Shown piece after piece: positions 1-64,000 of a DNA stretch of 64,000 nucleotides. The stretch is from NCBI RefSeq assembly GCF_004354085.1, contig NZ_SMSE01000005.1:1-64000 (forward strand), read 5' to 3'. Origin of the DNA: Seongchinamella unica (GTDB taxonomy: Bacteria > Pseudomonadota > Gammaproteobacteria > Pseudomonadales > Halieaceae). How positions within the stretch are numbered: the first letter of the stretch is position 1; every line of letters starts with the position of its first letter. Under the pieces are notes generated by a model. That model worked only from the letters and a program-made list of their open reading frames with translations, made no database searches and was not told the origin of the DNA. The translations under genes were made by a program, and so were the position numbers.

Positions 1-41
1 CAATTCGAAATCAATGTTCCATAAAACTATGAATCAATGGT

Positions 42-86
42 CACTTGTTGTGTCTGAATAGTCGTGATCAACTATCCCAACAAGTG
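42..86 (-). other. 16S rRNA precursor 5' processing stem
   Basis: An inverted repeat pairs 42-49 with 79-86 (CACTTGTT/AACAAGTG). A second stem inside it pairs 58-62 with 71-75. This is the usual leader element between boxA and mature 16S. The window's first bases read GAATTG on the minus strand, the sequence that normally directly precedes the 16S 5' end, so the 16S gene should begin within a few bases to the left. No mature rRNA is inside the window. Confidence 0.55.
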
Positions 87-108
87 CCCACACATCTGTC
101 TTCGTCTT

Positions 109-144
109 CTTGTTAAGCAACACCCGAACCGCCAGGGTTTCGGG
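109..144 (-). promoter_or_regulatory. rRNA antitermination leader (boxB-boxA)
   Basis: On the minus strand a hairpin (stem 144-139 with 128-123, 10-nt loop) is followed by TTGCTTAACAAG (120-109). The latter closely matches boxA of rRNA operons (core CTTTAACA/CTTAACA). The order boxB-boxA and the following TGTGTGGGC (boxC-like) are those of Pseudomonas-type 16S leaders. NusB/NusE would bind boxA in the transcript. Confidence 0.7.
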
Positions 145-178
145 TTGGCGCTGAGGTCTCCCTCGAGCGCGGAGGCGT

Positions 179-206
179 ATTATACAGCCGGGCCTCCGGT
201 TGGCAA
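179..206 (-). promoter_or_regulatory. rRNA operon proximal promoter (P2-like)
   Basis: Read on the minus strand there is TTGCCA (206-201), a 16-bp spacer and a consensus TATAAT (184-179). An A/T run at 211-225 forms a likely UP element. The GC-rich discriminator again contains CGCCTCC, the same heptamer as after the distal promoter. It points at the boxB/boxA leader and the 16S gene off the left edge. Confidence 0.65.
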
Positions 207-342
207 CAAACTTTTTAAAAAAATTTGCTCCGATTCGGCCTCGATGAGTTGCAATCTTTACTTCCTAAGCTATTGATAGCTTTCGGGTTTTCTGATTACT
301 CCCGACAGTGTTTTGAACACCGCCCTCATCGAAGGGAGGCGA

Positions 343-371
343 ACTATACGCAGCGATACCAGGCAGCGCAA
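343..371 (-). promoter_or_regulatory. rRNA operon distal promoter (P1-like)
   Basis: Read on the minus strand there is TTGCGC (371-366), a 17-bp spacer and TATAGT (348-343). An AT-rich tract at 375-390 lies upstream like an UP element. The sequence after the -10 is GC-rich and contains CGCCTCC, as expected of a stringently controlled discriminator. It lies upstream of a second promoter and of the 16S leader. This is inferred from motif and position only. Confidence 0.5.
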
Positions 372-473
372 GCCCTTTTTAAAAATTATGCTGAAATGCC
401 AATTTTTGCCAGTTTTGGCGCACAGGATTTGAGCGCTGCCGGCAGCTGAAGCGGGTCCGCGACACCGTCCCGG

Positions 474-505
474 CGACCCCTGCGACCCCTGCGACCCCTG
501 CGACC
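474..505. repeat. 9-bp tandem repeat after tyrS
   Basis: CGACCCCTG is repeated three times (474-482, 483-491, 492-500) and followed by a partial CGACC. It lies directly downstream of the tyrS stop codon and upstream of the rRNA promoters. No function is apparent; it may be a slippage product. Confidence 0.8.
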
Positions 506-507
506 GG

Positions 508-1803
508 CTAGCCTATCTCGAACAGGTGGTACTTCTTCTTGCCCAGTTTGACCAGGTAGTAGCGACCGTAAAGCGCGGCCTCCGGGTCGAAACAGCCGGA
601 AACATCGGCGTTGGCCTCCCAGCCAACCGGCCGACTATTGATGGTCACCGCGTTGCGCCCAAGGGCGTCCTTGACCTGTTTGCCGGATGCGGCCATGCCG
701 GCCTCGGTGAGCAACTGGGTCAGGGTCTCCGGGAAGGCGTCTCGAGTCATTGCGCTGGCCGGCAGCCCGTCCTGGCGCAACTGGGCGAGATCGCTCTCCG
801 CCAGACTGTCGATAGAACCACTGAACAGCGACTCGGTAATCCGCTCCGCTGCTGCCAGCCCTTCATCTCCGTGGACCAGCGAGGTCACTTCCCGGGCCAA
901 CACGCCCTGGGCCTCGGGGCGACCCTGGCGTTCGGCATCGGCGCGCTCAATTTCCTCGATCTCTGCCACATCAAGGAAGGTAAAGTACTTGAGGAAGCGG
1001 TATACATCCGCATCGGCGCATCCCAGCCAGAACTGATAGAAGGCATAGGGCGAGGTCTTGTTTGCGTCAAGCCATATGGTGCCAGACTCGGTCTTGCCGA
1101 ATTTGGTACCGTCAGCCTTGGTTATCAGCGGCATGGTCAGCCCGAACACCTGTTTGCCATGTAAACGACGGGTCAGGTCGATGCCACCGGTGATATTGCC
1201 CCACTGGTCGGATCCGCCGATCTGCAAGGTACAGTCGTAGCGTTCGTTGAGCTCGGCAAAATCGAAGGATTGCAGGATCATGTAGGTGAATTCGGTATAG
1301 CTGATTCCGCTACCCTCGCGCTCAATGCGCTGCTTCACCGACTCCTTCTGGATCATGGCATTAATGGAAAAGTGCTTGCCGACGTCACGCAGGAAGGTCA
1401 ACACATCCATATTCGCGGTCCAGTCCAGGTTGTTCACCACCTCCGCGGACGTCTCGCTACCGTCAAAATCGATAAACTGCGACACCTGCTTTTTCAACTT
1501 ATCCACCCAGCCTGCAACCACATCGGGAGTATTGAGCTGGCGCTCCTGCGCCTTGAAACTGGGATCGCCAATCAGGCCGGTGGCGCCGCCGACCAGCGCC
1601 AGCGGTTTGTGGCCGGCATGCTGAAACCGACGCAGCATCAGCAGCGGCACCAGTGAACCGATATGGAGACTGTCGGCAGTCGGATCAAAGCCGCAATAGA
1701 GCGTGCGGGTGCCGCCATCCAGCCAGGCGGGGAGTTCATCCTCACCGGCAATCTGGAATATCAGTCCGCGAGCGCGGAGATCTTCAAGTAAGGCGCTGCT
1801 CAT
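508..1803 (-). CDS. tyrS: Tyrosyl-tRNA synthetase
   Basis: This cytoplasmic class I aminoacyl-tRNA synthetase charges tRNA-Tyr. The protein (431 aa) shows the tyrosine-binding start [15 protein letters not shown] with the HIGH-type motif HIGS, the KMSKS-type loop KFGKT, and a C-terminal S4-like RNA-binding region. I chose the ATG at 1803: the protein then begins [13 protein letters not shown], which aligns with family N-termini. An in-frame TTG at 1836 has no good ribosome site and would lie almost at the predicted transcription start. The gene is divergent from the M23 peptidase gene and lies beside an rRNA operon, as in Pseudomonas. Confidence 0.97.
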
Positions 1804-1849
1804 GGGTTGTTCCGCCGTCTGTCCTGGATTGGTCAAAAAAGGGGCGCCA

Positions 1850-1877
1850 AAGATACAACACCGCTTCCCAAATGCAA
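1850..1877 (-). promoter_or_regulatory. Probable tyrS promoter
   Basis: On the minus strand TTGCAT (1877-1872), a 16-bp spacer and TATCTT (1855-1850) precede tyrS. The implied transcript start near 1843 gives a 40-nt leader to the ATG at 1803, which supports that start over the TTG at 1836. Confidence 0.45.
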
Positions 1878-1957
1878 GCTTCCGGCACTTCTTGCCTATA
1901 GAAGTTGCTGATTATTTAATATACTTGGCGCTCATTTACTGGAAACAAAGACGGGAT

Positions 1958-3367
1958 ATGCGAGCAGGGAACCGACCGCGGGGAGCTACGGCGATCCGCA
2001 CCGAACAATCACCGCTGGCCACACTGCAGCTGCCACAGTTGAAACTGGGGCGCGGACAGGTGATGGCAGCTGCGGTGGTTGTCGGCTGCCTGGCTATCGG
2101 CTTCGGTTTGAGCAGTGGCGAAAAGCCACAGCCCGAGGAGCCCCTGGTCATCGAGCAGGAAGCCTTTCCCAGCAACGCTGAGCTCGCCCCCGAACCCCCG
2201 GTCGACACCTTTGCTGCCGTCACCGAGCCAGCTGCGGAGCAGCCGTGGAATGAACAGGTGGTGCGCAGCGGTGACAATCTCTCCCTGATCTTCAAGCGCG
2301 CTGGCTACAACGACCGCCATGTCCACCGCGTGGTCACCGAATCAGAACACGGCAAGGGACTGGCTCGAATCTATCCGGGTCAGACCATCGCCTTCCAGAG
2401 CGACGACAAGGGCGAGCTGGTCGCCGTGCGCCACGTCAAAGACAAACTGCAGACAGTGAGCTACCGGCTCGAGGACGGCCACTTCAGCAGCCAGCTGTTA
2501 ACCCGTGAGCCCGAACTGCGGGAGTCATCCGCCACCGGCGTAATCACCTCCTCGCTATTTATGGCCGGGCAGGAAGCAGGCCTGTCACACACAACCATCA
2601 TGGACATGGCCAATATTTTCGGTGGAGTGATCGACTTCGTGGGGGACCCCCGTAAAGGCGACACCATGCACCTCATGTTCGAGGAACTGTATTTGGACGG
2701 CGAGAAATTCGACGATGGCGAAATCATCGCCGCCTCCTACAACAACCAGGGCAAGACCTTTACCGCCTACCGTTATACCGACAGCAACGGCGAAACCGGC
2801 TACTACAATGAAGACGGCGTCAGCATGCGCAAGGCTTTCCTGCTGGCCCCGGTGGACTTCACCCGTATCAGTTCCAATTTCAACCCGCGCCGCATACACC
2901 CGATCTACAAAACCGCCCGCCCCCATCGCGGCACCGACTATGCGGCTCCGACCGGCACGCCGGTATATGCCGCCGGTGACGGCCGGGTCATCCAGGCAGG
3001 CTACAGCAGAGCCAACGGCAACTACGTTTTCATCCAGCACGGCGAACAGTTTGTGACCAGGTACCTTCACCTGCACAAACGCCGGGTGAAACAGGGGCAG
3101 CGGGTATCGCAAAGCCAGGTAATCGGAACCGTCGGCTCCACCGGTGCAGCAACCGGACCGCACCTTCATTATGAATTCCTCATGAATGGCGTTCATCGCA
3201 ACCCCCGCACCATCCACAAGCAGCTGCCGAAAGCGAAATCCCTCGCAGCCTCGGAGCTGCCGCGTTTTCGCCAGGCTATCACCGGGATATCAGCCCAACT
3301 GGCCGCACTCCAGCAGGAAACCGACACCCGGCTGGCCATGGCCAACGCCAGCGAAGACAGGGGTTAA
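1958..3367 (+). CDS. M23 family peptidoglycan DD-metallopeptidase (MepM-like)
   Basis: This is an envelope endopeptidase predicted to cut peptidoglycan cross-links. The protein (469 aa from ATG 1958) has a short cytoplasmic N-terminus, one membrane segment near residues 30-50, an OapA/LysM-like region (SGDNLSLIFKRAGY) and a C-terminal LytM domain with the zinc motifs HRGTDYAAPTGTP (HxxxD) and HLHYEF (HxH). Length and architecture match E. coli MepM/YebA and the Pseudomonas protein encoded between tyrS and anmK. The reading frame is open further upstream, but only this ATG fits the family start and the intergenic promoter space. Only 2 bp separate it from anmK, so cell-wall hydrolysis and recycling are probably co-transcribed. 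Confidence 0.9.
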   Translation: MRAGNRPRGATAIRTEQSPLATLQLPQLKLGRGQVMAAAVVVGCLAIGFGLSSGEKPQPEEPLVIEQEAFPSNAELAPEPPVDTFAAVTEPAAEQPWNEQVVRSGDNLSLIFKRAGYNDRHVHRVVTESEHGKGLARIYPGQTIAFQSDDKGELVAVRHVKDKLQTVSYRLEDGHFSSQLLTREPELRESSATGVITSSLFMAGQEAGLSHTTIMDMANIFGGVIDFVGDPRKGDTMHLMFEELYLDGEKFDDGEIIAASYNNQGKTFTAYRYTDSNGETGYYNEDGVSMRKAFLLAPVDFTRISSNFNPRRIHPIYKTARPHRGTDYAAPTGTPVYAAGDGRVIQAGYSRANGNYVFIQHGEQFVTRYLHLHKRRVKQGQRVSQSQVIGTVGSTGAATGPHLHYEFLMNGVHRNPRTIHKQLPKAKSLAASELPRFRQAITGISAQLAALQQETDTRLAMANASEDRG

Positions 3368-3369
3368 GG

Positions 3370-4497
3370 TTGCCAGAGCAGCTTTTTATCGGCCTGATGT
3401 CCGGCACCAGCGTCGATGGGGTGGACTGCGCTCTCATTGAAATCGACGACGACCATGTCCAACTGCTCCACACCCTGCAACAGGACATCCCGACAGAGGT
3501 CCGCGAACAGGTTGCCACACTGAGCCATAGCGGCCCCGGGGAGATCGAACATCTCGGGATTCTCGACCGGCAGATGGGTCAGCTGTTCGCTTCTGCCGCG
3601 CTGGCCCTGTTAGACACGGCAGGGAAGAGCCCGGCGGAGATTTCCGCCATCGGCAGTCACGGCCAGACCATTCGCCACCGCCCACGTTCCGGAGGTCACA
3701 GTGACAGGCAGAGCTTCAGCCTGCAGATCGGTGACCCCAACACCATTGCCGAAACCACTGGCATCACCACCGTGGCCGACTTTCGACGACGTGATATCGC
3801 CGCGGGTGGCGAGGGTGCACCGCTGGCGCCCGCCTTTCACCGGGGCGCCTTTGGTGCTGAGGGCGTAAACCGCGCCGTGGTCAACATCGGCGGCATTGCC
3901 AACGCCACCCTGTTACAGGGCAATTCGCTGATTGCCGGATTTGACACCGGACCCGGAAATACGTTGCTGGATCACTGGATAGAGCGGCAACGGCACCTGC
4001 CCTACGATCGGGACGGTCAGTGGGCCGCCAGCGGCGAGCAGGTACCCGAACTACTGGCCAAGCTGCTGTCACACCCCTACCTGCAACTCAGCGGCCCGCG
4101 AAGTACCGGCAAAGAGGCTTTCAACCTGCCCTGGTTGTACGACCTGCTGGCCGGGCTTCCGGAGCTTCGCCCCGAAGACGTGCAGGCCACCCTGGTGGAG
4201 TTCACCGCAAAGACCATTGCCAATGCCATAGGGCAGTCCGGGCTGGCCGTCACCGAGGTTTACGTCTGTGGCGGCGGCGCTCATAACCAGACATTGATGA
4301 CGCGTCTCGATAGCGCCCTGCCAGACTGCGATATTGGCACCACATCGGCCCTGGGAATAGAACCGGACTGGGTGGAAGCGGCCACCTTCGGCTGGCTGGC
4401 CTCACGCACACTGGCGGGCCTGCCTGGCAACGCTCCGGAAGTCACCGGCGCAGCGCAGGCAAGAGTACTGGGCGCAATCTACCCGGGCAATCAGTGA
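3370..4497 (+). CDS. anmK: Anhydro-N-acetylmuramic acid kinase
   Basis: AnmK phosphorylates and hydrates 1,6-anhydro-MurNAc to MurNAc-6-phosphate during peptidoglycan recycling. The protein (375 aa) starts with the hallmark FIGLMSGTSVDGVD, carries GSHGQTIRHRP and GDPNTIAE, and has the ASKHA glycine motifs FDTGPGNTLLD and VCGGGAHN. The start codon appears to be TTG at 3370, since no ATG lies before the conserved GLMSGTS motif, and an AGGGG precedes it. It follows the M23 peptidase gene and converges on erpA. The window also holds amgK-murU (about 52 kb), which recycle MurNAc by the alternative route. Confidence 0.95.
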   Translation: MPEQLFIGLMSGTSVDGVDCALIEIDDDHVQLLHTLQQDIPTEVREQVATLSHSGPGEIEHLGILDRQMGQLFASAALALLDTAGKSPAEISAIGSHGQTIRHRPRSGGHSDRQSFSLQIGDPNTIAETTGITTVADFRRRDIAAGGEGAPLAPAFHRGAFGAEGVNRAVVNIGGIANATLLQGNSLIAGFDTGPGNTLLDHWIERQRHLPYDRDGQWAASGEQVPELLAKLLSHPYLQLSGPRSTGKEAFNLPWLYDLLAGLPELRPEDVQATLVEFTAKTIANAIGQSGLAVTEVYVCGGGAHNQTLMTRLDSALPDCDIGTTSALGIEPDWVEAATFGWLASRTLAGLPGNAPEVTGAAQARVLGAIYPGNQ

Positions 4498-4528
4498 TCG
4501 CCCACTGCCGCAGGCGCGTGAATCCAGG

Positions 4529-4882
4529 CTAGATCGAAAAGGAGGCGCCGCAGCCGCAGGTGGTAGTGGCGTTGGGGTTGTTGATCACAAAGCGGGACCC
4601 CTCGAGGCCCTCGGTGTAGTCCACTTCCGAACCCACCAGGTACTGGAAACTCATCGGGTCCACCAGCAGGGTGATACCGCCCTGTTCGATGGCCGTGTCG
4701 TCCTCCGCCGTTTCCTCTTCAAAACTGAAACCGTACTGGAAGCCGGAGCAGCCCCCGCCGGTAATATAAACGCGCAGCTTCAGTTCGCTGTTCTCCTCCT
4801 CAGACACCAGCTCCTGCACCTTGCGGACGGCGTTGGCGGTAAGGTTGATACTGCTTGGATTGAAAGCTTCAGCTACAGACAT
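4529..4882 (-). CDS. erpA: Iron-sulfur cluster insertion protein ErpA
   Basis: A-type carrier that delivers Fe-S clusters to apoproteins, for example those of isoprenoid synthesis and respiration. The 117-aa protein has the three ligand cysteines C45 (GGGCSGF), C109 and C111 (CGCGASF) at family spacing, and the usual length. It is convergent with anmK and downstream of the bactofilin gene, but has its own likely promoter overlapping the bactofilin stop codon. Confidence 0.95.
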
Positions 4883-4906
4883 GGTTTGGCTCTTGGCCTC
4901 GTTAAG

Positions 4907-4933
4907 GGGCCGTCAGAAATTTGATAACGGCCC
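4907..4933. promoter_or_regulatory. Palindrome at the erpA transcription start
   Basis: GGGCCGT (4907-4913) and ACGGCCC (4927-4933) form a perfect 7-bp inverted repeat with a 13-bp centre. It directly abuts the erpA -10 box. It could be an operator or a 5'-UTR hairpin; the sequence does not decide which. Confidence 0.4.
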
Positions 4934-4962
4934 ATTATCGTAAATCCGACTAATTTGGTCAA
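4934..4962 (-). promoter_or_regulatory. erpA promoter
   Basis: On the minus strand TTGACC (4962-4957), a 17-bp spacer and GATAAT (4939-4934) form a strong sigma-70-type promoter. The -35 overlaps the bactofilin stop codon. The transcript would start near 4927, inside the palindrome at 4907-4933. Confidence 0.65.
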
Positions 4963-5426
4963 CTTTTAGCTGAGGCGACTTGATCCTTTGCCGGTTGCTT
5001 GCCCGCACCGACCTCAGTCACCTCTACCGTGGGGTCCTGGGGCTTTTCCCGCTTGGCTTCGCCGCTATTGATGTGAGTCAGGCTGCCATTGACCTCGGAC
5101 CCTGCCGCCATCTCCAGCAAGGTGTAGTGAACATTGCCGTGAACACGGCCCTTGGCCGCAAGCTCAAGGTGTTTGCCGGAGTACACATCACCCTCGACCT
5201 CGCCATTTATCACCACCGAAGGCGCTCGAATCTCCCCCTGCACCCGCCCCTTGTCAATTATCCGCACAAGCGCATCCTTCCCTTCTTCGGCGAGAATATT
5301 GCCTTGCACGACCCCTTCAATGTCCAGGCTGCCGCTAAAATGGACGTCTCCTACGACAGTTGTATCGCGAGCCACCAGCGTGGTGTTGCCACCGGCGCCA
5401 AATCCGGATTTCTTATTTCCCAACAT
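4959..5426 (-). CDS. Bactofilin family cytoskeletal protein
   Basis: Bactofilins polymerise into membrane-associated filaments that place envelope machinery. The 155-aa protein has the central right-handed beta-helix of short glycine/valine-rich turns (VVGDVHFSGSLDIEGVVQGN onward, about residues 18-115) flanked by disordered ends, with a charged C-terminus. I chose the ATG at 5426, which has AGAGGT 8 nt upstream; the frame is open further upstream. Its start overlaps the end of the upstream coiled-coil gene by 14 nt, suggesting translational coupling. Confidence 0.88.
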   Translation of the reverse strand: MLGNKKSGFGAGGNTTLVARDTTVVGDVHFSGSLDIEGVVQGNILAEEGKDALVRIIDKGRVQGEIRAPSVVINGEVEGDVYSGKHLELAAKGRVHGNVHYTLLEMAAGSEVNGSLTHINSGEAKREKPQDPTVEVTEVGAGKQPAKDQVASAKS

Positions 5427-6159
5427 GGGTAAACCTCTCATTAATCTGCCAGGAAAATTCCTCCCTGACCTCCATCTTGCGTGGCGAGGTGGCTGTTGCC
5501 AGCAGACGCACGCTCCCGGGTTCAAAACCCTGCGGCAGTACCAACGTCCCTTCGATCGACTGGAAATAACGGAACCTCAGCGTTATCGCCGGCCCCTCCA
5601 GATCATCGCTCAGTTCTGCCAGCGAATAGCTTACCTGCTGATCGTCGAGCACACCAACCACCTCCGCACTTAACTCACCTTTTAGCAACGAATGCTTACG
5701 CGCCTCCTGCTGGGCAACGATGCGGAAAGAAAACTGGCCCGGCATATCCAAAGCCACCAACTCCAGCGGACGCAGGCTGAGGCCCTGGGCAATCTCACCC
5801 GGGGCCATCAGGCTGCGATAAAACTGCAGGCCCTCTTCGAGCGAGGCTATCTGTTCTTTCTGCTCGGCGATTTCCCGGCGCACCATTTCCAGTGCCTGCT
5901 CGCTGACCTGGGTCTGGGTTCGCTGCACCTCCAGCTCTGTCCTGAGGCTGCCCAATTCTTGCTGCAGGCGCGGCAGTTCGGCTTTCATCACCCGGTACAG
6001 CTCCGGGTTGAGGCCCATACCGCGGTAGGCGGCCTGCTCGCCCAGGTAGAATGCAAGTACCAGCAGGGCAGCAATCACCACTCCCGCCAATCCCAGGCGC
6101 TGCCGCTGCAGTCGCCGCAGCTCGCGACTGCCCAGATGGCGTTTACGGGTAAAGGGCAC
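5413..6159 (-). CDS. Membrane-anchored coiled-coil protein, DUF6776-type
   Basis: No biochemical role is known to me. The 248-aa protein has a basic N-terminus, one membrane helix at about residues 24-44, a coiled coil of heptad-like Glu/Gln/Leu repeats at about 58-115, and a periplasmic beta-rich domain to the end. The size and its place between argC and a bactofilin gene match a conserved pair in Pseudomonas. It may anchor or pair with the bactofilin, with which it overlaps by 14 nt; that is inference. Nine base pairs separate it from argC. Confidence 0.8.
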   Translation of the reverse strand: MPFTRKRHLGSRELRRLQRQRLGLAGVVIAALLVLAFYLGEQAAYRGMGLNPELYRVMKAELPRLQQELGSLRTELEVQRTQTQVSEQALEMVRREIAEQKEQIASLEEGLQFYRSLMAPGEIAQGLSLRPLELVALDMPGQFSFRIVAQQEARKHSLLKGELSAEVVGVLDDQQVSYSLAELSDDLEGPAITLRFRYFQSIEGTLVLPQGFEPGSVRLLATATSPRKMEVREEFSWQINERFTHVGK

Positions 6160-6168
6160 GTCCGGACC

Positions 6169-7200
6169 TCAGGGAAGCAAGCCTACCTGCTGCAATCCCC
6201 TGTCCTCGGGAAGGCCCAGCATGATATTCATGTTCTGGACCGCCTGGCCCGACGCGCCTTTCACCAGGTTGTCAATGGTCGACATCACCACGACGGTATC
6301 GCGGCCCTGCGGAACCTGCAGGCCGATCTGGCAGCGATTGGCGCCCTTGACTGTGCGGGTCTGGGGAAACATGCCCGCCGGCAGCACATCGACAAACGGT
6401 TCCTCGGCGTACCACTCTTCGTAAAGCGCCTGCAGGTCCACACTCATGTCCACCAGGCGGGCGAACAAGGTGGCGTGGATGCCGCGAATCATCGGCAGCA
6501 GGTGCGGCACAAATGTCAGCTGCACCGGGCAGCCAGCCACGTCCGCCAGACCCTGTTCGATCTCCGGCAAATGGCGGTGACCGGACACACCATAGGCCTT
6601 GAAGCTATCGGCCACCTCGGACAGGAGGTTGTCGACCTTGGCCTGCCTGCCGGCGCCACTGGCTCCGGATGCGGCACTGGCAATCAGGTGCTGGGTATCA
6701 ACCAGGCCGCGCGCCAGCAGAGGAATCAGGCCCAACTGCACCGAGGTCGGATAACATCCGGGGCAGGCCACCAGGCTGGCGCTGGCTATCTGCTCACGAT
6801 TCAGCTCAGGCAGCCCGTAGACCGCCTGCGGCAGGACATCAGGGCTGGCATGGGGTTCGCCGTACCAGCGTGACCACAGCTCGGCATCGCGAATTCGGTA
6901 GTCTGCGGACAAATCGATCACCCGGGCACCTGCCGCGAGCAACTCGGGAACCAGATTCATCGCCACATTGTGAGGCGTGGCAAAAAACACGACATCACAG
7001 GCAGCCAACCGGGCCACATCGGGTTCCGTGAAAGCCAGGTCATAATAGCCGCGAAGATTGGGGTAGAGGTCATCGAGCCGGCGGCCGCTTTCAGCGCGGG
7101 AAGTGATCGCCACCACTTCGGCGTCTTCATGCAGCGCCAGCAAGCGCAGGAGTTCGACGCCGGTATATCCGGTGCCTCCAACAATTCCAATCTTGATCAT
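6169..7200 (-). CDS. argC: N-acetyl-gamma-glutamyl-phosphate reductase
   Basis: ArgC catalyses the third step of arginine synthesis, the NADPH-dependent reduction of N-acetylglutamyl phosphate to the semialdehyde. The 343-aa protein has the Rossmann motif [17 protein letters not shown] at its N-terminus and the catalytic Cys149 in ACPGCYPTS. The start is the ATG at 7200, preceded by AGGAAAGG; a start 15 nt further upstream is possible but less like the family. It heads a leftward cluster with the coiled-coil and bactofilin genes. Confidence 0.96.
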
Positions 7201-7319
7201 AGCCTTTCCTGTCATTCTTTCTGCCCGATACCGGGGACGCCGGGAACCGCGTAGTATAAAAGCAATGGCAGCCCAAATAACTGGTAATATTGTCTTTTTG
7301 ACCCGGACTCTGCCACTCC

Positions 7320-9044
7320 GTGAGCCAGCTGATCAGCAATTATCGCCGCTACCTGACCAACTACGACTCCGTATTGGCCTACTCCCTGCTGGGAGTCATC
7401 GGCGGGGTTGCATCGGGGCTGGTGATCCTGGCTTTTGAGCAGGCGATCATCCAGCTTGCCGCGCTCTGGGGAGTGGGCAATCACGGTGAAGATTTTGAAT
7501 CCTTGTCTCCCGGATTCCGTTTTGCGCTGCCTGCCGCGGGCGCCCTGCTACTGGGAATCGGCTACCACTTCCTAAGTAGCGAGAACCGCGAGGTGGGCAT
7601 CGTCCACGTGCTCAGCCGGATGCACTCCCATTACGGTGTACTCCCCGCACGCAATGCCGTCCTGCAGTTTTTTGCCGGCGCATTCGCCCTCGCCAGTGGC
7701 CAATCCGGGGGCCGTGAAGGCCCCGGCGTACACCTGGGTAGCGCGGTTAACAGCCTGCTGGGCCAGCGCCTGCAACTACCCAACAACAGTCTGCGGATAC
7801 TCATTGCCTGCGGTACCGCAGGGGGCATAGCGGCGGCCTTCAACACGCCCCTGGCGGGCGTTATCTTCGCCATGGAAGTCATCATCGCCGAGTACACGGT
7901 GGTTGGCTTTATCCCGGTTATGCTGGCGGCGGTCTCGGCCTCGGCGGTAAGCCGGACCCTGACGGCCGGCGGCGTGGCTTTCAGCATTCCCCCGGTCCAG
8001 CTCGCGTCACTGTGGGAGATACCCTACATCGCCTTCCTCGGATTTTGCTGTGGCCTGGCGGCTGTCGCCTTAATCCTGATCAGTAAATACACCGCCCGCC
8101 TGTCCCACCACAACGTGATCATCCGGTTTGCCACCGCCGGTCTGGTCACCGGTGGGCTGGCATTAGTCGTGCCGCAGGTCATGGGCATGGGTTATGACAC
8201 TCTTTCCCTGGCGCTGGACGGGCAACTGGCACTGTTCGCCCTGCTGGTGATTGCCGCCGCCAAGATCCTGGCGACTGCCATCACCGTCGGGGTGGGCTTG
8301 CCGGTGGGGGTAATCGGTCCCAGTTTGCTCATCGGTGCCTGCATCGGCGGGGCCATCGGGCTCGTCGGCCAATTGGCGCTGCCGGAACTCGCTTCGGACC
8401 CGACCCTGTACATTATCGTCGGCATGGGTGCGGCAATGGCAGCAGTCATGAATGCCCCCCTGGCAGCGATTCTGGCGGTGATCGAGCTGACTCACTCCAT
8501 GAGCATTGGCATGCCGGCGATGCTGGCCATTGTCGCTGCCACCCTCACCAGCACCGGTATGCTCCGCCAACGCTCCCTGCACCAGACCATATTGCGCCAG
8601 CTGCAGCGAGCAGTGCCCAGCGACCCCCTCAACCAGCTGCTGCACAGTACCCATGTGGGAGCCATCATGGACACCCGGGTGGTCCGGGTACCTGCCTCCC
8701 TGGACCCGACCGATCGGGAGCCTTTGCTGGAGTTCAATCCGGCCTGGTGCCTGGTCGGCCGGGATGGGCAGGACCTTTACCTGGTACAGGGCCAGGATCT
8801 CCTCGACTGGCTGGGCGAACAGGATGCCGAGCAATCCGTGGACATCACCGAGGCCGACATTCGCCGCTGGACCCTGACGGATGTCCCGATACAGGCCAGC
8901 CTGCGCCAGGCCATGGACAATATCGGCAACCAAACCGTGGAGGCGGTCTGCGTCTATGAGCGCAGCCGCTCCTCCAGCCAACCGATACTCCACGGTGTCA
9001 TCACCCGTGAGAGCATCGAGAAATTCACTCTCAGCAGGCTATAG
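7320..9044 (+). CDS. ClC family chloride channel/transporter with C-terminal CBS region
   Basis: Polytopic inner-membrane anion channel or antiporter. The 574-aa protein starts at GTG 7320, has about ten membrane helices (residues 20-430) and a cytoplasmic C-terminal region of which the last part (about 515-574) looks like a CBS domain. The gating-glutamate motif [11 protein letters not shown] is intact. The first anion-binding motif (GSGIP in E. coli ClcA) is replaced by REVGIVHVL, and the third reads [11 protein letters not shown]. After [10 protein letters not shown] comes Val where antiporters carry the second, proton-path Glu. It may therefore be a channel-like member. It is followed 16 bp later by hemJ. 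Confidence 0.9.
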
Positions 9045-9060
9045 CCAACAAGGACACCCC

Positions 9061-9480
9061 ATGCTGTGGATTAAAGCCCTACATCTCATCTTCGTGGTCT
9101 GCTGGTTTGCCGGCCTGTTTTACCTGCCGCGCATATTCGTCAACTACGCCGCCAGCGAAAACCCGGAGACCCGCGCCACCCTGGCCCAAATGGCGCAACG
9201 GCTGTATCGCTTTATTACGCCCTTCATGATTATCCTGGCGGCCCTGGGTATCTGGTTGATTGCGCTCAATCCCGCTTATTACCTGCAGGCAAAATGGCTA
9301 TGGCTGAAACTCGGCGGCATGGCCTGCCTGGTGGTTTATCACCTGCAATGCGGCCGTTATGTCAAGGCGATGCTGGAATCGCGAGATGATCACAGCCACG
9401 TCTTTTACCGCTTTTTCAACGAGGTACCCGTCGTGTTCCTGTTCGCCATGATTATCCTCGCCGTACTGAAACCATTTTGA
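9061..9480 (+). CDS. hemJ: Protoporphyrinogen IX oxidase, HemJ type
   Basis: HemJ oxidises protoporphyrinogen IX to protoporphyrin IX in the membrane. The 139-aa protein starts at ATG 9061 and opens with MLWIKALHLIFVVCWFAGLF, the typical HemJ N-terminus with the conserved His8. Four hydrophobic helices follow, and the length matches the family. An AAGGA lies upstream. The context supports the call over a generic CopD-like protein: hemL and hemB, two other heme genes, follow on the same strand. Confidence 0.88.
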   Translation: MLWIKALHLIFVVCWFAGLFYLPRIFVNYAASENPETRATLAQMAQRLYRFITPFMIILAALGIWLIALNPAYYLQAKWLWLKLGGMACLVVYHLQCGRYVKAMLESRDDHSHVFYRFFNEVPVVFLFAMIILAVLKPF

Positions 9481-9568
9481 CAGCGCTGGATATTCTCCGG
9501 GCCAAACAGGATAATTCGCCCCCCCGGTCCGCGGACCTGGATTGATCAAACCACCAGAGCAGATAGTT

Positions 9569-11870
<2,302 letters not shown>

Positions 11871-11874
11871 ACCC

Positions 11875-12486
11875 ATGTTCAAGCGATGCTGGCTAGCCAT
11901 CTGTCTCGCGACCGCCTGCCAGACGGGCTGGGCGGAGTGCGAATGCCTCTGGCAGGGGTCGTTCGCCGATGTCCAGCATGAAACCGACCTGGTGGTCGCT
12001 GGCCGTATTGTCAGCCGCAAGGGCAATTCCGTCGACCTTGACATCCAGCGCACTCTCCGCGGGTCCACCCCGGGCGAAGAAATCCGTATCTGGCTGAAAA
12101 CGGCCGATTACTGCCGCCCCGAACCGGAACTGTTCCCGCCAGACTCGACCTGGGTCATGGCGCTGCAGCGCATCGATAAAACTGTGCCCGGTGGCTTCAA
12201 CCCCAACACCCCAAACTTCAGCTACGGACGCATTGGCGACTACCGCTTATCCAGCTGCGGCGGCTACTGGCTGCAACTGCGTGGAGACTTTGTCAGCGGT
12301 GCGCTGGTTGACTCGCCCCGCTGGGTGCACGACCCCAAAATGACCCCTGTACTGCTGGACCTGGTCAACGCCTTCGTTAACGGCGAGATTGGGGCCTCGG
12401 CCCTGCTGGAAGCCAGCCGGGAAGATCCCGCACTGCGGGACTTGCGACTCGACACCCGGGCTTTCCTGCGCGGTGACGAGGACTGA
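11875..12486 (+). CDS. Secreted cysteine-containing protein, function unknown
   Basis: I do not recognise the function. The 203-aa protein has a signal peptide (MFKRCWLAICLATACQTGWA, cleavage before ECECLWQG), so the mature part should lie in the periplasm or outside. The N-terminal CECLWQGSFADV, followed by a beta-rich stretch with VVAGRI and an SCGGYW motif, recalls in pattern the Cys-first TIMP/OB-fold group of exported proteins. That is a weak resemblance. It starts 4 bp after hemB and may be co-transcribed. The ATG at 11875 was chosen because it supplies the signal peptide. Confidence 0.75.
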   Translation: MFKRCWLAICLATACQTGWAECECLWQGSFADVQHETDLVVAGRIVSRKGNSVDLDIQRTLRGSTPGEEIRIWLKTADYCRPEPELFPPDSTWVMALQRIDKTVPGGFNPNTPNFSYGRIGDYRLSSCGGYWLQLRGDFVSGALVDSPRWVHDPKMTPVLLDLVNAFVNGEIGASALLEASREDPALRDLRLDTRAFLRGDED

Positions 12487-12585
12487 GGGAGACAGGGAAA
12501 TCTGTTGAAATCTCCGGATAATGCAGGTTTTTGGCAAAAACTTGCGGTATAACCCGGTCATTGCACACCTGACAATCGGGAAGCC

Positions 12586-13740
<1,155 letters not shown>

Positions 13741-13748
13741 GGGACCGG

Positions 13749-14369
13749 TCAACGCCGCCGCCAGCGCGGACGCCGTGGGTTGCGACCCTCGACCAGGTCC
13801 ATCAGCTCATCCAGCATCATCAGCGAAAGTCCCCAGATCACCTGTCCCTCATAGTGATAACAGGGCATGGGTATCGCTAGTCCCTTGTAGTTCCAGGTCA
13901 TTTGTTCGCGGTTGTCAGTGTGCAGCAGGAATTCCAGCGGGACCCAGACCACCTCGGCCACTTCATAGTTGGGCGTGAAACTGACCTCCCGTTCAAGGTG
14001 AAACACGAAGGGCGTGACCGCCATGCCCAGCACCCCTTTGCGTGGCCGGGCATTGAGGTCGCTCAGGCGCCCGAGGCAGCGGTCCTGCGGCCCCAGGGTG
14101 AGGCCGACTTCCTCCTCGGTTTCACGGACGGCAACGGCGTAACCATTGGCGTCGGCCTTGTCCATTCGACCTCCGGGGAACGCCATGTGCCCGGACCAGG
14201 GATCACCCTCCCTTTCCGCCCGCTTGATCATTAGAATGTGCAGTTCGCCCTGCCTGATCTGCAGGATCATGGCGACTGCGGAACGCTTCATCAACGTTCG
14301 CAGCAGGGGCCTCTTCGGGCTATGTTCCGGGAGGCGCGTCTCGATCAGCTGTAACAGGGAAACCGACAA
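13749..14369 (-). CDS. nudL: Nudix hydrolase, CoA pyrophosphatase type
   Basis: Predicted to cleave CoA or CoA derivatives to 3',5'-ADP and phosphopantetheine. The 206-aa protein has a Nudix box of the NudL/YeaB form: FPGGRMDKADANGY followed by RETEEEVGL. It has one extra residue and an Asp in place of the first Glu of the classical box, which is typical of this subfamily. The C-terminus is Arg-rich. Substrate assignment rests on the subfamily motif only. Confidence 0.85.
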   Translation of the reverse strand: MSVSLLQLIETRLPEHSPKRPLLRTLMKRSAVAMILQIRQGELHILMIKRAEREGDPWSGHMAFPGGRMDKADANGYAVAVRETEEEVGLTLGPQDRCLGRLSDLNARPRKGVLGMAVTPFVFHLEREVSFTPNYEVAEVVWVPLEFLLHTDNREQMTWNYKGLAIPMPCYHYEGQVIWGLSLMMLDELMDLVEGRNPRRPRWRRR

Positions 14370-14452
14370 CAGTATTCATCCACCAACGTTTTAAGGATTA
14401 AGCCAGCCACCGGCGTCACTTACAAGCGAGACCGGCGCGGAGGCAATTGACC

Positions 14453-15931
14453 ATGAACAACATAAACCTGTTCACAATGAAAGACGTGCACCTGGTGTAT
14501 CGGGCCCTGCCAGCCCTGGCTCATATCAACTGGGACGTAGACCAGGGCCAACAATGGGCTTGCCTGGGCCCCAACGGGGCCGGCAAAACCAGCCTGGCCA
14601 ATATAATCAGCGGCCAAGCGAGCCATTATGGCGGCGAGTACCGCCGCTCGGCGCTGATGGCCGAGCGCGGCGTTGCCTACGTCTGCTTCGAGCAGGCCCG
14701 GGCGCTGTGTGAGCGCGACCGGAAGCTGGACGACTCTGAAACCCGGGCGGATGCCAGTGACCCCGGCACACTCGTCCGGGAACTCATTCTCGACGGGGGC
14801 GAACCGGGAGAGGCTTTCGACAACTGGGTACAGCGGATGAATATCGGCCACATACTGGACCGTGGTCTGCGTTACATTTCGACCGGGGAGATGCGCAAAA
14901 CCCTGCTGATCAAGGCGGTACTGAGCCGCCCCGCGCTGCTGATCCTGGATTCACCCCTCGATGGCCTCGATGCCGCCGCGCAACAGGAACTGGCCACCGT
15001 CATCGATGAACTCATCGCGTCACAGCAATCCATGCTGCTGCTCTGTCGCCAGCTGCAGGACCTTCCGGCGGGAATCAGTCACCTGTTATTGCTCGATCGG
15101 GGAGCGATCCTGGCCCGGGGCAGCCGGGAGGAAGTGCTGGGGCTCAAAATCACCCGAGCGCTCCTCGATCCGCCGGCCGCGCCGCTGGGGCCACTGCCGG
15201 CTCCGGCCGCGCGGGAGTTCCAGCTGCCGGCTGAGGGCCCGCTGCTGCTGCTCAGGCAGGTCGATGTGCGTTACGGTGACCTGCAGGTGCTCAGCGGCGT
15301 CAACTGGCGTTTTGACCGCGGCCAGCACTGCTATATTTCCGGGCCTAACGGCTGTGGCAAGAGCACCCTGCTCAGCCTGATCACCGGCGACAATCACAAG
15401 GCCTACGGCCAGGACATCACCCTGTTTGGCATACGCCGGGGCTCCGGCGAGAGCATCTGGGATATCAAGCAGAAGTTCGGCCAGCTGGATAACCAGTTGC
15501 ACCTCAACTTCGCCCGCGGGATGAAAGCTTTGGAAGTCGTGCTGTCAGGATTTTTTGACAGTATCGGCCTCTACGATGACTGGGGCGACGGCCAGCGGGC
15601 TATCGCCGGGCAATGGCTGACCGCACTGGGACTGGGGGAGATTGCGCGAGACAGCTTCGATGGCATGTCTTTCGGGCTACAGCGCATGGTGTTACTGGCC
15701 CGGGCGATGGTCAAGTCGCCGGCGATTCTGCTACTGGACGAACCCACCCTCGGACTCGACGGCCACCATCGACGACTGATGCTGCGGGCCGTAGACCACA
15801 TCGCCGCCCACAGCGATACCCAGGTGATTTTCGTCAGCCACTCAGCGGGAGATGTGCCCAATTGCATCAACCAGCACCTGCGCTTCGAAGCGCGGGACGC
15901 GGGCTTCGAGCTGGTCTGCGAGAATCGCTAG
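14453..15931 (+). CDS. modF: Tandem ABC ATPase, ModF-like
   Basis: Two fused ABC ATP-binding domains without membrane segments, the layout and length (492 aa) of E. coli ModF, a molybdate-linked ATPase of unclear role. Domain 1 has Walker A GPNGAGKTS and Walker B LLILDSPLDGLD; its signature is STGEM. Domain 2 has GPNGCGKST, signature MSFGLQ and LLLDEPTLGLD. The ATG at 14453 has GGAGG 9 nt upstream. No molybdate transporter genes lie nearby, so the link to molybdenum is only by family. Its end overlaps the convergent lipoprotein gene by 4 nt. Confidence 0.82.
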   Translation: MNNINLFTMKDVHLVYRALPALAHINWDVDQGQQWACLGPNGAGKTSLANIISGQASHYGGEYRRSALMAERGVAYVCFEQARALCERDRKLDDSETRADASDPGTLVRELILDGGEPGEAFDNWVQRMNIGHILDRGLRYISTGEMRKTLLIKAVLSRPALLILDSPLDGLDAAAQQELATVIDELIASQQSMLLLCRQLQDLPAGISHLLLLDRGAILARGSREEVLGLKITRALLDPPAAPLGPLPAPAAREFQLPAEGPLLLLRQVDVRYGDLQVLSGVNWRFDRGQHCYISGPNGCGKSTLLSLITGDNHKAYGQDITLFGIRRGSGESIWDIKQKFGQLDNQLHLNFARGMKALEVVLSGFFDSIGLYDDWGDGQRAIAGQWLTALGLGEIARDSFDGMSFGLQRMVLLARAMVKSPAILLLDEPTLGLDGHHRRLMLRAVDHIAAHSDTQVIFVSHSAGDVPNCINQHLRFEARDAGFELVCENR

Positions 15932-16374
15932 GGCAGGTAGGCCCGCAGGGCATTGCACTGGCTGACACCGCTGCAGTACAACAGCCCCCTTTCTGCGGTG
16001 GCCCTTGCCTGGGCTGAATTACCCGCTGCCGAATGGGTCTGGGCCATGGCCAGGTAGACCTCTGCGTTGTCGGGGTCAATCCGCTGGGCCCGCTGCAGGT
16101 AGGCCAGGGATTCTTCATAATCACCCCGCGCCATGGCACTTTCCGCCTTGGCCAACAGGCCACTGTGGGCACCGGCGGCTGAATTCACAGGGGGGTCTAC
16201 AGGCGCGCTGGGCGCTGGCGCCTCAGGCACCGGCTCAGTGACCTCTGGCTCGCCGGTTTCAATCCTGGGCAGGGAGTAGGGGTTGGTACCGCAGGCGGGC
16301 AGCAGTAAGAGCGCGATGGCCAGCAGGGGCATTCTCGCTTGGGTCAATAACACGTCGAACTCCGGCAGATTCAT
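15928..16374 (-). CDS. TPR-containing lipoprotein
   Basis: Small outer- or inner-membrane lipoprotein of unknown role. The 148-aa protein has a lipobox LLPAC (Cys at residue 28), a Pro/Glu-rich linker (about 40-65) and two TPR-like helices (AESAMARGDYEESLAYLQRA, then DPDNAEVYLAMAQTHSAAGN). Start choice is uncertain: the ATG at 16374 gives a longer n-region with an Arg, while an ATG at 16332 starts directly at the hydrophobic stretch. Resembles pilus- or secretion-associated TPR lipoproteins only in general shape. Confidence 0.75.
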   Translation of the reverse strand: MNLPEFDVLLTQARMPLLAIALLLLPACGTNPYSLPRIETGEPEVTEPVPEAPAPSAPVDPPVNSAAGAHSGLLAKAESAMARGDYEESLAYLQRAQRIDPDNAEVYLAMAQTHSAAGNSAQARATAERGLLYCSGVSQCNALRAYLP

Positions 16375-16524
16375 GGCTGCCAGAGTGTAACCCAGGCGCG
16401 GCCCGAATCAGACGCAGTGACAGCGAATTTTTTACCCGGGGCAGATCAATTTTCAGGCAGTTTTTTGCCCACTCGAGCGCCAACTGGTGCCAGAATGGCC
16501 TAATCGGAGCACAAGGGACTGCGT

Positions 16525-18576
16525 ATGCTCACCACTCACGGTCGCTACATCTGGCTCATCGCCCTCACCTGCCTGACTGCCGCCTGCAGTTCCCCTCCCC
16601 CGATGGCACCTATCGGCGAACAGGTTCCTCCCGAGGAAGCCCTTATCGCCGTCGAGGCGTTCCGGGGCGAGGGACGCTACTTTCTGCGCTATCGCCACAA
16701 CAATGAGTACTTCTACGCCGCGGGCGACCTCAAGGGACGCCAGCTATTGCAGCGCTCGGCCGATGGCCACTACCAGGCTGCCGAGGTCGATGCACTGATT
16801 CCAGAGCCACTGGGAAACTGGCAGGACATCCGCGACCGGTTAACGCCGGTGCCCATACTCGGACTCAGTGCCTGGGCCAGCTTTCGCGACCGGGTCTTTT
16901 CCGGATTCATGCCCACTCGCAGCAACAGCGGCGTGGCGGTCAGCCTTGAGCGTGGGGATTATTTTTTCTTTTATGACCGTGAGGGCAGGTTCCGGGCACG
17001 TCGACTGATCGACAAACCGGCGTGGTATGAAGTGGCTGACCATATCAACCTCGAGGAGTATTACCATCGCTGGGAGCCGGTACTGCTGGAGTTTCTCCAG
17101 GAGCAGGGCGTCCAGGGCGGCGAGGTGCTGTTCAACACCGGTGACCTGGAGGCGGGAGCAATACCCTTTATTTACATCAACACCCGGACCCAGGCCATCG
17201 TCCTCGTTCGCTACGACGAATTGCCCGCGGGCATGGGCAGTCAGCTGCCGGCAGCCCATTGGCTGCAATCCCTGTGGCACTTTGTCGGCAGTCACACCTA
17301 CAGCGTGCCGATGCGTCCCTTTACCTCAGCGCAATCGTTAATCGCCCTGCTGACCGACACCGCGGTGCAGCCCGGCCGGACGCTGGTGTCACCAGCGCCC
17401 GGGGAGGCAAGCTTCCCGGCGCTGTCCGATGATCCACCCATGGACCTGGTGGCCTGGGAACAGACGCTGGACCAGCGACTGGGGCGTGAGGCCAGCGCCG
17501 GGACGCTCGACTTCCTGGTGGACGGTGATGCTTTCTTCCCGCGTTTTATCGACGCGGTGGCTTCGGCTGACCACTCGGTAGACATCCGCGCCTATATCTT
17601 CGACAACGATGACGTGGCCCTGACCATTGCCGAGCAACTCAAGCGTCGCTCTCGGGAGGGGATAACAACGCGGGTACTGTTCGACGGGCTCGGTACCATC
17701 ATCGCCGGCGGTGAACATTCCGAAACCGAGCCGGACCACCATCAGAAGCCGATTTCCATTCACCGCTTCCTGGAACAGGGGTCCGACATCGACGTGCGCG
17801 CGGTCAAGAACACCTGGCTGATGGGCGACCACGTGAAAACCATGATCATCGATCAGCGCATCGCCTTTCTCGGCGGCATGAATATAGGCCGAGAATATCG
17901 CTATGACTGGCACGACCTGATGATGGAAGTGAGGGGCCCGGTGGTGGACGAACTCAATCGGGAATTCTCCCAGGCCTGGGCCAAGGCGGGCTGGTTTGGG
18001 GATTTCGGCATGATGCTCAGCCGCGATCCAAAGCCCGTCAATGCCTGGTCCAGCGGCTATCCCCTGCGACTGATCCACACCCGCCCCGGGCAGCAGGAAA
18101 TATTCAGCCTGCAGCGCGAAGCTATCCGCCGCTCAAGGGACTACATTTACATCCAGAACGCCTACTTCACCGACGACGAGTTGCTGCATGAGTTGATTGA
18201 GGCCAGAAGGCGAGGCGTCGACGTGCGGGTGATTATCCCCCTGGAAACTGATCGCGGCCTCATAACCCGCAATATTGCCACCGCCGCCAACCTGATGCTG
18301 GAGCACGGCATACGGGTCTACATCTACCCGGGATTCACCCATGCCAAGGCGGCGATATTCGATGGCTGGGCCTGCGTTGGCAGTGCCAATTTCGATCGCC
18401 TGAGCCTTAAAATAAACCGCGAGATCAACGTCGCCACCTCGGAACCGGTAGCCGTGCAGGAACTGCTGGATGAACTCTTCCTGCCTGACTTTGAGCGCTC
18501 GCCGGAGCTCACCGAGCCCTTTCCCCAGGCCTGGGCGGACCAGGTGATAGAAATGGTCGGGGACTACATCTTCTAG
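16525..18576 (+). CDS. Phospholipase D-like lipoprotein with cardiolipin synthase-type domains
   Basis: Likely a phospholipid-modifying transphosphatidylase or phospholipase in the envelope. The 683-aa protein has a lipobox LTAAC (Cys21). Two PLD catalytic motifs follow: H436-x-K438-x4-D443 (HVKTMIID, followed by FLGGMNIG) and H606-x-K608-x4-D613 (HAKAAIFD, followed by GSANFD). The first 300 residues form a separate region I cannot assign. The PLD half resembles cardiolipin synthases of the ClsC/YmdC kind, but those are not normally lipoproteins with such an N-terminus. It converges on mrcB (7-bp gap). Confidence 0.85.
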   Translation: MLTTHGRYIWLIALTCLTAACSSPPPMAPIGEQVPPEEALIAVEAFRGEGRYFLRYRHNNEYFYAAGDLKGRQLLQRSADGHYQAAEVDALIPEPLGNWQDIRDRLTPVPILGLSAWASFRDRVFSGFMPTRSNSGVAVSLERGDYFFFYDREGRFRARRLIDKPAWYEVADHINLEEYYHRWEPVLLEFLQEQGVQGGEVLFNTGDLEAGAIPFIYINTRTQAIVLVRYDELPAGMGSQLPAAHWLQSLWHFVGSHTYSVPMRPFTSAQSLIALLTDTAVQPGRTLVSPAPGEASFPALSDDPPMDLVAWEQTLDQRLGREASAGTLDFLVDGDAFFPRFIDAVASADHSVDIRAYIFDNDDVALTIAEQLKRRSREGITTRVLFDGLGTIIAGGEHSETEPDHHQKPISIHRFLEQGSDIDVRAVKNTWLMGDHVKTMIIDQRIAFLGGMNIGREYRYDWHDLMMEVRGPVVDELNREFSQAWAKAGWFGDFGMMLSRDPKPVNAWSSGYPLRLIHTRPGQQEIFSLQREAIRRSRDYIYIQNAYFTDDELLHELIEARRRGVDVRVIIPLETDRGLITRNIATAANLMLEHGIRVYIYPGFTHAKAAIFDGWACVGSANFDRLSLKINREINVATSEPVAVQELLDELFLPDFERSPELTEPFPQAWADQVIEMVGDYIF

Positions 18577-18583
18577 CGGGCGT

Positions 18584-20833
18584 TCAATTGCCGAACAAGG
18601 ACTCGAACCAGTCGCGGATGCCGGTCTTCCGGGGTGAACAATTGGTGCTGCGTCGGGGCTGTGATCCCTCGATAAATGGCATGCGCCGGGCATTCGGACA
18701 GCCTTCGCCGGTAATGCGGCCGTTACTGCTGTCAATCGTTTCAACCACCATGCCTTCCGGCATGTTGTAGGCTACCGGGCGCTTGCTCGATGCCGCCATA
18801 AAGTGGGACCAGACCTTGAGCGCACCGCTGCTACCGGTCAGCCCCGTACCCCCGTTATCATCACGACCTACCCAGCTCACCGTTAACAGATCGCCAGAAA
18901 AGCCGGCAAACCAGGAGTCACGGCCGTCGTTGGTGGTGCCGGTTTTCCCTGCCACCGTCAGGTTGGCGGGCAGATGACGGTAAGCGCCCTTGCCCGTGCC
19001 GTTCTTCATTACATCGATCAGCGCGTACTGCAGCAGGTACACGGCCTGCAGGCTGACCTCCCGGTCATATGTCAGCTCATAGCGGGTATCGATCTCACCG
19101 CGGGCATCGAGCACCGTGCGAATGGTTTTTAACGGAGTTCGGTAACCGCCCGAGGCAATGGTCTGGTACATGGTCGCCATGTCGAAGGGGGAATACTCCC
19201 CGGCACCCAGAGTCAGCGCCGGAACTTCCGGCACGTAATTCTCAATCCCCAGGCGCCGCAACATGTCGGCCACCACGTCCAGGCCGAGGTCCAGGCCGAG
19301 GCGGGCTGTGGCCAGGTTGTAGGACAGTGAAAGGGCCTTGAACAGCAGTACCTCACCATGGGCGATACGATCGAAGTTACGCGGCTGCCATGTTTCCCCG
19401 GAGGGCTGGGCCACCGATAACTCGGCATCGGTCAGCACCGTTGCCAGGGAGTAGCGTCTCGGCTGCTCCAGTGCCGCCAGGTAAACGGCAGGCTTGAGCA
19501 GCGAACCTGCGGGTCGGCGCGCGTCCAGGGCGCGATTGAACCCGGCATAGCTCACCTTGCGACCTCCTACCAGGGCGGCCACCTCACCACTATCGATGCG
19601 GGTGACAACAGAGGCAGTCTGCAACGAGCCCCCGGCATCCAGCTGGTTCATCACCGTCCCGGTGCTGCGCTCGAGCTGGCGCTGCAGCAGCGGGTCAAAG
19701 GCGGTAAGAATAGTGAGCCCCTCTGAGGTGAGGTCCTCCTCCCGGTATTGCCTGCGCAGCTGCCGGCGTACCAGGTCGAGGTAGGCGGGAAAAGTGTCGC
19801 GAATCCGCGGCGCACTGTTGAGCCCGAGCGGCATGGCCCTGGCAACCACCGCGTGTTCCTCCGAGATAACCCCCTGCTCAACCATCAGGTTCAGTACCAC
19901 GTTGCGGCGCTCCCGCGCCCGCTCCGGATTGCGGCGCGGATTATAGAGCGAGGGGCCCTTGATCATGCCAATCAGCAGGGCCTGCTGATGCAACCCCAGT
20001 TGCTCCAGCGGGGTATCGAAGTAGTGCCGGGCCGCAAGGGCGAATCCGTGAATCGCCCGAGGTCCCTCCTGGCCCAGGTACACCTCGTTGATATAGCTTT
20101 CCAGGATCTGGTCCTTCTGGTAGTGCAACTCCAGCAGGATCGCCATCAGCACCTCATTGAGCTTGCGGACGATGGTCCGCTCTGGCGTGAGGTAATAATT
20201 TTTCACCAACTGCTGGGTAATTGTGCTGCCGCCCGCTACCACGCGGCCCGACATCAGGTTACTGTAGGCCGCCCGGGCAATGCCAGTAATGGAGAAACCC
20301 CAGTGCTGATAGAAGCGCTGGTCTTCCACCGCCAGCAAGCCCTGCCAAAGGGTCTCCGGCACATCCTCGAGCCTGACCAGTATCCGATCTTCGCCGTGGG
20401 TGGGGTAAATGCCGCCGATCTGCGCCGGGTCCAGGCGCATGAGGTCCACGCCCCGCCCGGATTCGCTGATGGACTGTACCCGGGTCGGGCCCACCTCGAC
20501 GATAATCCGCCGCGCCGGCTCCGTCTCGCTGGGGAAGTCAAAGCCGCGGGTGAAAATCTCGAAACGTCCACGGTTCCGCGCAACCTGGCCCGGGCTGCGG
20601 GTATGACCGACCTTGCGATAGCCAAGCACTTCCAGTTCGTAGGCCAGCTCGTCCGGCGTCAGCTCGGCGCCGGCATACAGGTCCAGTGGGCGGGCATACA
20701 CCTTGGCCGGGAGTTCCCACATTTTGTCGGTAAAGGTGGTGGTGATTCTGGCGTCGAGGAAGACGAGGTAGCCGGCAGCGATGACAGCCAGGACCAGGAA
20801 CAGCTTGAATAACAGGTGACGGGTTTTCTTCAT
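18584..20833 (-). CDS. mrcB: Penicillin-binding protein 1B
   Basis: Bifunctional class A PBP that polymerises and cross-links peptidoglycan. The 749-aa protein has a short cytoplasmic tail, one membrane helix (about 8-27), a UB2H-like region (WELPAKVYARPLDLYAGAEL onward), a GT51 domain with EDQRFYQHWG and GGSTITQQLVKN, and a transpeptidase domain with S444-LLK, SYN and KTGTTND. UB2H is the site that binds activator LpoB in E. coli; no lpoB is visible nearby. The tail is shorter than in E. coli PBP1b (844 aa). Confidence 0.95.
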   Translation of the reverse strand: MKKTRHLLFKLFLVLAVIAAGYLVFLDARITTTFTDKMWELPAKVYARPLDLYAGAELTPDELAYELEVLGYRKVGHTRSPGQVARNRGRFEIFTRGFDFPSETEPARRIIVEVGPTRVQSISESGRGVDLMRLDPAQIGGIYPTHGEDRILVRLEDVPETLWQGLLAVEDQRFYQHWGFSITGIARAAYSNLMSGRVVAGGSTITQQLVKNYYLTPERTIVRKLNEVLMAILLELHYQKDQILESYINEVYLGQEGPRAIHGFALAARHYFDTPLEQLGLHQQALLIGMIKGPSLYNPRRNPERARERRNVVLNLMVEQGVISEEHAVVARAMPLGLNSAPRIRDTFPAYLDLVRRQLRRQYREEDLTSEGLTILTAFDPLLQRQLERSTGTVMNQLDAGGSLQTASVVTRIDSGEVAALVGGRKVSYAGFNRALDARRPAGSLLKPAVYLAALEQPRRYSLATVLTDAELSVAQPSGETWQPRNFDRIAHGEVLLFKALSLSYNLATARLGLDLGLDVVADMLRRLGIENYVPEVPALTLGAGEYSPFDMATMYQTIASGGYRTPLKTIRTVLDARGEIDTRYELTYDREVSLQAVYLLQYALIDVMKNGTGKGAYRHLPANLTVAGKTGTTNDGRDSWFAGFSGDLLTVSWVGRDDNGGTGLTGSSGALKVWSHFMAASSKRPVAYNMPEGMVVETIDSSNGRITGEGCPNARRMPFIEGSQPRRSTNCSPRKTGIRDWFESLFGN

Positions 20834-20929
20834 AGCGCGCGAGTGTAACTTAATTCATTGGCAACTTTCGCGGTCAGGGCGCCAAAATTGTCGCTGATGC
20901 TACCCGCCGGCCCGACATGGAGGATTGGC

Positions 20930-21001
20930 TTGCAGGGTACGCTACAAGCACGTCCCTGTGCGCTCGGCTTCGGCCATCCCTGGCCTCAGACGCCCCTGCA
21001 A
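20930..21001. repeat. 72-bp inverted-repeat element
   Basis: TTGCAGGG (20930-20937) and CCCTGCAA (20994-21001) bound a 72-bp element with a GC-rich interior containing ACGTCCCTG and GGCTTCGGCC. It lies between the divergent mrcB and PfkB genes. It looks like a dispersed intergenic palindromic repeat, but only one copy is in the window, so this is inference. The rest of the 268-bp gap (20834-21101) shows a 12-bp palindrome GCAATTAATTGC at 21032-21043 and nothing else I recognise. Confidence 0.5.
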
Positions 21002-21101
21002 ACCAACCCGCCACCCCGTGCCTGACATCGTGCAATTAATTGCCTTTAAACCTGGCTGTGAATCCGGATAATACCCCGCTGATCTTATAAGGACCCTGGA
21101 A

Positions 21102-22103
21102 ATGAAGAAGTACGTCGCCTACGGCATCGGCGCTGCGCTGGTGGATACTGAAATCAAGGTGGAGGACAGCGAGCTGGTGCAGATGAACGTCGACAAGGGC
21201 ATGATGACCCTGGTGGACGGGGAACGACAGGCGGAACTGCTCAGCCATCTCGAAGGCCACCTGGTGAAGGCCAGCCATGCCAGTGGCGGCAGCGCGGGTA
21301 ACTCGATGATTGCCACGGCACAGTTCGGCGGCCCCACCTTTATGAGCTGCAAGGTGGCCAATGATGCCGACGGCGACATCTACATTGCCGACCTGGAGGC
21401 AGCGGGGGTCGATCACTGCCTCAACGGAGAGCGCGAAGAGGGTACCACCGGCAAGTGCCTGGTACTGATTTCCCCGGACGCGGAGCGCAGCATGAATTCG
21501 CACCTGGCAATCAGCGAAACGCTGTCAGTGGAGCAACTGGTGCCGGACGCGATTACCCGCTCCGAGTACCTGTACATCGAGGGCTACCAGGTGACGTCTG
21601 CCACCGGCCGGGCCGCCGCCATCCGGGCGCGTGAAATTGCCGAGGAAGCCGGCGTCAAGACCGCAATCAGTTTTTCCGATCCGGGTATGGTGGAGTTCTT
21701 CCGTGAGGGCATGGAGGAAATGGTCGGCCAGCGAGTCAACCTGGTGTTCTGTAATGAGGCGGAGGCGCTGGGCTGGGGACAGACCGACAATCTGGAAGTG
21801 GCCATTGAGAAACTCAAACAGGTCGCCGACACCTTCGTTATCACCCGTGGCAGCGAAGGCGCACTGACCTTTGATGGCAGCTCACTGGCAGAGATTCCCC
21901 CGCACAGGGTGCAGGCCGTCGACAGCAATGGCGCCGGGGACATGTTTGCAGGGGCTTTCCTCTATGCACTCAGCCGCGGTGAGGACTTCCCTACTGCCGG
22001 CCGCTTTGCCAGCCTCGCGGCGGGCAGGGTCGTGGCCAATTACGGGCCGCGCCTGCCAGCGGCGGATTACCCTGCGCTGCGGGCTGAATTTTTCGGCGAT
22101 TGA
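21102..22103 (+). CDS. PfkB family carbohydrate/nucleoside kinase, adenosine kinase-like
   Basis: Predicted cytoplasmic sugar or nucleoside kinase. The 333-aa protein has the PfkB second signature DSNGAGDMFAGAFLYAL with catalytic Asp in GAGD, and the N-terminal substrate motif GGSAGNSM. The opening KKYVAYGIGAALVDTE is typical of the adenosine kinase-like group common in proteobacteria, whose substrate is mostly untested. It ends 1 bp before the convergent polB. Confidence 0.88.
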   Translation: MKKYVAYGIGAALVDTEIKVEDSELVQMNVDKGMMTLVDGERQAELLSHLEGHLVKASHASGGSAGNSMIATAQFGGPTFMSCKVANDADGDIYIADLEAAGVDHCLNGEREEGTTGKCLVLISPDAERSMNSHLAISETLSVEQLVPDAITRSEYLYIEGYQVTSATGRAAAIRAREIAEEAGVKTAISFSDPGMVEFFREGMEEMVGQRVNLVFCNEAEALGWGQTDNLEVAIEKLKQVADTFVITRGSEGALTFDGSSLAEIPPHRVQAVDSNGAGDMFAGAFLYALSRGEDFPTAGRFASLAAGRVVANYGPRLPAADYPALRAEFFGD

Positions 22104-22104
22104 A

Positions 22105-24459
22105 TCAAAACAAGTCGATCTGCTTGTCCACCAGCCCGCGAAAAGACATCCCGAGAAAGCCCAGGATGCCATCTGCCACGGGTTGCAGCTGGCGCTCTAC
22201 ATAGTGCTCATAGTCCAGCGGAGCCAGCGCGGCCTGGGCGGGCTCCGCTCCCGCCGAGGTAATCACGTACTCCACCCAGCTGCCCCGTGACGGCGTTTTC
22301 AAACCACGGGCTTCGCACAACCGGGCGGCCTGCACGTGGGGCGGCACATTGCGCTCATACTCACCCAGCTTGCGCCGCAGGCGTTTGCGATACACCAGTT
22401 CCTTGTCGCGCTCCCCGGACCGCAACTGCGCGGTGACTTCCCGCACGTAGCCTGCGAAGGGCTCACCATAAAATATCCGCCGGTAGAGCTCTTCCTGGAA
22501 ATCGCGGGCCAGTCTGGTCCAGTCGGTGCGCACGTTCTCCAGCCCCTTGAACACCAGCTCATCCCCGTGCTTGCCGGCCACCACCCCCGCATAACGCTTT
22601 TTGCTGCCCTTGTCAGAACCGCGCACGGTGGGCATCAGGAAACGCTTGTAGTGCGTCTCGAATTCCAGCTCGAGAACACTGTCGAGCTGGAACTGTTGCG
22701 CAATCTCCCGCTGCCACCATTGGTTGAGGTTGCGTTCCAGAGCCCGGCCCGCATTGACCGCATCCTCATCCGTGGCGGCGTCCTGGATCCAGACAAACAC
22801 GGAATCGGTATCCCCGTATATCACCCGGTGCCCGGCGTCCTCGATACGGTCGCGGGTACGCTGCAGTATCTGGTGCCCGCGGCGGGTAATTGAGCTGGCC
22901 AGCCGGGCGTCAAAAAAACGACACCCCGGCGTACCCAGCACCCCGTAGAAACTGTTCATGATGATCTTGATCGCCTGCGACAGTGGCGCATCACCGGCCT
23001 GCCGGGCATCATCCCGCTGCCGCCAGAGCTGCTGGATCAGGTCGGGCAGAATATGCCCGTCGCGGGCGAAGCGGGCACCGAGGAACCCGGGCACCGTCTG
23101 GTCTGCCTGTAAGCTACCTGAAACGCCCAGGGCGAGGCCCAGAGGATCGATACCGAAGGTGCGGATGATGCTCGGGTACAGGCTCTTGAAATCCAGCACC
23201 AGCACGTGATCGTAAATTCCCGGGGTCGAATCCAGTACCCAGCCGCCGGGACTGGCGGTGTGATCGCTGCTGGCATTGGGCGCCACAAAACCGGATCGAT
23301 GCAGTCGCGGCAGGTACAGGTTATCAAAGGAAGCCACCGAGCCGCCCATGCGATCCATGTTGAGGCCGGTCATGGCGGTTCGAGCTACTGCAAAATCCAG
23401 CAGTGATGTCGCCTGGAATATTTCCGAGACCAGTTCACAGTCTTTCAGGTTGTAGGCCGCAAGTGCCGACTTGTCATGCTCGAACAGGCTTCCTATTTCT
23501 TCACCGCGATCTGCACCCTGCAGCAATTTGCCCTCTCCCAGCAGTTCCCGGGCGACATGATCGAGGGCGAAGCTCTCGAAATTGTAGAAGGCGGCCCGCA
23601 GCATATCGATACCGTCCAGCACCACCCTGCCGGGGCATTGCACCGCCCGGCGTTCACCGTCGTCATCCAGCTTGCGCCAGTGCGCAGGGCGTCGGTCGCG
23701 TCCCAACAGCAGGCGCCGACCGAGCTGATCAGCAACACGCTGCAGGTACCAACAATCGAAATTGATGACATTCCAGCCAATGAGCACATCAGGATCGTAA
23801 GTCACCAGCCAGTCGAGAAAGCACTCCAGCAATTGCTGCTGGTTGGCGCAGGGCTGGACATAATCCTGCCCGGCACCCTCCCCGATCATGAATACCCGGC
23901 GGACCTGCTGATCACCATCGACGCCATGCACACCGATGGAGTACAGCTGCACGCCGCTCATTGCGGTTTCGATGTCAAACGACAGGACTCTCAGTTGCGG
24001 CCGGTAACCGGCGCTGCGCATCCGGGGGTTGTCCATGCGCCAGAAGCCGCCCCGTTGCCGGGCAGTGCCATGAAGCTCGACACCGCCAGCAATGAATCGC
24101 TCCATCAGGTAGCGGTCGGCGGGGTTGATATCGGCCTCCAGCGGGTCGAGACCGGCTTCCCGCAACCGGTCAGCCAGTTGTCGGCTGCGGCGATAGCTGC
24201 GGCAGTAAACCCCCACCACCGGCATTAGTGCGAAGCACTTCAGCTCCAGCGGTCGAAATTCAATACCGGGTTCACTGCCAGCCACTTCCCTGGCCTGGTC
24301 CACGGCATCCGTGGCAATAAAAAATACACTCTGCTCGTCCCGCACCAGGGCGCAGAGCGGCCCCCGGTCGGTGGCAAACCAGAATTCCAGCTCGATGCCA
24401 TTGGGGCCATCCCGCCAGTTGCGGGTCAGCAGGAATCCACTTATTGTTACTTCGTTCAA
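22105..24459 (-). CDS. polB: DNA polymerase II
   Basis: Family B DNA polymerase with proofreading, used in replication restart and translesion synthesis. The 784-aa protein matches E. coli Pol II (783 aa). Exonuclease motifs are SFDIET, INFDCWYL and YNLKDCELV. Polymerase motifs are DFKSLYPSI, KIIMNSFYGVLG and YGDTDSVF (catalytic Asp550, Asp552). All catalytic acids are present. I saw no clear LexA box (CTGT-N8-ACAG) in the short divergent region before the pentapeptide gene. Confidence 0.97.
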   Translation of the reverse strand: MNEVTISGFLLTRNWRDGPNGIELEFWFATDRGPLCALVRDEQSVFFIATDAVDQAREVAGSEPGIEFRPLELKCFALMPVVGVYCRSYRRSRQLADRLREAGLDPLEADINPADRYLMERFIAGGVELHGTARQRGGFWRMDNPRMRSAGYRPQLRVLSFDIETAMSGVQLYSIGVHGVDGDQQVRRVFMIGEGAGQDYVQPCANQQQLLECFLDWLVTYDPDVLIGWNVINFDCWYLQRVADQLGRRLLLGRDRRPAHWRKLDDDGERRAVQCPGRVVLDGIDMLRAAFYNFESFALDHVARELLGEGKLLQGADRGEEIGSLFEHDKSALAAYNLKDCELVSEIFQATSLLDFAVARTAMTGLNMDRMGGSVASFDNLYLPRLHRSGFVAPNASSDHTASPGGWVLDSTPGIYDHVLVLDFKSLYPSIIRTFGIDPLGLALGVSGSLQADQTVPGFLGARFARDGHILPDLIQQLWRQRDDARQAGDAPLSQAIKIIMNSFYGVLGTPGCRFFDARLASSITRRGHQILQRTRDRIEDAGHRVIYGDTDSVFVWIQDAATDEDAVNAGRALERNLNQWWQREIAQQFQLDSVLELEFETHYKRFLMPTVRGSDKGSKKRYAGVVAGKHGDELVFKGLENVRTDWTRLARDFQEELYRRIFYGEPFAGYVREVTAQLRSGERDKELVYRKRLRRKLGEYERNVPPHVQAARLCEARGLKTPSRGSWVEYVITSAGAEPAQAALAPLDYEHYVERQLQPVADGILGFLGMSFRGLVDKQIDLF

Positions 24460-24537
24460 GCCGGTTCTCTTGTCTCAGCCTGCGGGGCAGCTTAAGCTAT
24501 GCTCCCCCTATGGGGGCTATATTCGAAAGGTAATTGC

Positions 24538-24882
24538 ATGAACAAGCCCGTAATAAAACCAGACCCTCTCTACCAGCTGTTACGCAACGAGGACATCAAG
24601 AGCTTCAACGAACAGCGAGACACACTGGACAGCAGCGAACTCAAAAGCGGAGACTACCGCGGCCGTGACCTGCGCAACATGAATGCCGACGGGCTGGACT
24701 TCAGCAACTCCTATTTCCGCAACGCGGACCTCAGCGGTATCGATTTTCGCAACACCAACCTCGAGGGCGCCAGCCTGCTGGATGCGAAGCTGTCCGGGAC
24801 TTACTTCCCGAAAGAGCTGTCAGCTACCGAAATCCGCCTGTCGCTGGATACCGGCACCCGGCTGCGCTACAACCGCGATTAA
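24538..24882 (+). CDS. Small pentapeptide-repeat protein
   Basis: The 114-aa protein has a charged N-terminal third and a central run of pentapeptide repeats (about residues 40-90: YRGRDLRNMNADGLDFSNSY, then FRNADLSGIDFRNTNLEGAS) ending in LSGTYFP. Such repeats fold as a short right-handed beta-helix; the function is not predictable. The start ATG 24538 has GAAAGG upstream. Its last codons overlap the end of the convergent DUF2333 gene by 4 nt. Confidence 0.82.
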   Translation: MNKPVIKPDPLYQLLRNEDIKSFNEQRDTLDSSELKSGDYRGRDLRNMNADGLDFSNSYFRNADLSGIDFRNTNLEGASLLDAKLSGTYFPKELSATEIRLSLDTGTRLRYNRD

Positions 24883-25925
24883 CCCTGTAGCAGCAGGTCC
24901 CGCAGGTCAATAATCGCTGCGTTGGCCCGGCTGATATAGGAGGCCATCACCAGCGAATGGTTCGCCACCAGACCGAAACCGGTACCGTTGAGAATCATCG
25001 GGCTCCACACGGTCTCCTGTGACGCCTCCAGTTCCCGAATAATCTGCTTGAGGCTGACCCTGGCATTTTTCTGCTGCAGCACGTCGGCAAAATCCACTTC
25101 CACTGCCTTGAGGAAGTGGATCAGGGCCCAGGTCGTGCCGCGGGCCTCGTAAAACACGTCATCGATTTGTAACCAGGGCGTTTTCACTTCCATTTCCGCC
25201 GGAGCAGCGGTTGATTGGCTGGCCCCCACATCCCCGGCCAGGTCAGTATTCAAACGGCGCTGGCCGACGCTGGCCGATAGCCGCTGGGACAGGGAGCCAA
25301 GGCGGGTATTGACCGTTGACAACCAATAGCGCAGGTTGTCTGCCCGGGCGAAGAACTGGGCCTCGGCCTGCCCGCTATCGGACAGGCGGCGGAAGTAGCT
25401 GCGGGTGAAGTCCTGGGCCTTGCGATACTCGGATTCGGACGAGGGCAGCACCCAGCTGTTGGAGTCGAAGTGATAGCGGGGCTCGGCAGCCGAGAGATCC
25501 TCGTCTTCGGTGGACTGGGACTGGGAGCGGCTGAACACCTCGCGCATGGCCCGCGACAGATCGCGCACCTGAATCAGGGCCCCGTATTCCCAGTTGGGCA
25601 TGTTGTCCAGCCAGATACCGGGAGGGAAGCGATCGTTGTGCAGGTAGCCTCCGGGTTTTTCCAGCAGGGTGTCCATCACCCCCATCAGCGCCGCCGTGGT
25701 GACCGAGCCGGTGACGATTTCAACGCCATCCTCAGCGGCATAAGCGGCCGCTTTTTCCCGCGGGTCAAAATAGTCTGGCGTCAGGCTCCAGATGATCCCC
25801 ACCACCAGCGCTATCAACAGGTAAACTGCCAGCGCCAGCAGTATCCAGCGGATCGGCCTGGTATCCGGCAACAGGTCAACCAGCCCATCGCGCCAATCCA
25901 ACAGGGTTTCCTTTAAAGAGTTCAT
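24879..25925 (-). CDS. DUF2333 family inner-membrane protein
   Basis: Function unknown. The 348-aa protein has one membrane helix at about residues 26-48 (WILLALAVYLLIALVVGIIW) and a large periplasmic part with the conserved GGYLHNDRFPPGIWLDNMPN, which marks the DUF2333 family. The downstream end is helical. It follows the PCu(A)C gene by 15 bp on the same strand. Confidence 0.85.
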   Translation of the reverse strand: MNSLKETLLDWRDGLVDLLPDTRPIRWILLALAVYLLIALVVGIIWSLTPDYFDPREKAAAYAAEDGVEIVTGSVTTAALMGVMDTLLEKPGGYLHNDRFPPGIWLDNMPNWEYGALIQVRDLSRAMREVFSRSQSQSTEDEDLSAAEPRYHFDSNSWVLPSSESEYRKAQDFTRSYFRRLSDSGQAEAQFFARADNLRYWLSTVNTRLGSLSQRLSASVGQRRLNTDLAGDVGASQSTAAPAEMEVKTPWLQIDDVFYEARGTTWALIHFLKAVEVDFADVLQQKNARVSLKQIIRELEASQETVWSPMILNGTGFGLVANHSLVMASYISRANAAIIDLRDLLLQG

Positions 25926-25940
25926 CCGATAATCGCCTTG

Positions 25941-26396
25941 TCAGTGATGTTGGTGATGACTGTGATCCGTGGTGGCGCTCTTGCGCACTGCGGCGGTGAC
26001 ACACTGTTCCCCGGCATCTGCGAACAGCAGACACATTTGCCGCTGTTCGCCGGGCCGTGGCATTCCTGCAAGCTCGAACAGCATGAAGTGACTGCCACCC
26101 GGTGCCAGGGAAACCGTCTGTCCCGCCGGTATCGACAGTGTAGACAATCGCTCCATGCGGATCAGCCCGTCCACGTCCCGGTTGGTGTGGATCTCGACCC
26201 TTCCCGCGCCTTCTACCCTGGCTCCCACCAGGGCAATTGCCGTGGGGCCGGTATTGCTCACCTCGGCGTAGGCGGCAGTGACCGGCTGGGTGGGGGGCAG
26301 CGCCCGAATCCAGGCATCCCGGACCACGGGCTCGGCCACAGCCAGCATACCCGGTGACGCCAGCAACAAAAACAACAGACAACGAGGTAACAACAC
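25941..26396 (-). CDS. Periplasmic copper chaperone PCu(A)C
   Basis: Predicted to bind Cu(I) in the periplasm, often to supply cytochrome c oxidase. The protein (151 aa) has a signal peptide, the motif H-x10-M within VEIHTNRDVDGLIRM, then HFM about 22 residues on, and a His-rich C-terminal tail SHHQHH. I chose the GTG at 26396, which has GGAG 7 nt upstream and gives a compact signal peptide; the frame stays open to 26492. It is divergent from dsbD. Confidence 0.85.
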   Translation of the reverse strand: MLLPRCLLFLLLASPGMLAVAEPVVRDAWIRALPPTQPVTAAYAEVSNTGPTAIALVGARVEGAGRVEIHTNRDVDGLIRMERLSTLSIPAGQTVSLAPGGSHFMLFELAGMPRPGEQRQMCLLFADAGEQCVTAAVRKSATTDHSHHQHH

Positions 26397-26544
26397 CAAC
26401 CACTCCTGGGAAACTAACGCCGTTTTGGGACGTCCTACACTATAACATCGCTGGCATGACCGGGGCAGTGGATTGGGTGGCGACTCCAACACTGGTAAAC
26501 TCCGTTGCTTGTTCCCGGCCTGTCAGGCACAACCAAGGACTTTC

Positions 26545-28281
26545 ATGCGCTCACTGCTAATCGGCCTGCTACTGCTCAGCCCAGTTCTCGCGCTGGCACA
26601 AACACTCGACGGCGCTGCCAAGCCGCTGTTCGGTGTCGGTACCACCACCGAATTGCTGCCCGTTGAAGAGGCCTATCAGCTTGAAGTGGAACTTGCCGAT
26701 GAGCGGGCGGTCCGCCTTTACTGGCAGATTACCGAAGCCTATTACCTCTACCAACACGCCTTCAAGTTCAGGCTGGAGGCCGACGGCGAGCTGCTGGCAG
26801 TAAGCCCGGAGTTTCCCCAGGCGCTTGAGCGCACCGACGAATATTTCGGGGAGGTCAGCGTTTACTATGACAATGCCGACATTCTGTTGGCAGCTGAGCG
26901 GCCGATTCCCGCCGGCGCAACCTTGGCCGTAACCTTCCAGGGCTGCGCCGACGCCGGCCTTTGCTATCCACCAAGGACCCAGTTTTTTTCCCTGGATCCT
27001 GCGTCAGGCGCCACTGAAATCCCCCGGCCCGGCCGGCAACAGTCCGCCACCGACACTGCGGTCCAGACCACCGCCGACTTCGGCTCCCTGCCCTACATGC
27101 TGCTGCTGGCCTTCCTCGGCGGCAGCATCCTCAACCTGATGCCCTGCGTATTCCCCATCCTGTCGCTGAAAGTACTCAGCTTTGCCCGCAGCAGCGATCA
27201 CTCCAGGCACCTGCACAGCTGGGTTTACACCGCTGGCGTGGTGCTCAGCTTTGTCGCCGTGGCGGCACTGCTGATCGCCCTGCAACGGGCAGGTAGCGCA
27301 GTGGGCTGGGGCTTCCAGTTACAGTCGCCGGGCTTCGTCATCGCCCTGACCTACCTGTTTCTGGTGATGGGCCTGTCCCTGTCGGGCCTGGTGCAACTGG
27401 GCGGCAGCCTGATGAATGCGGGCAGCGGCCTGGCAGATCGCGGTGGACTCTCCGGCAGTTTTTTCACGGGAATCCTGGCAGTAATCGTAGCCAGCCCCTG
27501 CACCGCCCCTTTTATGGGCACGGCCCTGGGTTTCGCGGTAACCCAACCGCCGGCGATCGGCCTGGCGGTATTCGCCTCGCTGGGACTGGGTATGGCAGCA
27601 CCGCTACTGCTGTTCAGCTACAGCGGAGGCGCCCGGGCCCTGATGCCCAGACCCGGCCCGTGGATGGAAACCCTGAAACAATTCCTGGCGTTTCCGTTGT
27701 ATGCCGCTGCGATCTGGCTGCTGTGGGTGGCCGGCCGGCAGACCGGGGTCAACACCATGGCTGCGGTGCTGGCGGGTGCGCTGGTACTGACCATGGCCCT
27801 GTGGCTGTGGGGGCTGGGGGGCTGGAAACGGGGAGCAGCGGTGGTCTGTGCCCTGCTGGCTATCTCACTGGCCAGCTGGCGTGGACTGGATGAGAACGGC
27901 AGGGGTGAAGCCCAACTGGCTGCGGGGCTGGTGCCCTTCTCGGAACAATCACTGGCACAATTGCGCCGGGAAGGCTCGCCGGTGTTTGTGGACGTTACCG
28001 CGGACTGGTGCATTACCTGCCTCGCCAATGAGAACGCCGTACTGTTCACCGACGAGATGACAGCCGCCTTCGAGGATCACGGTGTGGTCTACATGGTGGC
28101 GGACTGGACCAATTACGACCCGGATATTGCCCGTTTCATCAGCAGTCACGGTAGAACAGGCATTCCCCTGTACCTGATGTACCCCGCCGACCCCGGTGCG
28201 GAGCCCCTGTTGCTGCCACAAATCCTCACCAGGGACACCGTTTTTCAGGCGTTGAGAGCTGTAACTGGCAATAACTCTTAA
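26545..28281 (+). CDS. dsbD: Thiol:disulfide interchange protein DsbD
   Basis: DsbD moves electrons from cytoplasmic thioredoxin across the inner membrane to reduce periplasmic disulfides. The 578-aa protein has a signal peptide, an alpha domain with the cysteine pair in QGCADAGLCYPP, an eight-helix beta domain with MPCVFPILSLKVLSF and SPCTAPFMGTALGF, and a C-terminal thioredoxin-like gamma domain with W-C489-IT-C492. All six redox cysteines are present. The start ATG 26545 gives the signal peptide. Confidence 0.95.
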   Translation: MRSLLIGLLLLSPVLALAQTLDGAAKPLFGVGTTTELLPVEEAYQLEVELADERAVRLYWQITEAYYLYQHAFKFRLEADGELLAVSPEFPQALERTDEYFGEVSVYYDNADILLAAERPIPAGATLAVTFQGCADAGLCYPPRTQFFSLDPASGATEIPRPGRQQSATDTAVQTTADFGSLPYMLLLAFLGGSILNLMPCVFPILSLKVLSFARSSDHSRHLHSWVYTAGVVLSFVAVAALLIALQRAGSAVGWGFQLQSPGFVIALTYLFLVMGLSLSGLVQLGGSLMNAGSGLADRGGLSGSFFTGILAVIVASPCTAPFMGTALGFAVTQPPAIGLAVFASLGLGMAAPLLLFSYSGGARALMPRPGPWMETLKQFLAFPLYAAAIWLLWVAGRQTGVNTMAAVLAGALVLTMALWLWGLGGWKRGAAVVCALLAISLASWRGLDENGRGEAQLAAGLVPFSEQSLAQLRREGSPVFVDVTADWCITCLANENAVLFTDEMTAAFEDHGVVYMVADWTNYDPDIARFISSHGRTGIPLYLMYPADPGAEPLLLPQILTRDTVFQALRAVTGNNS

Positions 28282-28512
28282 TTTGCCAGCAGTTTTCTCG
28301 ACGTTGGCGGCAAATCGGACAACTGGCAGGATCTGGTGCCGTCTGTCCATCAACCGGACCGGAGATGTCCACAACTTCATAAAAATAGCTAACTTCTGCA
28401 ATATCGCAGCTAAATGCTGGCAAAATTCAAAAAAATCACCTGAAGCATGGACAGTGCACCGATATTGGGCCAAACTTGTACAAAATGCGCCAGGCTCCAG
28501 GAGCAGCTGCAA

Positions 28513-28956
28513 GTGGCAACTATTCTCGTACTTCACGGCCCCAACCTTAATCTGCTGGGCGAGCGCGAGCCCGGAATTTACGGCCATGCCACCCTCAACG
28601 ATATCAACCAGCAGCTGCAACAACAGGCCCGGGACAAGGGCCACCACCTGCTGTCTGTGCAGTCCAACGCCGAATACGAACTGGTTGAGCGGATACAGGA
28701 CGCTCGCCACGAAGGGGTTAATTTCATCCTGATTAATCCCGCCGCCTTCACCCATACCAGTGTCGCCCTGCGCGATGCGCTGGCGGCAGTTGAAATACCT
28801 TTTATCGAAATTCACCTGTCCAACGTGCACGCACGAGAAGAATTTCGCCGCCACTCCTATTTCTCCGATATTGCCCAGGGCGTCATTTGCGGGCTGGGCC
28901 CGCAAGGCTATGAACTGGGCCTCCAGGCAGCCCTGCGCTACCTGGAACAATCCTGA
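28513..28956 (+). CDS. aroQ: 3-dehydroquinate dehydratase, type II
   Basis: AroQ dehydrates 3-dehydroquinate to 3-dehydroshikimate in the shikimate pathway. The protein (147 aa) opens [20 protein letters not shown] with the family GPNLNLLG motif and carries NPAAFTHTS and [12 protein letters not shown]. The GTG at 28513 with GGAG upstream gives the family length; the frame is open from 28447. The 230-bp gap before it shows only short hairpins. It precedes accB by 23 bp, the order found in many gammaproteobacteria. Confidence 0.96.
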
Positions 28957-28979
28957 TAACCGACCAAGAGAGAAACGCT

Positions 28980-29450
28980 ATGGATATTCGCAAGGTTAAG
29001 AAACTGATCGAGCTCCTTGAAGAGTCAAATATCGACGAGATCGAAATCAAGGAGGGCGAAGAATCCGTGCGCATCAGTCGCAACGGTGCCCAGGCCATGA
29101 TGGCGGCGCCAGCGCCGGTTTATGCCCAGGCACCCGCCCCAGCCGCAGCACCGGCGCCCGCGGCACCGGCACCCGCAGCCGCCGAAGCCCCCGCCGAGAG
29201 TGCACCGGCCACTTCCGGCCACGTGGTCAAATCCCCGATGGTCGGCACTTTCTACCGGGCCCCGGCGCCCACTTCACCGGCCTTTGCCGAAGTGGGCCAG
29301 ACGGTCAAGGTAGGCGACGTTATCTGTATCGTGGAAGCGATGAAAATGATGAACCAGATCGAGGCGGACAAATCCGGCACTATCGAGGCTATCCTGGTAG
29401 AGAACGGCGAGCCCGTAGAATTCGACCAGCCCCTGTTCTCCATCGTATAG
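28980..29450 (+). CDS. accB: Biotin carboxyl carrier protein of acetyl-CoA carboxylase
   Basis: BCCP carries the biotin carboxylated by AccC for fatty acid synthesis. The 156-aa protein has an N-terminal helical region, an Ala/Pro linker (about 40-78) and the biotinyl domain with the acceptor lysine K122 in EAMKMMN. It lies 22 bp before accC. Confidence 0.97.
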
Positions 29451-29472
29451 GGCCTGGCCCGAGGATCTAGAC

Positions 29473-30819
29473 ATGCCCATTCTGGACAAGGTACTTATCG
29501 CTAACCGAGGCGAGATAGCCCTGCGTATTCTGCGGGCCTGCAAGGAACTGGATATCAAAACCGTGGCTGTGCATTCATCCGCTGATTCCGAGCTGATGCA
29601 TGTGCGACTGGCCGATGAATCAGTCTGTATCGGCCCTCCCTCCTCTACCGACAGCTACCTCAACGTACCCGCGATTATTTCTGCCGCAGAAATAACCAAT
29701 ACCACCGCCATACACCCGGGTTACGGCTTTCTCGCGGAAAACGCGAATTTCGCCGACCAGGTGGAAAAAAGTGGCTTTACCTTTATCGGCCCGACCGCAG
29801 ACACCATTCGCCTGATGGGTGACAAGGTGTCGGCCATTGAGGCCATGAAGCGCGCCGGCGTGCCCACCGTGCCAGGATCCGACGGCCCACTCACCGACGA
29901 TCACGATCGCACCCGGGAAATTGCCCAGCGGGTGGGCTACCCGGTCATCGTCAAGGCTGCCGCCGGCGGTGGCGGGCGCGGCATGCGTGTCGTGCATAAC
30001 GAGGAAGTGCTGATCAGCTCTATCGAGGTCACCAAAAGCGAGGCGGCGGCGGCCTTCGGTTCAGACGTGGTCTACCTGGAAAAATTCCTGCAGAAGCCCC
30101 GCCACGTCGAGATCCAGATCATCGCTGATGGCCAGGGCAATGCTATCCACCTGGGGGACAGGGACTGCTCCCTGCAGCGCCGCCACCAGAAGGTACTGGA
30201 AGAAGCACCGGCCCCCGGTATTCCCGAGGACCTGCGGGCACAGGTGGCCGAGGCCTGCGTCAACGCCTGTATCGAGATTGGCTACCGTGGCGCCGGGACC
30301 TTTGAGTTCCTGTATGAAGACGGAGGCTTTTATTTCATCGAGATGAATACCCGGGTGCAGGTGGAACATCCGGTCACTGAAATGATTACCCGCTTTGATA
30401 TCGTCAAGGAGCAGCTGCGCATTGCCGCCGGTATGCCCCTGTCCGCTGCCCAGGAAGACATCGATTTCCAGGGCCACTCCTTTGAATGCCGGATCAACGC
30501 TGAAGACCCACAAAACTTCCTGCCTTCCCCCGGCAAGGTCACCACCTTCCACGCCCCCGGCGGGCTGGGGATACGGGTCGACTCGCACCTGTACGACGGC
30601 TACACCGTGCCGCCTTTTTACGACTCGCTGATCGCCAAGATCATCAGTTTTGGCGAGTCCCGTGACGTCGCCCTGGCGCGGATGCGCCAGGCCCTGGATG
30701 AACTGGTCATCGAGGGTATTCGCACCAACACACCACTGCACCGTGACCTCACCCGCGACCGCGCCTTCCAGGCCGGCGGTGTAAGTATTCACTATCTGGA
30801 AAGCAAGCTGGAAGACTAG
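29473..30819 (+). CDS. accC: Acetyl-CoA carboxylase biotin carboxylase subunit
   Basis: ATP-grasp enzyme that carboxylates the biotin of AccB. The 448-aa protein has the N-terminal [20 protein letters not shown], the glycine-rich ATP loop [10 protein letters not shown], and [18 protein letters not shown]. The length is that of the family (about 449). It is co-transcribed with accB. Confidence 0.98.
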
Positions 30820-30892
30820 CGATGCCCCGGGCACTGACGGCGGGAAGACACGCGGTGTGTCGCCCCCGCACGACTGACCGGGGGCAACCACG

Positions 30893-31786
30893 GTGAGCTG
30901 GATTCAACTGCGGCTGGACACCCACCCCGAGCAGGTCGCCCAGCTGGAGGAGCTGATGCTCGCCAGCGGCTCGGTGGCGGTGACCCTGGAAGATAACGCC
31001 GACCAACCGGTACTGGAACCCGCCGTGGGAGAAACCCCCCTGTGGGGCCAGACCCGGCTCACCGGCCTGTACCCCGCGGACACCGAGATGAGCGCCGTGC
31101 TGGCTCACTTCCCCGCGCACCTGCTGGCCCAGTGCAACCAGCGTATTGAGATTCTCGAGGACAAGGACTGGGAACGGGAGTGGATGCAGCACTACCAGCC
31201 CATGCAGTTCGGCAAGCGCCTGTGGGTCTGCCCCAGCTGGCTGGAACCGCCCCAACCCGATGCAGTCAACCTGCTGCTGGATCCCGGCCTCGCGTTCGGC
31301 ACCGGCACCCATCCCACCACCGCCCTTTGCCTGTCGGAACTGGATGGCATGTCTCTTCAGGACCAGGTGGTGGTCGACTATGGCTGTGGTTCCGGCATTC
31401 TGGCAGTGGCCGCACTGAAGCTGGGCGCTGCCGAGGCCCTGGGGGTGGACAACGACCCTCAGGCACTGGTGGCGAGCAGGGATAACGCGGGCCGCAACGG
31501 CGTCGACCCGGCCCAGTTCCCGGTGGCGCTGCCGGGCCAGTATGACAACGCACATTGGGGCCAACGGGCGGACACGGTGATCGCCAATATCCTCGCGGGC
31601 CCCCTGATGGAACTGTCGGACACCCTGCTGCACTGTCTCAAGCCCGGCGGCACATTACTGCTGTCAGGATTGCTGGACAGCCAGGCCCCGGGAATGATCG
31701 AACACTACGGCTCCCGGCTTCCCTTGCACGTGGCGGGAGTACTTGACGGCTGGGTGTGTTTGCGCGGCGAACTGCCGATAACTTGA
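30893..31786 (+). CDS. prmA: Ribosomal protein L11 methyltransferase
   Basis: PrmA trimethylates ribosomal protein L11 using SAM. The 297-aa protein starts at GTG 30893 and has the N-terminal substrate-recognition domain, the linker WMQHYQPMQFG, LDPGLAFGTGTHPTT and the SAM motif VDYGCGSGILAVAALKLGA. It follows accC by 73 bp and ends in a terminator-like hairpin. Confidence 0.97.
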   Translation: MSWIQLRLDTHPEQVAQLEELMLASGSVAVTLEDNADQPVLEPAVGETPLWGQTRLTGLYPADTEMSAVLAHFPAHLLAQCNQRIEILEDKDWEREWMQHYQPMQFGKRLWVCPSWLEPPQPDAVNLLLDPGLAFGTGTHPTTALCLSELDGMSLQDQVVVDYGCGSGILAVAALKLGAAEALGVDNDPQALVASRDNAGRNGVDPAQFPVALPGQYDNAHWGQRADTVIANILAGPLMELSDTLLHCLKPGGTLLLSGLLDSQAPGMIEHYGSRLPLHVAGVLDGWVCLRGELPIT

Positions 31787-31812
31787 ACTGCCTCGCAAAC
31801 TGGCGGTTTTTT
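31786..31812 (+). terminator. Rho-independent terminator after prmA
   Basis: AACTGCC (31786-31792) pairs with GGCGGTT (31802-31808), with one G-T wobble and a 9-nt loop. It runs straight into a T6 tract (31807-31812). It directly follows the prmA stop codon and would separate the accBC-prmA unit from dusB-fis. Confidence 0.6.
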
Positions 31813-31893
31813 GTGCAGAAAATCTTCCCCGCGTAACTTCATGGGAGTATCATACCGCCTCTTTTTCGCACCAATCTTCAGTAGACGCTATCA

Positions 31894-32877
31894 ATGCCGC
31901 AGATCGGACCGTACAAGCTGGCCAATCAGGTAGCCCTTGCGCCTATGGCAGGTGTTACCGACTTGCCCTTCCGCCGCCTGTGCGCACAAATGGGTGCCGG
32001 GCTGGTGGTGTCGGAAATGATCAGCAGCAATCCGCGGTTGCGCCATTCTCGCAAGACCGCCTGGCGCAGTGTCCACGATGCGGAAGTGGAACCCCGCTCG
32101 GTACAGATAGCCGGCAGTGAACCTGCCGAAATGGCCGCCGCCGCGCGCTACAACGTTAACGCAGGCGCTCAGATTATTGACATCAATATGGGTTGCCCCG
32201 CCAAGAAGGTGTGCAAGAAGGCCGCAGGCTCGGCGCTGCTGGCGGACGAGGCCCTGGTGCGGGACATTCTCAAAGCGGTGGTCGCCGCGGTGGCTGTGCC
32301 CGTTACCCTGAAAATTCGCACCGGCGCCTGCCCCGATGCCCGCAACGGCGTCACCATCGCCAGAATTGCCGAGGACGCCGGCATCGCAGCCCTGGCGGTT
32401 CACGGGCGCACCCGCGCCTGCAAGTTCGAGGGTGACGTCGAATATGACACCATTGCTGCCATCGTCGAGGCGACGGAATTCCCGGTGTTCGCCAATGGCG
32501 ATATCGACTCGCCGGAAAAAGCCGCCAGGGTCCTGGCGCACACTGGCGCCGCCGGGGTGATGGTAGGCCGTGCCGCCCAGGGCAGACCCTGGCTGTGTGG
32601 CCAGATCGCCGCACACCTGGCCGGCGACCCCGTAGCCGATGTGCCGGCCGAGCAGCAACAGGCCATTCTGCGCCGCCACCTGCTGGCACTGCACGACTTC
32701 TACGGGGAGTTCATGGGCGTTCGAATCGCCCGCAAGCACGTGGCCTGGTACCTGCAGGACCAGCCCGACTGCCGCTCCCGTCGCACGGCCTTCAACAGCC
32801 TGCAGAGCGCGACGGAGCAACTGCAACAGATTGACCAATTCTTCAACACTGACTTCAACAAGGAACTCGCAGCATGA
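31894..32877 (+). CDS. dusB: tRNA-dihydrouridine synthase B
   Basis: FMN enzyme that reduces uridine to dihydrouridine in the tRNA D-loop. The 327-aa protein has [18 protein letters not shown], the catalytic-cysteine motif [18 protein letters not shown], and VHGRTR. It overlaps fis by 4 nt, the classical dusB-fis operon. Confidence 0.97.
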
Positions 32878-33191
32878 GCAGGGCTGAACCCCTTCACGCG
32901 ACCGTGGACGGCGACACCGCCGCCAATGACGAACAGCTTCAAGCCACCGAAGCAGCAAGCCTGCGCGACGCGGTTACCGCCAGCGTTCGCAAGTATCTCG
33001 CCGAACTTGACGGCCAACTTTCCACCGACGTCTACCAGATGGTACTGGCGGAAATGGAAGCGCCGTTACTGGAGGAGATCATGGCTTACACCCGCAACAA
33101 CCAGACCAAAGCCTCCATCATGCTTGGCCTGAACCGGGGCACCCTGCGCAAGAAGCTTAAACAATACGGCCTGATCGGCAGCAAGGACTGA
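32874..33191 (+). CDS. fis: DNA-binding protein Fis
   Basis: Nucleoid protein that bends DNA and activates rRNA promoters. The 105-aa protein is slightly longer at the N-terminus than E. coli Fis (98 aa) and has the C-terminal helix-turn-helix [20 protein letters not shown]. It starts inside the end of dusB (ATGA overlap) and precedes purH by 4 bp. Confidence 0.97.
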
Positions 33192-33195
33192 TTAC

Positions 33196-34764
33196 ATGAG
33201 TGAACTGGTAAAGGTTTCCCGCGCCCTGATCAGCGTTTCAGATAAATCCGGCATCGTCGAGTTTGCCTCCGCCCTGCGCGACCAGGGCGTCGAACTGCTT
33301 TCCACCGGCGGCACCTACCGGCTGCTGCAGGAAAACGGCCTGGCCGTGACCGAGGTCTCCGAGTACACCGGTTTCCCGGAAATGATGGACGGCCGGGTCA
33401 AGACCCTGCATCCCAAAGTCCATGGCGGCATTCTTGCCCGCCGCGGCCAGGATGATGCCGTGATGGCTGAGCACGGCATTGACGCCATCGACATGGTCGT
33501 GGTCAACCTCTACCCCTTTGAGGCGACCGTGGCCCGCCCCGACTGCAGCCTGGATGACGCGGTGGAAAATATCGATATTGGCGGACCGACCATGGTGCGG
33601 GCCGCCGCCAAAAACCACCGATTCGTCAACATCGTGGTCAATGCCAGCGACTACGCTGCCATCATAGCGGAAATGCAGGCTAACAACGGCGCCACCAGCC
33701 TGGAGACCCGCTTCGACCTGGCGATCAAGGCCTACGAACACACCGCCGCCTACGACGGCGCCATTGCCAATCACTTCGGCAAACTGGTGCCCGGCGGATC
33801 CGAAACCTTTGCCCGCACCTTCAACGTCCAGTTCCACAAATTGCAGGAGATGCGCTACGGGGAAAACCCCCACCAGAAAGCCGCCTTCTACGTGGAAAAG
33901 TCGCCTGCCGAGGCAGGCATAGCCACTGCCAGACAGATCCAGGGCAAGGAGCTTTCCTACAACAATGTGGCCGATACCGACGCCGCCCTGGAATGTGTCA
34001 AGAACTTCGATCAACCCGCCTGTGTGATCGTCAAGCACGCCAATCCCTGCGGTGTCGCGGTCGCCAGCGACATCGGCAAGGCCTACGACCTGGCCTTTGC
34101 CACCGACACCGAGTCCGCCTTCGGCGGCATTATCGCCTTTAACCGGGAACTGGATGCAGCCACGGCTGCCGCCATCTGTGAGCGCCAGTTTGTCGAGGTG
34201 ATTATCGCTCCCAGCGTCAGCGCGGAAGCGGCGGCCGCGGTTGCCGAAAAGAAAAACGTACGCCTGCTGGAATGTGGGCAGTGGTCTACACCCGGCCCGG
34301 CTCTGGACTACAAGCGGGTCAATGGAGGCCTGCTGGTACAGGACCGTGACCTGGGCATGGTTGCTGCTGGCGACCTCCAGGTGGTCAGCAAGGTACAGCC
34401 CACCGAACAGCAACTGAAAGACCTGCTGTTCGCGTGGAAGGTGGCCAAGTTCGTCAAGTCCAATGCCATTATCTACGCCAAAGACGGCCAGACCGTGGGC
34501 GTGGGCGCCGGCCAGATGAGCCGGGTGAACTCCGCACGTATCGCCGCCATCAAGGCGGAACATGCCGGCCTGGAGGTCAGGGGCTCGGTGATGGCCTCGG
34601 ACGCTTTCTTCCCCTTCCGGGACGGTATCGACAGCGCCGGTGAACGCGGCATTGCTGCGGTGATCCAGCCTGGGGGCTCGATTCGCGACGAGGAAGTCAT
34701 CGCCGCCGCCGACGAGCACGGCATGGCGATGGTGTTTACCGGCATGCGGCACTTCAGGCACTGA
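33196..34764 (+). CDS. purH: Bifunctional AICAR formyltransferase / IMP cyclohydrolase
   Basis: PurH performs the last two steps of IMP synthesis. The 522-aa protein has an N-terminal MGS-like cyclohydrolase domain ([32 protein letters not shown]) and a C-terminal transformylase domain with KHANPCG. It appears to be in one unit with dusB-fis. Confidence 0.98.
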
Positions 34765-34785
34765 TCACACTCAGCTCATCACCCC

Positions 34786-34899
34786 CGCGAACGAGGTGAA
34801 TTGCGACACAGTCGCAAGAGAGGGCACCCTGGGGTGGGCGGGGGTCCAGCGGCTTTCGATGAACCACGACCCTGGATTCCCGCCTCCGCGGGACTGACG
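34786..34899. repeat. Degenerate dispersed inverted repeat
   Basis: The right arm at 34872-34899 (CTGGATTCCCGCC, then GCGGGACTGACG) belongs to the same family as the repeats at 50.6, 57.2 and 58.3 kb. The left arm near 34786-34806 is strongly degenerate. It lies between purH and purD, upstream of the purD ribosome site. Confidence 0.55.
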
Positions 34900-34923
34900 A
34901 AAACCAGTGACGAGGAGAATACT

Positions 34924-36213
34924 TTGAACGTACTAATCATCGGCAGTGGCGGGCGTGAGCACGCCCTGGCCTGGAAAGCAGCCCAGTCTGAGCAGGTGGA
35001 CACCGTCTACGTGGCTCCCGGTAACGCGGGCACCGCCGGCGAACCGGGTATTGAAAATGTCGCCATCGACGTGGCCGACTTCAACGCGCTGGCCGATTTC
35101 GCCGAGAGCAACGGGGTAGGCCTGTGCATCGTTGGTCCCGAGCAGCCGCTGGTAGACGGCGTGGTGGACTACTTCGCCGAACGCGGCCTGCGCTGCTTTG
35201 GCCCCCGTAAAGGCGCCGCCCAACTGGAGGGCTCCAAGGCTTTCACCAAGGATTTTCTGGCCCGCCACAATATCCCCACGGCGGCCTACGCCAACTTCAC
35301 CGAACTGGAACCGGCCCTGGCCTACCTGCGGGAGCAGGGCGCTCCCATCGTGGTCAAGGCCGACGGCCTCGCTGCCGGCAAGGGGGTCATCGTCGCCGAG
35401 ACCCTGCAGCAGGCCGAAGAAGCAGTCACCGATATGCTGTCAGGCAACGCCTTTGGTGAGGCCGGTTGCCGGGTAGTCATCGAGAAATTCCTGGAAGGTG
35501 AGGAAGCCAGTTTTATCGTCATGGTCGATGGTGAGAACGTGCTGCCCATGGCCACCAGCCAGGACCACAAGCGCATCGGCGAAGGCGACACCGGCCCCAA
35601 CACGGGTGGCATGGGCGCCTACTCACCGGCCCCGGTGGTGGATGAGGCCGTCAACCAGCGCATTATGGACGAGGTTATCATGCCCACGGTGCGCGGTATG
35701 GCCGCCGAGGGCAATGATTACACCGGCTTTCTCTACGCCGGGCTGATGATTTCTCCCAGCGGCGAGCCAAAAGTCATCGAGTACAATTGCCGCTTCGGCG
35801 ACCCGGAAACCCAGCCGATCATGGTGCGGCTGCAGTCTGACCTGGTAGCTCTGTGCGAAGCGGCGCTGGACAAAAAGCTGGACACCGCCAGTGCAGACTG
35901 GGACAGCCGCTGTGCGATCGGCGTGGTACTGGCGGCCGGTGGCTACCCGGGAAGTTACGCCAAGGGCACAGTGATCAGCGGACTGGACGCGGAGCAGGCC
36001 GGTAATATCAAGGTATTTCACGCTGGCACAGCCCGGGATGGCGACAATATCGTCACCAGCGGCGGCCGGGTGCTGTGCGTAACCGCACTGGGCGACAACA
36101 TCGCCGCGGCGCAAAAGGACTGCTACCTCGCCGCGGACAAGATCAGCTGGGACGGCGTGACCCTGCGCCGGGACATTGGCTGGCGCGCCATCGCGCGCTA
36201 TAGTCAGGGCTGA
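34924..36213 (+). CDS. purD: Phosphoribosylamine-glycine ligase
   Basis: PurD joins glycine to phosphoribosylamine in purine synthesis. The 429-aa ATP-grasp protein opens [18 protein letters not shown] and has [12 protein letters not shown] and [12 protein letters not shown]. The start is TTG at 34924 with GAGGAG 6 nt upstream; the frame is open to 34801, but that part lies in the repeat. It follows purH, the common purHD order. Confidence 0.97.
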
Positions 36214-36233
36214 ATTCACAGAGCCCTGTTGCC

Positions 36234-36878
36234 ATGCGCAAGCGCAGATTATCACTGCTGGACCGATTTATCTCCGAAGCGGATTCGGTGATGCGCACCA
36301 TCACCAACCGCGGCCACTCCGCTGGCCGCCCCTCCCCCGCGGAAGGCCACAGTGAGAGTGAACTCTCCGCCAGGGAGCGTGCGCACGTGGCCGGCCTGAT
36401 GCGGGTCAACCACACTGGCGAGGTTTGCGCCCAGGCACTTTACCAGGGCCAGGCACTGACCGCGCGCCTGCCCAGGGTGCGCGAGGAAATGCAACAGGCC
36501 GCCGACGAGGAGATTGATCACCTGGTGTGGTGCGAGCAGCGGTTGCGCGAGCTGGACAGCAATACCAGCGTGCTCAACCCCCTGTGGTACGGCACGTCCT
36601 TCGCCCTGGGCGCTATCGCCGGCGCCATTGGCGATGATGTCAGCCTCGGGTTTGTCGCCGCCACCGAGGAACGGGTCTGCAATCACCTCAAGGATCACCT
36701 CAAACAATTACCCGAGGAGGACCGCAAATCGCGGTTGATCCTGCAGCAGATGCTCGAAGATGAGGAGCGTCACGGTACCAGCGCACTCGAGGCCGGGGGC
36801 AAGGATTTTCCGGATTCGGTCAAGGACGCAATGACGTCTGTGTCCCGGCTGATGACCGGCAGCAGCTACCGCATCTGA
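36234..36878 (+). CDS. coq7: Ubiquinone synthesis hydroxylase Coq7
   Basis: Di-iron monooxygenase for the last hydroxylation in ubiquinone synthesis. The 214-aa protein has the ferritin-like iron ligands in [30 protein letters not shown], and EDEERHG. Length and motifs match the COQ7 family. Downstream begins an accessory island instead of the speD-osmC order I recall from Pseudomonas. Confidence 0.95.
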
Positions 36879-36913
36879 CCCTAACGCACACCGGTTTCAC
36901 GGATTCACCCACA

Positions 36914-37690
36914 ATGATTGAATGGCAGGATAAAACGCGCTTCCGGGTCGGGGACGTCAACTTCCGCGGCTTCGACTGGGTATTCGGCTCCCGGGAGTCC
37001 ACCACTGACGAATATTTCCTGCAAAAAGATGCAGCGATGATCGACGTGTACGAAGGGCTATTCGCCAGTCTGCAACCCCGCCGCATCGTCGAACTGGGTA
37101 TCTGGCAGGGCGGCAGCTGCGTGTTTTTCCACGCCCTGGCGCGGCCGGAGAAACTGGTGGCCATAGAGCTCAGCACCCAGCGGATCGCCGCGCTTGACAG
37201 CTACATCACTGACGGCTGCCGGCAACAGTCACTGGTCCCCCACTATGGGGTAAACCAGGCTGACACTGCGGCCCTGGCGAACATTCTGGCGAAGGAGTTC
37301 GGCGAAGAACAACTCGACCTGGTGATCGACGATGCCTCCCACTTTGTCGAGGAAACCCGCACCTCCTTTAACCTGCTGTTTCCGCGCCTGCGGCCGGGCG
37401 GCGTCTATGTCATCGAGGATTGGGCCTGGGGCCACGATCCGGTCGATCAACCGGACAGTGCGGTCAATCTCTACCCTGACCGCGAACCCCTCTCCCGGCT
37501 GGTATTTGAGATCGTGCTGGCTACCGCGTCGACTCGCGGACTTATCGCCGGGGTGGACATCGATCGCAACCTGGTGAGGATCATCCGGGGCAGTGCACCG
37601 CTGGAGAGGGAGGGCTTTGACGTCGCCCGTTGCTGCCTGCCCAGAGGTCGCAGCATGCTGGCTGACCCTGCCGCCAATCACCCGGCCTGA
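36914..37690 (+). CDS. Class I SAM-dependent methyltransferase-like protein
   Basis: The 258-aa protein has a Rossmann methyltransferase fold: motif I RIVELGIWQGGSCVFFHALA, an acidic strand end VAIELS, and DLVIDDASHFVEE with RPGGVYVIEDW. This is the pattern of the CmcI / Methyltransf_24 group, often found in surface-glycan and secondary-metabolite loci. The substrate cannot be predicted. It is the first gene of the island after coq7 and is followed after 3 bp by a sulfotransferase, so the two probably act together. Confidence 0.82.
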   Translation: MIEWQDKTRFRVGDVNFRGFDWVFGSRESTTDEYFLQKDAAMIDVYEGLFASLQPRRIVELGIWQGGSCVFFHALARPEKLVAIELSTQRIAALDSYITDGCRQQSLVPHYGVNQADTAALANILAKEFGEEQLDLVIDDASHFVEETRTSFNLLFPRLRPGGVYVIEDWAWGHDPVDQPDSAVNLYPDREPLSRLVFEIVLATASTRGLIAGVDIDRNLVRIIRGSAPLEREGFDVARCCLPRGRSMLADPAANHPA

Positions 37691-37693
37691 CTG

Positions 37694-38533
37694 ATGACCC
37701 CGGGCAAGCAGAAGCGCTACCTGGAACCCTACCAGCAGATAATGGCAGGGCAACTCGCTGAGGGGAGCCAGACGGCGAGCCGGATACCCGACCCGATCGG
37801 CGTGGGCGCCGTAGGCGGCAGCGGCACCCGGGTGGTGGCACAGCTTCTCGCCACGGCCGGCGTCGCCATGGCTTCACCCATCAACCGCGCCGGCGATGCG
37901 CTGGAGTGGCCGCCCTACCGGGCAATATTCGCCGCGCCGACGCTGCAACAACGCCCCGCCGAGCTGGTCCTGGACAACACCCATCGGGCCTTCGAGCAAC
38001 TGCTGGCTGCGCGCCGCAGTGCGCTGGGCCTCAGCGGACGCGCGGGATGGAAAGTCCCGGAGACATTTTTTCGCCTCGAATGGCTCAACAGTTACTTCCC
38101 GCAACTCCAGTACGTACACCTGATCCGCCATGGCCTGGATATGGCCTACTCGGATAACCAACGGCAGGCAAAGAACTGGGCGGAAACCCTGGGGCTGGAC
38201 GTGCGCCATGATGACCAGGGCAGGCTCTCGGCGGGCACCATGCTGGAGTACTGGTTAACCGCCAACGAAGTCGCCGGGGAAACCGTGGCCCGGATACTCC
38301 CCGGGCGCGGCTACGTTTTGCGTTTCGAACGGCTTTGCAGCCAGCCCCGGGAAGAAATCGCCGCCTTGCTGGCATTCCTGCGATTGCCCTGTCCGGAACC
38401 GCTGCTGGCAGAGCTGGCCGCCCTGGTGCAACCGCCCGCCTCCATCGGTCGTTACCGTTCCCGGCCCTGGCAGGAGGATATCAGCGCCGGGCAACGGGCC
38501 AGGCTGGAAAAGCTGGGTTACAGCGCGAACTGA
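37694..38533 (+). CDS. PAPS-dependent sulfotransferase
   Basis: Predicted to transfer sulfate from PAPS to a hydroxyl of a glycan or lipid. The 279-aa protein has a 5'-phosphosulfate loop GAVGGSGTRVVAQLL (about 38-52) and a 3'-phosphate motif YVHLIRHGLDMAYS. The loop has Gly-Ser-Gly-Thr-Arg in place of the classical Pro-Lys-Ser-Gly-Thr, a form seen in bacterial Sulfotransfer_3-type proteins. It ends 1 bp from the convergent sulfatase gene. Confidence 0.82.
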   Translation: MTPGKQKRYLEPYQQIMAGQLAEGSQTASRIPDPIGVGAVGGSGTRVVAQLLATAGVAMASPINRAGDALEWPPYRAIFAAPTLQQRPAELVLDNTHRAFEQLLAARRSALGLSGRAGWKVPETFFRLEWLNSYFPQLQYVHLIRHGLDMAYSDNQRQAKNWAETLGLDVRHDDQGRLSAGTMLEYWLTANEVAGETVARILPGRGYVLRFERLCSQPREEIAALLAFLRLPCPEPLLAELAALVQPPASIGRYRSRPWQEDISAGQRARLEKLGYSAN

Positions 38534-38534
38534 T

Positions 38535-40307
38535 TCAGGGCGGGCAGTGCGCCTCTCCTCCGGTGAGCGCGCGATAGTGAGCTGTCGGATTGTTATCGAG
38601 ATAGGTGTTGCTGATCAGCAACTCGCCGCTGTCCGCCGCCACCCGGGTGGGAGCATAGCTGTCCTCCAGCACTGTCGATACCAGGCTCTCCCGGCCACTG
38701 GCCAGTAACTCATCGTCCAGGTAGACCCGCAGGTGGACCTCGGCATCGCGCACACGCCGGGCCGGCCACTGGTAATAGGCCGACACGGTCAGCAATTGGC
38801 AGCCGGCCCCAGGCAGCTGAGACTGCAGCTCCACGCCCGGTATCTGCAGCGCCAACTGAGCGCCCCCCAGATGGATATCCAACTGCTGCTCCTGCGCCAC
38901 CAGGCGGCTGTAGGGGCGATCAGTCCGGACAGGCAATTGCAGGGTCCAGCCGCCGTATCCCGGTGTGCGCCGGTAACTGTCGCCAGCGTATTCGCGGCTG
39001 CCCTGCGACCCGGATGCGGATTGCACTTCTACCCGCCTTATACTGCTCTGCCACTGGTGATATTCGTCCCGTATTCGGGTCTGCTCCCGGGGGGTTGCAG
39101 GCCGGGGCGGCGCAAAATAGTTCTCGCCGGAAGCCCGTTCCTGCACCTCCACGCCCAGGCCCAATTGCTCACGCTGCAGGTCCAGCACCCCGTAGGCGCC
39201 CCATTCAGGGATATCAATATCCCAGTAGACTCGCGGAGGTCTCGGCAGGCTTTCGCCGTGCAGCAGCGGACCAAGGTCAAGCCCATCAAGGTCCTCCACC
39301 GCCGGCAGACCGGCGTAAGCCAGTAGTGTCGGCATCAGGTCGCGAATGAAGACGGGCTGTTCGATGTCCATCGGCGCCAGGCGGCCGGCCTGCGAGAGAA
39401 TCAACGGCGTTCTGATACCGCCCTCGTAAAAGGTGGTCTTCTTGCCGTAAAACGGCTTGTTACTGTCGCGAACCCGGTTGACACCGCCGTTGTCGCTGGC
39501 AAAAACCAGCAGGGTGTTTTCCAGTTGCCCACTGTCGGCCAGCGCTTGTAACAGACGGCCCACAGCCTCATCCAGTTGCGCCAGCAGTGACAGGTACTCT
39601 CCCTCGGGAGAGTCGGGAAAGCGGCCCGCAAACCGCGGCGCGGCCTGCACCGGGTTGTGCGGGGCAAAGTACCAGAGATTGAGAAACCAGGGGCGCGCCC
39701 CCTCTCCGAGCCGGTCGATGCGCTCAATTGCCGCGTCGGTGAGCAAATCCGTCAGGTGCCCTTTGTGCTGGACCGGCGGCTGACCCGCACGCTGCAGCCA
39801 GGGGTCAATATAGGACGCTGCCGGCCTCGCCAGGGATCCGTACCGCGTGGTCAGCGCATGGAGGAATCCGTACCAGTCGTCAAAACCCTGGGACCCGGGC
39901 TCCGCGGAGCCAACGCCGTGGCCCAGGTGCCATTTGCCGATATGCGCGGTGGCGTAACCTCCATCACGCAAGGCCTCGGCCAGGGTGACATGCTCCGGCC
40001 CGATGCCGCGGAAATGGGGAGGCACGCCAACACGACTGGCAGCCTTGCCGGTGAGCAACTCAACCCGGGCGGGGCGGCAACTTGGCTGGGCGTAATGGCG
40101 GCGGAATCGAACCCCTGCGGCGGCCAGGGCATCCAGGTGCGGGGTAACCGCCGAGCCATCCCCGAACGCGCCGAGGTCATTGTTCCCGAGATCATCGGCC
40201 AGAATCAGCAGGATGTTGGGGCGACCCGCTGAGGCACCGGTCGACGGACCGTCGGCAGAGCACCCGGCCAGCAGGAGCAGGGAGAGCAGCCAGCAGGCCC
40301 TCGGCAT
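38535..40307 (-). CDS. Lipoprotein arylsulfatase-type sulfatase (type I, Cys)
   Basis: Predicted to remove sulfate esters outside the cytoplasm. The 590-aa protein has a lipobox LLAGC (Cys16), metal ligands in ILADDLG (Asp38-39), and the formylglycine signature C77-RPAR followed by LLTGK. Cys77 must be oxidised to formylglycine for activity. The sulfatase domain fills about residues 28-390; the C-terminal third is an extra region. Its ATG overlaps the stop of the upstream radical SAM gene (TGATG), so the two are translationally coupled. Confidence 0.9.
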   Translation of the reverse strand: MPRACWLLSLLLLAGCSADGPSTGASAGRPNILLILADDLGNNDLGAFGDGSAVTPHLDALAAAGVRFRRHYAQPSCRPARVELLTGKAASRVGVPPHFRGIGPEHVTLAEALRDGGYATAHIGKWHLGHGVGSAEPGSQGFDDWYGFLHALTTRYGSLARPAASYIDPWLQRAGQPPVQHKGHLTDLLTDAAIERIDRLGEGARPWFLNLWYFAPHNPVQAAPRFAGRFPDSPEGEYLSLLAQLDEAVGRLLQALADSGQLENTLLVFASDNGGVNRVRDSNKPFYGKKTTFYEGGIRTPLILSQAGRLAPMDIEQPVFIRDLMPTLLAYAGLPAVEDLDGLDLGPLLHGESLPRPPRVYWDIDIPEWGAYGVLDLQREQLGLGVEVQERASGENYFAPPRPATPREQTRIRDEYHQWQSSIRRVEVQSASGSQGSREYAGDSYRRTPGYGGWTLQLPVRTDRPYSRLVAQEQQLDIHLGGAQLALQIPGVELQSQLPGAGCQLLTVSAYYQWPARRVRDAEVHLRVYLDDELLASGRESLVSTVLEDSYAPTRVAADSGELLISNTYLDNNPTAHYRALTGGEAHCPP

Positions 40308-41329
40308 CAGCCGGAGCGCGCGAGCAGTGTCTGGTCCTGGGCCAGTACCCGTTCGCGCCAGTCCAGGTCCTCGTGCATGCCGGGAAAACCCTGCTGGTCC
40401 GACCGCAGGGTGTCCAGCAGGCTGGACACATCATCGTCGGTGGCAAAACCGGCATCCCGCTCGAGCAAGATCTCACGCACCTTGTTGCCAGGATCCAGGT
40501 CGCAGTTGTTACAGGCGGAGATACCGCCACGGGCCAACAGCTCAAGCTTGGTGTTATTCAGCTCGGTAAACCCGAGCTCGCTTACATGACCCAGGGGGGT
40601 GGTTTTCTCGTAGTCGTTGCAGCACACATAATAGTGCCCACTCCAACCCACGAACAAAAACTTGAAAGCGGCATCGCAGAGACTGGAGATCCCGTGCTGG
40701 CTCATCAGCTCCTGGGCCTCATCAGTGGCAGAGCGGCTTTCCAGGAAGAGCTTGCCGTTGTCGCAGGCGCCGCCGCGGTTGTTCTGGCTGAACACCAGGA
40801 ATCTTTTGACACCGTGTTCCCGCCAGAACGCTTTCATTTCCTCGATCTTGCCCTTGTTGATGTCGTGCTCAACAATATTGATGGTGATCTCCACCTGGTC
40901 ACGGGCGATTTCGACGAACTTCAATGCGTTGGTCATGGAGTTGTCAAAATCCAGGTTATACACCTCCTCGTAGTCGTCGCCGAAATCACTGATGCTCAGA
41001 CTGATCTCCTTGAGGCCGGCGTCGACCAGGTCCCGGGCCAGGTTCTCGTGCAATTTCGAGGCATTACTGGTCATGCCCACGCGCAAACCCTTTTCGGTCG
41101 CGTGGTGCATGAACTCCACGATGTCGGCATGCAGGGTGGGCTCGCCCTGGCCGGTGAAGGTCACCTTTGGCAGTGGCGCGGGCAATTCCAACACCCGGTC
41201 TATCGCGCTAAAGAAGTTTTCCCGGCTGAGCATCCCCTGCTGCGGAGTCTTGTCGCGAGGGCAGAAGGAACACAGGGCATTGCACCGATTGGTCAACTCG
41301 ATATCGACTAGCACGTGAGAAAACTTCAT
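40307..41329 (-). CDS. Radical SAM/SPASM-like protein coupled to the sulfatase
   Basis: The 340-aa protein has the radical SAM cluster motif C16-x3-C20-x2-C23 (CNALCSFC), the GEP motif in TFTGQGEPTLH, and later cysteines C189, C218, C236, C237, C273, C276 that look like a SPASM or twitch auxiliary cluster. The spacing of the first three cysteines and the coupling to a Cys-type sulfatase suggest an anaerobic sulfatase-maturing enzyme. Fewer C-terminal cysteines than classical anSMEs and the CPRD sequence leave this open. The start is ATG 41329 with AGGG upstream; the frame is open to 41416. Confidence 0.82.
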   Translation of the reverse strand: MKFSHVLVDIELTNRCNALCSFCPRDKTPQQGMLSRENFFSAIDRVLELPAPLPKVTFTGQGEPTLHADIVEFMHHATEKGLRVGMTSNASKLHENLARDLVDAGLKEISLSISDFGDDYEEVYNLDFDNSMTNALKFVEIARDQVEITINIVEHDINKGKIEEMKAFWREHGVKRFLVFSQNNRGGACDNGKLFLESRSATDEAQELMSQHGISSLCDAAFKFLFVGWSGHYYVCCNDYEKTTPLGHVSELGFTELNNTKLELLARGGISACNNCDLDPGNKVREILLERDAGFATDDDVSSLLDTLRSDQQGFPGMHEDLDWRERVLAQDQTLLARSG

Positions 41330-41466
41330 AATGGCCCTGCTTGCAGCGACGGCCCGACGCGAGGCGCCAAGCGTGAATAAGCGGACAAGAATATAGCACT
41401 GCCTGACCCCGTTCAATCGCCGGTATCGGCGACGATGCTAAAGCAACCACTAAACATGACCGGAAC

Positions 41467-41805
41467 ATGCTCTACCTGATCGCGGCTGTCGCCGCGCTAA
41501 TCCTCGCCTTTGTTATCTGGCAACGACGCCGACCGGAAGCACCCGCGTCGCCAGAACCAGAGCCCCTGCACCTGGGCATCAAGGCCTACATGCGCGAGGA
41601 TTATGCGAGGGCCGAACCGGTGTTGCGCCACCATGCCGAGGCGGGCGAGCTGAAGGCCCAGCAGTTACTGGCCAAGATGTACTATTCCGGCCACGGTGTT
41701 CCCCAGGATCGCGAGCGCTACCTCCACTGGCTGGAACAGGCCGCGGCCCAGGGCGACCGCAGTGCCAAAGCGCGCCTGAAGGCGGCACGAAAACAGGGAT
41801 CTTGA
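41467..41805 (+). CDS. Membrane-anchored Sel1-repeat protein
   Basis: The 112-aa protein has an N-terminal membrane helix (LYLIAAVAALILAFVIW) and a Sel1-like repeat pair in the rest (AEAGELKAQQLLAKMYYSGH, then DRERYLHWLEQAAAQGDRSA). Such repeats are protein-protein interaction modules. It is divergent from the radical SAM gene. Confidence 0.78.
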   Translation: MLYLIAAVAALILAFVIWQRRRPEAPASPEPEPLHLGIKAYMREDYARAEPVLRHHAEAGELKAQQLLAKMYYSGHGVPQDRERYLHWLEQAAAQGDRSAKARLKAARKQGS

Positions 41806-41924
41806 GCGCCTGCGCCGGTTGCGCGGCACTCCCCGGGCCGCTTAGAATGCTCGCAACAGACTGATAATTCTTCAAAAACTTGTGAGTGCATGCAGGCCGC
41901 GCCCACCCTCCCCAGGTGTACCCG

Positions 41925-42701
41925 ATGTCCCTATATTTTCCACCCAGCCTCCGTGTTGATTTCGAGCCCAGACTGGGAGGCCAGAGCACCTGGCAGGACC
42001 ACGCGGCCTTCGGCTATGACCTGGTGGCCGCAAAAGCGCCCCGACTGCTGGTGGAACTGGGCAGCCAGCGCGGCTTTTCCTTTGGCGTGTTCTGCCAGTC
42101 GGCGCGGACTCACTCACTGGACTGCACCTGCTATGCGGTCGACACCTGGGCAGGAGATGAACATACCGGCAGCTACGGGGAAGAGATCTACGACAAACTC
42201 GCCAGTCACATTCGCGAGTACTACCGTCACTATGCCTACCTGCTGCGCATGACGTTTGACGAGGCGGTGGGCCAGTTCAGCGACGGCAGCATCGACCTGC
42301 TCCACATCGACGGACTGCACACCTATGAAGCGGTCTCGCACGACTTCCATACCTGGTACCCCAGGGTCGCAGCAGGCGGCGTCATCCTGTTCCATGACAT
42401 CGCAGAGAGACAGGGTGATTTCGGTGTGTGGAAGCTGTGGGAGGAGCTGCAACAGCAACACCCCTGCTTCACCTTCAAACATGGCCACGGACTCGGTGTG
42501 CTGCGCAAGCCGGGGGGTGTGGAACTCGCTGACGAACCGCAGTTGATTCAATTGTTGTTCGGGGGCTCCGCGGAAGACCGGCAAACCGTGGCGGAGATGT
42601 ACAGTATCGCCGGCCAGTTTTTGAAGAACCGCCGCCAGGCCCGCAAGTTTCGGGAGGGCCGGGAGCAGGCAATCAAGCGCAAGATGACCGGGCAGGCATG
42701 A
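41925..42701 (+). CDS. Class I SAM-dependent methyltransferase-like protein (Methyltransf_24 type)
   Basis: The 258-aa protein has motif I LLVELGSQRGFSFGVFCQSA, YAVDTWAGD, and DLLHIDGLHTYEAVSHDF with AAGGVILFHDI, the standard signature of the group that accompanies glycosyltransferases. Ile-Asp-Gly-Leu-His is intact. The ATG at 41925 begins MSLYFPPSLRVDF; the frame is open to 41886. Its stop overlaps the GT2 start by 4 nt (ATGA), so both belong to one operon. The substrate is unknown; a sugar or glycan methyl ester or ether is a guess. Confidence 0.82.
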   Translation: MSLYFPPSLRVDFEPRLGGQSTWQDHAAFGYDLVAAKAPRLLVELGSQRGFSFGVFCQSARTHSLDCTCYAVDTWAGDEHTGSYGEEIYDKLASHIREYYRHYAYLLRMTFDEAVGQFSDGSIDLLHIDGLHTYEAVSHDFHTWYPRVAAGGVILFHDIAERQGDFGVWKLWEELQQQHPCFTFKHGHGLGVLRKPGGVELADEPQLIQLLFGGSAEDRQTVAEMYSIAGQFLKNRRQARKFREGREQAIKRKMTGQA

Positions 42702-43696
42702 ATACCGCATCCCGGCCCCAGCTCTCCGTGGTGGTGGTGGCCTACCGCATGCCAGCGCAGCTGCAGCGCACCCTCTATACACTGTCAGCAGCCTACCAGC
42801 GAAACGTGCACCCGGATGATTATGAAGTCATCGTGGTGGAGAACCGCTCTGACCAGAACCTGGACGAAAGCGTGGTGGCGGGACTGCCGGGCAACTTCCG
42901 CTATTTCCTGCGCGACGAGACCAGCCCAACGCCGGTGCACGCCCTCAACTTCGGCTTCGAGCAGGCCCAGGGCGAGTACATCGGGATCATGATCGACGGG
43001 GCACACATGATCACGCCTCGTGTCATTGAGCACGCCATGGCCTGTTTTCGAGCTCATCCCAACTGCCTGGTGGCGATTCCGGTTCACCACCTGGGTCCGC
43101 AAGAGCAACACATCAGCACTCGCGAAGGCTATGACACGGCTGAACAGGACAGACTGTTGGGCGGCGTGGACTGGCGCACCGACGGTTACGAACTGTTCCG
43201 CATCAGCGTCTGGTGTAGCGCCCACTCCCGGGGCTTCATGCAGCCTATTTCCGAGTCCAACTGCTACTTTGTGCCGCGGCAAAACCTGGCCGCCATCGGT
43301 TACGCCGATAGCAGCTTTGACTACGAGGGGGGCGGCGCCATCAATCTGCACATGTTCCGCGCCCTCGGCCTGTTTCCCGGCAGCACCTACGTCCTGTTGC
43401 ATGGCGAGGCCAGCTTCCACCAGTTTCACGGCGGGGTAACCTCCAACGAAACCCGCGAGCAGGTGGTTGACAAGTTCTTCCAGCAACTGAGTGACCACTG
43501 GCAGGGCCAGTACCGGGCGCTGACCCGCGAGCCACTGTTCTACGGCAGTATCAGTCCCCAGGCCCAGGTCCTGGTCACCGCCGCGTCGCGCTTCGGCGAG
43601 CGGCGGGCAAAACGGCTGGGCGACATGGGTCAACCCCTGTGGCCGGAGCGAGCCGCCGGCGCCCTGGAGGACCTTCCGATATTCGGGAGCGAGTGA
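42698..43696 (+). CDS. Glycosyltransferase family 2
   Basis: The 332-aa protein opens with LSVVVVAYRMPAQLQRTLYT, has EVIVVENRSDQN and the nucleotide-sugar and metal site region GIMIDGAHMI, in the order of GT-A fold GT2 enzymes. The metal motif reads DGAH rather than DDD or DXD. The C-terminal half contains HQFHGG. It is cytoplasmic, with no membrane segment. It is coupled to the methyltransferase before and lies 4 bp before a sulfotransferase. Confidence 0.85.
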   Translation: MNTASRPQLSVVVVAYRMPAQLQRTLYTLSAAYQRNVHPDDYEVIVVENRSDQNLDESVVAGLPGNFRYFLRDETSPTPVHALNFGFEQAQGEYIGIMIDGAHMITPRVIEHAMACFRAHPNCLVAIPVHHLGPQEQHISTREGYDTAEQDRLLGGVDWRTDGYELFRISVWCSAHSRGFMQPISESNCYFVPRQNLAAIGYADSSFDYEGGGAINLHMFRALGLFPGSTYVLLHGEASFHQFHGGVTSNETREQVVDKFFQQLSDHWQGQYRALTREPLFYGSISPQAQVLVTAASRFGERRAKRLGDMGQPLWPERAAGALEDLPIFGSE

Positions 43697-43700
43697 CACC

Positions 43701-44663
43701 ATGAACCCGCCTGCGCCTCTGCTGCACATCGGCTATCCCAAGTGTCTGTCCACCTGGATGCAGCAGTGCCTGTTCCAGCCGGAACAGGGCATGGTCAATG
43801 TAATGAACCCCTTTGACATCCAGTTGGGACTGGTGAGTCCCGACCCGCTGGAATTCGAGCCCGAGGCATTTACCACGGAGTTCTGGAAGCGCTACCGTGA
43901 GCGGTCCCCCGGGACCGACCTGCTGCCGGTACTGAGTTCCGAAAATCTGGTGGGAGCGATCAGCCACGCCGGCTATAACGCGAAGGACAATGCCGACAAG
44001 CTGCACGCCTGCTTTCCCGATGCCAGCGTGCTGATCGTCATCCGTGAGCAGCGCTCGGCCCTGCGTTCCCTGTACCGCACCCTGGTCGCCTGGGGCATGC
44101 CGTATTCCCTGGGGCAATTACTGCAACCGGAATCCCATTGGCGCCATATGGCGCCCTCCTTCTCGCCCACAGCCCTGGAATACCACCGGCTTATCGCCTA
44201 TTACCAGCAACTGTTTGGCGCGGCGCAGGTGAAAGTCCTCTGCTACGAGGCTTTCGCTGAACAGCCCGGGGCATTCGTCAACGAGATTGTCAGCCACTGC
44301 CAGTTGCCCGCTGACCCTAATCGACTGGCCGGGCTTCGTGTCGAGCGGCGCATCAACCCCGGAACTGCCCTCTACGGCATCGAAAAACATCGGCTGGCAA
44401 ACCGCCTGTACCGCAACCTGTACAACGCCAACGGCCTGATCCGGGAGACAGAGCAACGCCAGTTCAAGCGCATGGCCGACTTCCGGCGGCGGCGGGAAGG
44501 GCTGCTGGACAGGTTGTTGTCCCCTTACCTTGAACGCAGGTTCTCTGCCCGCTTGCTGGCAGCGACGGCCGGCATGTTCGCAGACAGTAATCGCAGGACG
44601 ATGGAGTTGACTGGATTACACCTGGACGCATTCGGTTACCAACTGGAGTCGAATGACGCTTAG
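43701..44663 (+). CDS. Sulfotransferase
   Basis: The 320-aa protein has a P-loop HIGYPKCLSTWMQ (residues 9-21), the 5'-phosphosulfate site of PAPS sulfotransferases, and VLIVIREQRSALRSLYRTLV as the 3'-phosphate site. Length and motifs resemble bacterial polysaccharide sulfotransferases. Its end overlaps the VanZ-like gene by 11 nt. Confidence 0.82.
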   Translation: MNPPAPLLHIGYPKCLSTWMQQCLFQPEQGMVNVMNPFDIQLGLVSPDPLEFEPEAFTTEFWKRYRERSPGTDLLPVLSSENLVGAISHAGYNAKDNADKLHACFPDASVLIVIREQRSALRSLYRTLVAWGMPYSLGQLLQPESHWRHMAPSFSPTALEYHRLIAYYQQLFGAAQVKVLCYEAFAEQPGAFVNEIVSHCQLPADPNRLAGLRVERRINPGTALYGIEKHRLANRLYRNLYNANGLIRETEQRQFKRMADFRRRREGLLDRLLSPYLERRFSARLLAATAGMFADSNRRTMELTGLHLDAFGYQLESNDA

Positions 44664-45210
44664 GGCATTCAATAGCGTTTTTTACCAATCCAGGACCTGG
44701 GCAGTTATCTGGGCCTATATCCTGTTGACCTACCTCACCTTGCCGGTGATGCGCGATCTGCTCAACTATTTGCGGGATATGCTGGGCAGACAGCAGTTGG
44801 GGATGGCCTTCAACAGTGCACTGGCCATCGTTGGCCTGGCCATACTGTTCCTCACCCTGGCCCGGCGTGACTGGAAAACCGTGCTCTCGGTGGGCACTGC
44901 CCTGACCCTGATCGGCCTGATCGCGGTGCAGCTGAAAATACCCGAGGAGCGCTTTCATTTTCTGCAGTACGGCCTGCTCGGCGTGCTGGTCTTTTCCACC
45001 GCCCGCGAATATTCACTCCGTACAACAGTCCTTCTTGTACTGTTTGTGGTGGCGGTGGGTATTGGCGACGAAACCATACAGTGGCTACTGCCCAACCGGG
45101 TGGGAGACCTCCGCGACGTGGCCATGAACAGCGCAGCCGGCGTACTGGGGGCCTGGATTGGCAGGGCGTATTTCTGGCAGCCACAGGCAGACAACCCTGC
45201 CGAAAGTTAG
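44653..45210 (+). CDS. VanZ-like membrane protein
   Basis: The 185-aa protein has four to five membrane helices and the VanZ-like pattern of polar residues between helices: GDETIQWLLPNRVGDLRDVAMNSAAG, that is E-x3-Q, R, D and N-x3-G. I quote it in parts: GDETIQWLLPNR and DLRDVAMNSAAG. VanZ itself gives low-level teicoplanin resistance; the wider family is of unknown function and is common beside glycan genes. GGAG precedes the ATG within the sulfotransferase gene. Confidence 0.75.
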   Translation: MTLRAFNSVFYQSRTWAVIWAYILLTYLTLPVMRDLLNYLRDMLGRQQLGMAFNSALAIVGLAILFLTLARRDWKTVLSVGTALTLIGLIAVQLKIPEERFHFLQYGLLGVLVFSTAREYSLRTTVLLVLFVVAVGIGDETIQWLLPNRVGDLRDVAMNSAAGVLGAWIGRAYFWQPQADNPAES

Positions 45211-45217
45211 CCGCGAC

Positions 45218-45652
45218 TCAGTTCGGATCGGGGCTAAACTCGACAATTTCGTAGCTGTGACTCATCTCAACCCCTGCCGCGCCGAGCATGATTGATGCGC
45301 TGCAGTACTTCTCTGCCGACAGTTCCACCGCCCGCTTCACGTGATTTTCCTTGAGACCCACGCCGCTGACAATAAAATGCATATTGATACGGGTGAACAC
45401 GGCGGGAACCGCATCCGCCCGTTCCGCCTCGATTTCGACCTTACAGTCCACCACTTTCTGGCGTGACTTCTGCAGCATGCTCATCACGTCGTAGGTGGAG
45501 CACCCCCCGGTGCCTATCAGCAACATCTCCATGGGACGCGGCCCCAGGTTGCGCCCGCCAAGATCGGCGGAACCATCCATCACTACCGCGTGGCCACTAC
45601 CGGACTCGCCCACGAACATGGCGCCGTCGGTCCATTTAACCGTTGCTTTCAT
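45218..45652 (-). CDS. OsmC family peroxidase-like protein
   Basis: Predicted thiol-dependent hydroperoxide reductase. The protein (144 aa) has the two redox cysteines of the family in GTGGCSTYDVMSM and AEKYCSAS. It resembles the YhfA branch, which is encoded next to crp in many gammaproteobacteria, as here. The ATG at 45652 has GAGG 5 nt upstream; a GTG one codon earlier is possible. Confidence 0.9.
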   Translation of the reverse strand: MKATVKWTDGAMFVGESGSGHAVVMDGSADLGGRNLGPRPMEMLLIGTGGCSTYDVMSMLQKSRQKVVDCKVEIEAERADAVPAVFTRINMHFIVSGVGLKENHVKRAVELSAEKYCSASIMLGAAGVEMSHSYEIVEFSPDPN

Positions 45653-45767
45653 CACTACCTCGACTGGAAAATCTGGCGCAGCAGCTTAGCACAAGAAATC
45701 CCGTTTTACTTGAGCGGAGACCGGGGTAGAATCTGGAAAACAACGCACAAGGTAGGGGTAAAGCGGA

Positions 45768-46412
45768 GTGTTGAAGCCGCAGATCACAAACACCATTCCC
45801 AACGTGGAAAACTTTCTTCGCCACTGCGAAAGACAGCAGTACAAAGCCAAGGCCACGGTGATGAAGCAGGGGGAGGCAGGGGACCGTCTTTACCTCATAC
45901 TCGAGGGCTCGGTTTCGGTGATGGTTGAAGACGAATCCGAACCCGATCACATGATGGTCGTGAGCTACCTGAACCCGGGAGACTTCGTTGGCGAAATGGG
46001 TCTGTTCGAGGACGAGATCACCCCCCGCAGCGCCATGGTGGTCGCCAAGACCCAGTGCGAGGTGGCGGAGATCAGCTATGACAAGTTCCACCAGATCAGC
46101 GCCCAGTACCCCGAGGTGCTTTACGCAATTGCCCGGCAGCTGGGCAAACGCCTGCGGCAGACCACCCGTAAACTTACCGACCTGGCCTTCGTCGACGTAT
46201 CCGGCCGCATCGCCCACACCCTGCTGGACCTGTGCCGGGAGCCGGATGCGATGACCCATCCGGACGGGATGCAGATCAAGATCACCCGCCAGGAACTGGG
46301 CAAGATTGTCGGCTGCTCCCGGGAAATGGCGGGCCGGGTGCTAAAGACCCTGGAACAGGATGGCCTGGTGTCGGTTTCCGGGAAGACGATGGTGGTGTTC
46401 GGGGCGCGCTAG
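45768..46412 (+). CDS. crp: cAMP-activated regulator, Crp/Vfr
   Basis: Global transcription regulator. The 214-aa protein has a cyclic-nucleotide domain with the cAMP contacts Glu76, Arg87 and Ser88 ([15 protein letters not shown]), a long dimer helix and a helix-turn-helix [20 protein letters not shown]. The opening and the [15 protein letters not shown] region are closer to Pseudomonas Vfr than to E. coli CRP. The start is GTG 45768. A weak promoter (TAGAAT at 45727-45732) lies upstream. It overlaps the end of convergent trpC by 4 nt. Confidence 0.94.
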
Positions 46413-47209
46413 AAAAACAACTCCCGCAGCTTTTCACCCGGATCCTCAGCCCGCATAAAAGTTTCACCCACGAGGAATGCGTGCACATCACGCTCACGCA
46501 TCAGCGCCACGTCTTCACGGTTGTGAATCCCGCTTTCGGTCACAACCACGCGATCTTCCGGGATATGGGGCAGCAAATCGAGCGTGGTTTCCAGACGCAT
46601 GTCGAAGCTGTGCAGGTCGCGGTTGTTGATTCCCACCAGCTGCGTCTCCAGTACCAGCGCCCGGTCCAATTCAGCCCGGTCATGGACCTCGACCAGCACG
46701 TCCAGGCCGAATTCTGCTGCCGTATCCGCCAGTTCGCGCATCTGGTCATCCGCCAGGGCGGCGACGATCAGCAGTATGGCGTCGGCACCAATCGCCCGGG
46801 CCTCGACCACCTGGTAGGGATCGACGGTAAAATCCTTGCGGATAACCGGCAGTTCACAGGCGGCGCGGGCCTGTTGCAGGTATTCATCGGCACCCTGGAA
46901 AAAATCGATGTCGGTGAGCACGGAAAGACAAGTGGCGCCACCGCGCTGGTAACTCTCGGCAATGGCAGCAGGGTCAAAGTCCGCTCGTATCACCCCCTTG
47001 CTCGGGGAAGCCTTCTTGGCCTCGGCAATAACCGCCGGCTCCGCCGCCGCAACCCTGGCAGCCAGCGCCCGGGCGAACCCCCGGGCTGGTGGCTGTTCGC
47101 TGATCCGGGACTCCAGGCTGCCCAGGGAAATCCGAGCCTGGCGGGATGCAACCTCCTCGGCCTTGCGGGCCAGGATTTTGCGCAGGATGGTAGGAGGATT
47201 GATCGCCAT
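46409..47209 (-). CDS. trpC: Indole-3-glycerol phosphate synthase
   Basis: TrpC closes the indole ring in tryptophan synthesis. The 266-aa TIM-barrel protein opens with [17 protein letters not shown] and has the catalytic motifs [10 protein letters not shown] and the lysine in RKDF, then GINNRDL. It is not fused to TrpF. It is the last gene of the trpEGDC run, 4 bp after trpD. Confidence 0.97.
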
Positions 47210-47213
47210 TGCC

Positions 47214-48260
47214 CTACCCCGCTTCGCCGCCGCGCATCAGCTGGGTGAAGTCCACAAAGGACGCCAGCTTTTCCGCTGCCTGGCCACTGGCCAGCAGGTC
47301 TTCCGCCATCGCCACGCCACCGGCAAGGCTATTGGTCACACCGGCCACATAGATCGTTGCCCCGGCATTGAGCGCAATAATCGCGACAGCCTTGCGCGAT
47401 GCCTCGTCATCGGCGCCGCCGAGCGCCCGGCGGATGAGCGCCGCCGAGGCAGCGGAGTCTGCCACCGCCAGCCCCTCCAGGGACTGACGTTCAAGGCCAA
47501 AGTCTTCCGGGCTGATGCTGTAACTTTCGATATTGCCCGCGCGCAATTCCGCCACCCGGGTCGGAGCGGCAATGGAAATTTCATCCAGGCCGTCGTCGGA
47601 GTGAACGATCATTACGTGTTCTGACCCCAGCGCCTTGAGTACTTCCGCGAGTGGCTGGCAAAGCTCGGCTGAAAAAACGCCAATCACCTGGCGGGTAACT
47701 CCGGCTGGGTTGGTGAGGGGACCCAGCACGTTGAATATCGTGCGCATGCCCAGTTCACGACGGGGACCGATGGCATAACGCATGGCGCTGTGGTGGGCAG
47801 GGGCGAACATGAAGCCCACGCCAATCTCTTCGATCGCCCGGGCTACCTGGCCCGGATCGAGATCCAGGGGCATACCCAGGGCTTCAAGCACGTCTGAACT
47901 GCCGCTACTGGAGGACACCCCACGGTTGCCGTGCTTGGCCACGTGGGCGCCGGCCGCCGCTACCACGAAGGTCGAGGCAGTGGAGACATTGAACAGGTTG
48001 GCGCCATCGCCGCCGGTACCCACCAGGTCCACCAGGTGGGGGCAGTTGACGTCAACCGGGGTAGCCAACTCACGCATGACCTGGGCGGCGCCGGCGATTT
48101 CGTCGGTGGTCTCGCCCTTGATGCGCAGGGCCACCAGCAGGGCACCAATCTGCGCGTCGGTAGCGTCACCGGACATCACCTGGCGCATGACTGCCGCCAT
48201 CTCTTCCCGGCCGAGATTCTGCCCCTCGACCAGGGCCGCGACCGCTTGTTGAATATCCAT
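47214..48260 (-). CDS. trpD: Anthranilate phosphoribosyltransferase
   Basis: TrpD transfers phosphoribose from PRPP to anthranilate. The 348-aa protein has the PRPP loop [32 protein letters not shown], and the anthranilate-site HHSAMRY. It sits 1 bp after trpG and is a separate protein from it. Confidence 0.97.
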
Positions 48261-48261
48261 G

Positions 48262-48840
48262 CTATTGCTCCAGGAAATTGCGCAGCAGGTCGTGGCCGTG
48301 CGCGGTGAGAATGGATTCCGGATGGAACTGAACGCCTTCTATGGCCAGCTCTCGATGACGCAGGCCCATGATTTCATCCACCTCGCCGGATTCGGTCTGG
48401 GTCCAGGCGGTCACTTCCAGGCAGTCCGGGAGACTGTCTTTTTCGACCACCAGGCTGTGATAGCGGGTGGCTTCAAAGGGCTCACTCAGTCCGCGAAACA
48501 CCCCTTCACCCCGATGGTGTACCGGTGAGGTTTTACCGTGCATGACCTGGCGCGCCCGCACCACCTTGCCGCCAAACACCTGGCCTATGCTCTGGTGGCC
48601 CAGGCAAATGCCGAGAATGGGCAGCTTGCCGGCATATTCCTTGATAACCGCCATCGAGATGCCCGCCTCGTTGGGCGTGCAGGGCCCCGGGGATATCACG
48701 ATTTTTTCCGGCGCCAGGGCCGCGATGTCCGCTACCGCAATCTCGTCGTTGCGCACCACATGCACATCGGCGCCCAGTTCCCCAAGATACTGGACCACGT
48801 TGTAGGTAAAGGAGTCGTAATTGTCGATCATTAACAGCAT
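48262..48840 (-). CDS. trpG: Anthranilate synthase component II (glutamine amidotransferase)
   Basis: TrpG supplies ammonia from glutamine to TrpE. The 192-aa class I amidotransferase has [10 protein letters not shown], the nucleophile motif GICLGHQ and the catalytic HPESIL. It is likely dual-purpose with folate synthesis (pabA), as no second copy is visible; that is inference. Confidence 0.96.
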
Positions 48841-48843
48841 TGT

Positions 48844-50328
48844 TTACTCCTCCCCCGCCAGCACCATGGACGCCGCGCGAAACATGGCCCGGGCCTTGTT
48901 GTGGGTTTCCTTCCACTCCAATCGGGGCACGGAATCAGCCACCACGCCACCACCGGCCTGAACGTGCAGCTTGCCGTCCTTGATCACCGCCGTGCGGATG
49001 GCGATAGCGGTATCCATATCGCCGGCCCAGGAAATATAACCCACTGCACCGCCATAGACGCCGCGCTTGACCGGCTCGAGTTCGTCGATGATTTCCATGG
49101 CCCGAATCTTGGGAGCACCGCTGAGGGTACCTGCGGGCAGGGTTGCCCTGAGTACGTCTATCGCGGACTTGTCGTCCTTCAGTTCGCCGGTGACGTTGGA
49201 GACGATATGCATCACGTGGGAGTAGCGCTCCACCACCATTTTGTCGGTGAGTTCCACTGACCCTGTCTTGGCAATGCGACCCACGTCGTTGCGACCCAGG
49301 TCAATCAGCATGAGGTGCTCGGCGATTTCTTTCGGATCGGCCAGCAGTTCCGCTTCCAGCGCCTCGTCTTCTTCCTCGCTGTAACCCCGCCGACGGGTGC
49401 CGGCAATCGGCCGCACGGTGACTACGCCGTGTTCCAGCCGGGCCAGAATTTCCGGTGACGAACCCACAATGTGGAAGTCTTCCAGATCCAGGTAATACAT
49501 ATAGGGGGACGGATTGAGATTGCGCAACGCGCGGTAAAGGTTCAGTGGCGGTGCCGAAAACGGCACGCTCATGCGCTGGGAAGGCACCACCTGCATCACG
49601 TCCCCGGCCAATACGTAGTCTTTGACCTTGTCCACGGCCGCATAGTAGGCGGTCTCGGTGAAGTGAGATTCGGCCTGCTGCTCCAGCTCGGAACTGTCGG
49701 CGGCCGCCAGCGACACCTGGGGCAACGGCTTCATGGGTTCCGGCAGCCGGGCAACCAGTTGCTGGAGGCGCGCATTGGCGGCCGCCAGGGCATCCGGCTG
49801 CGAGGGGTCGGCATTCACAACCAGCCTGATGGTGCCCGCCAGGTTGTCGAACACCAGCACTTCCTCCGACACCATCAACAGGATGTCGGGGTTGCCCAGG
49901 TCATCCTCCGGCATGCCCGGCGCCAGCCTGGGCTCGACGTAACGCACCGTGTCGTAACCAAAGTAGCCCACCAGGCCGCCATGGAATACGGGGAGATCGT
50001 CCCGGGGGGCGGCCCGGTATCGCCGCTGGAAAGCCTCGGCAAATGCCAGCGGGTCTTCCACTTCCTCGCTCTCGGCAAGCTTGCCATCCACATAGATGTC
50101 GGCCCGGTGGCCGTAGACCTTGAAAACTGTTCTACAGGGCAGGCCGATGATCGAATAGCGGCCCCATTTCTCGCCACCCTGAACCGACTCAAAGAAGAAG
50201 GAGTAAGGCCCTTCCGCCAGCTTGCGGTAGGCACTGATGGGGGTTTCCAGGTCTGCCAGCACTTCCAGGCTGACAGGTATGCGGTTGTAGTCTTGTGCCG
50301 CCAACGCGGCAAAGTCCTGCGAATTCAT
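48844..50328 (-). CDS. trpE: Anthranilate synthase component I
   Basis: TrpE makes anthranilate from chorismate and is normally inhibited by tryptophan. The 494-aa protein opens with [20 protein letters not shown], has [26 protein letters not shown], and ends with the chorismate-binding [15 protein letters not shown] part. The ATG at 50328 has GAGG 7 nt upstream; the frame is open to 50535 through the leader, which codes for a different peptide. It heads a compact trpEGDC operon with gaps of 1-4 bp. Confidence 0.97.
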
Positions 50329-50352
50329 GGGTGTTCCTCGGAGAATGGTTTT

Positions 50353-50435
50353 GCGTAATGAGGTCGAAGCGGGGCCCTGGCTACCATCGCCAGCAGGTGA
50401 TCTCACGCATCGAAAGCAGGTCGATGCTGTTACGC
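50353..50435 (-). promoter_or_regulatory. trp leader hairpins
   Basis: Three pairings are possible in the trpE leader RNA: 50407-50413 with 50421-50427 (7 bp, 7-nt loop, covers the internal ATG), a CTGGC/GCCAG hairpin that encloses both Trp codons (about 50376-50392), and a long-range GCGTAA/TTACGC pair (50430-50435 with 50353-50358). Ribosome stalling at the Trp codons would open the second. Function is inferred. Confidence 0.45.
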
Positions 50436-50449
50436 ACAGCTGTTTGCAC
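50381..50449 (-). CDS. trpL: trp operon leader peptide
   Basis: From the GTG at 50449 a 22-codon frame ends MREITCWRW-stop, so Trp is the third-last and the last residue. GGAG lies 6 nt before the GTG, and the promoter's start point is only about 20 nt upstream, as in known trp leaders. An internal ATG at 50410 gives a 9-residue version (50381-50410), but it is buried in a hairpin and has no ribosome site. The stop lies 52 nt before trpE. No T-rich terminator follows, so the mechanism is not standard transcription attenuation. Confidence 0.7.
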
Positions 50450-50476
50450 AGCAATCTCCGGATAGAGGGTGGGCCT

Positions 50477-50504
50477 ATTGTACATAGGGATAACGGGATG
50501 GCAA
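50477..50504 (-). promoter_or_regulatory. trpE promoter with overlapping palindrome
   Basis: On the minus strand TTGCCA (50504-50499), a 16-bp spacer and TACAAT (50482-50477) precede the leader peptide. The perfect inverted repeat CCTAT-TGTAC-ATAGG (50474-50488) covers the -10 box and could be a repressor site. Confidence 0.6.
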
Positions 50505-50557
50505 ATGGGTGGATTCCGTCATGCCCGCCCCTCATGCGTCTTTCTCGCCCCTTTGTG

Positions 50558-50703
50558 CGTCATTCCCGCGCAGGCAAGAATCCAGGGACCATCAGACTGG
50601 GCATCCAGGCCGCACTCAACGCCGGTGGTAGGGCCAAAACCGGTTGCCCAGGCCTTTGTCACGCCTCGAAAGCCGCTGGATTCCCGCCTGCGCGGGAATG
50701 ACG
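50558..50703. repeat. Dispersed inverted-repeat element (MITE-like)
   Basis: Arms at 50558-50588 (CGTCATTCCCGCGCAGGC, then GAATCCAG) and 50676-50703 (CTGGATTCCCGCCTGCGCGG, then GAATGACG) are inverted copies with one or two differences. The 87-bp core has no coding sign. Related arms occur at 34.9, 57.2 and 58.3 kb. The right arm runs into the tandem repeat at 50691. Confidence 0.75.
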
Positions 50704-50829
50704 TAGGGCGCGGGAATGACGTAGGGCGCGGGAATGACGTAGGGCGCGGGAATGACGTAGGGCGTGGGAATGACGCAGGGCGTGGGAATGACGCAGGGCG
50801 CGGGAATGATGCAGGGCGCGGGAATGACC
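50691..50829. repeat. 18-bp minisatellite, 7.7 copies
   Basis: The unit CGCGGGAATGACGTAGGG repeats at 50691, 50709, 50727, 50745, 50763, 50781 and 50799 with a partial copy at 50817. Copies 5-7 vary (CGT for CGC, GCA for GTA, GAT for GAC). The first copy is the outer end of the dispersed repeat arm, so the array seems to have grown from it. It ends 10 bp before the rpe stop codon. There are no spacers, so it is not CRISPR. Confidence 0.9.
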
Positions 50830-50838
50830 TGGCTTGAG

Positions 50839-51507
50839 CTACACCTTCGCCAACTCCTCCCGCATATCCTCAATCACCGCCGCATAGTCGGGTTGATTGA
50901 AAATCGCCGAACCCGCGACAAAGGTATCTGCTCCGGCGGCGGCGATCTCACCGATGTTCTTCGCCGACACCCCGCCATCGATCTCCAGCCGGATATCGAG
51001 TCCGGTGGCATCGATCAGTGCCCGCGCCTCGCGCAATTTATCCAGCGTTGCGGGTATGAAGGACTGTCCGCCAAATCCCGGATTGACCGACATCAGCAAC
51101 ACCATGTCCACCTTGTCCATCACATATTGCAACGCATCCAGCCCCATGGCCGGGTTGAAGACCAGCCCGGACTTGCAACCGGCGTCACGAATCATCTGCA
51201 GGGAACGGTCCACGTGGGTGGAGGCGTCCGGGTGAAAGGTAATATAGGTGGCGCCCGCCTCGGCGAAATCGCCGATCAGCCGGTCCACCGGACTGACCAT
51301 CAGGTGGACGTCAATGGGGGCGGTCACGCCGTGCTTGCGCAGGGCCTTACACACCATCGGCCCAATGGTCAGGTTGGGTACGTAGTGATTGTCCATGACG
51401 TCAAAGTGAACAATATCGGCGCCTGCCGCGAGCACGTTATCCACCTCTTCTCCCAGGCGGGCGAAATCGGCGGAAAGAATGGAAGGGGCGATCTGGTAAT
51501 CGGCCAT
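50839..51507 (-). CDS. rpe: Ribulose-phosphate 3-epimerase
   Basis: Interconverts ribulose-5-phosphate and xylulose-5-phosphate. The 222-aa TIM-barrel protein opens with [20 protein letters not shown], has [18 protein letters not shown] and [10 protein letters not shown]. The ATG at 51507 with GGAG upstream fits; the frame is open to 51597. In Pseudomonas gph lies between rpe and trpE; here that place holds only repeats and the trp leader. Confidence 0.97.
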
Positions 51508-51672
51508 GTGCTGGGCTCCGGCTGGGTTAAAAGCGGCTATTCTACCTGTTAGCCGACCGGGGAACGAGAGCGGCGGAAGCGGTGTTAATTTGACCAATTT
51601 TGCGCTGTATCCCGGCGTCTGTTGTGGATGAAGGGGATCGCGATCGCCCGCACCGCCCTGCCCCGGCGTGTT

Positions 51673-52362
51673 TCATTGTTCAGCGCCTGATCGAATCCGG
51701 GCATCCAGCGCCTCCAGGCGCTGTGGCGTTCCCACATCTTCCCAGTCACCACGGTAGTGCTCCGCCCCCAGGGTCCCACGGGCGATGGCAGCATCCAGCA
51801 GTGGCCTCAGCGCCAGCTTGCCGGGGCGCATGCCGGTAAAGAACGCGGGCGTGTAGAGCCCTAAACCGGCGTAGGTCAAGCCCGCTTCCCGCTCTGCCCG
51901 GTAGCACACCTCTCCCGCCTCCCCCAGGCAGAAATCCCCCAGCGGGTGCTGCGGCGGGTTATCCACCAGCACCAGGTGAGCCTGCTCCCAGGGCTTCAGG
52001 GTGTAACGACGCAGGGTGTCGAATGCATAGTCAATCCACACGTCGCCATTGATCACCAGGAAGGGATCGGTGCCGAGTAGGGGTAGTGCCCGCTGGATAC
52101 CGCCGGCTGTCTCCAGCGGCTCCTCCTCCCGCGACCAGGTGATAGCCATCCCCCAGCGGGAGCCATCACCACAGTAGTGTTCAATCTGGCCGGCCAGGTG
52201 GGAAACATTCACCACCACCTCCCGGAACCCGGCCCGGGCGAGTCCCCGGAGGTGATACTCCATGAGCGGCACATCGGCCACCCGCAACAGGGGCTTGGGG
52301 GTATGCCCGGTCAGCGGCCGCATGCGCTCTCCGATGCCGGCGCAGAGCATCATTGCCTTCAT
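51673..52362 (-). CDS. murU: N-acetylmuramate alpha-1-phosphate uridylyltransferase
   Basis: MurU makes UDP-MurNAc from MurNAc-1-phosphate in the fosfomycin-bypassing recycling route. The 229-aa nucleotidyltransferase has AMMLCAGIGERMRPLTGHTP with KPLL, LVINGDVWID (metal Asp), and GDWEDVGTPQRLE. It overlaps the upstream amgK by 4 nt, the known amgK-murU pair. The 165-bp gap to rpe shows nothing I can name. Confidence 0.93.
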   Translation of the reverse strand: MKAMMLCAGIGERMRPLTGHTPKPLLRVADVPLMEYHLRGLARAGFREVVVNVSHLAGQIEHYCGDGSRWGMAITWSREEEPLETAGGIQRALPLLGTDPFLVINGDVWIDYAFDTLRRYTLKPWEQAHLVLVDNPPQHPLGDFCLGEAGEVCYRAEREAGLTYAGLGLYTPAFFTGMRPGKLALRPLLDAAIARGTLGAEHYRGDWEDVGTPQRLEALDARIRSGAEQ

Positions 52363-53384
52363 TGGCCCGCGCTCCAGGATTGCTGGCGGATCACCGGCAT
52401 CAATTCAGTCTCAAACCAGTGGTCAAATGCCGCAATTGCAGCCACTTCACCCCGATACTTGTGCAGCATCTCCCGCACGTAGCGAATCACCAGCGGCAGG
52501 TCATGCAGGTATGCGGGCTTGCCGTCCCGGATAAAGAGCCGGGCAAACGTGCCCAGTACCTTGATGTGACGCTGCAGGCCCATGAGGTCGAACCAGGCCA
52601 GGAAGCGGGCATCGTCAATCGACATCAACTGCCCCCGCTGCCGCAGCATCCCCAGGTAGGACAGGGCCCAGGCCTCAACCTGCTGTGGCTGCCAGCGGAT
52701 ATAACAGTCCCGCAGCAGCGACACCAGGTCGTAGGTGACAGGACCGATGACCGCGTCCTGGAAATCGATCACCGCCAGCGCGCCATCCGGCTGGGGCATC
52801 AAATTACGGCTGTGAAAATCGCGATGGACGAGCACCGTGGGCTGCTCCAGGGCACTGGCCTTGAGAACCTCGGTAAAGGCTTGCCAGATCGAGTCATCCG
52901 GCGCAGGAAGCTCCAGCAACTGCTCGACAAACCACTGCGGGAAGCGGCCCAGCTCTTCACTGAACAGGGCGTCATCGTAGCGTGGCCAGTGCGGATCAGC
53001 CGGATCGATGCTGGCCATGGCCAACAGCACCGCAAGCGCACGCTGGTAGGGAGCGCCATCGGCAGCGGGATCAAGTTCCTGTAATAACAGTCGGTCCCCG
53101 AGGTCACCCAGCAACAGGCAGCCCCGGGACAGGTCCGCTCCGTGCAGGTCTGGCACTGTGATACCGGCAGCACAAAGCAGCTCCCTGACCGCCAGGAACT
53201 CGGCGTTTTTCTGGCTATCGGGAGGTGCATCGACGACCATGAAGCTGCCCCCATCGAGCCGCAGGCGAAAGTAGCGCCGGGCGCTGGCATCTCCTGATAC
53301 GGGCTCCAGCTCTGCCGGGCCTTCCGCCCCCAGAACCGACAGCGACCAGGACATTAAATCGGCTGGAGGTGAATTATTGGCCAC
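52359..53384 (-). CDS. amgK: N-acetylmuramate/N-acetylglucosamine anomeric kinase
   Basis: AmgK phosphorylates MurNAc at C1 for MurU. The 341-aa protein has an aminoglycoside-phosphotransferase fold with VLVHRDFHSRNLM (catalytic Asp) and LAVIDFQDAVIGPVTYDL (metal DFQDA). I chose the GTG at 53384, which has GAGGAA upstream; an ATG at 53354 is an alternative. It is divergent from lptD, as in Pseudomonas. Confidence 0.92.
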   Translation of the reverse strand: MANNSPPADLMSWSLSVLGAEGPAELEPVSGDASARRYFRLRLDGGSFMVVDAPPDSQKNAEFLAVRELLCAAGITVPDLHGADLSRGCLLLGDLGDRLLLQELDPAADGAPYQRALAVLLAMASIDPADPHWPRYDDALFSEELGRFPQWFVEQLLELPAPDDSIWQAFTEVLKASALEQPTVLVHRDFHSRNLMPQPDGALAVIDFQDAVIGPVTYDLVSLLRDCYIRWQPQQVEAWALSYLGMLRQRGQLMSIDDARFLAWFDLMGLQRHIKVLGTFARLFIRDGKPAYLHDLPLVIRYVREMLHKYRGEVAAIAAFDHWFETELMPVIRQQSWSAGQ

Positions 53385-53500
53385 ATGTTCCTCGTGTTGA
53401 CACGCTGATTGAATTGACAGGGCCCATACCCAAATTTTGCCGGACAAGGACCAGCCTATGCTTTAGAATTCGCCCTTTACGCAAAGAACCCGCACTCAGA

Positions 53501-55894
53501 ATGATACCCAGACCCGCCCTTCCGCCGCGGCGAAACACTACCCCAGGGCGGCTCTGCCTCGCGGTGGCCTGCGCCCTGCTCACCGCGCCGGGGCTGGCAC
53601 AGGATAACAGCGCGCAGGAACCGGCACACCCCCTGGACTGGGTCCACGTGAACGAAGTCCCGCGGGACCTTCGGGATGACCAGTGCGTGAACTGCCAGGG
53701 CCGCTATATAGACCCCCTGGCCGGCGCGGACCAGTCACTCTCCCCCGAAGAATCACCCATCGACGCAGACGCCAGCGACGCGGAGCTGCGCGAAAGCAGC
53801 GCAATTTTCAGTGGCGGCGTCTTCCTGCAACAGGGCTATCGGCATATACGTGCGGATGAAGTCAGTCTCGACCGGGCAGCGGAAACGGCCACGCTCAGAG
53901 GAAACATCACCCTGCGCGAACCGGGCCTGTTATTGCGTGGTGAAAGCGCGCAAATTTTCTCCAAAACGGAGGAAGCCAGCATCGAAACCAGCCAGTTCGT
54001 CCTCCACGAGCTGCATATGCGTGGCAGTGCCGACATCCTGGAACGGGACAGCGAGGGCATTCTCCACATCCACGGCGGCCAACTCAGCTACTGCGCCCCC
54101 GGGGATGACCAGTGGCTGCTGCAGGCTGGAGAGCTGGAACTGGACCTGGAGGAAGGCCTGGGCGTGGCCCGGGACGCCAAAATGCGAGTGGCCGGAGTCC
54201 CGGTATTCTACTTTCCCTGGCTGCAGTTCCCGCTGGATGATCGTCGCAGGGCCGGGATGCTGTGGCCGGATATAGGCTCGGACTCGCGGGGCGGCGTCGA
54301 CGTTGCGGTACCTGTTTACCTGAACCTGGCACCGGACTACGACCTGCTTTACACCCCTCGTTTTATCGAGGAGCGGGGGCTCAATCACGAAGCCAAAGCG
54401 CGCTATCTCAATCCTTACCTGGGACGCTGGGAAGTGGGTGGCGCCTTTATGAACGAGGACAAGCGTTACAAGGACGAGTATCCCAGCGAGCGCAATCATG
54501 ACCGTTGGCTGGGGGTGGTAAAGCAAAACGGCCTGTTCAACAGGCGCTGGCGTTCGCAGATCGACTACAGTAAGGCCAGTGACGTCAACTACATGAAGGA
54601 CCTGCAGACCTCCAGCCTGGACTCCAAGCGCCGGACCGCACTGTTGCAATACGGAGCCCTGGACTACCTGGGCGACCGGTGGATGGCCAACCTGGAAGTC
54701 CAGCAGTTCCAGACACTGGCGGATGACATCAACAACGACTACAAAAAGCTGCCGCAGATTACCGGTCGCTATCGCCCCGATGGCACCCCCTTTGAACTGG
54801 ACCCGATTTTGCTGGTCCAGTACTCCAATTTCGACACCGACACCAACAAGGTCACCGGCCAGCGAATCTACAGCGAAGCCGGCGCCAGCTATCCGATGAT
54901 GTGGACCTACGGCTTTTTCACGCCAACCGCCAAGTACCGGTTCCTGACCTACGACCTGGACCAGCACAGGAATTATGAAGACCAGACTCCCGACGCTGGC
55001 GCCCCCATGCTCAGCCTGGATGGTGGCCTCTATTTTGACCGCGAAACCCGGCTGTTTGGCAGCCAGATACTGCAAACCCTGGAACCCCGGTTGTACTACC
55101 TGTACAGCGACCATGAGGACCAGCGCGGCCAACCGGACTTCGACAGTTCGGAGCTGACATTCAGCTACAACCAGCTTTTCCGGGAGACCCGTTTCTCCGG
55201 TCACGACCGCATCGATGATGCCGACCAGCTCTCCGTCGGCATCACCACCCGGTTCATCGACGAGACCGACGGCAGGGAGGAGTTCAACGCCAGCATCGGC
55301 CAGATTTTCTATTTCAAGGATCGGGAAGTACGGTTGAATCCGGATGATCCGCCGCTGGAAACCGGTGGTTCCGAGGTCGCCGGTGCACTGAGTTTTTACC
55401 CCAACGAACGCCTGAGCCTGCGTACCAGCCTGGTCTGGGACCCCTACAGCGACAGGATGAACTCCGGGAATTTTTTCACCAGCTACACCAGCGACGACGG
55501 CAGTATCTATAACGTCGGTTACACCTACCGGCGCCCGCTGACCACCGTGGACACCACCCAGCCTCCCACCGAGGAGGCACATGTGTCCCTGTACGTACCG
55601 GCGGGATTGAACTGGCGGGTATTTGCCGCTGTCAACTACTCCATCCAGGCCGGGGAAAGCGTGGAAGATATGTTCGGAGTGGAATATGATACCTGCTGCT
55701 GGAAATTGCGATTGCTGCACCTGCGCTACTACGATAATGCATCCGGGGAAAACCCCGACTTTGATGACCCGCTGCTCGAGCGGGAAGACTCCACCCAGGT
55801 TCAAATTGTGCTCAAGGGCATGGGCGGCTTCGGCAGCCGGGCCAGCAGCATCATGAAAGACATGATTCGAGGTTTTACCGATAGTGAATATTAA
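53501..55894 (+). CDS. lptD: LPS assembly outer-membrane protein LptD
   Basis: LptD with LptE inserts LPS into the outer leaflet. The 797-aa protein has a signal peptide (LCLAVACALLTAPGLAQ), an N-terminal CVNCQGRY cysteine pair, an OstA/LptA-like jellyroll (about 100-260) with SYCAPGDDQW, and a C-terminal beta-barrel with the conserved adjacent cysteines in YDTCCWKLR. These are the disulfide positions needed for function. The ATG at 53501 gives the signal peptide. It overlaps surA by 11 nt. Confidence 0.96.
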   Translation: MIPRPALPPRRNTTPGRLCLAVACALLTAPGLAQDNSAQEPAHPLDWVHVNEVPRDLRDDQCVNCQGRYIDPLAGADQSLSPEESPIDADASDAELRESSAIFSGGVFLQQGYRHIRADEVSLDRAAETATLRGNITLREPGLLLRGESAQIFSKTEEASIETSQFVLHELHMRGSADILERDSEGILHIHGGQLSYCAPGDDQWLLQAGELELDLEEGLGVARDAKMRVAGVPVFYFPWLQFPLDDRRRAGMLWPDIGSDSRGGVDVAVPVYLNLAPDYDLLYTPRFIEERGLNHEAKARYLNPYLGRWEVGGAFMNEDKRYKDEYPSERNHDRWLGVVKQNGLFNRRWRSQIDYSKASDVNYMKDLQTSSLDSKRRTALLQYGALDYLGDRWMANLEVQQFQTLADDINNDYKKLPQITGRYRPDGTPFELDPILLVQYSNFDTDTNKVTGQRIYSEAGASYPMMWTYGFFTPTAKYRFLTYDLDQHRNYEDQTPDAGAPMLSLDGGLYFDRETRLFGSQILQTLEPRLYYLYSDHEDQRGQPDFDSSELTFSYNQLFRETRFSGHDRIDDADQLSVGITTRFIDETDGREEFNASIGQIFYFKDREVRLNPDDPPLETGGSEVAGALSFYPNERLSLRTSLVWDPYSDRMNSGNFFTSYTSDDGSIYNVGYTYRRPLTTVDTTQPPTEEAHVSLYVPAGLNWRVFAAVNYSIQAGESVEDMFGVEYDTCCWKLRLLHLRYYDNASGENPDFDDPLLEREDSTQVQIVLKGMGGFGSRASSIMKDMIRGFTDSEY

Positions 55895-57161
55895 AGCAAT
55901 GCTGCTGGGCGCCTGCCTGGCGGCCTCTACCCTCGCCACCGGCATGGCCAGGGCGGAAACCGAGATGCTGGACCAGGTGGTGGCCATCGTCGAGGATGAC
56001 ATCATCATGGCCAGCGAGTTGCGCGAGCGCGTTGACTCGATCAACCAGAACCTGGAGGCACGGGGTGTGGAAATGCCCCCGGAAGAGGTCATTATCCGCG
56101 AGACCCTGGACCGCCTCATTCTGGAGAGCATCCAGTTGCAGAAGGGCCAGCGTGTGGGCGTGCGCATCACCGACGCCCAGCTGAACGACGCCATGCAGCG
56201 TCTCGCCGGCCAGAACGGGATGACCCTGGACCAGTTCCGCCTGGCGCTGGAGCAGCAGGGCCAGTCCTACCAGGGTATGCGCGAACAAATCCGCAAAGAA
56301 ATGATCATCCAGCGGGTGCAGCAGGGCAACGTGAACCAGCGCATCGAGATCACCGACCAGGAAGTGGACAACTTCCTGGCCACCGAGGAAGGTCAGAAAA
56401 TGACCCAGCCGGAATACCAGATTCTCCACGCGCTGCTGGCAGTCTCTCCCAGCGCGCCTGCCGCAGAAGCAGAGCGGGCCGAGGCCTATGTCGACAAGAT
56501 ACTGGCGGAAATTCAGGCTGGCTCGGCTTTTGAGGAAGCGGTCAGCGCCCCGGGGCCCTACACCTTCAGCGGCGGCAACCTCGGCTGGCGCAAGCTGGAT
56601 GACCTGCCCTCCCTGTTCTCGGACCTTGCCCCGGGTCTGGCCAAGGGCGAAACCCGGAAAGTGCGCTCAGACAGCGGTTTCCACCTGATTTACATGGCCG
56701 ACCGCCGAGGCGACGAGAGCATGGTGGTCAACCAGACCAAGGTACGCCACATCCTGGTGAAACCCTCCGAGATCATGACCGATCAGCAGGCGCAGGAACT
56801 GGTCACCAGCCTCAAGTCCCGCGCCGAAGCCGGGGAAGACTTCGCCGAACTGGCCCGGGAATACTCCGAAGACATTGGCTCTGCCCAGGAAGGCGGCGAC
56901 CTGGGCTGGACCAGCCCCGGACAAATGGTTCCCGAATTCGAGCAAACCATGCAGATTACCGCCATCGGCGAGATTTCAGACCCGGTGAGGAGCCAGTTCG
57001 GCTGGCACATCCTGGAAGTGCTGGACCGCCGGGAAGAGGACATGACCGACCGCGCCACCCGCAACAAGGCCATGAACTACCTGCACAACCGCAAATACCA
57101 GGAAGAACTGGACGCCTGGCTGAGGCAGATCCGCGATGAAGCGTTTGTGGATATCAAGTGA
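55884..57161 (+). CDS. surA: Periplasmic chaperone/peptidyl-prolyl isomerase SurA
   Basis: SurA chaperones outer-membrane proteins, LptD among them. The 425-aa protein starts at GTG 55884 with a signal peptide (LLGACLAASTLATGMARA), an N-terminal chaperone module, and two parvulin domains (about 174-275 and 287-386, the second with VRHILVKPSEI and GGDLGWTSPGQMVPEF). It is translationally coupled to lptD. Confidence 0.96.
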   Translation: MNIKAMLLGACLAASTLATGMARAETEMLDQVVAIVEDDIIMASELRERVDSINQNLEARGVEMPPEEVIIRETLDRLILESIQLQKGQRVGVRITDAQLNDAMQRLAGQNGMTLDQFRLALEQQGQSYQGMREQIRKEMIIQRVQQGNVNQRIEITDQEVDNFLATEEGQKMTQPEYQILHALLAVSPSAPAAEAERAEAYVDKILAEIQAGSAFEEAVSAPGPYTFSGGNLGWRKLDDLPSLFSDLAPGLAKGETRKVRSDSGFHLIYMADRRGDESMVVNQTKVRHILVKPSEIMTDQQAQELVTSLKSRAEAGEDFAELAREYSEDIGSAQEGGDLGWTSPGQMVPEFEQTMQITAIGEISDPVRSQFGWHILEVLDRREEDMTDRATRNKAMNYLHNRKYQEELDAWLRQIRDEAFVDIK

Positions 57162-57192
57162 CGGCGAAAGCCGTCCGAACAGCCCCCAACCC

Positions 57193-57276
57193 CGTCATTC
57201 CGGCGCAAGCCGGAATCCAGTGACCCTGCTACCAGAAACCAACCACCCCCTGGATTCCGGCTTGCGCCGGAATGAC
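57193..57276. repeat. Perfect 27-bp inverted-repeat element before pdxA
   Basis: The arms 57194-57220 (GTCATTCCGGCGCAAGCCGG, then AATCCAG) and 57250-57276 are exact reverse complements, around a 29-bp core. Each arm is itself a palindrome (TTCCGGC-GCAA-GCCGGAA). It fills most of the surA-pdxA gap and ends 8 bp before the pdxA start codon. Its transcript would form a very stable hairpin. Confidence 0.85.
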
Positions 57277-57284
57277 CAAGCACG

Positions 57285-58283
57285 TTGATCCCCCGCATCG
57301 CTCTCACCCCCGGCGAACCCGCCGGTATCGGCCCTGACATCACCCTGGCCATCGCCCAACAGCCCTGGGACGCGGAACTCATCGCGATCTGCGACCCGGA
57401 CCTGCTGCGCCAGCGCGCAGACATGCTGGGCCTGGATATCAGGATCGACGTCGTCGATAACCCGCAGGGCCAGCCCCAGCTTCACCGGCCAGGCAGCCTC
57501 AAGGTCTACCCGGTCGCCCTGAACGCCCCCTGCACTGCCGGCGAACTGGACCCGGCCAACGCCAGCTACGTCCTCTGCACCCTCCACGCCGCGGTTGACG
57601 CCTGTCTGGCCGGCCGCTGCCAGGCCATGGTGACTGCCCCGGTACAGAAATCCGTGATCAACGAGGCCGGCATCCCCTTCAGCGGCCACACCGAGCTACT
57701 GGCGGAGGACACCGATAGCGACCGGGTCGTTATGATGCTGGCCACCGCCAAAATGCGCGTCGCCCTCGCCACGACCCATCTGCCACTGAAAGACGTGCCC
57801 GCTGCGATCACCCCCGAGCTACTGACAGAAACCCTGGAGATTCTCCACCGGGACCTGCAGCAGAAATTCGGCCTGGCCGCCCCCAGAATCGCGGTACTTG
57901 GCCTCAATCCGCACGCCGGCGAAGGCGGCCATATGGGTAGCGAGGAGATCGATACCATCATCCCCACGCTGGATAAGCTGAGAGCCCGGGGGATGGTGTT
58001 GCAGGGCCCGCTCCCAGCCGACACGGCATTCAACCCCAAGGTCCTGGACCACTGCGACGCAATCTTCGCCATGTACCACGACCAGGGTTTGCCGGTGCTC
58101 AAGTACGCGGGATTTGGCGAAGCGGTGAATGTGACCCTGGGATTGCCGATCATCCGCACCTCGGTGGACCATGGGACCGCGCTGGATCTCGCGGGAACGG
58201 GTAAGGCGGATGCTTCGAGCCTGAGGGCCGCGCTGGAGATGGCGATAAGTATGGTTAATTCCGACCCCGAAACCCGGCGATAA
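57285..58283 (+). CDS. pdxA: 4-hydroxythreonine-4-phosphate dehydrogenase
   Basis: PdxA oxidises 4-phosphohydroxy-L-threonine in the vitamin B6 pathway. The 332-aa protein opens with [18 protein letters not shown], and has the metal histidines in [20 protein letters not shown] and [12 protein letters not shown]. The only start consistent with the family is TTG 57285; no good ribosome site is present because the repeat lies directly upstream. It follows surA; ksgA, the usual next gene, is absent. Confidence 0.94.
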
Positions 58284-58289
58284 ATTTAC

Positions 58290-58335
58290 CGTCATTCCCG
58301 CGAGGCCGGTGATTCGACACACCGAAATCCAGCGA
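58290..58335. repeat. Degenerate half copy of the dispersed repeat
   Basis: CGTCATTCCCGCGAGG (58290-58305) and AATCCAGCGA (about 58325-58334) match one arm of the family with an interrupted middle. It lies just after pdxA, at the left border of the second island. The rest of the gap to 58441 is C-rich with no feature I recognise. Confidence 0.55.
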
Positions 58336-58441
58336 GCCCAAGCCCCAGCTCACGCAACCCGGTCCAAACCACTCCTGGCGGTTTACACCCCCACCAGCCC
58401 CCCGTAAAATTCACCCCTTACTCCCCCCCAAGCAGAACCCC

Positions 58442-60274
58442 ATGTCCGAGACCCCCTTCACATCACCCAGTGGCCTTTATGCATTCGCCGAGTGTGAAGC
58501 CGTCGATATGCAGAACGGCGGCGTCCTGCTGATCAACAAATACAGCGATGCCCAGCTGCTGGTGGGGGCCCCTGTCGCCCACAGCATGCCCATGTGCCGT
58601 GTATTCAGGACCCTGGAACAGCACGCCCAGGTGCTGACCGCGTCGATACCCGAACTGGCGGGACAACATGCTGACGTGATGAAAGTACTCAACATGCTCA
58701 AAGACGCGGGATTGATGACCACCGCGGAATCAGTGTGCGACCGGCTCAATGCACCGGTACCTCCTCCGGTGGACCTGCCGCCCACACGGGTGTTCATCAT
58801 TACCTGTGATCGCCCCGCCGCGGTAACACGGCTGCTGGATTCCATGCTCAGGGCCGGCAACCTGACCCGACACCAGGCCCTGTTTCTGGTAGACGACTCC
58901 CGCGACCCGGCCAATGCCGAAAAGAACCGCGAAGCGGTTGAGCAATTCAACCTCACCTGCCCACTCAATATGGGCTACTTCGGAGCCAGGGAGTCCAGGC
59001 AGTTCATGGCCGGGCTTATTGAGCAATTGCCCGAACAGGAAGCGTCCATTCGCTTTTTGCTCGATCAGGATCGCTGGCGCGGGCGCGAGACCTACGGGCG
59101 AGTGCGCAACCTGACCCTGCTGCTTTCAGTGGGCTGCCGCGCCATTGTCATGGATGACGACGTGATCTGCGCGGCGGTGGATTCGCCCTACAAAAAACCC
59201 GGCCTGCAGTTCGGCAATCTGGAACGGGAAGCAGAGTTTTACCGGGACCAGCAGGACATACTGGCCCGCACCCAACGCGCCGACTTCGACCCCCTGGGCG
59301 GACACGCCCAGTGCCTGGGGCTTAACATGGGCCAGGCTATCGCCAAATTGTCGAATGGCCAGCCGGTACAGCCTCAGGACCTGGCGGGCGCAAACTCCGC
59401 CTACCTGAGCCTGTGGTCTGCGGAGTCTCCGATACTGGTCACCCAGAACGGCAGCATGGGCGATCCCGGCACGCCCGGAACCGAGTGGATTCTGACCCTG
59501 GACCCGGCATCCAGCAAGCGACTGACCGAATTCCCGGGCGGCATCGAAGGGGCACTGGCGAGTCGCAGCTACTGGCTGGGACAACCGCGGCCTACATTCA
59601 CCAAGATGTCGGTGATTTCCCAGGTCAGCGGGCTGGATAACACGCAGCTGCTGCCCCCCTACTTTCCCGTGTTCCGCGGTGAAGATTACCTTTTTGGCGC
59701 AATGACCGAATTTCTCCACCCCCACGCCGCAGTACTGGAGCATGACTGGAACGTACCGCATCTCCCGCTGGAACCACGCCAGGGTAACCCCAATCCGGCG
59801 CCACTGAGCGGCAGGGGCAAGATCAATATCAACAAGTACATTACCGATCACACCAGTTACCAGGCGGGTATCTCCGCGAAGAGCCGCCTGCAAGCCCTTG
59901 CTGCACTGGTGGCCAACCTGTCGGAAATGTCGGACCGGGCCCTCACCTCGCTGTTTCGCCAGGAAGTCGCCGGGGAGCAGGCGGCCGAACTTAAGCGCCT
60001 GTCCAGCTACCTCCAGGATGGCAGTATTCGGGCGCCCGTCTGGCAGGAGTGGTTACAGCAGAGCGCCAGCAATATCGGCGCCGCCATGCAGGTTCCGGCA
60101 AAAGTGACGGACATCACCGGTCTTCCCGAGGCCATGACTGAGCAACAGGTACTGGCAACAGCGCGGGAGCTGTGTGCAGGTTATGCCCCTGCACTTTCCA
60201 GTTGGGAGAAAATTCGCAATGCCGCCGGCCAGCTCTCCCGGCGAATAACCGAACAGGGAAGCCTGGATGGCTGA
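58442..60274 (+). CDS. Glycosyltransferase-like protein with PqqD-like N-terminal domain
   Basis: The 610-aa protein has two parts. Residues about 17-93 look like a PqqD-type winged helix (hydrophobic strand GGVLLINKYSDAQLL, then VFRTLEQHAQVL and VMKVLNMLKDAGLM). From about 114 a GT-A-like domain follows: TRVFIITCDRPAAVTRLLDS, ALFLVDDSRD and AIVMDDDVICAA, with a DDD metal motif at 238-240. The C-terminal 150 residues are helical. No family name can be given from sight. It is the first gene of an operon with overlapping junctions, and the next gene starts within its stop codon (TGATG). Confidence 0.75.
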   Translation: MSETPFTSPSGLYAFAECEAVDMQNGGVLLINKYSDAQLLVGAPVAHSMPMCRVFRTLEQHAQVLTASIPELAGQHADVMKVLNMLKDAGLMTTAESVCDRLNAPVPPPVDLPPTRVFIITCDRPAAVTRLLDSMLRAGNLTRHQALFLVDDSRDPANAEKNREAVEQFNLTCPLNMGYFGARESRQFMAGLIEQLPEQEASIRFLLDQDRWRGRETYGRVRNLTLLLSVGCRAIVMDDDVICAAVDSPYKKPGLQFGNLEREAEFYRDQQDILARTQRADFDPLGGHAQCLGLNMGQAIAKLSNGQPVQPQDLAGANSAYLSLWSAESPILVTQNGSMGDPGTPGTEWILTLDPASSKRLTEFPGGIEGALASRSYWLGQPRPTFTKMSVISQVSGLDNTQLLPPYFPVFRGEDYLFGAMTEFLHPHAAVLEHDWNVPHLPLEPRQGNPNPAPLSGRGKININKYITDHTSYQAGISAKSRLQALAALVANLSEMSDRALTSLFRQEVAGEQAAELKRLSSYLQDGSIRAPVWQEWLQQSASNIGAAMQVPAKVTDITGLPEAMTEQQVLATARELCAGYAPALSSWEKIRNAAGQLSRRITEQGSLDG

Positions 60275-61527
60275 TGAGTGAAGCGGCAGTAGACAGCACC
60301 GCGGACGTCGCGGAGACGCTGAGCAACCGGGGCTTTGTCGTCGCACTGGCTTGGGCAGTGATTGCACTGGGCCTCAGCGCGATAATCGCTGTCACCTGCT
60401 ACCTGCTTCTATCGCCTGACCTGAAGCGCTTTGAGGATGCGGCAAGCCGGGGAAACGTGAAGCCCTGGAAGCTGGAAGGTAAAGATCTGATACCCCGAAT
60501 GGGAAACGGAGAAACCACCTCCGACAACGCCTTGCGTATCACCGAGTTGGAACCCGGCTTGGACAAACGGGCGATTTTCTCTCGTCGCGCACGACTCAAG
60601 GCGGAAGACTATCCCTTTCTGCAGAGTCAGATCAGCGACCTGCACCCCGACCTGCTTGTTTATTTCATCTGGCGAACGGAGCGCGCCCCGGAAGATGTGT
60701 TCTACCAGCGCATTTACTGGACCGGTGACACGCCCAAACTGCAGATGCTGGGAGGACACCCGGAGTGGCGTGGCAAGATCACCGAAGTTGGCATTGACGC
60801 CTATGGCAAGTTACGCGACTACCCGACCGCAGTAGAATCCCTGACGTTCATGCCCAACTCGCCAGCGAATCTGCTGCGATCCATTTGGGCGGAATGGACT
60901 GCGGTTGAAGGCTGGACCCAGAAATCAGCCCATCACCTGCGCGGCACGCCACCCGACCCCATACTGCCGGTCACTCCCGTGGTGGCCGCCTGGGCTGGTG
61001 GCGCACTAATAATTCTCGGCCTGTTGTGGTTGTTCAACCGCCCGTCCGTCGGGACCTCAATGGTGCTGGCAGTAGCCATTCCGTGGATTTCGCTGGATTT
61101 GATCTGGCAAAACTGGCTGAGTACACAGCTGAAAGACACTCGCCACCTGTTCGCCGGCAAGACCATGCACGAAAAACTGCTCGTGGATTGGGAAGGCGAT
61201 TTGTACCAATACGCACACCACCTCAAAACCAGCGTACTGCCTGAACCAGGCGTGAGGATTTTCCTGTTGGAACCCGGCCCCCTGAGGGGCTATCGCCGGC
61301 TCAAAATGCAGTATTTTCTGCTGCCGCATAACATTTTCAATTTCGGCCAGTTCCCGCGGCCTGAGTCCGTACTGCCCGGGGACTATTTACTGGTGCTGGG
61401 CGAGGTAGATGGGCTCGATTTTGACAGCAGCCACAGCGCACTCACCTGGAATGGCAAAACCCTTCCTGTAGAGCGCATCGACCAGCATACCCTCGGGAGC
61501 TTGTATCGATACGGGGGTGGCTCGTGA
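60274..61527 (+). CDS. Unrecognised membrane protein of the glycan island
   Basis: I do not recognise it. The 417-aa protein has a membrane helix at about 25-50 (LAWAVIALGLSAIIAVTCYL), an extracytoplasmic domain of about 215 residues, two more helices at about 265-310 (VAAWAGGALIILGLLWLF, MVLAVAIPWISLDLIW) and a C-terminal soluble domain of about 100 residues. Both junctions are TGATG overlaps, with the GT-A gene before and the GT-C-like gene after. It may serve as partner or accessory domain of the latter. Confidence 0.75.
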   Translation: MSEAAVDSTADVAETLSNRGFVVALAWAVIALGLSAIIAVTCYLLLSPDLKRFEDAASRGNVKPWKLEGKDLIPRMGNGETTSDNALRITELEPGLDKRAIFSRRARLKAEDYPFLQSQISDLHPDLLVYFIWRTERAPEDVFYQRIYWTGDTPKLQMLGGHPEWRGKITEVGIDAYGKLRDYPTAVESLTFMPNSPANLLRSIWAEWTAVEGWTQKSAHHLRGTPPDPILPVTPVVAAWAGGALIILGLLWLFNRPSVGTSMVLAVAIPWISLDLIWQNWLSTQLKDTRHLFAGKTMHEKLLVDWEGDLYQYAHHLKTSVLPEPGVRIFLLEPGPLRGYRRLKMQYFLLPHNIFNFGQFPRPESVLPGDYLLVLGEVDGLDFDSSHSALTWNGKTLPVERIDQHTLGSLYRYGGGS

Positions 61528-62960
61528 TGGACCTGTGGCCGGGCACCCTGGTCGCGATCCTGCTGCCCTGGTTTACGGGGTCAGCCTGGACCTACTGGCT
61601 ACTTTCACGCGGCAGCCACTGGCACCCCGCCGCCGTGATTGGCCACGGCTATTTGCTGGGCCTGTTTGCCACCACGATGATCATGCGATGCTTTCAATGG
61701 GCGGGATTGCAGCAGAGTTTCTGGGGCACCAGCTTGTGTCTACTACTGTTAGGGCTATTAGCTATCGCCCTGCTCTACCTGAATCCAGCAAAAACCAGAA
61801 CCAAACCGGCTGAGCATCCTCTGATGGCCTGGCAAAAGGTCTTAATAACCCTGCTGATGGCGCTGATTGCCCTGCGCTACGCTACAATTTTCCAGGAGCT
61901 CCTGCTACGCCCGTTGTTCCCCTGGGACGCGTGGATGAACTGGGCGCCCAAGGCGCTGGTCTGGTTTCACCACGGTGAACTGGTACCTTTTCGCAGCCAG
62001 GCAGAGTGGCTGGCGTCACCAGCTGAGGCGCTGGTGCATATAGAAGGTGCCAGAAACGCCTGGAAGTACCCGGTGGGTGTACCGTTAGTACAGCTCTGGG
62101 GAATGTTGGCAGCCGGCACCAGCGATCACACCGTAATCTACCTACCCTGGGCACTAATTATCCTTGCCCTGGGCGCAGCGCTCTATGGGCACCTCAAACT
62201 CATGGGTGCTCCAAGCATACTGGCCACCACTGCAGCCTACGCCTTGCTGAACATGCCATTTGTAAACGTACACTCGATGCTCGCCGGGTACGCCGACCTA
62301 TGGGTGACAGTGGCCTTCGGCTGTGCCATCTATGCACTGGGCGCATGGCACTACACGGGTAGGTGGACCTACGCTTTGTTAGCCCTGATTCACGCGGCCT
62401 TCTGCATGCAATTAAAGACTCCCGGTTTGATAATAGGTGGCATTGTCGTGATCACCCTGCTTATAAGCTCGCTGCAATTTAGAATGAGTACATGGCTTGG
62501 ACTGGCAGCGACCGCTGCCGCGATCGGCCTGGTCGTTGCTTTCTTCGGCATAGACATCGAAATCCCCTCCGCCGGTCGTCTAGCCATCGACAGCAAGCAG
62601 ATCACCGTACCTTATATCGGTGAATTCGAGATCGCATTCCACAACGTAAACCAGGCAATGCTGCAGGTACTGTTCAAAATGATCAACTGGAACATTCACT
62701 GGTACCTGCTGCTGCTCGCGGCCATCGCACTCATGACCAGGCGGGAGATGGCAAAGGGCCTCGCAACAGAACTGGTCTCGCTGGTTATAACGCTGCTGTT
62801 TCTATTTTTCGTCTATTACTTCACTGAGCGTTCGGAGTTCGCACTGGATTTCACGCAGGTTAATCGCGCTCTAGTCTACTCGATTCCTGTATCGGTAATG
62901 CTTGTATTTGGCCTCTTGCTCAACTGGGTGCGCGGTGTTCAGGAGGGGGCAGACAAGTGA
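61527..62960 (+). CDS. Polytopic GT-C-like glycosyltransferase candidate
   Basis: The 477-aa protein has about twelve membrane helices and, in the first large loop (about 132-150), PLFPWDAWMNWAPKALVWF. An acidic residue in such a loop is the mark of GT-C enzymes, which use polyprenyl-phosphate sugars outside the cytoplasm. No exact family is recognisable; it could instead be a polymerase or ligase. The ATG at 61527 overlaps the previous stop; a GTG one codon earlier exists. The base composition becomes more AT-rich from here to the right edge. Confidence 0.72.
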   Translation: MDLWPGTLVAILLPWFTGSAWTYWLLSRGSHWHPAAVIGHGYLLGLFATTMIMRCFQWAGLQQSFWGTSLCLLLLGLLAIALLYLNPAKTRTKPAEHPLMAWQKVLITLLMALIALRYATIFQELLLRPLFPWDAWMNWAPKALVWFHHGELVPFRSQAEWLASPAEALVHIEGARNAWKYPVGVPLVQLWGMLAAGTSDHTVIYLPWALIILALGAALYGHLKLMGAPSILATTAAYALLNMPFVNVHSMLAGYADLWVTVAFGCAIYALGAWHYTGRWTYALLALIHAAFCMQLKTPGLIIGGIVVITLLISSLQFRMSTWLGLAATAAAIGLVVAFFGIDIEIPSAGRLAIDSKQITVPYIGEFEIAFHNVNQAMLQVLFKMINWNIHWYLLLLAAIALMTRREMAKGLATELVSLVITLLFLFFVYYFTERSEFALDFTQVNRALVYSIPVSVMLVFGLLLNWVRGVQEGADK

Positions 62961-63169
62961 TCCAGATTTCAATTCACGTCCTATGCTGGCAAGGATACCG
63001 AGAACACGCGAAACTCCCTCTGGTTCCCCACCGATTGATAAGCACCAAGCAGAACCACCCATCGGATTGGAATCATAAAATTTGCTTGGCAAGTCAGAAA
63101 TTGCGTGGGGGCAAAGCGAAGCCATGCTGGAAAGCCAATCCCTGTTCCCCTCAATCTGCAAGCAGATGA
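62957..63169 (+). CDS. Doubtful small gene between GT-C-like and sulfotransferase genes
   Basis: A 70-codon frame starts with GTG inside the stop of the gene before (GTGA) and ends with a TGA overlapping the next ATG (ATGA), matching the tight junctions of this operon. But the peptide is rich in Lys, Pro and Ser, shows no domain, and has no ribosome site of note. It may be chance or a remnant. Confidence 0.2.
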   Translation: MIQISIHVLCWQGYREHAKLPLVPHRLISTKQNHPSDWNHKICLASQKLRGGKAKPCWKANPCSPQSASR

Positions 63170-64000
63170 AAACCGTCTATATCCACGCCGGCAATCTTAA
63201 GACCGGTTCTTCAGCACTTCAGGCATTCTGCTCACGTCATCGAAACTGGCTAGGCTCCCGTGGCATCAACTATCTGGTATCGGCGAGACCAAGGAGAAAT
63301 CATGACACTCACAGCGCACTGCCACTGAGCCTGCTGAAGGAGCTCGGTTGCTATACACCGCTGTGGTACGACGACAACGTCATTTTCCAGGACATTGCTG
63401 CGACGGTTAAAACCGAAATCAACAACAGCGACCTGCCTGGCCAATTGATTTCCAGTGAAGAGTTCTACCGCTTTGGAACTTTCAGCCCCAAAGTGCAGGC
63501 TAAGGCAATTGAGCAACTGCAGGCCCTTTTTCATGGTTATGACGTTCGTGTCATTCTCTATATCCGGGGACCGATGGAATTTATGGTTTCCTGGTACAAG
63601 GAGGTAAACGAAGAGCCGGTTCCACGCCCCAGATTCTCGAAGTATTTTATGAAAATACCTAAGGCCTACCTGGATCCGACTTCAACCGCCTCCTTCCTCA
63701 GGCAATGTTTTGGCGACGACGCGTTACGCGTGCTGCCTTACACAAATAGCTCCACAGATCATATTCAGAAGTTTCTTCAGGAAATTGGCGTTAATGATTC
63801 GCCATATAGAGAACAAGAGCGTGCTATCGTCAATCAATCACGCCCTGAATACGAAATCGAGCCCCGAAGGCTAGCGCGCATAGTTGCGCAGCTTCCCGTA
63901 GAGGACAGAGAGGAGTTTGCGCAAAGTTCCGCTACAGACAACGGCAGTACATATTCCGAATTCTGCAGGAAGATCGATTCGATAAACCTGGCATTCAGCG
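63166..64000 (+). CDS. Sulfotransferase (partial, runs off the right edge)
   Basis: An open frame from ATG 63166 continues to the window end with no stop (278 codons). It encodes MKTVYIHAGNLKTGSSALQ, a PAPS P-loop of the H-x-G-x2-K-T-G-S-S-x-L-Q type, then ISSEEFYRFG and VRVILYIRGPMEFMVSWYKE as the 3'-phosphate site. An in-frame ATG at 63124 would add 14 residues before the conserved start. It is the third sulfotransferase in the window and extends the second island beyond it. Confidence 0.85.
   Translation, partial: MKTVYIHAGNLKTGSSALQAFCSRHRNWLGSRGINYLVSARPRRNHDTHSALPLSLLKELGCYTPLWYDDNVIFQDIAATVKTEINNSDLPGQLISSEEFYRFGTFSPKVQAKAIEQLQALFHGYDVRVILYIRGPMEFMVSWYKEVNEEPVPRPRFSKYFMKIPKAYLDPTSTASFLRQCFGDDALRVLPYTNSSTDHIQKFLQEIGVNDSPYREQERAIVNQSRPEYEIEPRRLARIVAQLPVEDREEFAQSSATDNGSTYSEFCRKIDSINLAFS

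Follow-up and report, generated by a model that had tools for sequence, protein, structure and literature searches.

The interval at positions 36914-45210 of the window (the whole 64,000-nucleotide stretch of Seongchinamella unica DNA that was analysed) combines sulfotransferase, methyltransferase, glycosyltransferase and sulfatase genes, which raises the question of what product these genes make and why they lie between conserved neighbours. Knowledge of sulfated bacterial glycans is scant, and in the sea such glycans may affect biofilms, grazing, phage binding and carbon turnover. A preliminary description read the interval as an inserted accessory locus. We find that it is an accessory island, in which eight genes probably form a cassette that is exchanged horizontally and serves to build and tailor a surface glycan bearing sulfate and O-methyl groups.

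All nine open reading frames were recovered, and the products exceed the cut-offs of their Pfam families (Methyltransf_24 twice, Sulfotransfer_3 twice, Sulfatase, Radical_SAM with SPASM, Sel1, Glycos_transf_2 and VanZ), which bears out the gene content first proposed. On the forward strand, MT1 (36914-37690, 258 aa), a CmcI/RMNT-like SAM-dependent O-methyltransferase, is followed after 3 bp by the predicted PAPS sulfotransferase ST1 (37694-38533, 279 aa). The reverse strand carries an S1-family sulfatase (38535-40307, 590 aa) with a predicted lipoprotein signal and a radical SAM protein with a short SPASM-like C-terminus (40307-41329, 340 aa), the stop of the latter sharing one base with the sulfatase start. 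The radical SAM start is probably 41329 and not 41416, as the island homologues align from 41329. Back on the forward strand lie a small Sel1-repeat protein (41467-41805, 112 aa) with a hydrophobic N-terminal segment by eye, the SAM-dependent methyltransferase MT2 (41925-42701, 258 aa), the GT-A-fold glycosyltransferase GT2 (42698-43696, 332 aa; ATGA overlap with MT2), the second predicted PAPS sulfotransferase ST2 (43701-44663, 320 aa) and a VanZ-like membrane protein (44653-45210). The MT2 start lies at about 41925, and the MT2 searches used 41928-42698, one codon short. To the left is coq7 (36234-36878, forward strand), matched at E 0.001 in 35 of the 38 genomes searched, and to the right an osmC-like gene (45218-45652, reverse strand), then crp (45768-46412). 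The order of the flanking genes, which we take to be coq7, osmC, crp, trpC and trpD, is retained in the genus loci read, in line with the conserved genes initially noted on both sides.

The comparison of the coq7-osmC interval across relatives supports an accessory locus. Four of the eight genus genomes carry the island, and the coq7-crp gap is at most 1.5 kb in 17 of the 22 family genomes in which a single contig has both genes at a short distance. The genus set includes Seongchinamella sediminis and Pseudohalioglobus lutimaris (Halieaceae). The three other carriers repeat this gene set and its order at coq7-osmC, all without vanZ and one, G006, without a match to MT1; the arrangement goes beyond chance. 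On the genus tree, the distribution of the island needs two changes (one gain and a loss, or two gains). The vanZ gene, originally counted within the locus, probably does not belong there on synteny: it is the sole matched gene at the site in two cassette-free genomes (G001 and G002), and a search at E 1e-4 gave no counterpart in the three other carriers. It is therefore set apart from the cassette (MT1 to ST2), probably as a separate resident gene of the site.

Several possible signs and routes of transfer were rejected. The GC content of the interval (0.56-0.66 in 1-kb windows) resembles that of its surroundings and marks no foreign base composition; the window contains no tRNA, and the nine proteins gave no Pfam hit to a transposase or integrase. 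A phage-borne origin was discarded from the search of 50,697 phage records, in which GT2 had no match at E 1e-5, and from a pattern-based scan of viral contigs, which returned only three weak and partial relatives. Plasmid spread was dismissed as well, since GT2 relatives are rare on plasmids (3 of 72,556 records, all below 36% identity) and the radical SAM protein, with matches in 105 plasmid records, shares 22-26% identity with the eight matches listed. Relatives hold related gene blocks at other chromosomal sites. A single MT2 clade in the genus was rejected (AU p 1e-5): the MT2 copies at three sites do not group together, although the branch leading to the island copies is long.

Both sulfotransferases retain their catalytic motifs, the loss of which would have spoken against the proposed function. 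PAPS sulfotransferases are recognized by a 5'-phosphosulfate loop and a 3'-phosphate-binding Arg/Ser pair. ST1 (52.4 bits against Sulfotransfer_3, cut-off 27) has GGSGTR and R145...S153 invariant in seven of seven aligned homologues, and ST2 (36.0 bits) has K14, S17, R115, R122 and S123 invariant in six of six, so that both elements are present in each protein. In searches of solved structures, ST2 matched one sulfotransferase and ST1 nothing at E 0.1. We predict from sequence that ST1 and ST2 are PAPS sulfotransferases, with a glycan as their putative acceptor. An APS kinase is encoded in all eight genus genomes, which means that PAPS can be made. MT1 exceeds the Methyltransf_24 cut-off and falls just below that of RMNT_CmcI (21.9 versus 23.2 bits); its nearest solved structures include CmcI and macrolide-sugar O-methyltransferases of the TylF/mycinamicin type.

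These MT1 relatives would also fit another product in place of a cell-surface polysaccharide: a small metabolite or glycolipid carrying sugar, methyl and sulfate groups, for which a single glycosyltransferase with two methyltransferases and two sulfotransferases would be enough. On a Sphingobium plasmid, a GT2 relative has as neighbours genes for an acyl carrier protein, a fatty acyl-AMP ligase, a P450 and PhyH. Among the nine proteins, however, Pfam finds no NRPS, PKS or acyl-carrier family, and homologues that are fused or adjacent occur within an rfb/Wzz cluster or close to ABC transporter genes, as set out below; we regard such a product as rather unlikely.

The surface-glycan reading draws on the neighbours that recur with MT2 and GT2. 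MT2 (93 bits against Methyltransf_24) has matches at E 1e-15 in 44 of 140 family genomes. Of the 46 match rows, 30 were fetched, four of which are islands; in the remaining 26 loci, which come from related genomes and are not independent, GT2 adjoins or is fused to MT2 in 22, and a sulfotransferase occurs in 14, a sulfatase in six and a PhyH/2OG oxygenase in 16. Fusions comprise GT2-MT2 in family genome G063, TylF-GT2-CmcI in an Acidimicrobiales MAG and GT2-CmcI on a Rhodobacter plasmid, the last beside rfbABCD and Wzz. Three GT2-MT2 loci lie near an ABC transporter pair (L128, its permease just below the Pfam cut-off), an MBOAT gene (L127) and an ABC ATPase match (L104). Some homologues of the cassette families sit inside surface-polysaccharide clusters. 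GT2 itself shows DGA, GGG and GE..FHQ.HGG invariant in 23 sequences; its DGA, in place of the DXD found in many GT-A enzymes, counts against the reading. A search of solved structures gave nothing for it at E 0.01, and the folds nearest to its predicted model (pLDDT 92) are K4 chondroitin polymerase, TarP and GalNAc-T2.

The modelled likeness to GalNAc-T2 could alternatively point to a surface protein, for instance flagellin or an S-layer protein, as the target that is glycosylated and sulfated, and Halobacterium sulfotransferases do modify a protein-linked glycan (PMC11980604). This is very unlikely here, given that no flagellin, pilin or oligosaccharyltransferase family is present among the nine proteins (Pfam) and that the recurring neighbours indicate a polysaccharide.

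The sulfatase (183 bits against Pfam Sulfatase) carries the motif C77-R-P-A-R81, an instance of CxPxR, and its D38, D39, C77, R81, K125, H127, H217, D272, N273 and K290 are invariant in six aligned rows; these ten positions and the motif correspond to what we take, from arylsulfatase A, to be the catalytic set of S1 sulfatases. A lipobox cysteine (C16, by eye) is invariant in the same rows. Among its relatives of known structure are carrageenan sulfatases, GalNAc sulfatases and arylsulfatase A. With such relatives and a lipoprotein-like signal, the sulfatase and the radical SAM protein might scavenge sulfate or carbon from foreign sulfated polysaccharides, and Halieaceae strains with polysaccharide loci and sulfatases have been reported (PMC10100682). 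We consider this extremely improbable: the nine proteins include no glycoside hydrolase, lyase, TonB receptor or transporter family (Pfam), the neighbouring genes are biosynthetic, and related sulfatases recur next to sulfotransferases.

The radical SAM protein scores 61.1 bits against a Radical_SAM cut-off of 29.5, and CX3CX2C together with C189, C218, C236, C237, C273 and C276 is invariant in nine of nine sequences, which places it in the radical SAM superfamily. It shares this core and an auxiliary Cys region with BlsE/DesII-type enzymes and anSME, and the closest folds to its low-confidence predicted model are BlsE (best), DesII, MoaA and anSME, but it lies far below the cut-off of every NCBIfam model among the best 25 of 48. 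A Sel1 gene adjoins the radical SAM gene in the four islands and in five further family loci. In those five, neither GT2 nor MT2 is found within about 1.5 kb, so the radical SAM-Sel1 pair is tied to a glycan less strongly than the remaining genes are.

In the surface-glycan scheme, whose acceptor and order of steps are putative, GT2 would add a sugar in the cytoplasm to a glycan that is growing or bound to a lipid, MT1 and MT2 would O-methylate sugar hydroxyls with SAM as donor, ST1 and ST2 would add sulfate from PAPS, and the radical SAM protein might modify a sugar further by radical chemistry. The glycan would leave through the cell's ordinary polysaccharide exporter, and the lipoprotein sulfatase, presumably on the far side of the inner membrane, may then remove selected sulfates and so edit the pattern after export. 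One locus would thereby couple sulfate addition with a predicted exported sulfatase. The preliminary description's builder and editor of a sulfated, methylated glycan is supported by intact sulfotransferase and sulfatase motifs and by recurring partners, some of them in surface-polysaccharide clusters, with a substrate that is putative.

No polymerase, flippase or exporter was found by Pfam in 36914-45210, which is not a complete capsule or O-antigen cluster, with an exporter or flippase and a polymerase inside it. The locus may decorate a product made elsewhere, as suggested. A polysaccharide cluster with an ABC exporter lies on the same contig about 13-33 kb downstream (Wzm/Wzt-like pair at contig positions 76.7-78.2 kb), but in carriers G006 and G005 the same stretch holds exporter genes without that cluster, and the cassette, with a glycosyltransferase of its own, may go beyond decoration and attach a sugar.

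Comparable clusters differ in extent. In the sulfated capsule and O-antigen clusters of the marine bacteria Vibrio sp. KMM 8419 (PMC11641403) and Cobetia marina KMM 1449 (PMC11766843), PAPS sulfotransferases and glycosyltransferases likewise act on surface polysaccharide. That of KMM 8419 is large, with an exporter, sugar-nucleotide genes and its own cysNDC, whereas the present locus is a compact set of tailoring genes with one glycosyltransferase, a radical SAM protein and a sulfatase, a word absent from the main text of PMC11641403. A putative sulfated glycosaminoglycan cluster of the marine bacterium Pontiella (PMC7356697) also places a sulfotransferase among GT2/GT4 genes, but its glycosyltransferase set is larger and the available description mentions no radical SAM-Sel1 pair. 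We found no description of the present combination in the open-access literature, mostly at the level of titles and the beginnings of abstracts. The cassette is a compact, recurring enzyme set with fused forms, and its chemistry can be tested enzyme by enzyme.

The genus contains many Cys-type sulfatases across its eight genomes (10 of 11 loci read in G003, 16 of 17 in G007), yet neither a canonical FGE nor an anSME above cut-off: none of 15 PF03781 loci has the FGE cysteine pair, and TIGR03942 reaches its cut-off in none of the eight genomes, with weak matches only in G002 and G004 and none in G000 at E 0.001. In a control, anSME exceeded the cut-off in 2 of 14 genomes. The genus is hence a concrete place to seek a sulfatase maturation system of the kind called unidentified in E. 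coli, for which a third system is cited (PMC6189696). The radical SAM protein of the window's genome is unmatched by TIGR03942, and its identity as an anSME was rejected. It could still be a maturase dedicated to the sulfatase of the overlapping gene, turning its Cys77 into formylglycine, and would then be a third type next to FGE and anSME. The two genes overlap or directly adjoin in four of four islands. Of 28 family loci, 13 have a sulfatase beside the radical SAM gene (one of them by a weak match; with five tandem pairs counted twice, the loci represent 23 places). These arrangements, the missing canonical enzymes and the E. coli precedent favour this role. Four points make it quite improbable nonetheless: G003 and G007 hold Cys-type sulfatases while a radical SAM protein of this kind is absent from both at E 1e-30, only one of the five non-island loci with Sel1 has an adjoining sulfatase, the best fold match is BlsE (weak model), and the six invariant cysteines after the core are fewer than in the anSME set. 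The chance is slimmer still that Halieaceae both write and erase sulfate on their own surface glycans, by cytoplasmic sulfotransferases and an outside lipoprotein sulfatase, and use the overlapping radical SAM protein as this third kind of activator.

All eight cassette genes are under purifying selection, with dN/dS of 0.065-0.34, where computable, between the other genus carriers and the window. Against G006, the values for the radical SAM protein (0.067), MT2 (0.065) and GT2 (0.086) nearly equal those of the housekeeping genes purD, coq7, crp, trpC and trpD (0.041-0.077), and ST1 (0.190), the sulfatase (0.170) and ST2 (0.121) are higher. Relative to the closest carrier, dN of ST1, ST2 and the sulfatase is 2-3 times that of the core. 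This faster change, set against the steadier core of GT2, MT2 and radical SAM protein, suggests that variation between species lies in the sulfation pattern.

The interval between coq7 and osmC (36914-45210) holds nine ORFs, as originally described, and Pfam agrees with the family that the preliminary description had named for each of the nine proteins. The genes are arranged in three sets. A SAM methyltransferase (MT1) and a PAPS sulfotransferase (ST1) run rightward behind coq7, followed by the leftward radical SAM and sulfatase genes, whose stop and start overlap by one base. The third set, again rightward, comprises Sel1, a second methyltransferase (MT2), a glycosyltransferase (GT2) and a second sulfotransferase (ST2); from MT2 onward, neighbouring genes overlap or lie a short distance apart, and vanZ comes next. 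The GGSGTR loop and R145/S153 of ST1 are invariant in 7/7 aligned rows, K14/S17 and R115/R122/S123 of ST2 in 6/6, and ten sulfatase positions in 6/6, all of which we take to be catalytic motifs. Since these positions are invariant, the sulfotransferase motif loss named at the outset as a ground for refutation was not observed.

The coq7-crp region was compared in 38 genomes, 25 of which belong to the family Halieaceae (that of S. unica included), with gaps read from match tables. Both genes lie close together on a single contig in 22 of the 25 family genomes; they are on separate contigs in G009, and G011 and G012 have no close crp. The gap measures 0.5-1.5 kb in 17 of these 22 genomes, 4.9 kb with an inverted crp in one (G023) and 7.6-8.9 kb in four, which supports the proposal of an accessory locus. 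The four long gaps all belong to one genus (S. unica, G000, and its relatives G004, G005 and G006; coq7 of G004 is cut by a contig end), and ST1, sulfatase, radical SAM, Sel1, MT2, GT2 and ST2 keep one order in all four. The island of G006 is without MT1. In the non-carriers of the genus, coq7-osmC was searched with the window's genes (tblastn, E 1e-4): G007 gave no match, G003 only a distant ST1-like gene (32% identity), and G001 and G002 only vanZ. At the same threshold, vanZ was not found in G004, G005 or G006. The preliminary description had counted vanZ in the inserted locus; it is present there, but its membership is doubtful, and its absence from the three other carriers makes it look like a gene that was at the site before the island. 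The tree built from six flanking proteins calls for two changes in the island, such as a single gain with a loss in G003.

Selection was assessed with pairwise Nei-Gojobori estimates against G006, because dS against G005 and G004 in several cases exceeded 1.5 or was not computable. The dN/dS values of the core genes (radical SAM 0.067, MT2 0.065, GT2 0.086) can be set against 0.041-0.077 in five housekeeping genes. Values are looser, though still well under 1, for ST1 (0.190), the sulfatase (0.170), Sel1 (0.138) and ST2 (0.121), whose dN of 0.104-0.159 compares with 0.053-0.061 in the core. For MT1, which G006 lacks, the estimate against G005 was 0.207.

Related cassettes occur at other sites in the genus. 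G001 carries ST3-GT2-MT2-sulfatase and G002 GT2-MT2-sulfatase beside genes that we take to be tol and queC, a neighbourhood that retains ST3-GT2 in G000 and G006. ST3-GT2 and three further GT2 genes lie in a different stretch in G003, and G007 has MT2 and GT2 in a region with an MBOAT gene, assigned by sequence likeness (Pfam on the relative L127 only). Exactly one MT2 is found in 7/8 genus genomes. In a tree of 32 MT2 proteins, the G007 copy pairs with G065 from another genus, and the copies from the islands group on a long branch of their own. A single clade of genus MT2 proteins was rejected (AU p 1e-5), a test weakened by that long branch. Our reading of the MT2 tree and the differing sites is that cassettes have probably been exchanged, with a single MT2 in each genome.

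Across 140 family genomes, MT2 was detected in 44 (E 1e-15; some fragments), with a single match each except two in G127 and G147. Thirty of the 46 match rows were fetched (each ~3.7 kb or less), 26 of them outside the island. GT2 is adjacent to or fused with MT2 at 22/26 of these loci (the exceptions being L103, L108, L111 and L114, of which L114 lies at the end of a contig), and a sulfotransferase occurs at 14/26, a sulfatase at 6/26 and a PhyH or other 2OG oxygenase at 16/26, as counted from printed rows of which several are near-copies. An MT2 homologue at G049:C135:2178-2921 (L094) has a reported internal TAA stop, from either gene decay or an error in sequencing. The radical SAM family was found in 19/140 genomes (E 1e-30). 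Its 28 loci (23 places, five tandem pairs being counted twice, four islands included) have an adjoining sulfatase in 13 cases and an adjoining Sel1 in nine; PhyH is present in eight and a sulfotransferase in 12. Among 18 named loci, which include the islands L135, L136 and L147, a gammaproteobacterial MAG (L138) has sulfatase, GT2, Sel1, radical SAM, MT2 and GT2 in ~8 kb, an Acidimicrobiales MAG (L146) a radical SAM gene, two GT2 and five PhyH-type genes, and L143 a radical SAM-PhyH pair with relatives of GT2, MT2 and ST2 5-10 kb off. PhyH adjoins the radical SAM gene or sits across Sel1 in L137, L139-L142 and L144, some with a sulfatase. Counting against the pattern, none of these partners was found in L145, L148, L150 and L151, and L149 showed only distant ABC-transporter and sulfotransferase matches; L152 had no gene calls. 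A trio of radical SAM, small Sel1 protein and PhyH-type oxygenase recurs in L119, L122-L125, L137 and L140-L142, and radical SAM and PhyH stand side by side in L139, L143 and L144.

GT2 and MT2 share one open frame in G063, as do a TylF-type methyltransferase, GT2 and a CmcI-type methyltransferase in L146, and GT2 and a CmcI-type methyltransferase on a Rhodobacter plasmid, next to rfbABCD, Wzz and a sugar transferase. MT1 weakly resembles the CmcI part (28% over 138 residues of the plasmid protein; E 0.002 for L146). Such fusions link glycosyltransferases and methyltransferases within a single pathway, and at least one of them sits in a surface-polysaccharide setting. The structure model of GT2 is of good quality (pLDDT 92), with GT-A enzymes as nearest folds, K4 chondroitin polymerase first (TM about 0.5); these matches indicate the fold, not the sugar. 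For the radical SAM protein the model is weak (68.5), and its top matches BlsE and DesII are closely followed by MoaA and anSME, so that it does not distinguish sugar from peptide chemistry. A GT2 relative on the Sphingobium sp. RAC03 plasmid pBSY17_1 (L240, algal phycosphere) lies by an acyl carrier protein, a fatty acyl-AMP ligase, two PhyH and a P450; nearby, a sulfatase adjoins an annotated formylglycine-generating enzyme (FGE).

PF03781 matches in the eight genus genomes comprise 20 rows at 15 distinct loci (G000:C1:1558611, G000:C4:700704, G000:C3:148751 and homologues, L131-L134, L163 and L195-L204), all inspected, some partly. We take five to be EgtB-like, eight to be one large protein whose C-terminal domain resembles FGE, and two to be other FGE relatives, including L131, whose best solved match is PvdO. 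The two active-site cysteines that mark an FGE were seen at 0/15 loci, some read partly. The anaerobic maturase anSME (TIGR03942) exceeded its cut-off in 0/8 genus genomes, with weak matches in G002 and G004. The Cys-type sulfatase motif is nevertheless present at 6/8 further loci in G000, 10/11 in G003, 16/17 in G007 (17/20 rows fetched) and 3/3 in G005 (3/21 rows fetched). With no canonical FGE at these loci and no anSME above its cut-off, yet many Cys-type sulfatases, either a known maturation enzyme was missed or activation is by something else. One paper calls the enzymes that mature sulfatases in E. coli unidentified and cites work on a third system (PMC6189696). Halieaceae sulfatases and polysaccharide loci are covered in a paper whose main text uses 'sulfotransferase' 0 times (PMC10100682). 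Literature searches for the combination listed no publication on this gene set.

APS kinase is present in 8/8 genus genomes, and that of S. unica has 15 Sulfotransfer_3 and nine Sulfatase match rows. From comparative sequence data, the eight-gene cassette MT1-ST2 is judged to be a real, conserved accessory locus for glycan sulfation and methylation; the modified glycan is most likely located on the cell surface. A candidate acceptor pathway is the polysaccharide cluster at ~58-78 kb of the same contig (L227; window 58442-63999 and onward to ~78.2 kb on the contig). Flanked by pdxA-like and ksgA-like genes, it encodes a bacterial sugar transferase, UDP-galactopyranose mutase, an aminotransferase, a CDP-glycerol glycerophosphotransferase, an FkbM methyltransferase and a Wzm/Wzt-like pair. 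Against this assignment, the matching stretch in the carriers G006 and G005 showed exporter genes and not the polysaccharide cluster. Further along from that stretch in G006 (L231), other flippase-like and chain-length-like genes were seen by eye. Separately, an ORF at window 63124-63999, with no Pfam match at E 0.01, starts by eye like a sulfotransferase PAPS loop (KTGSSAL).
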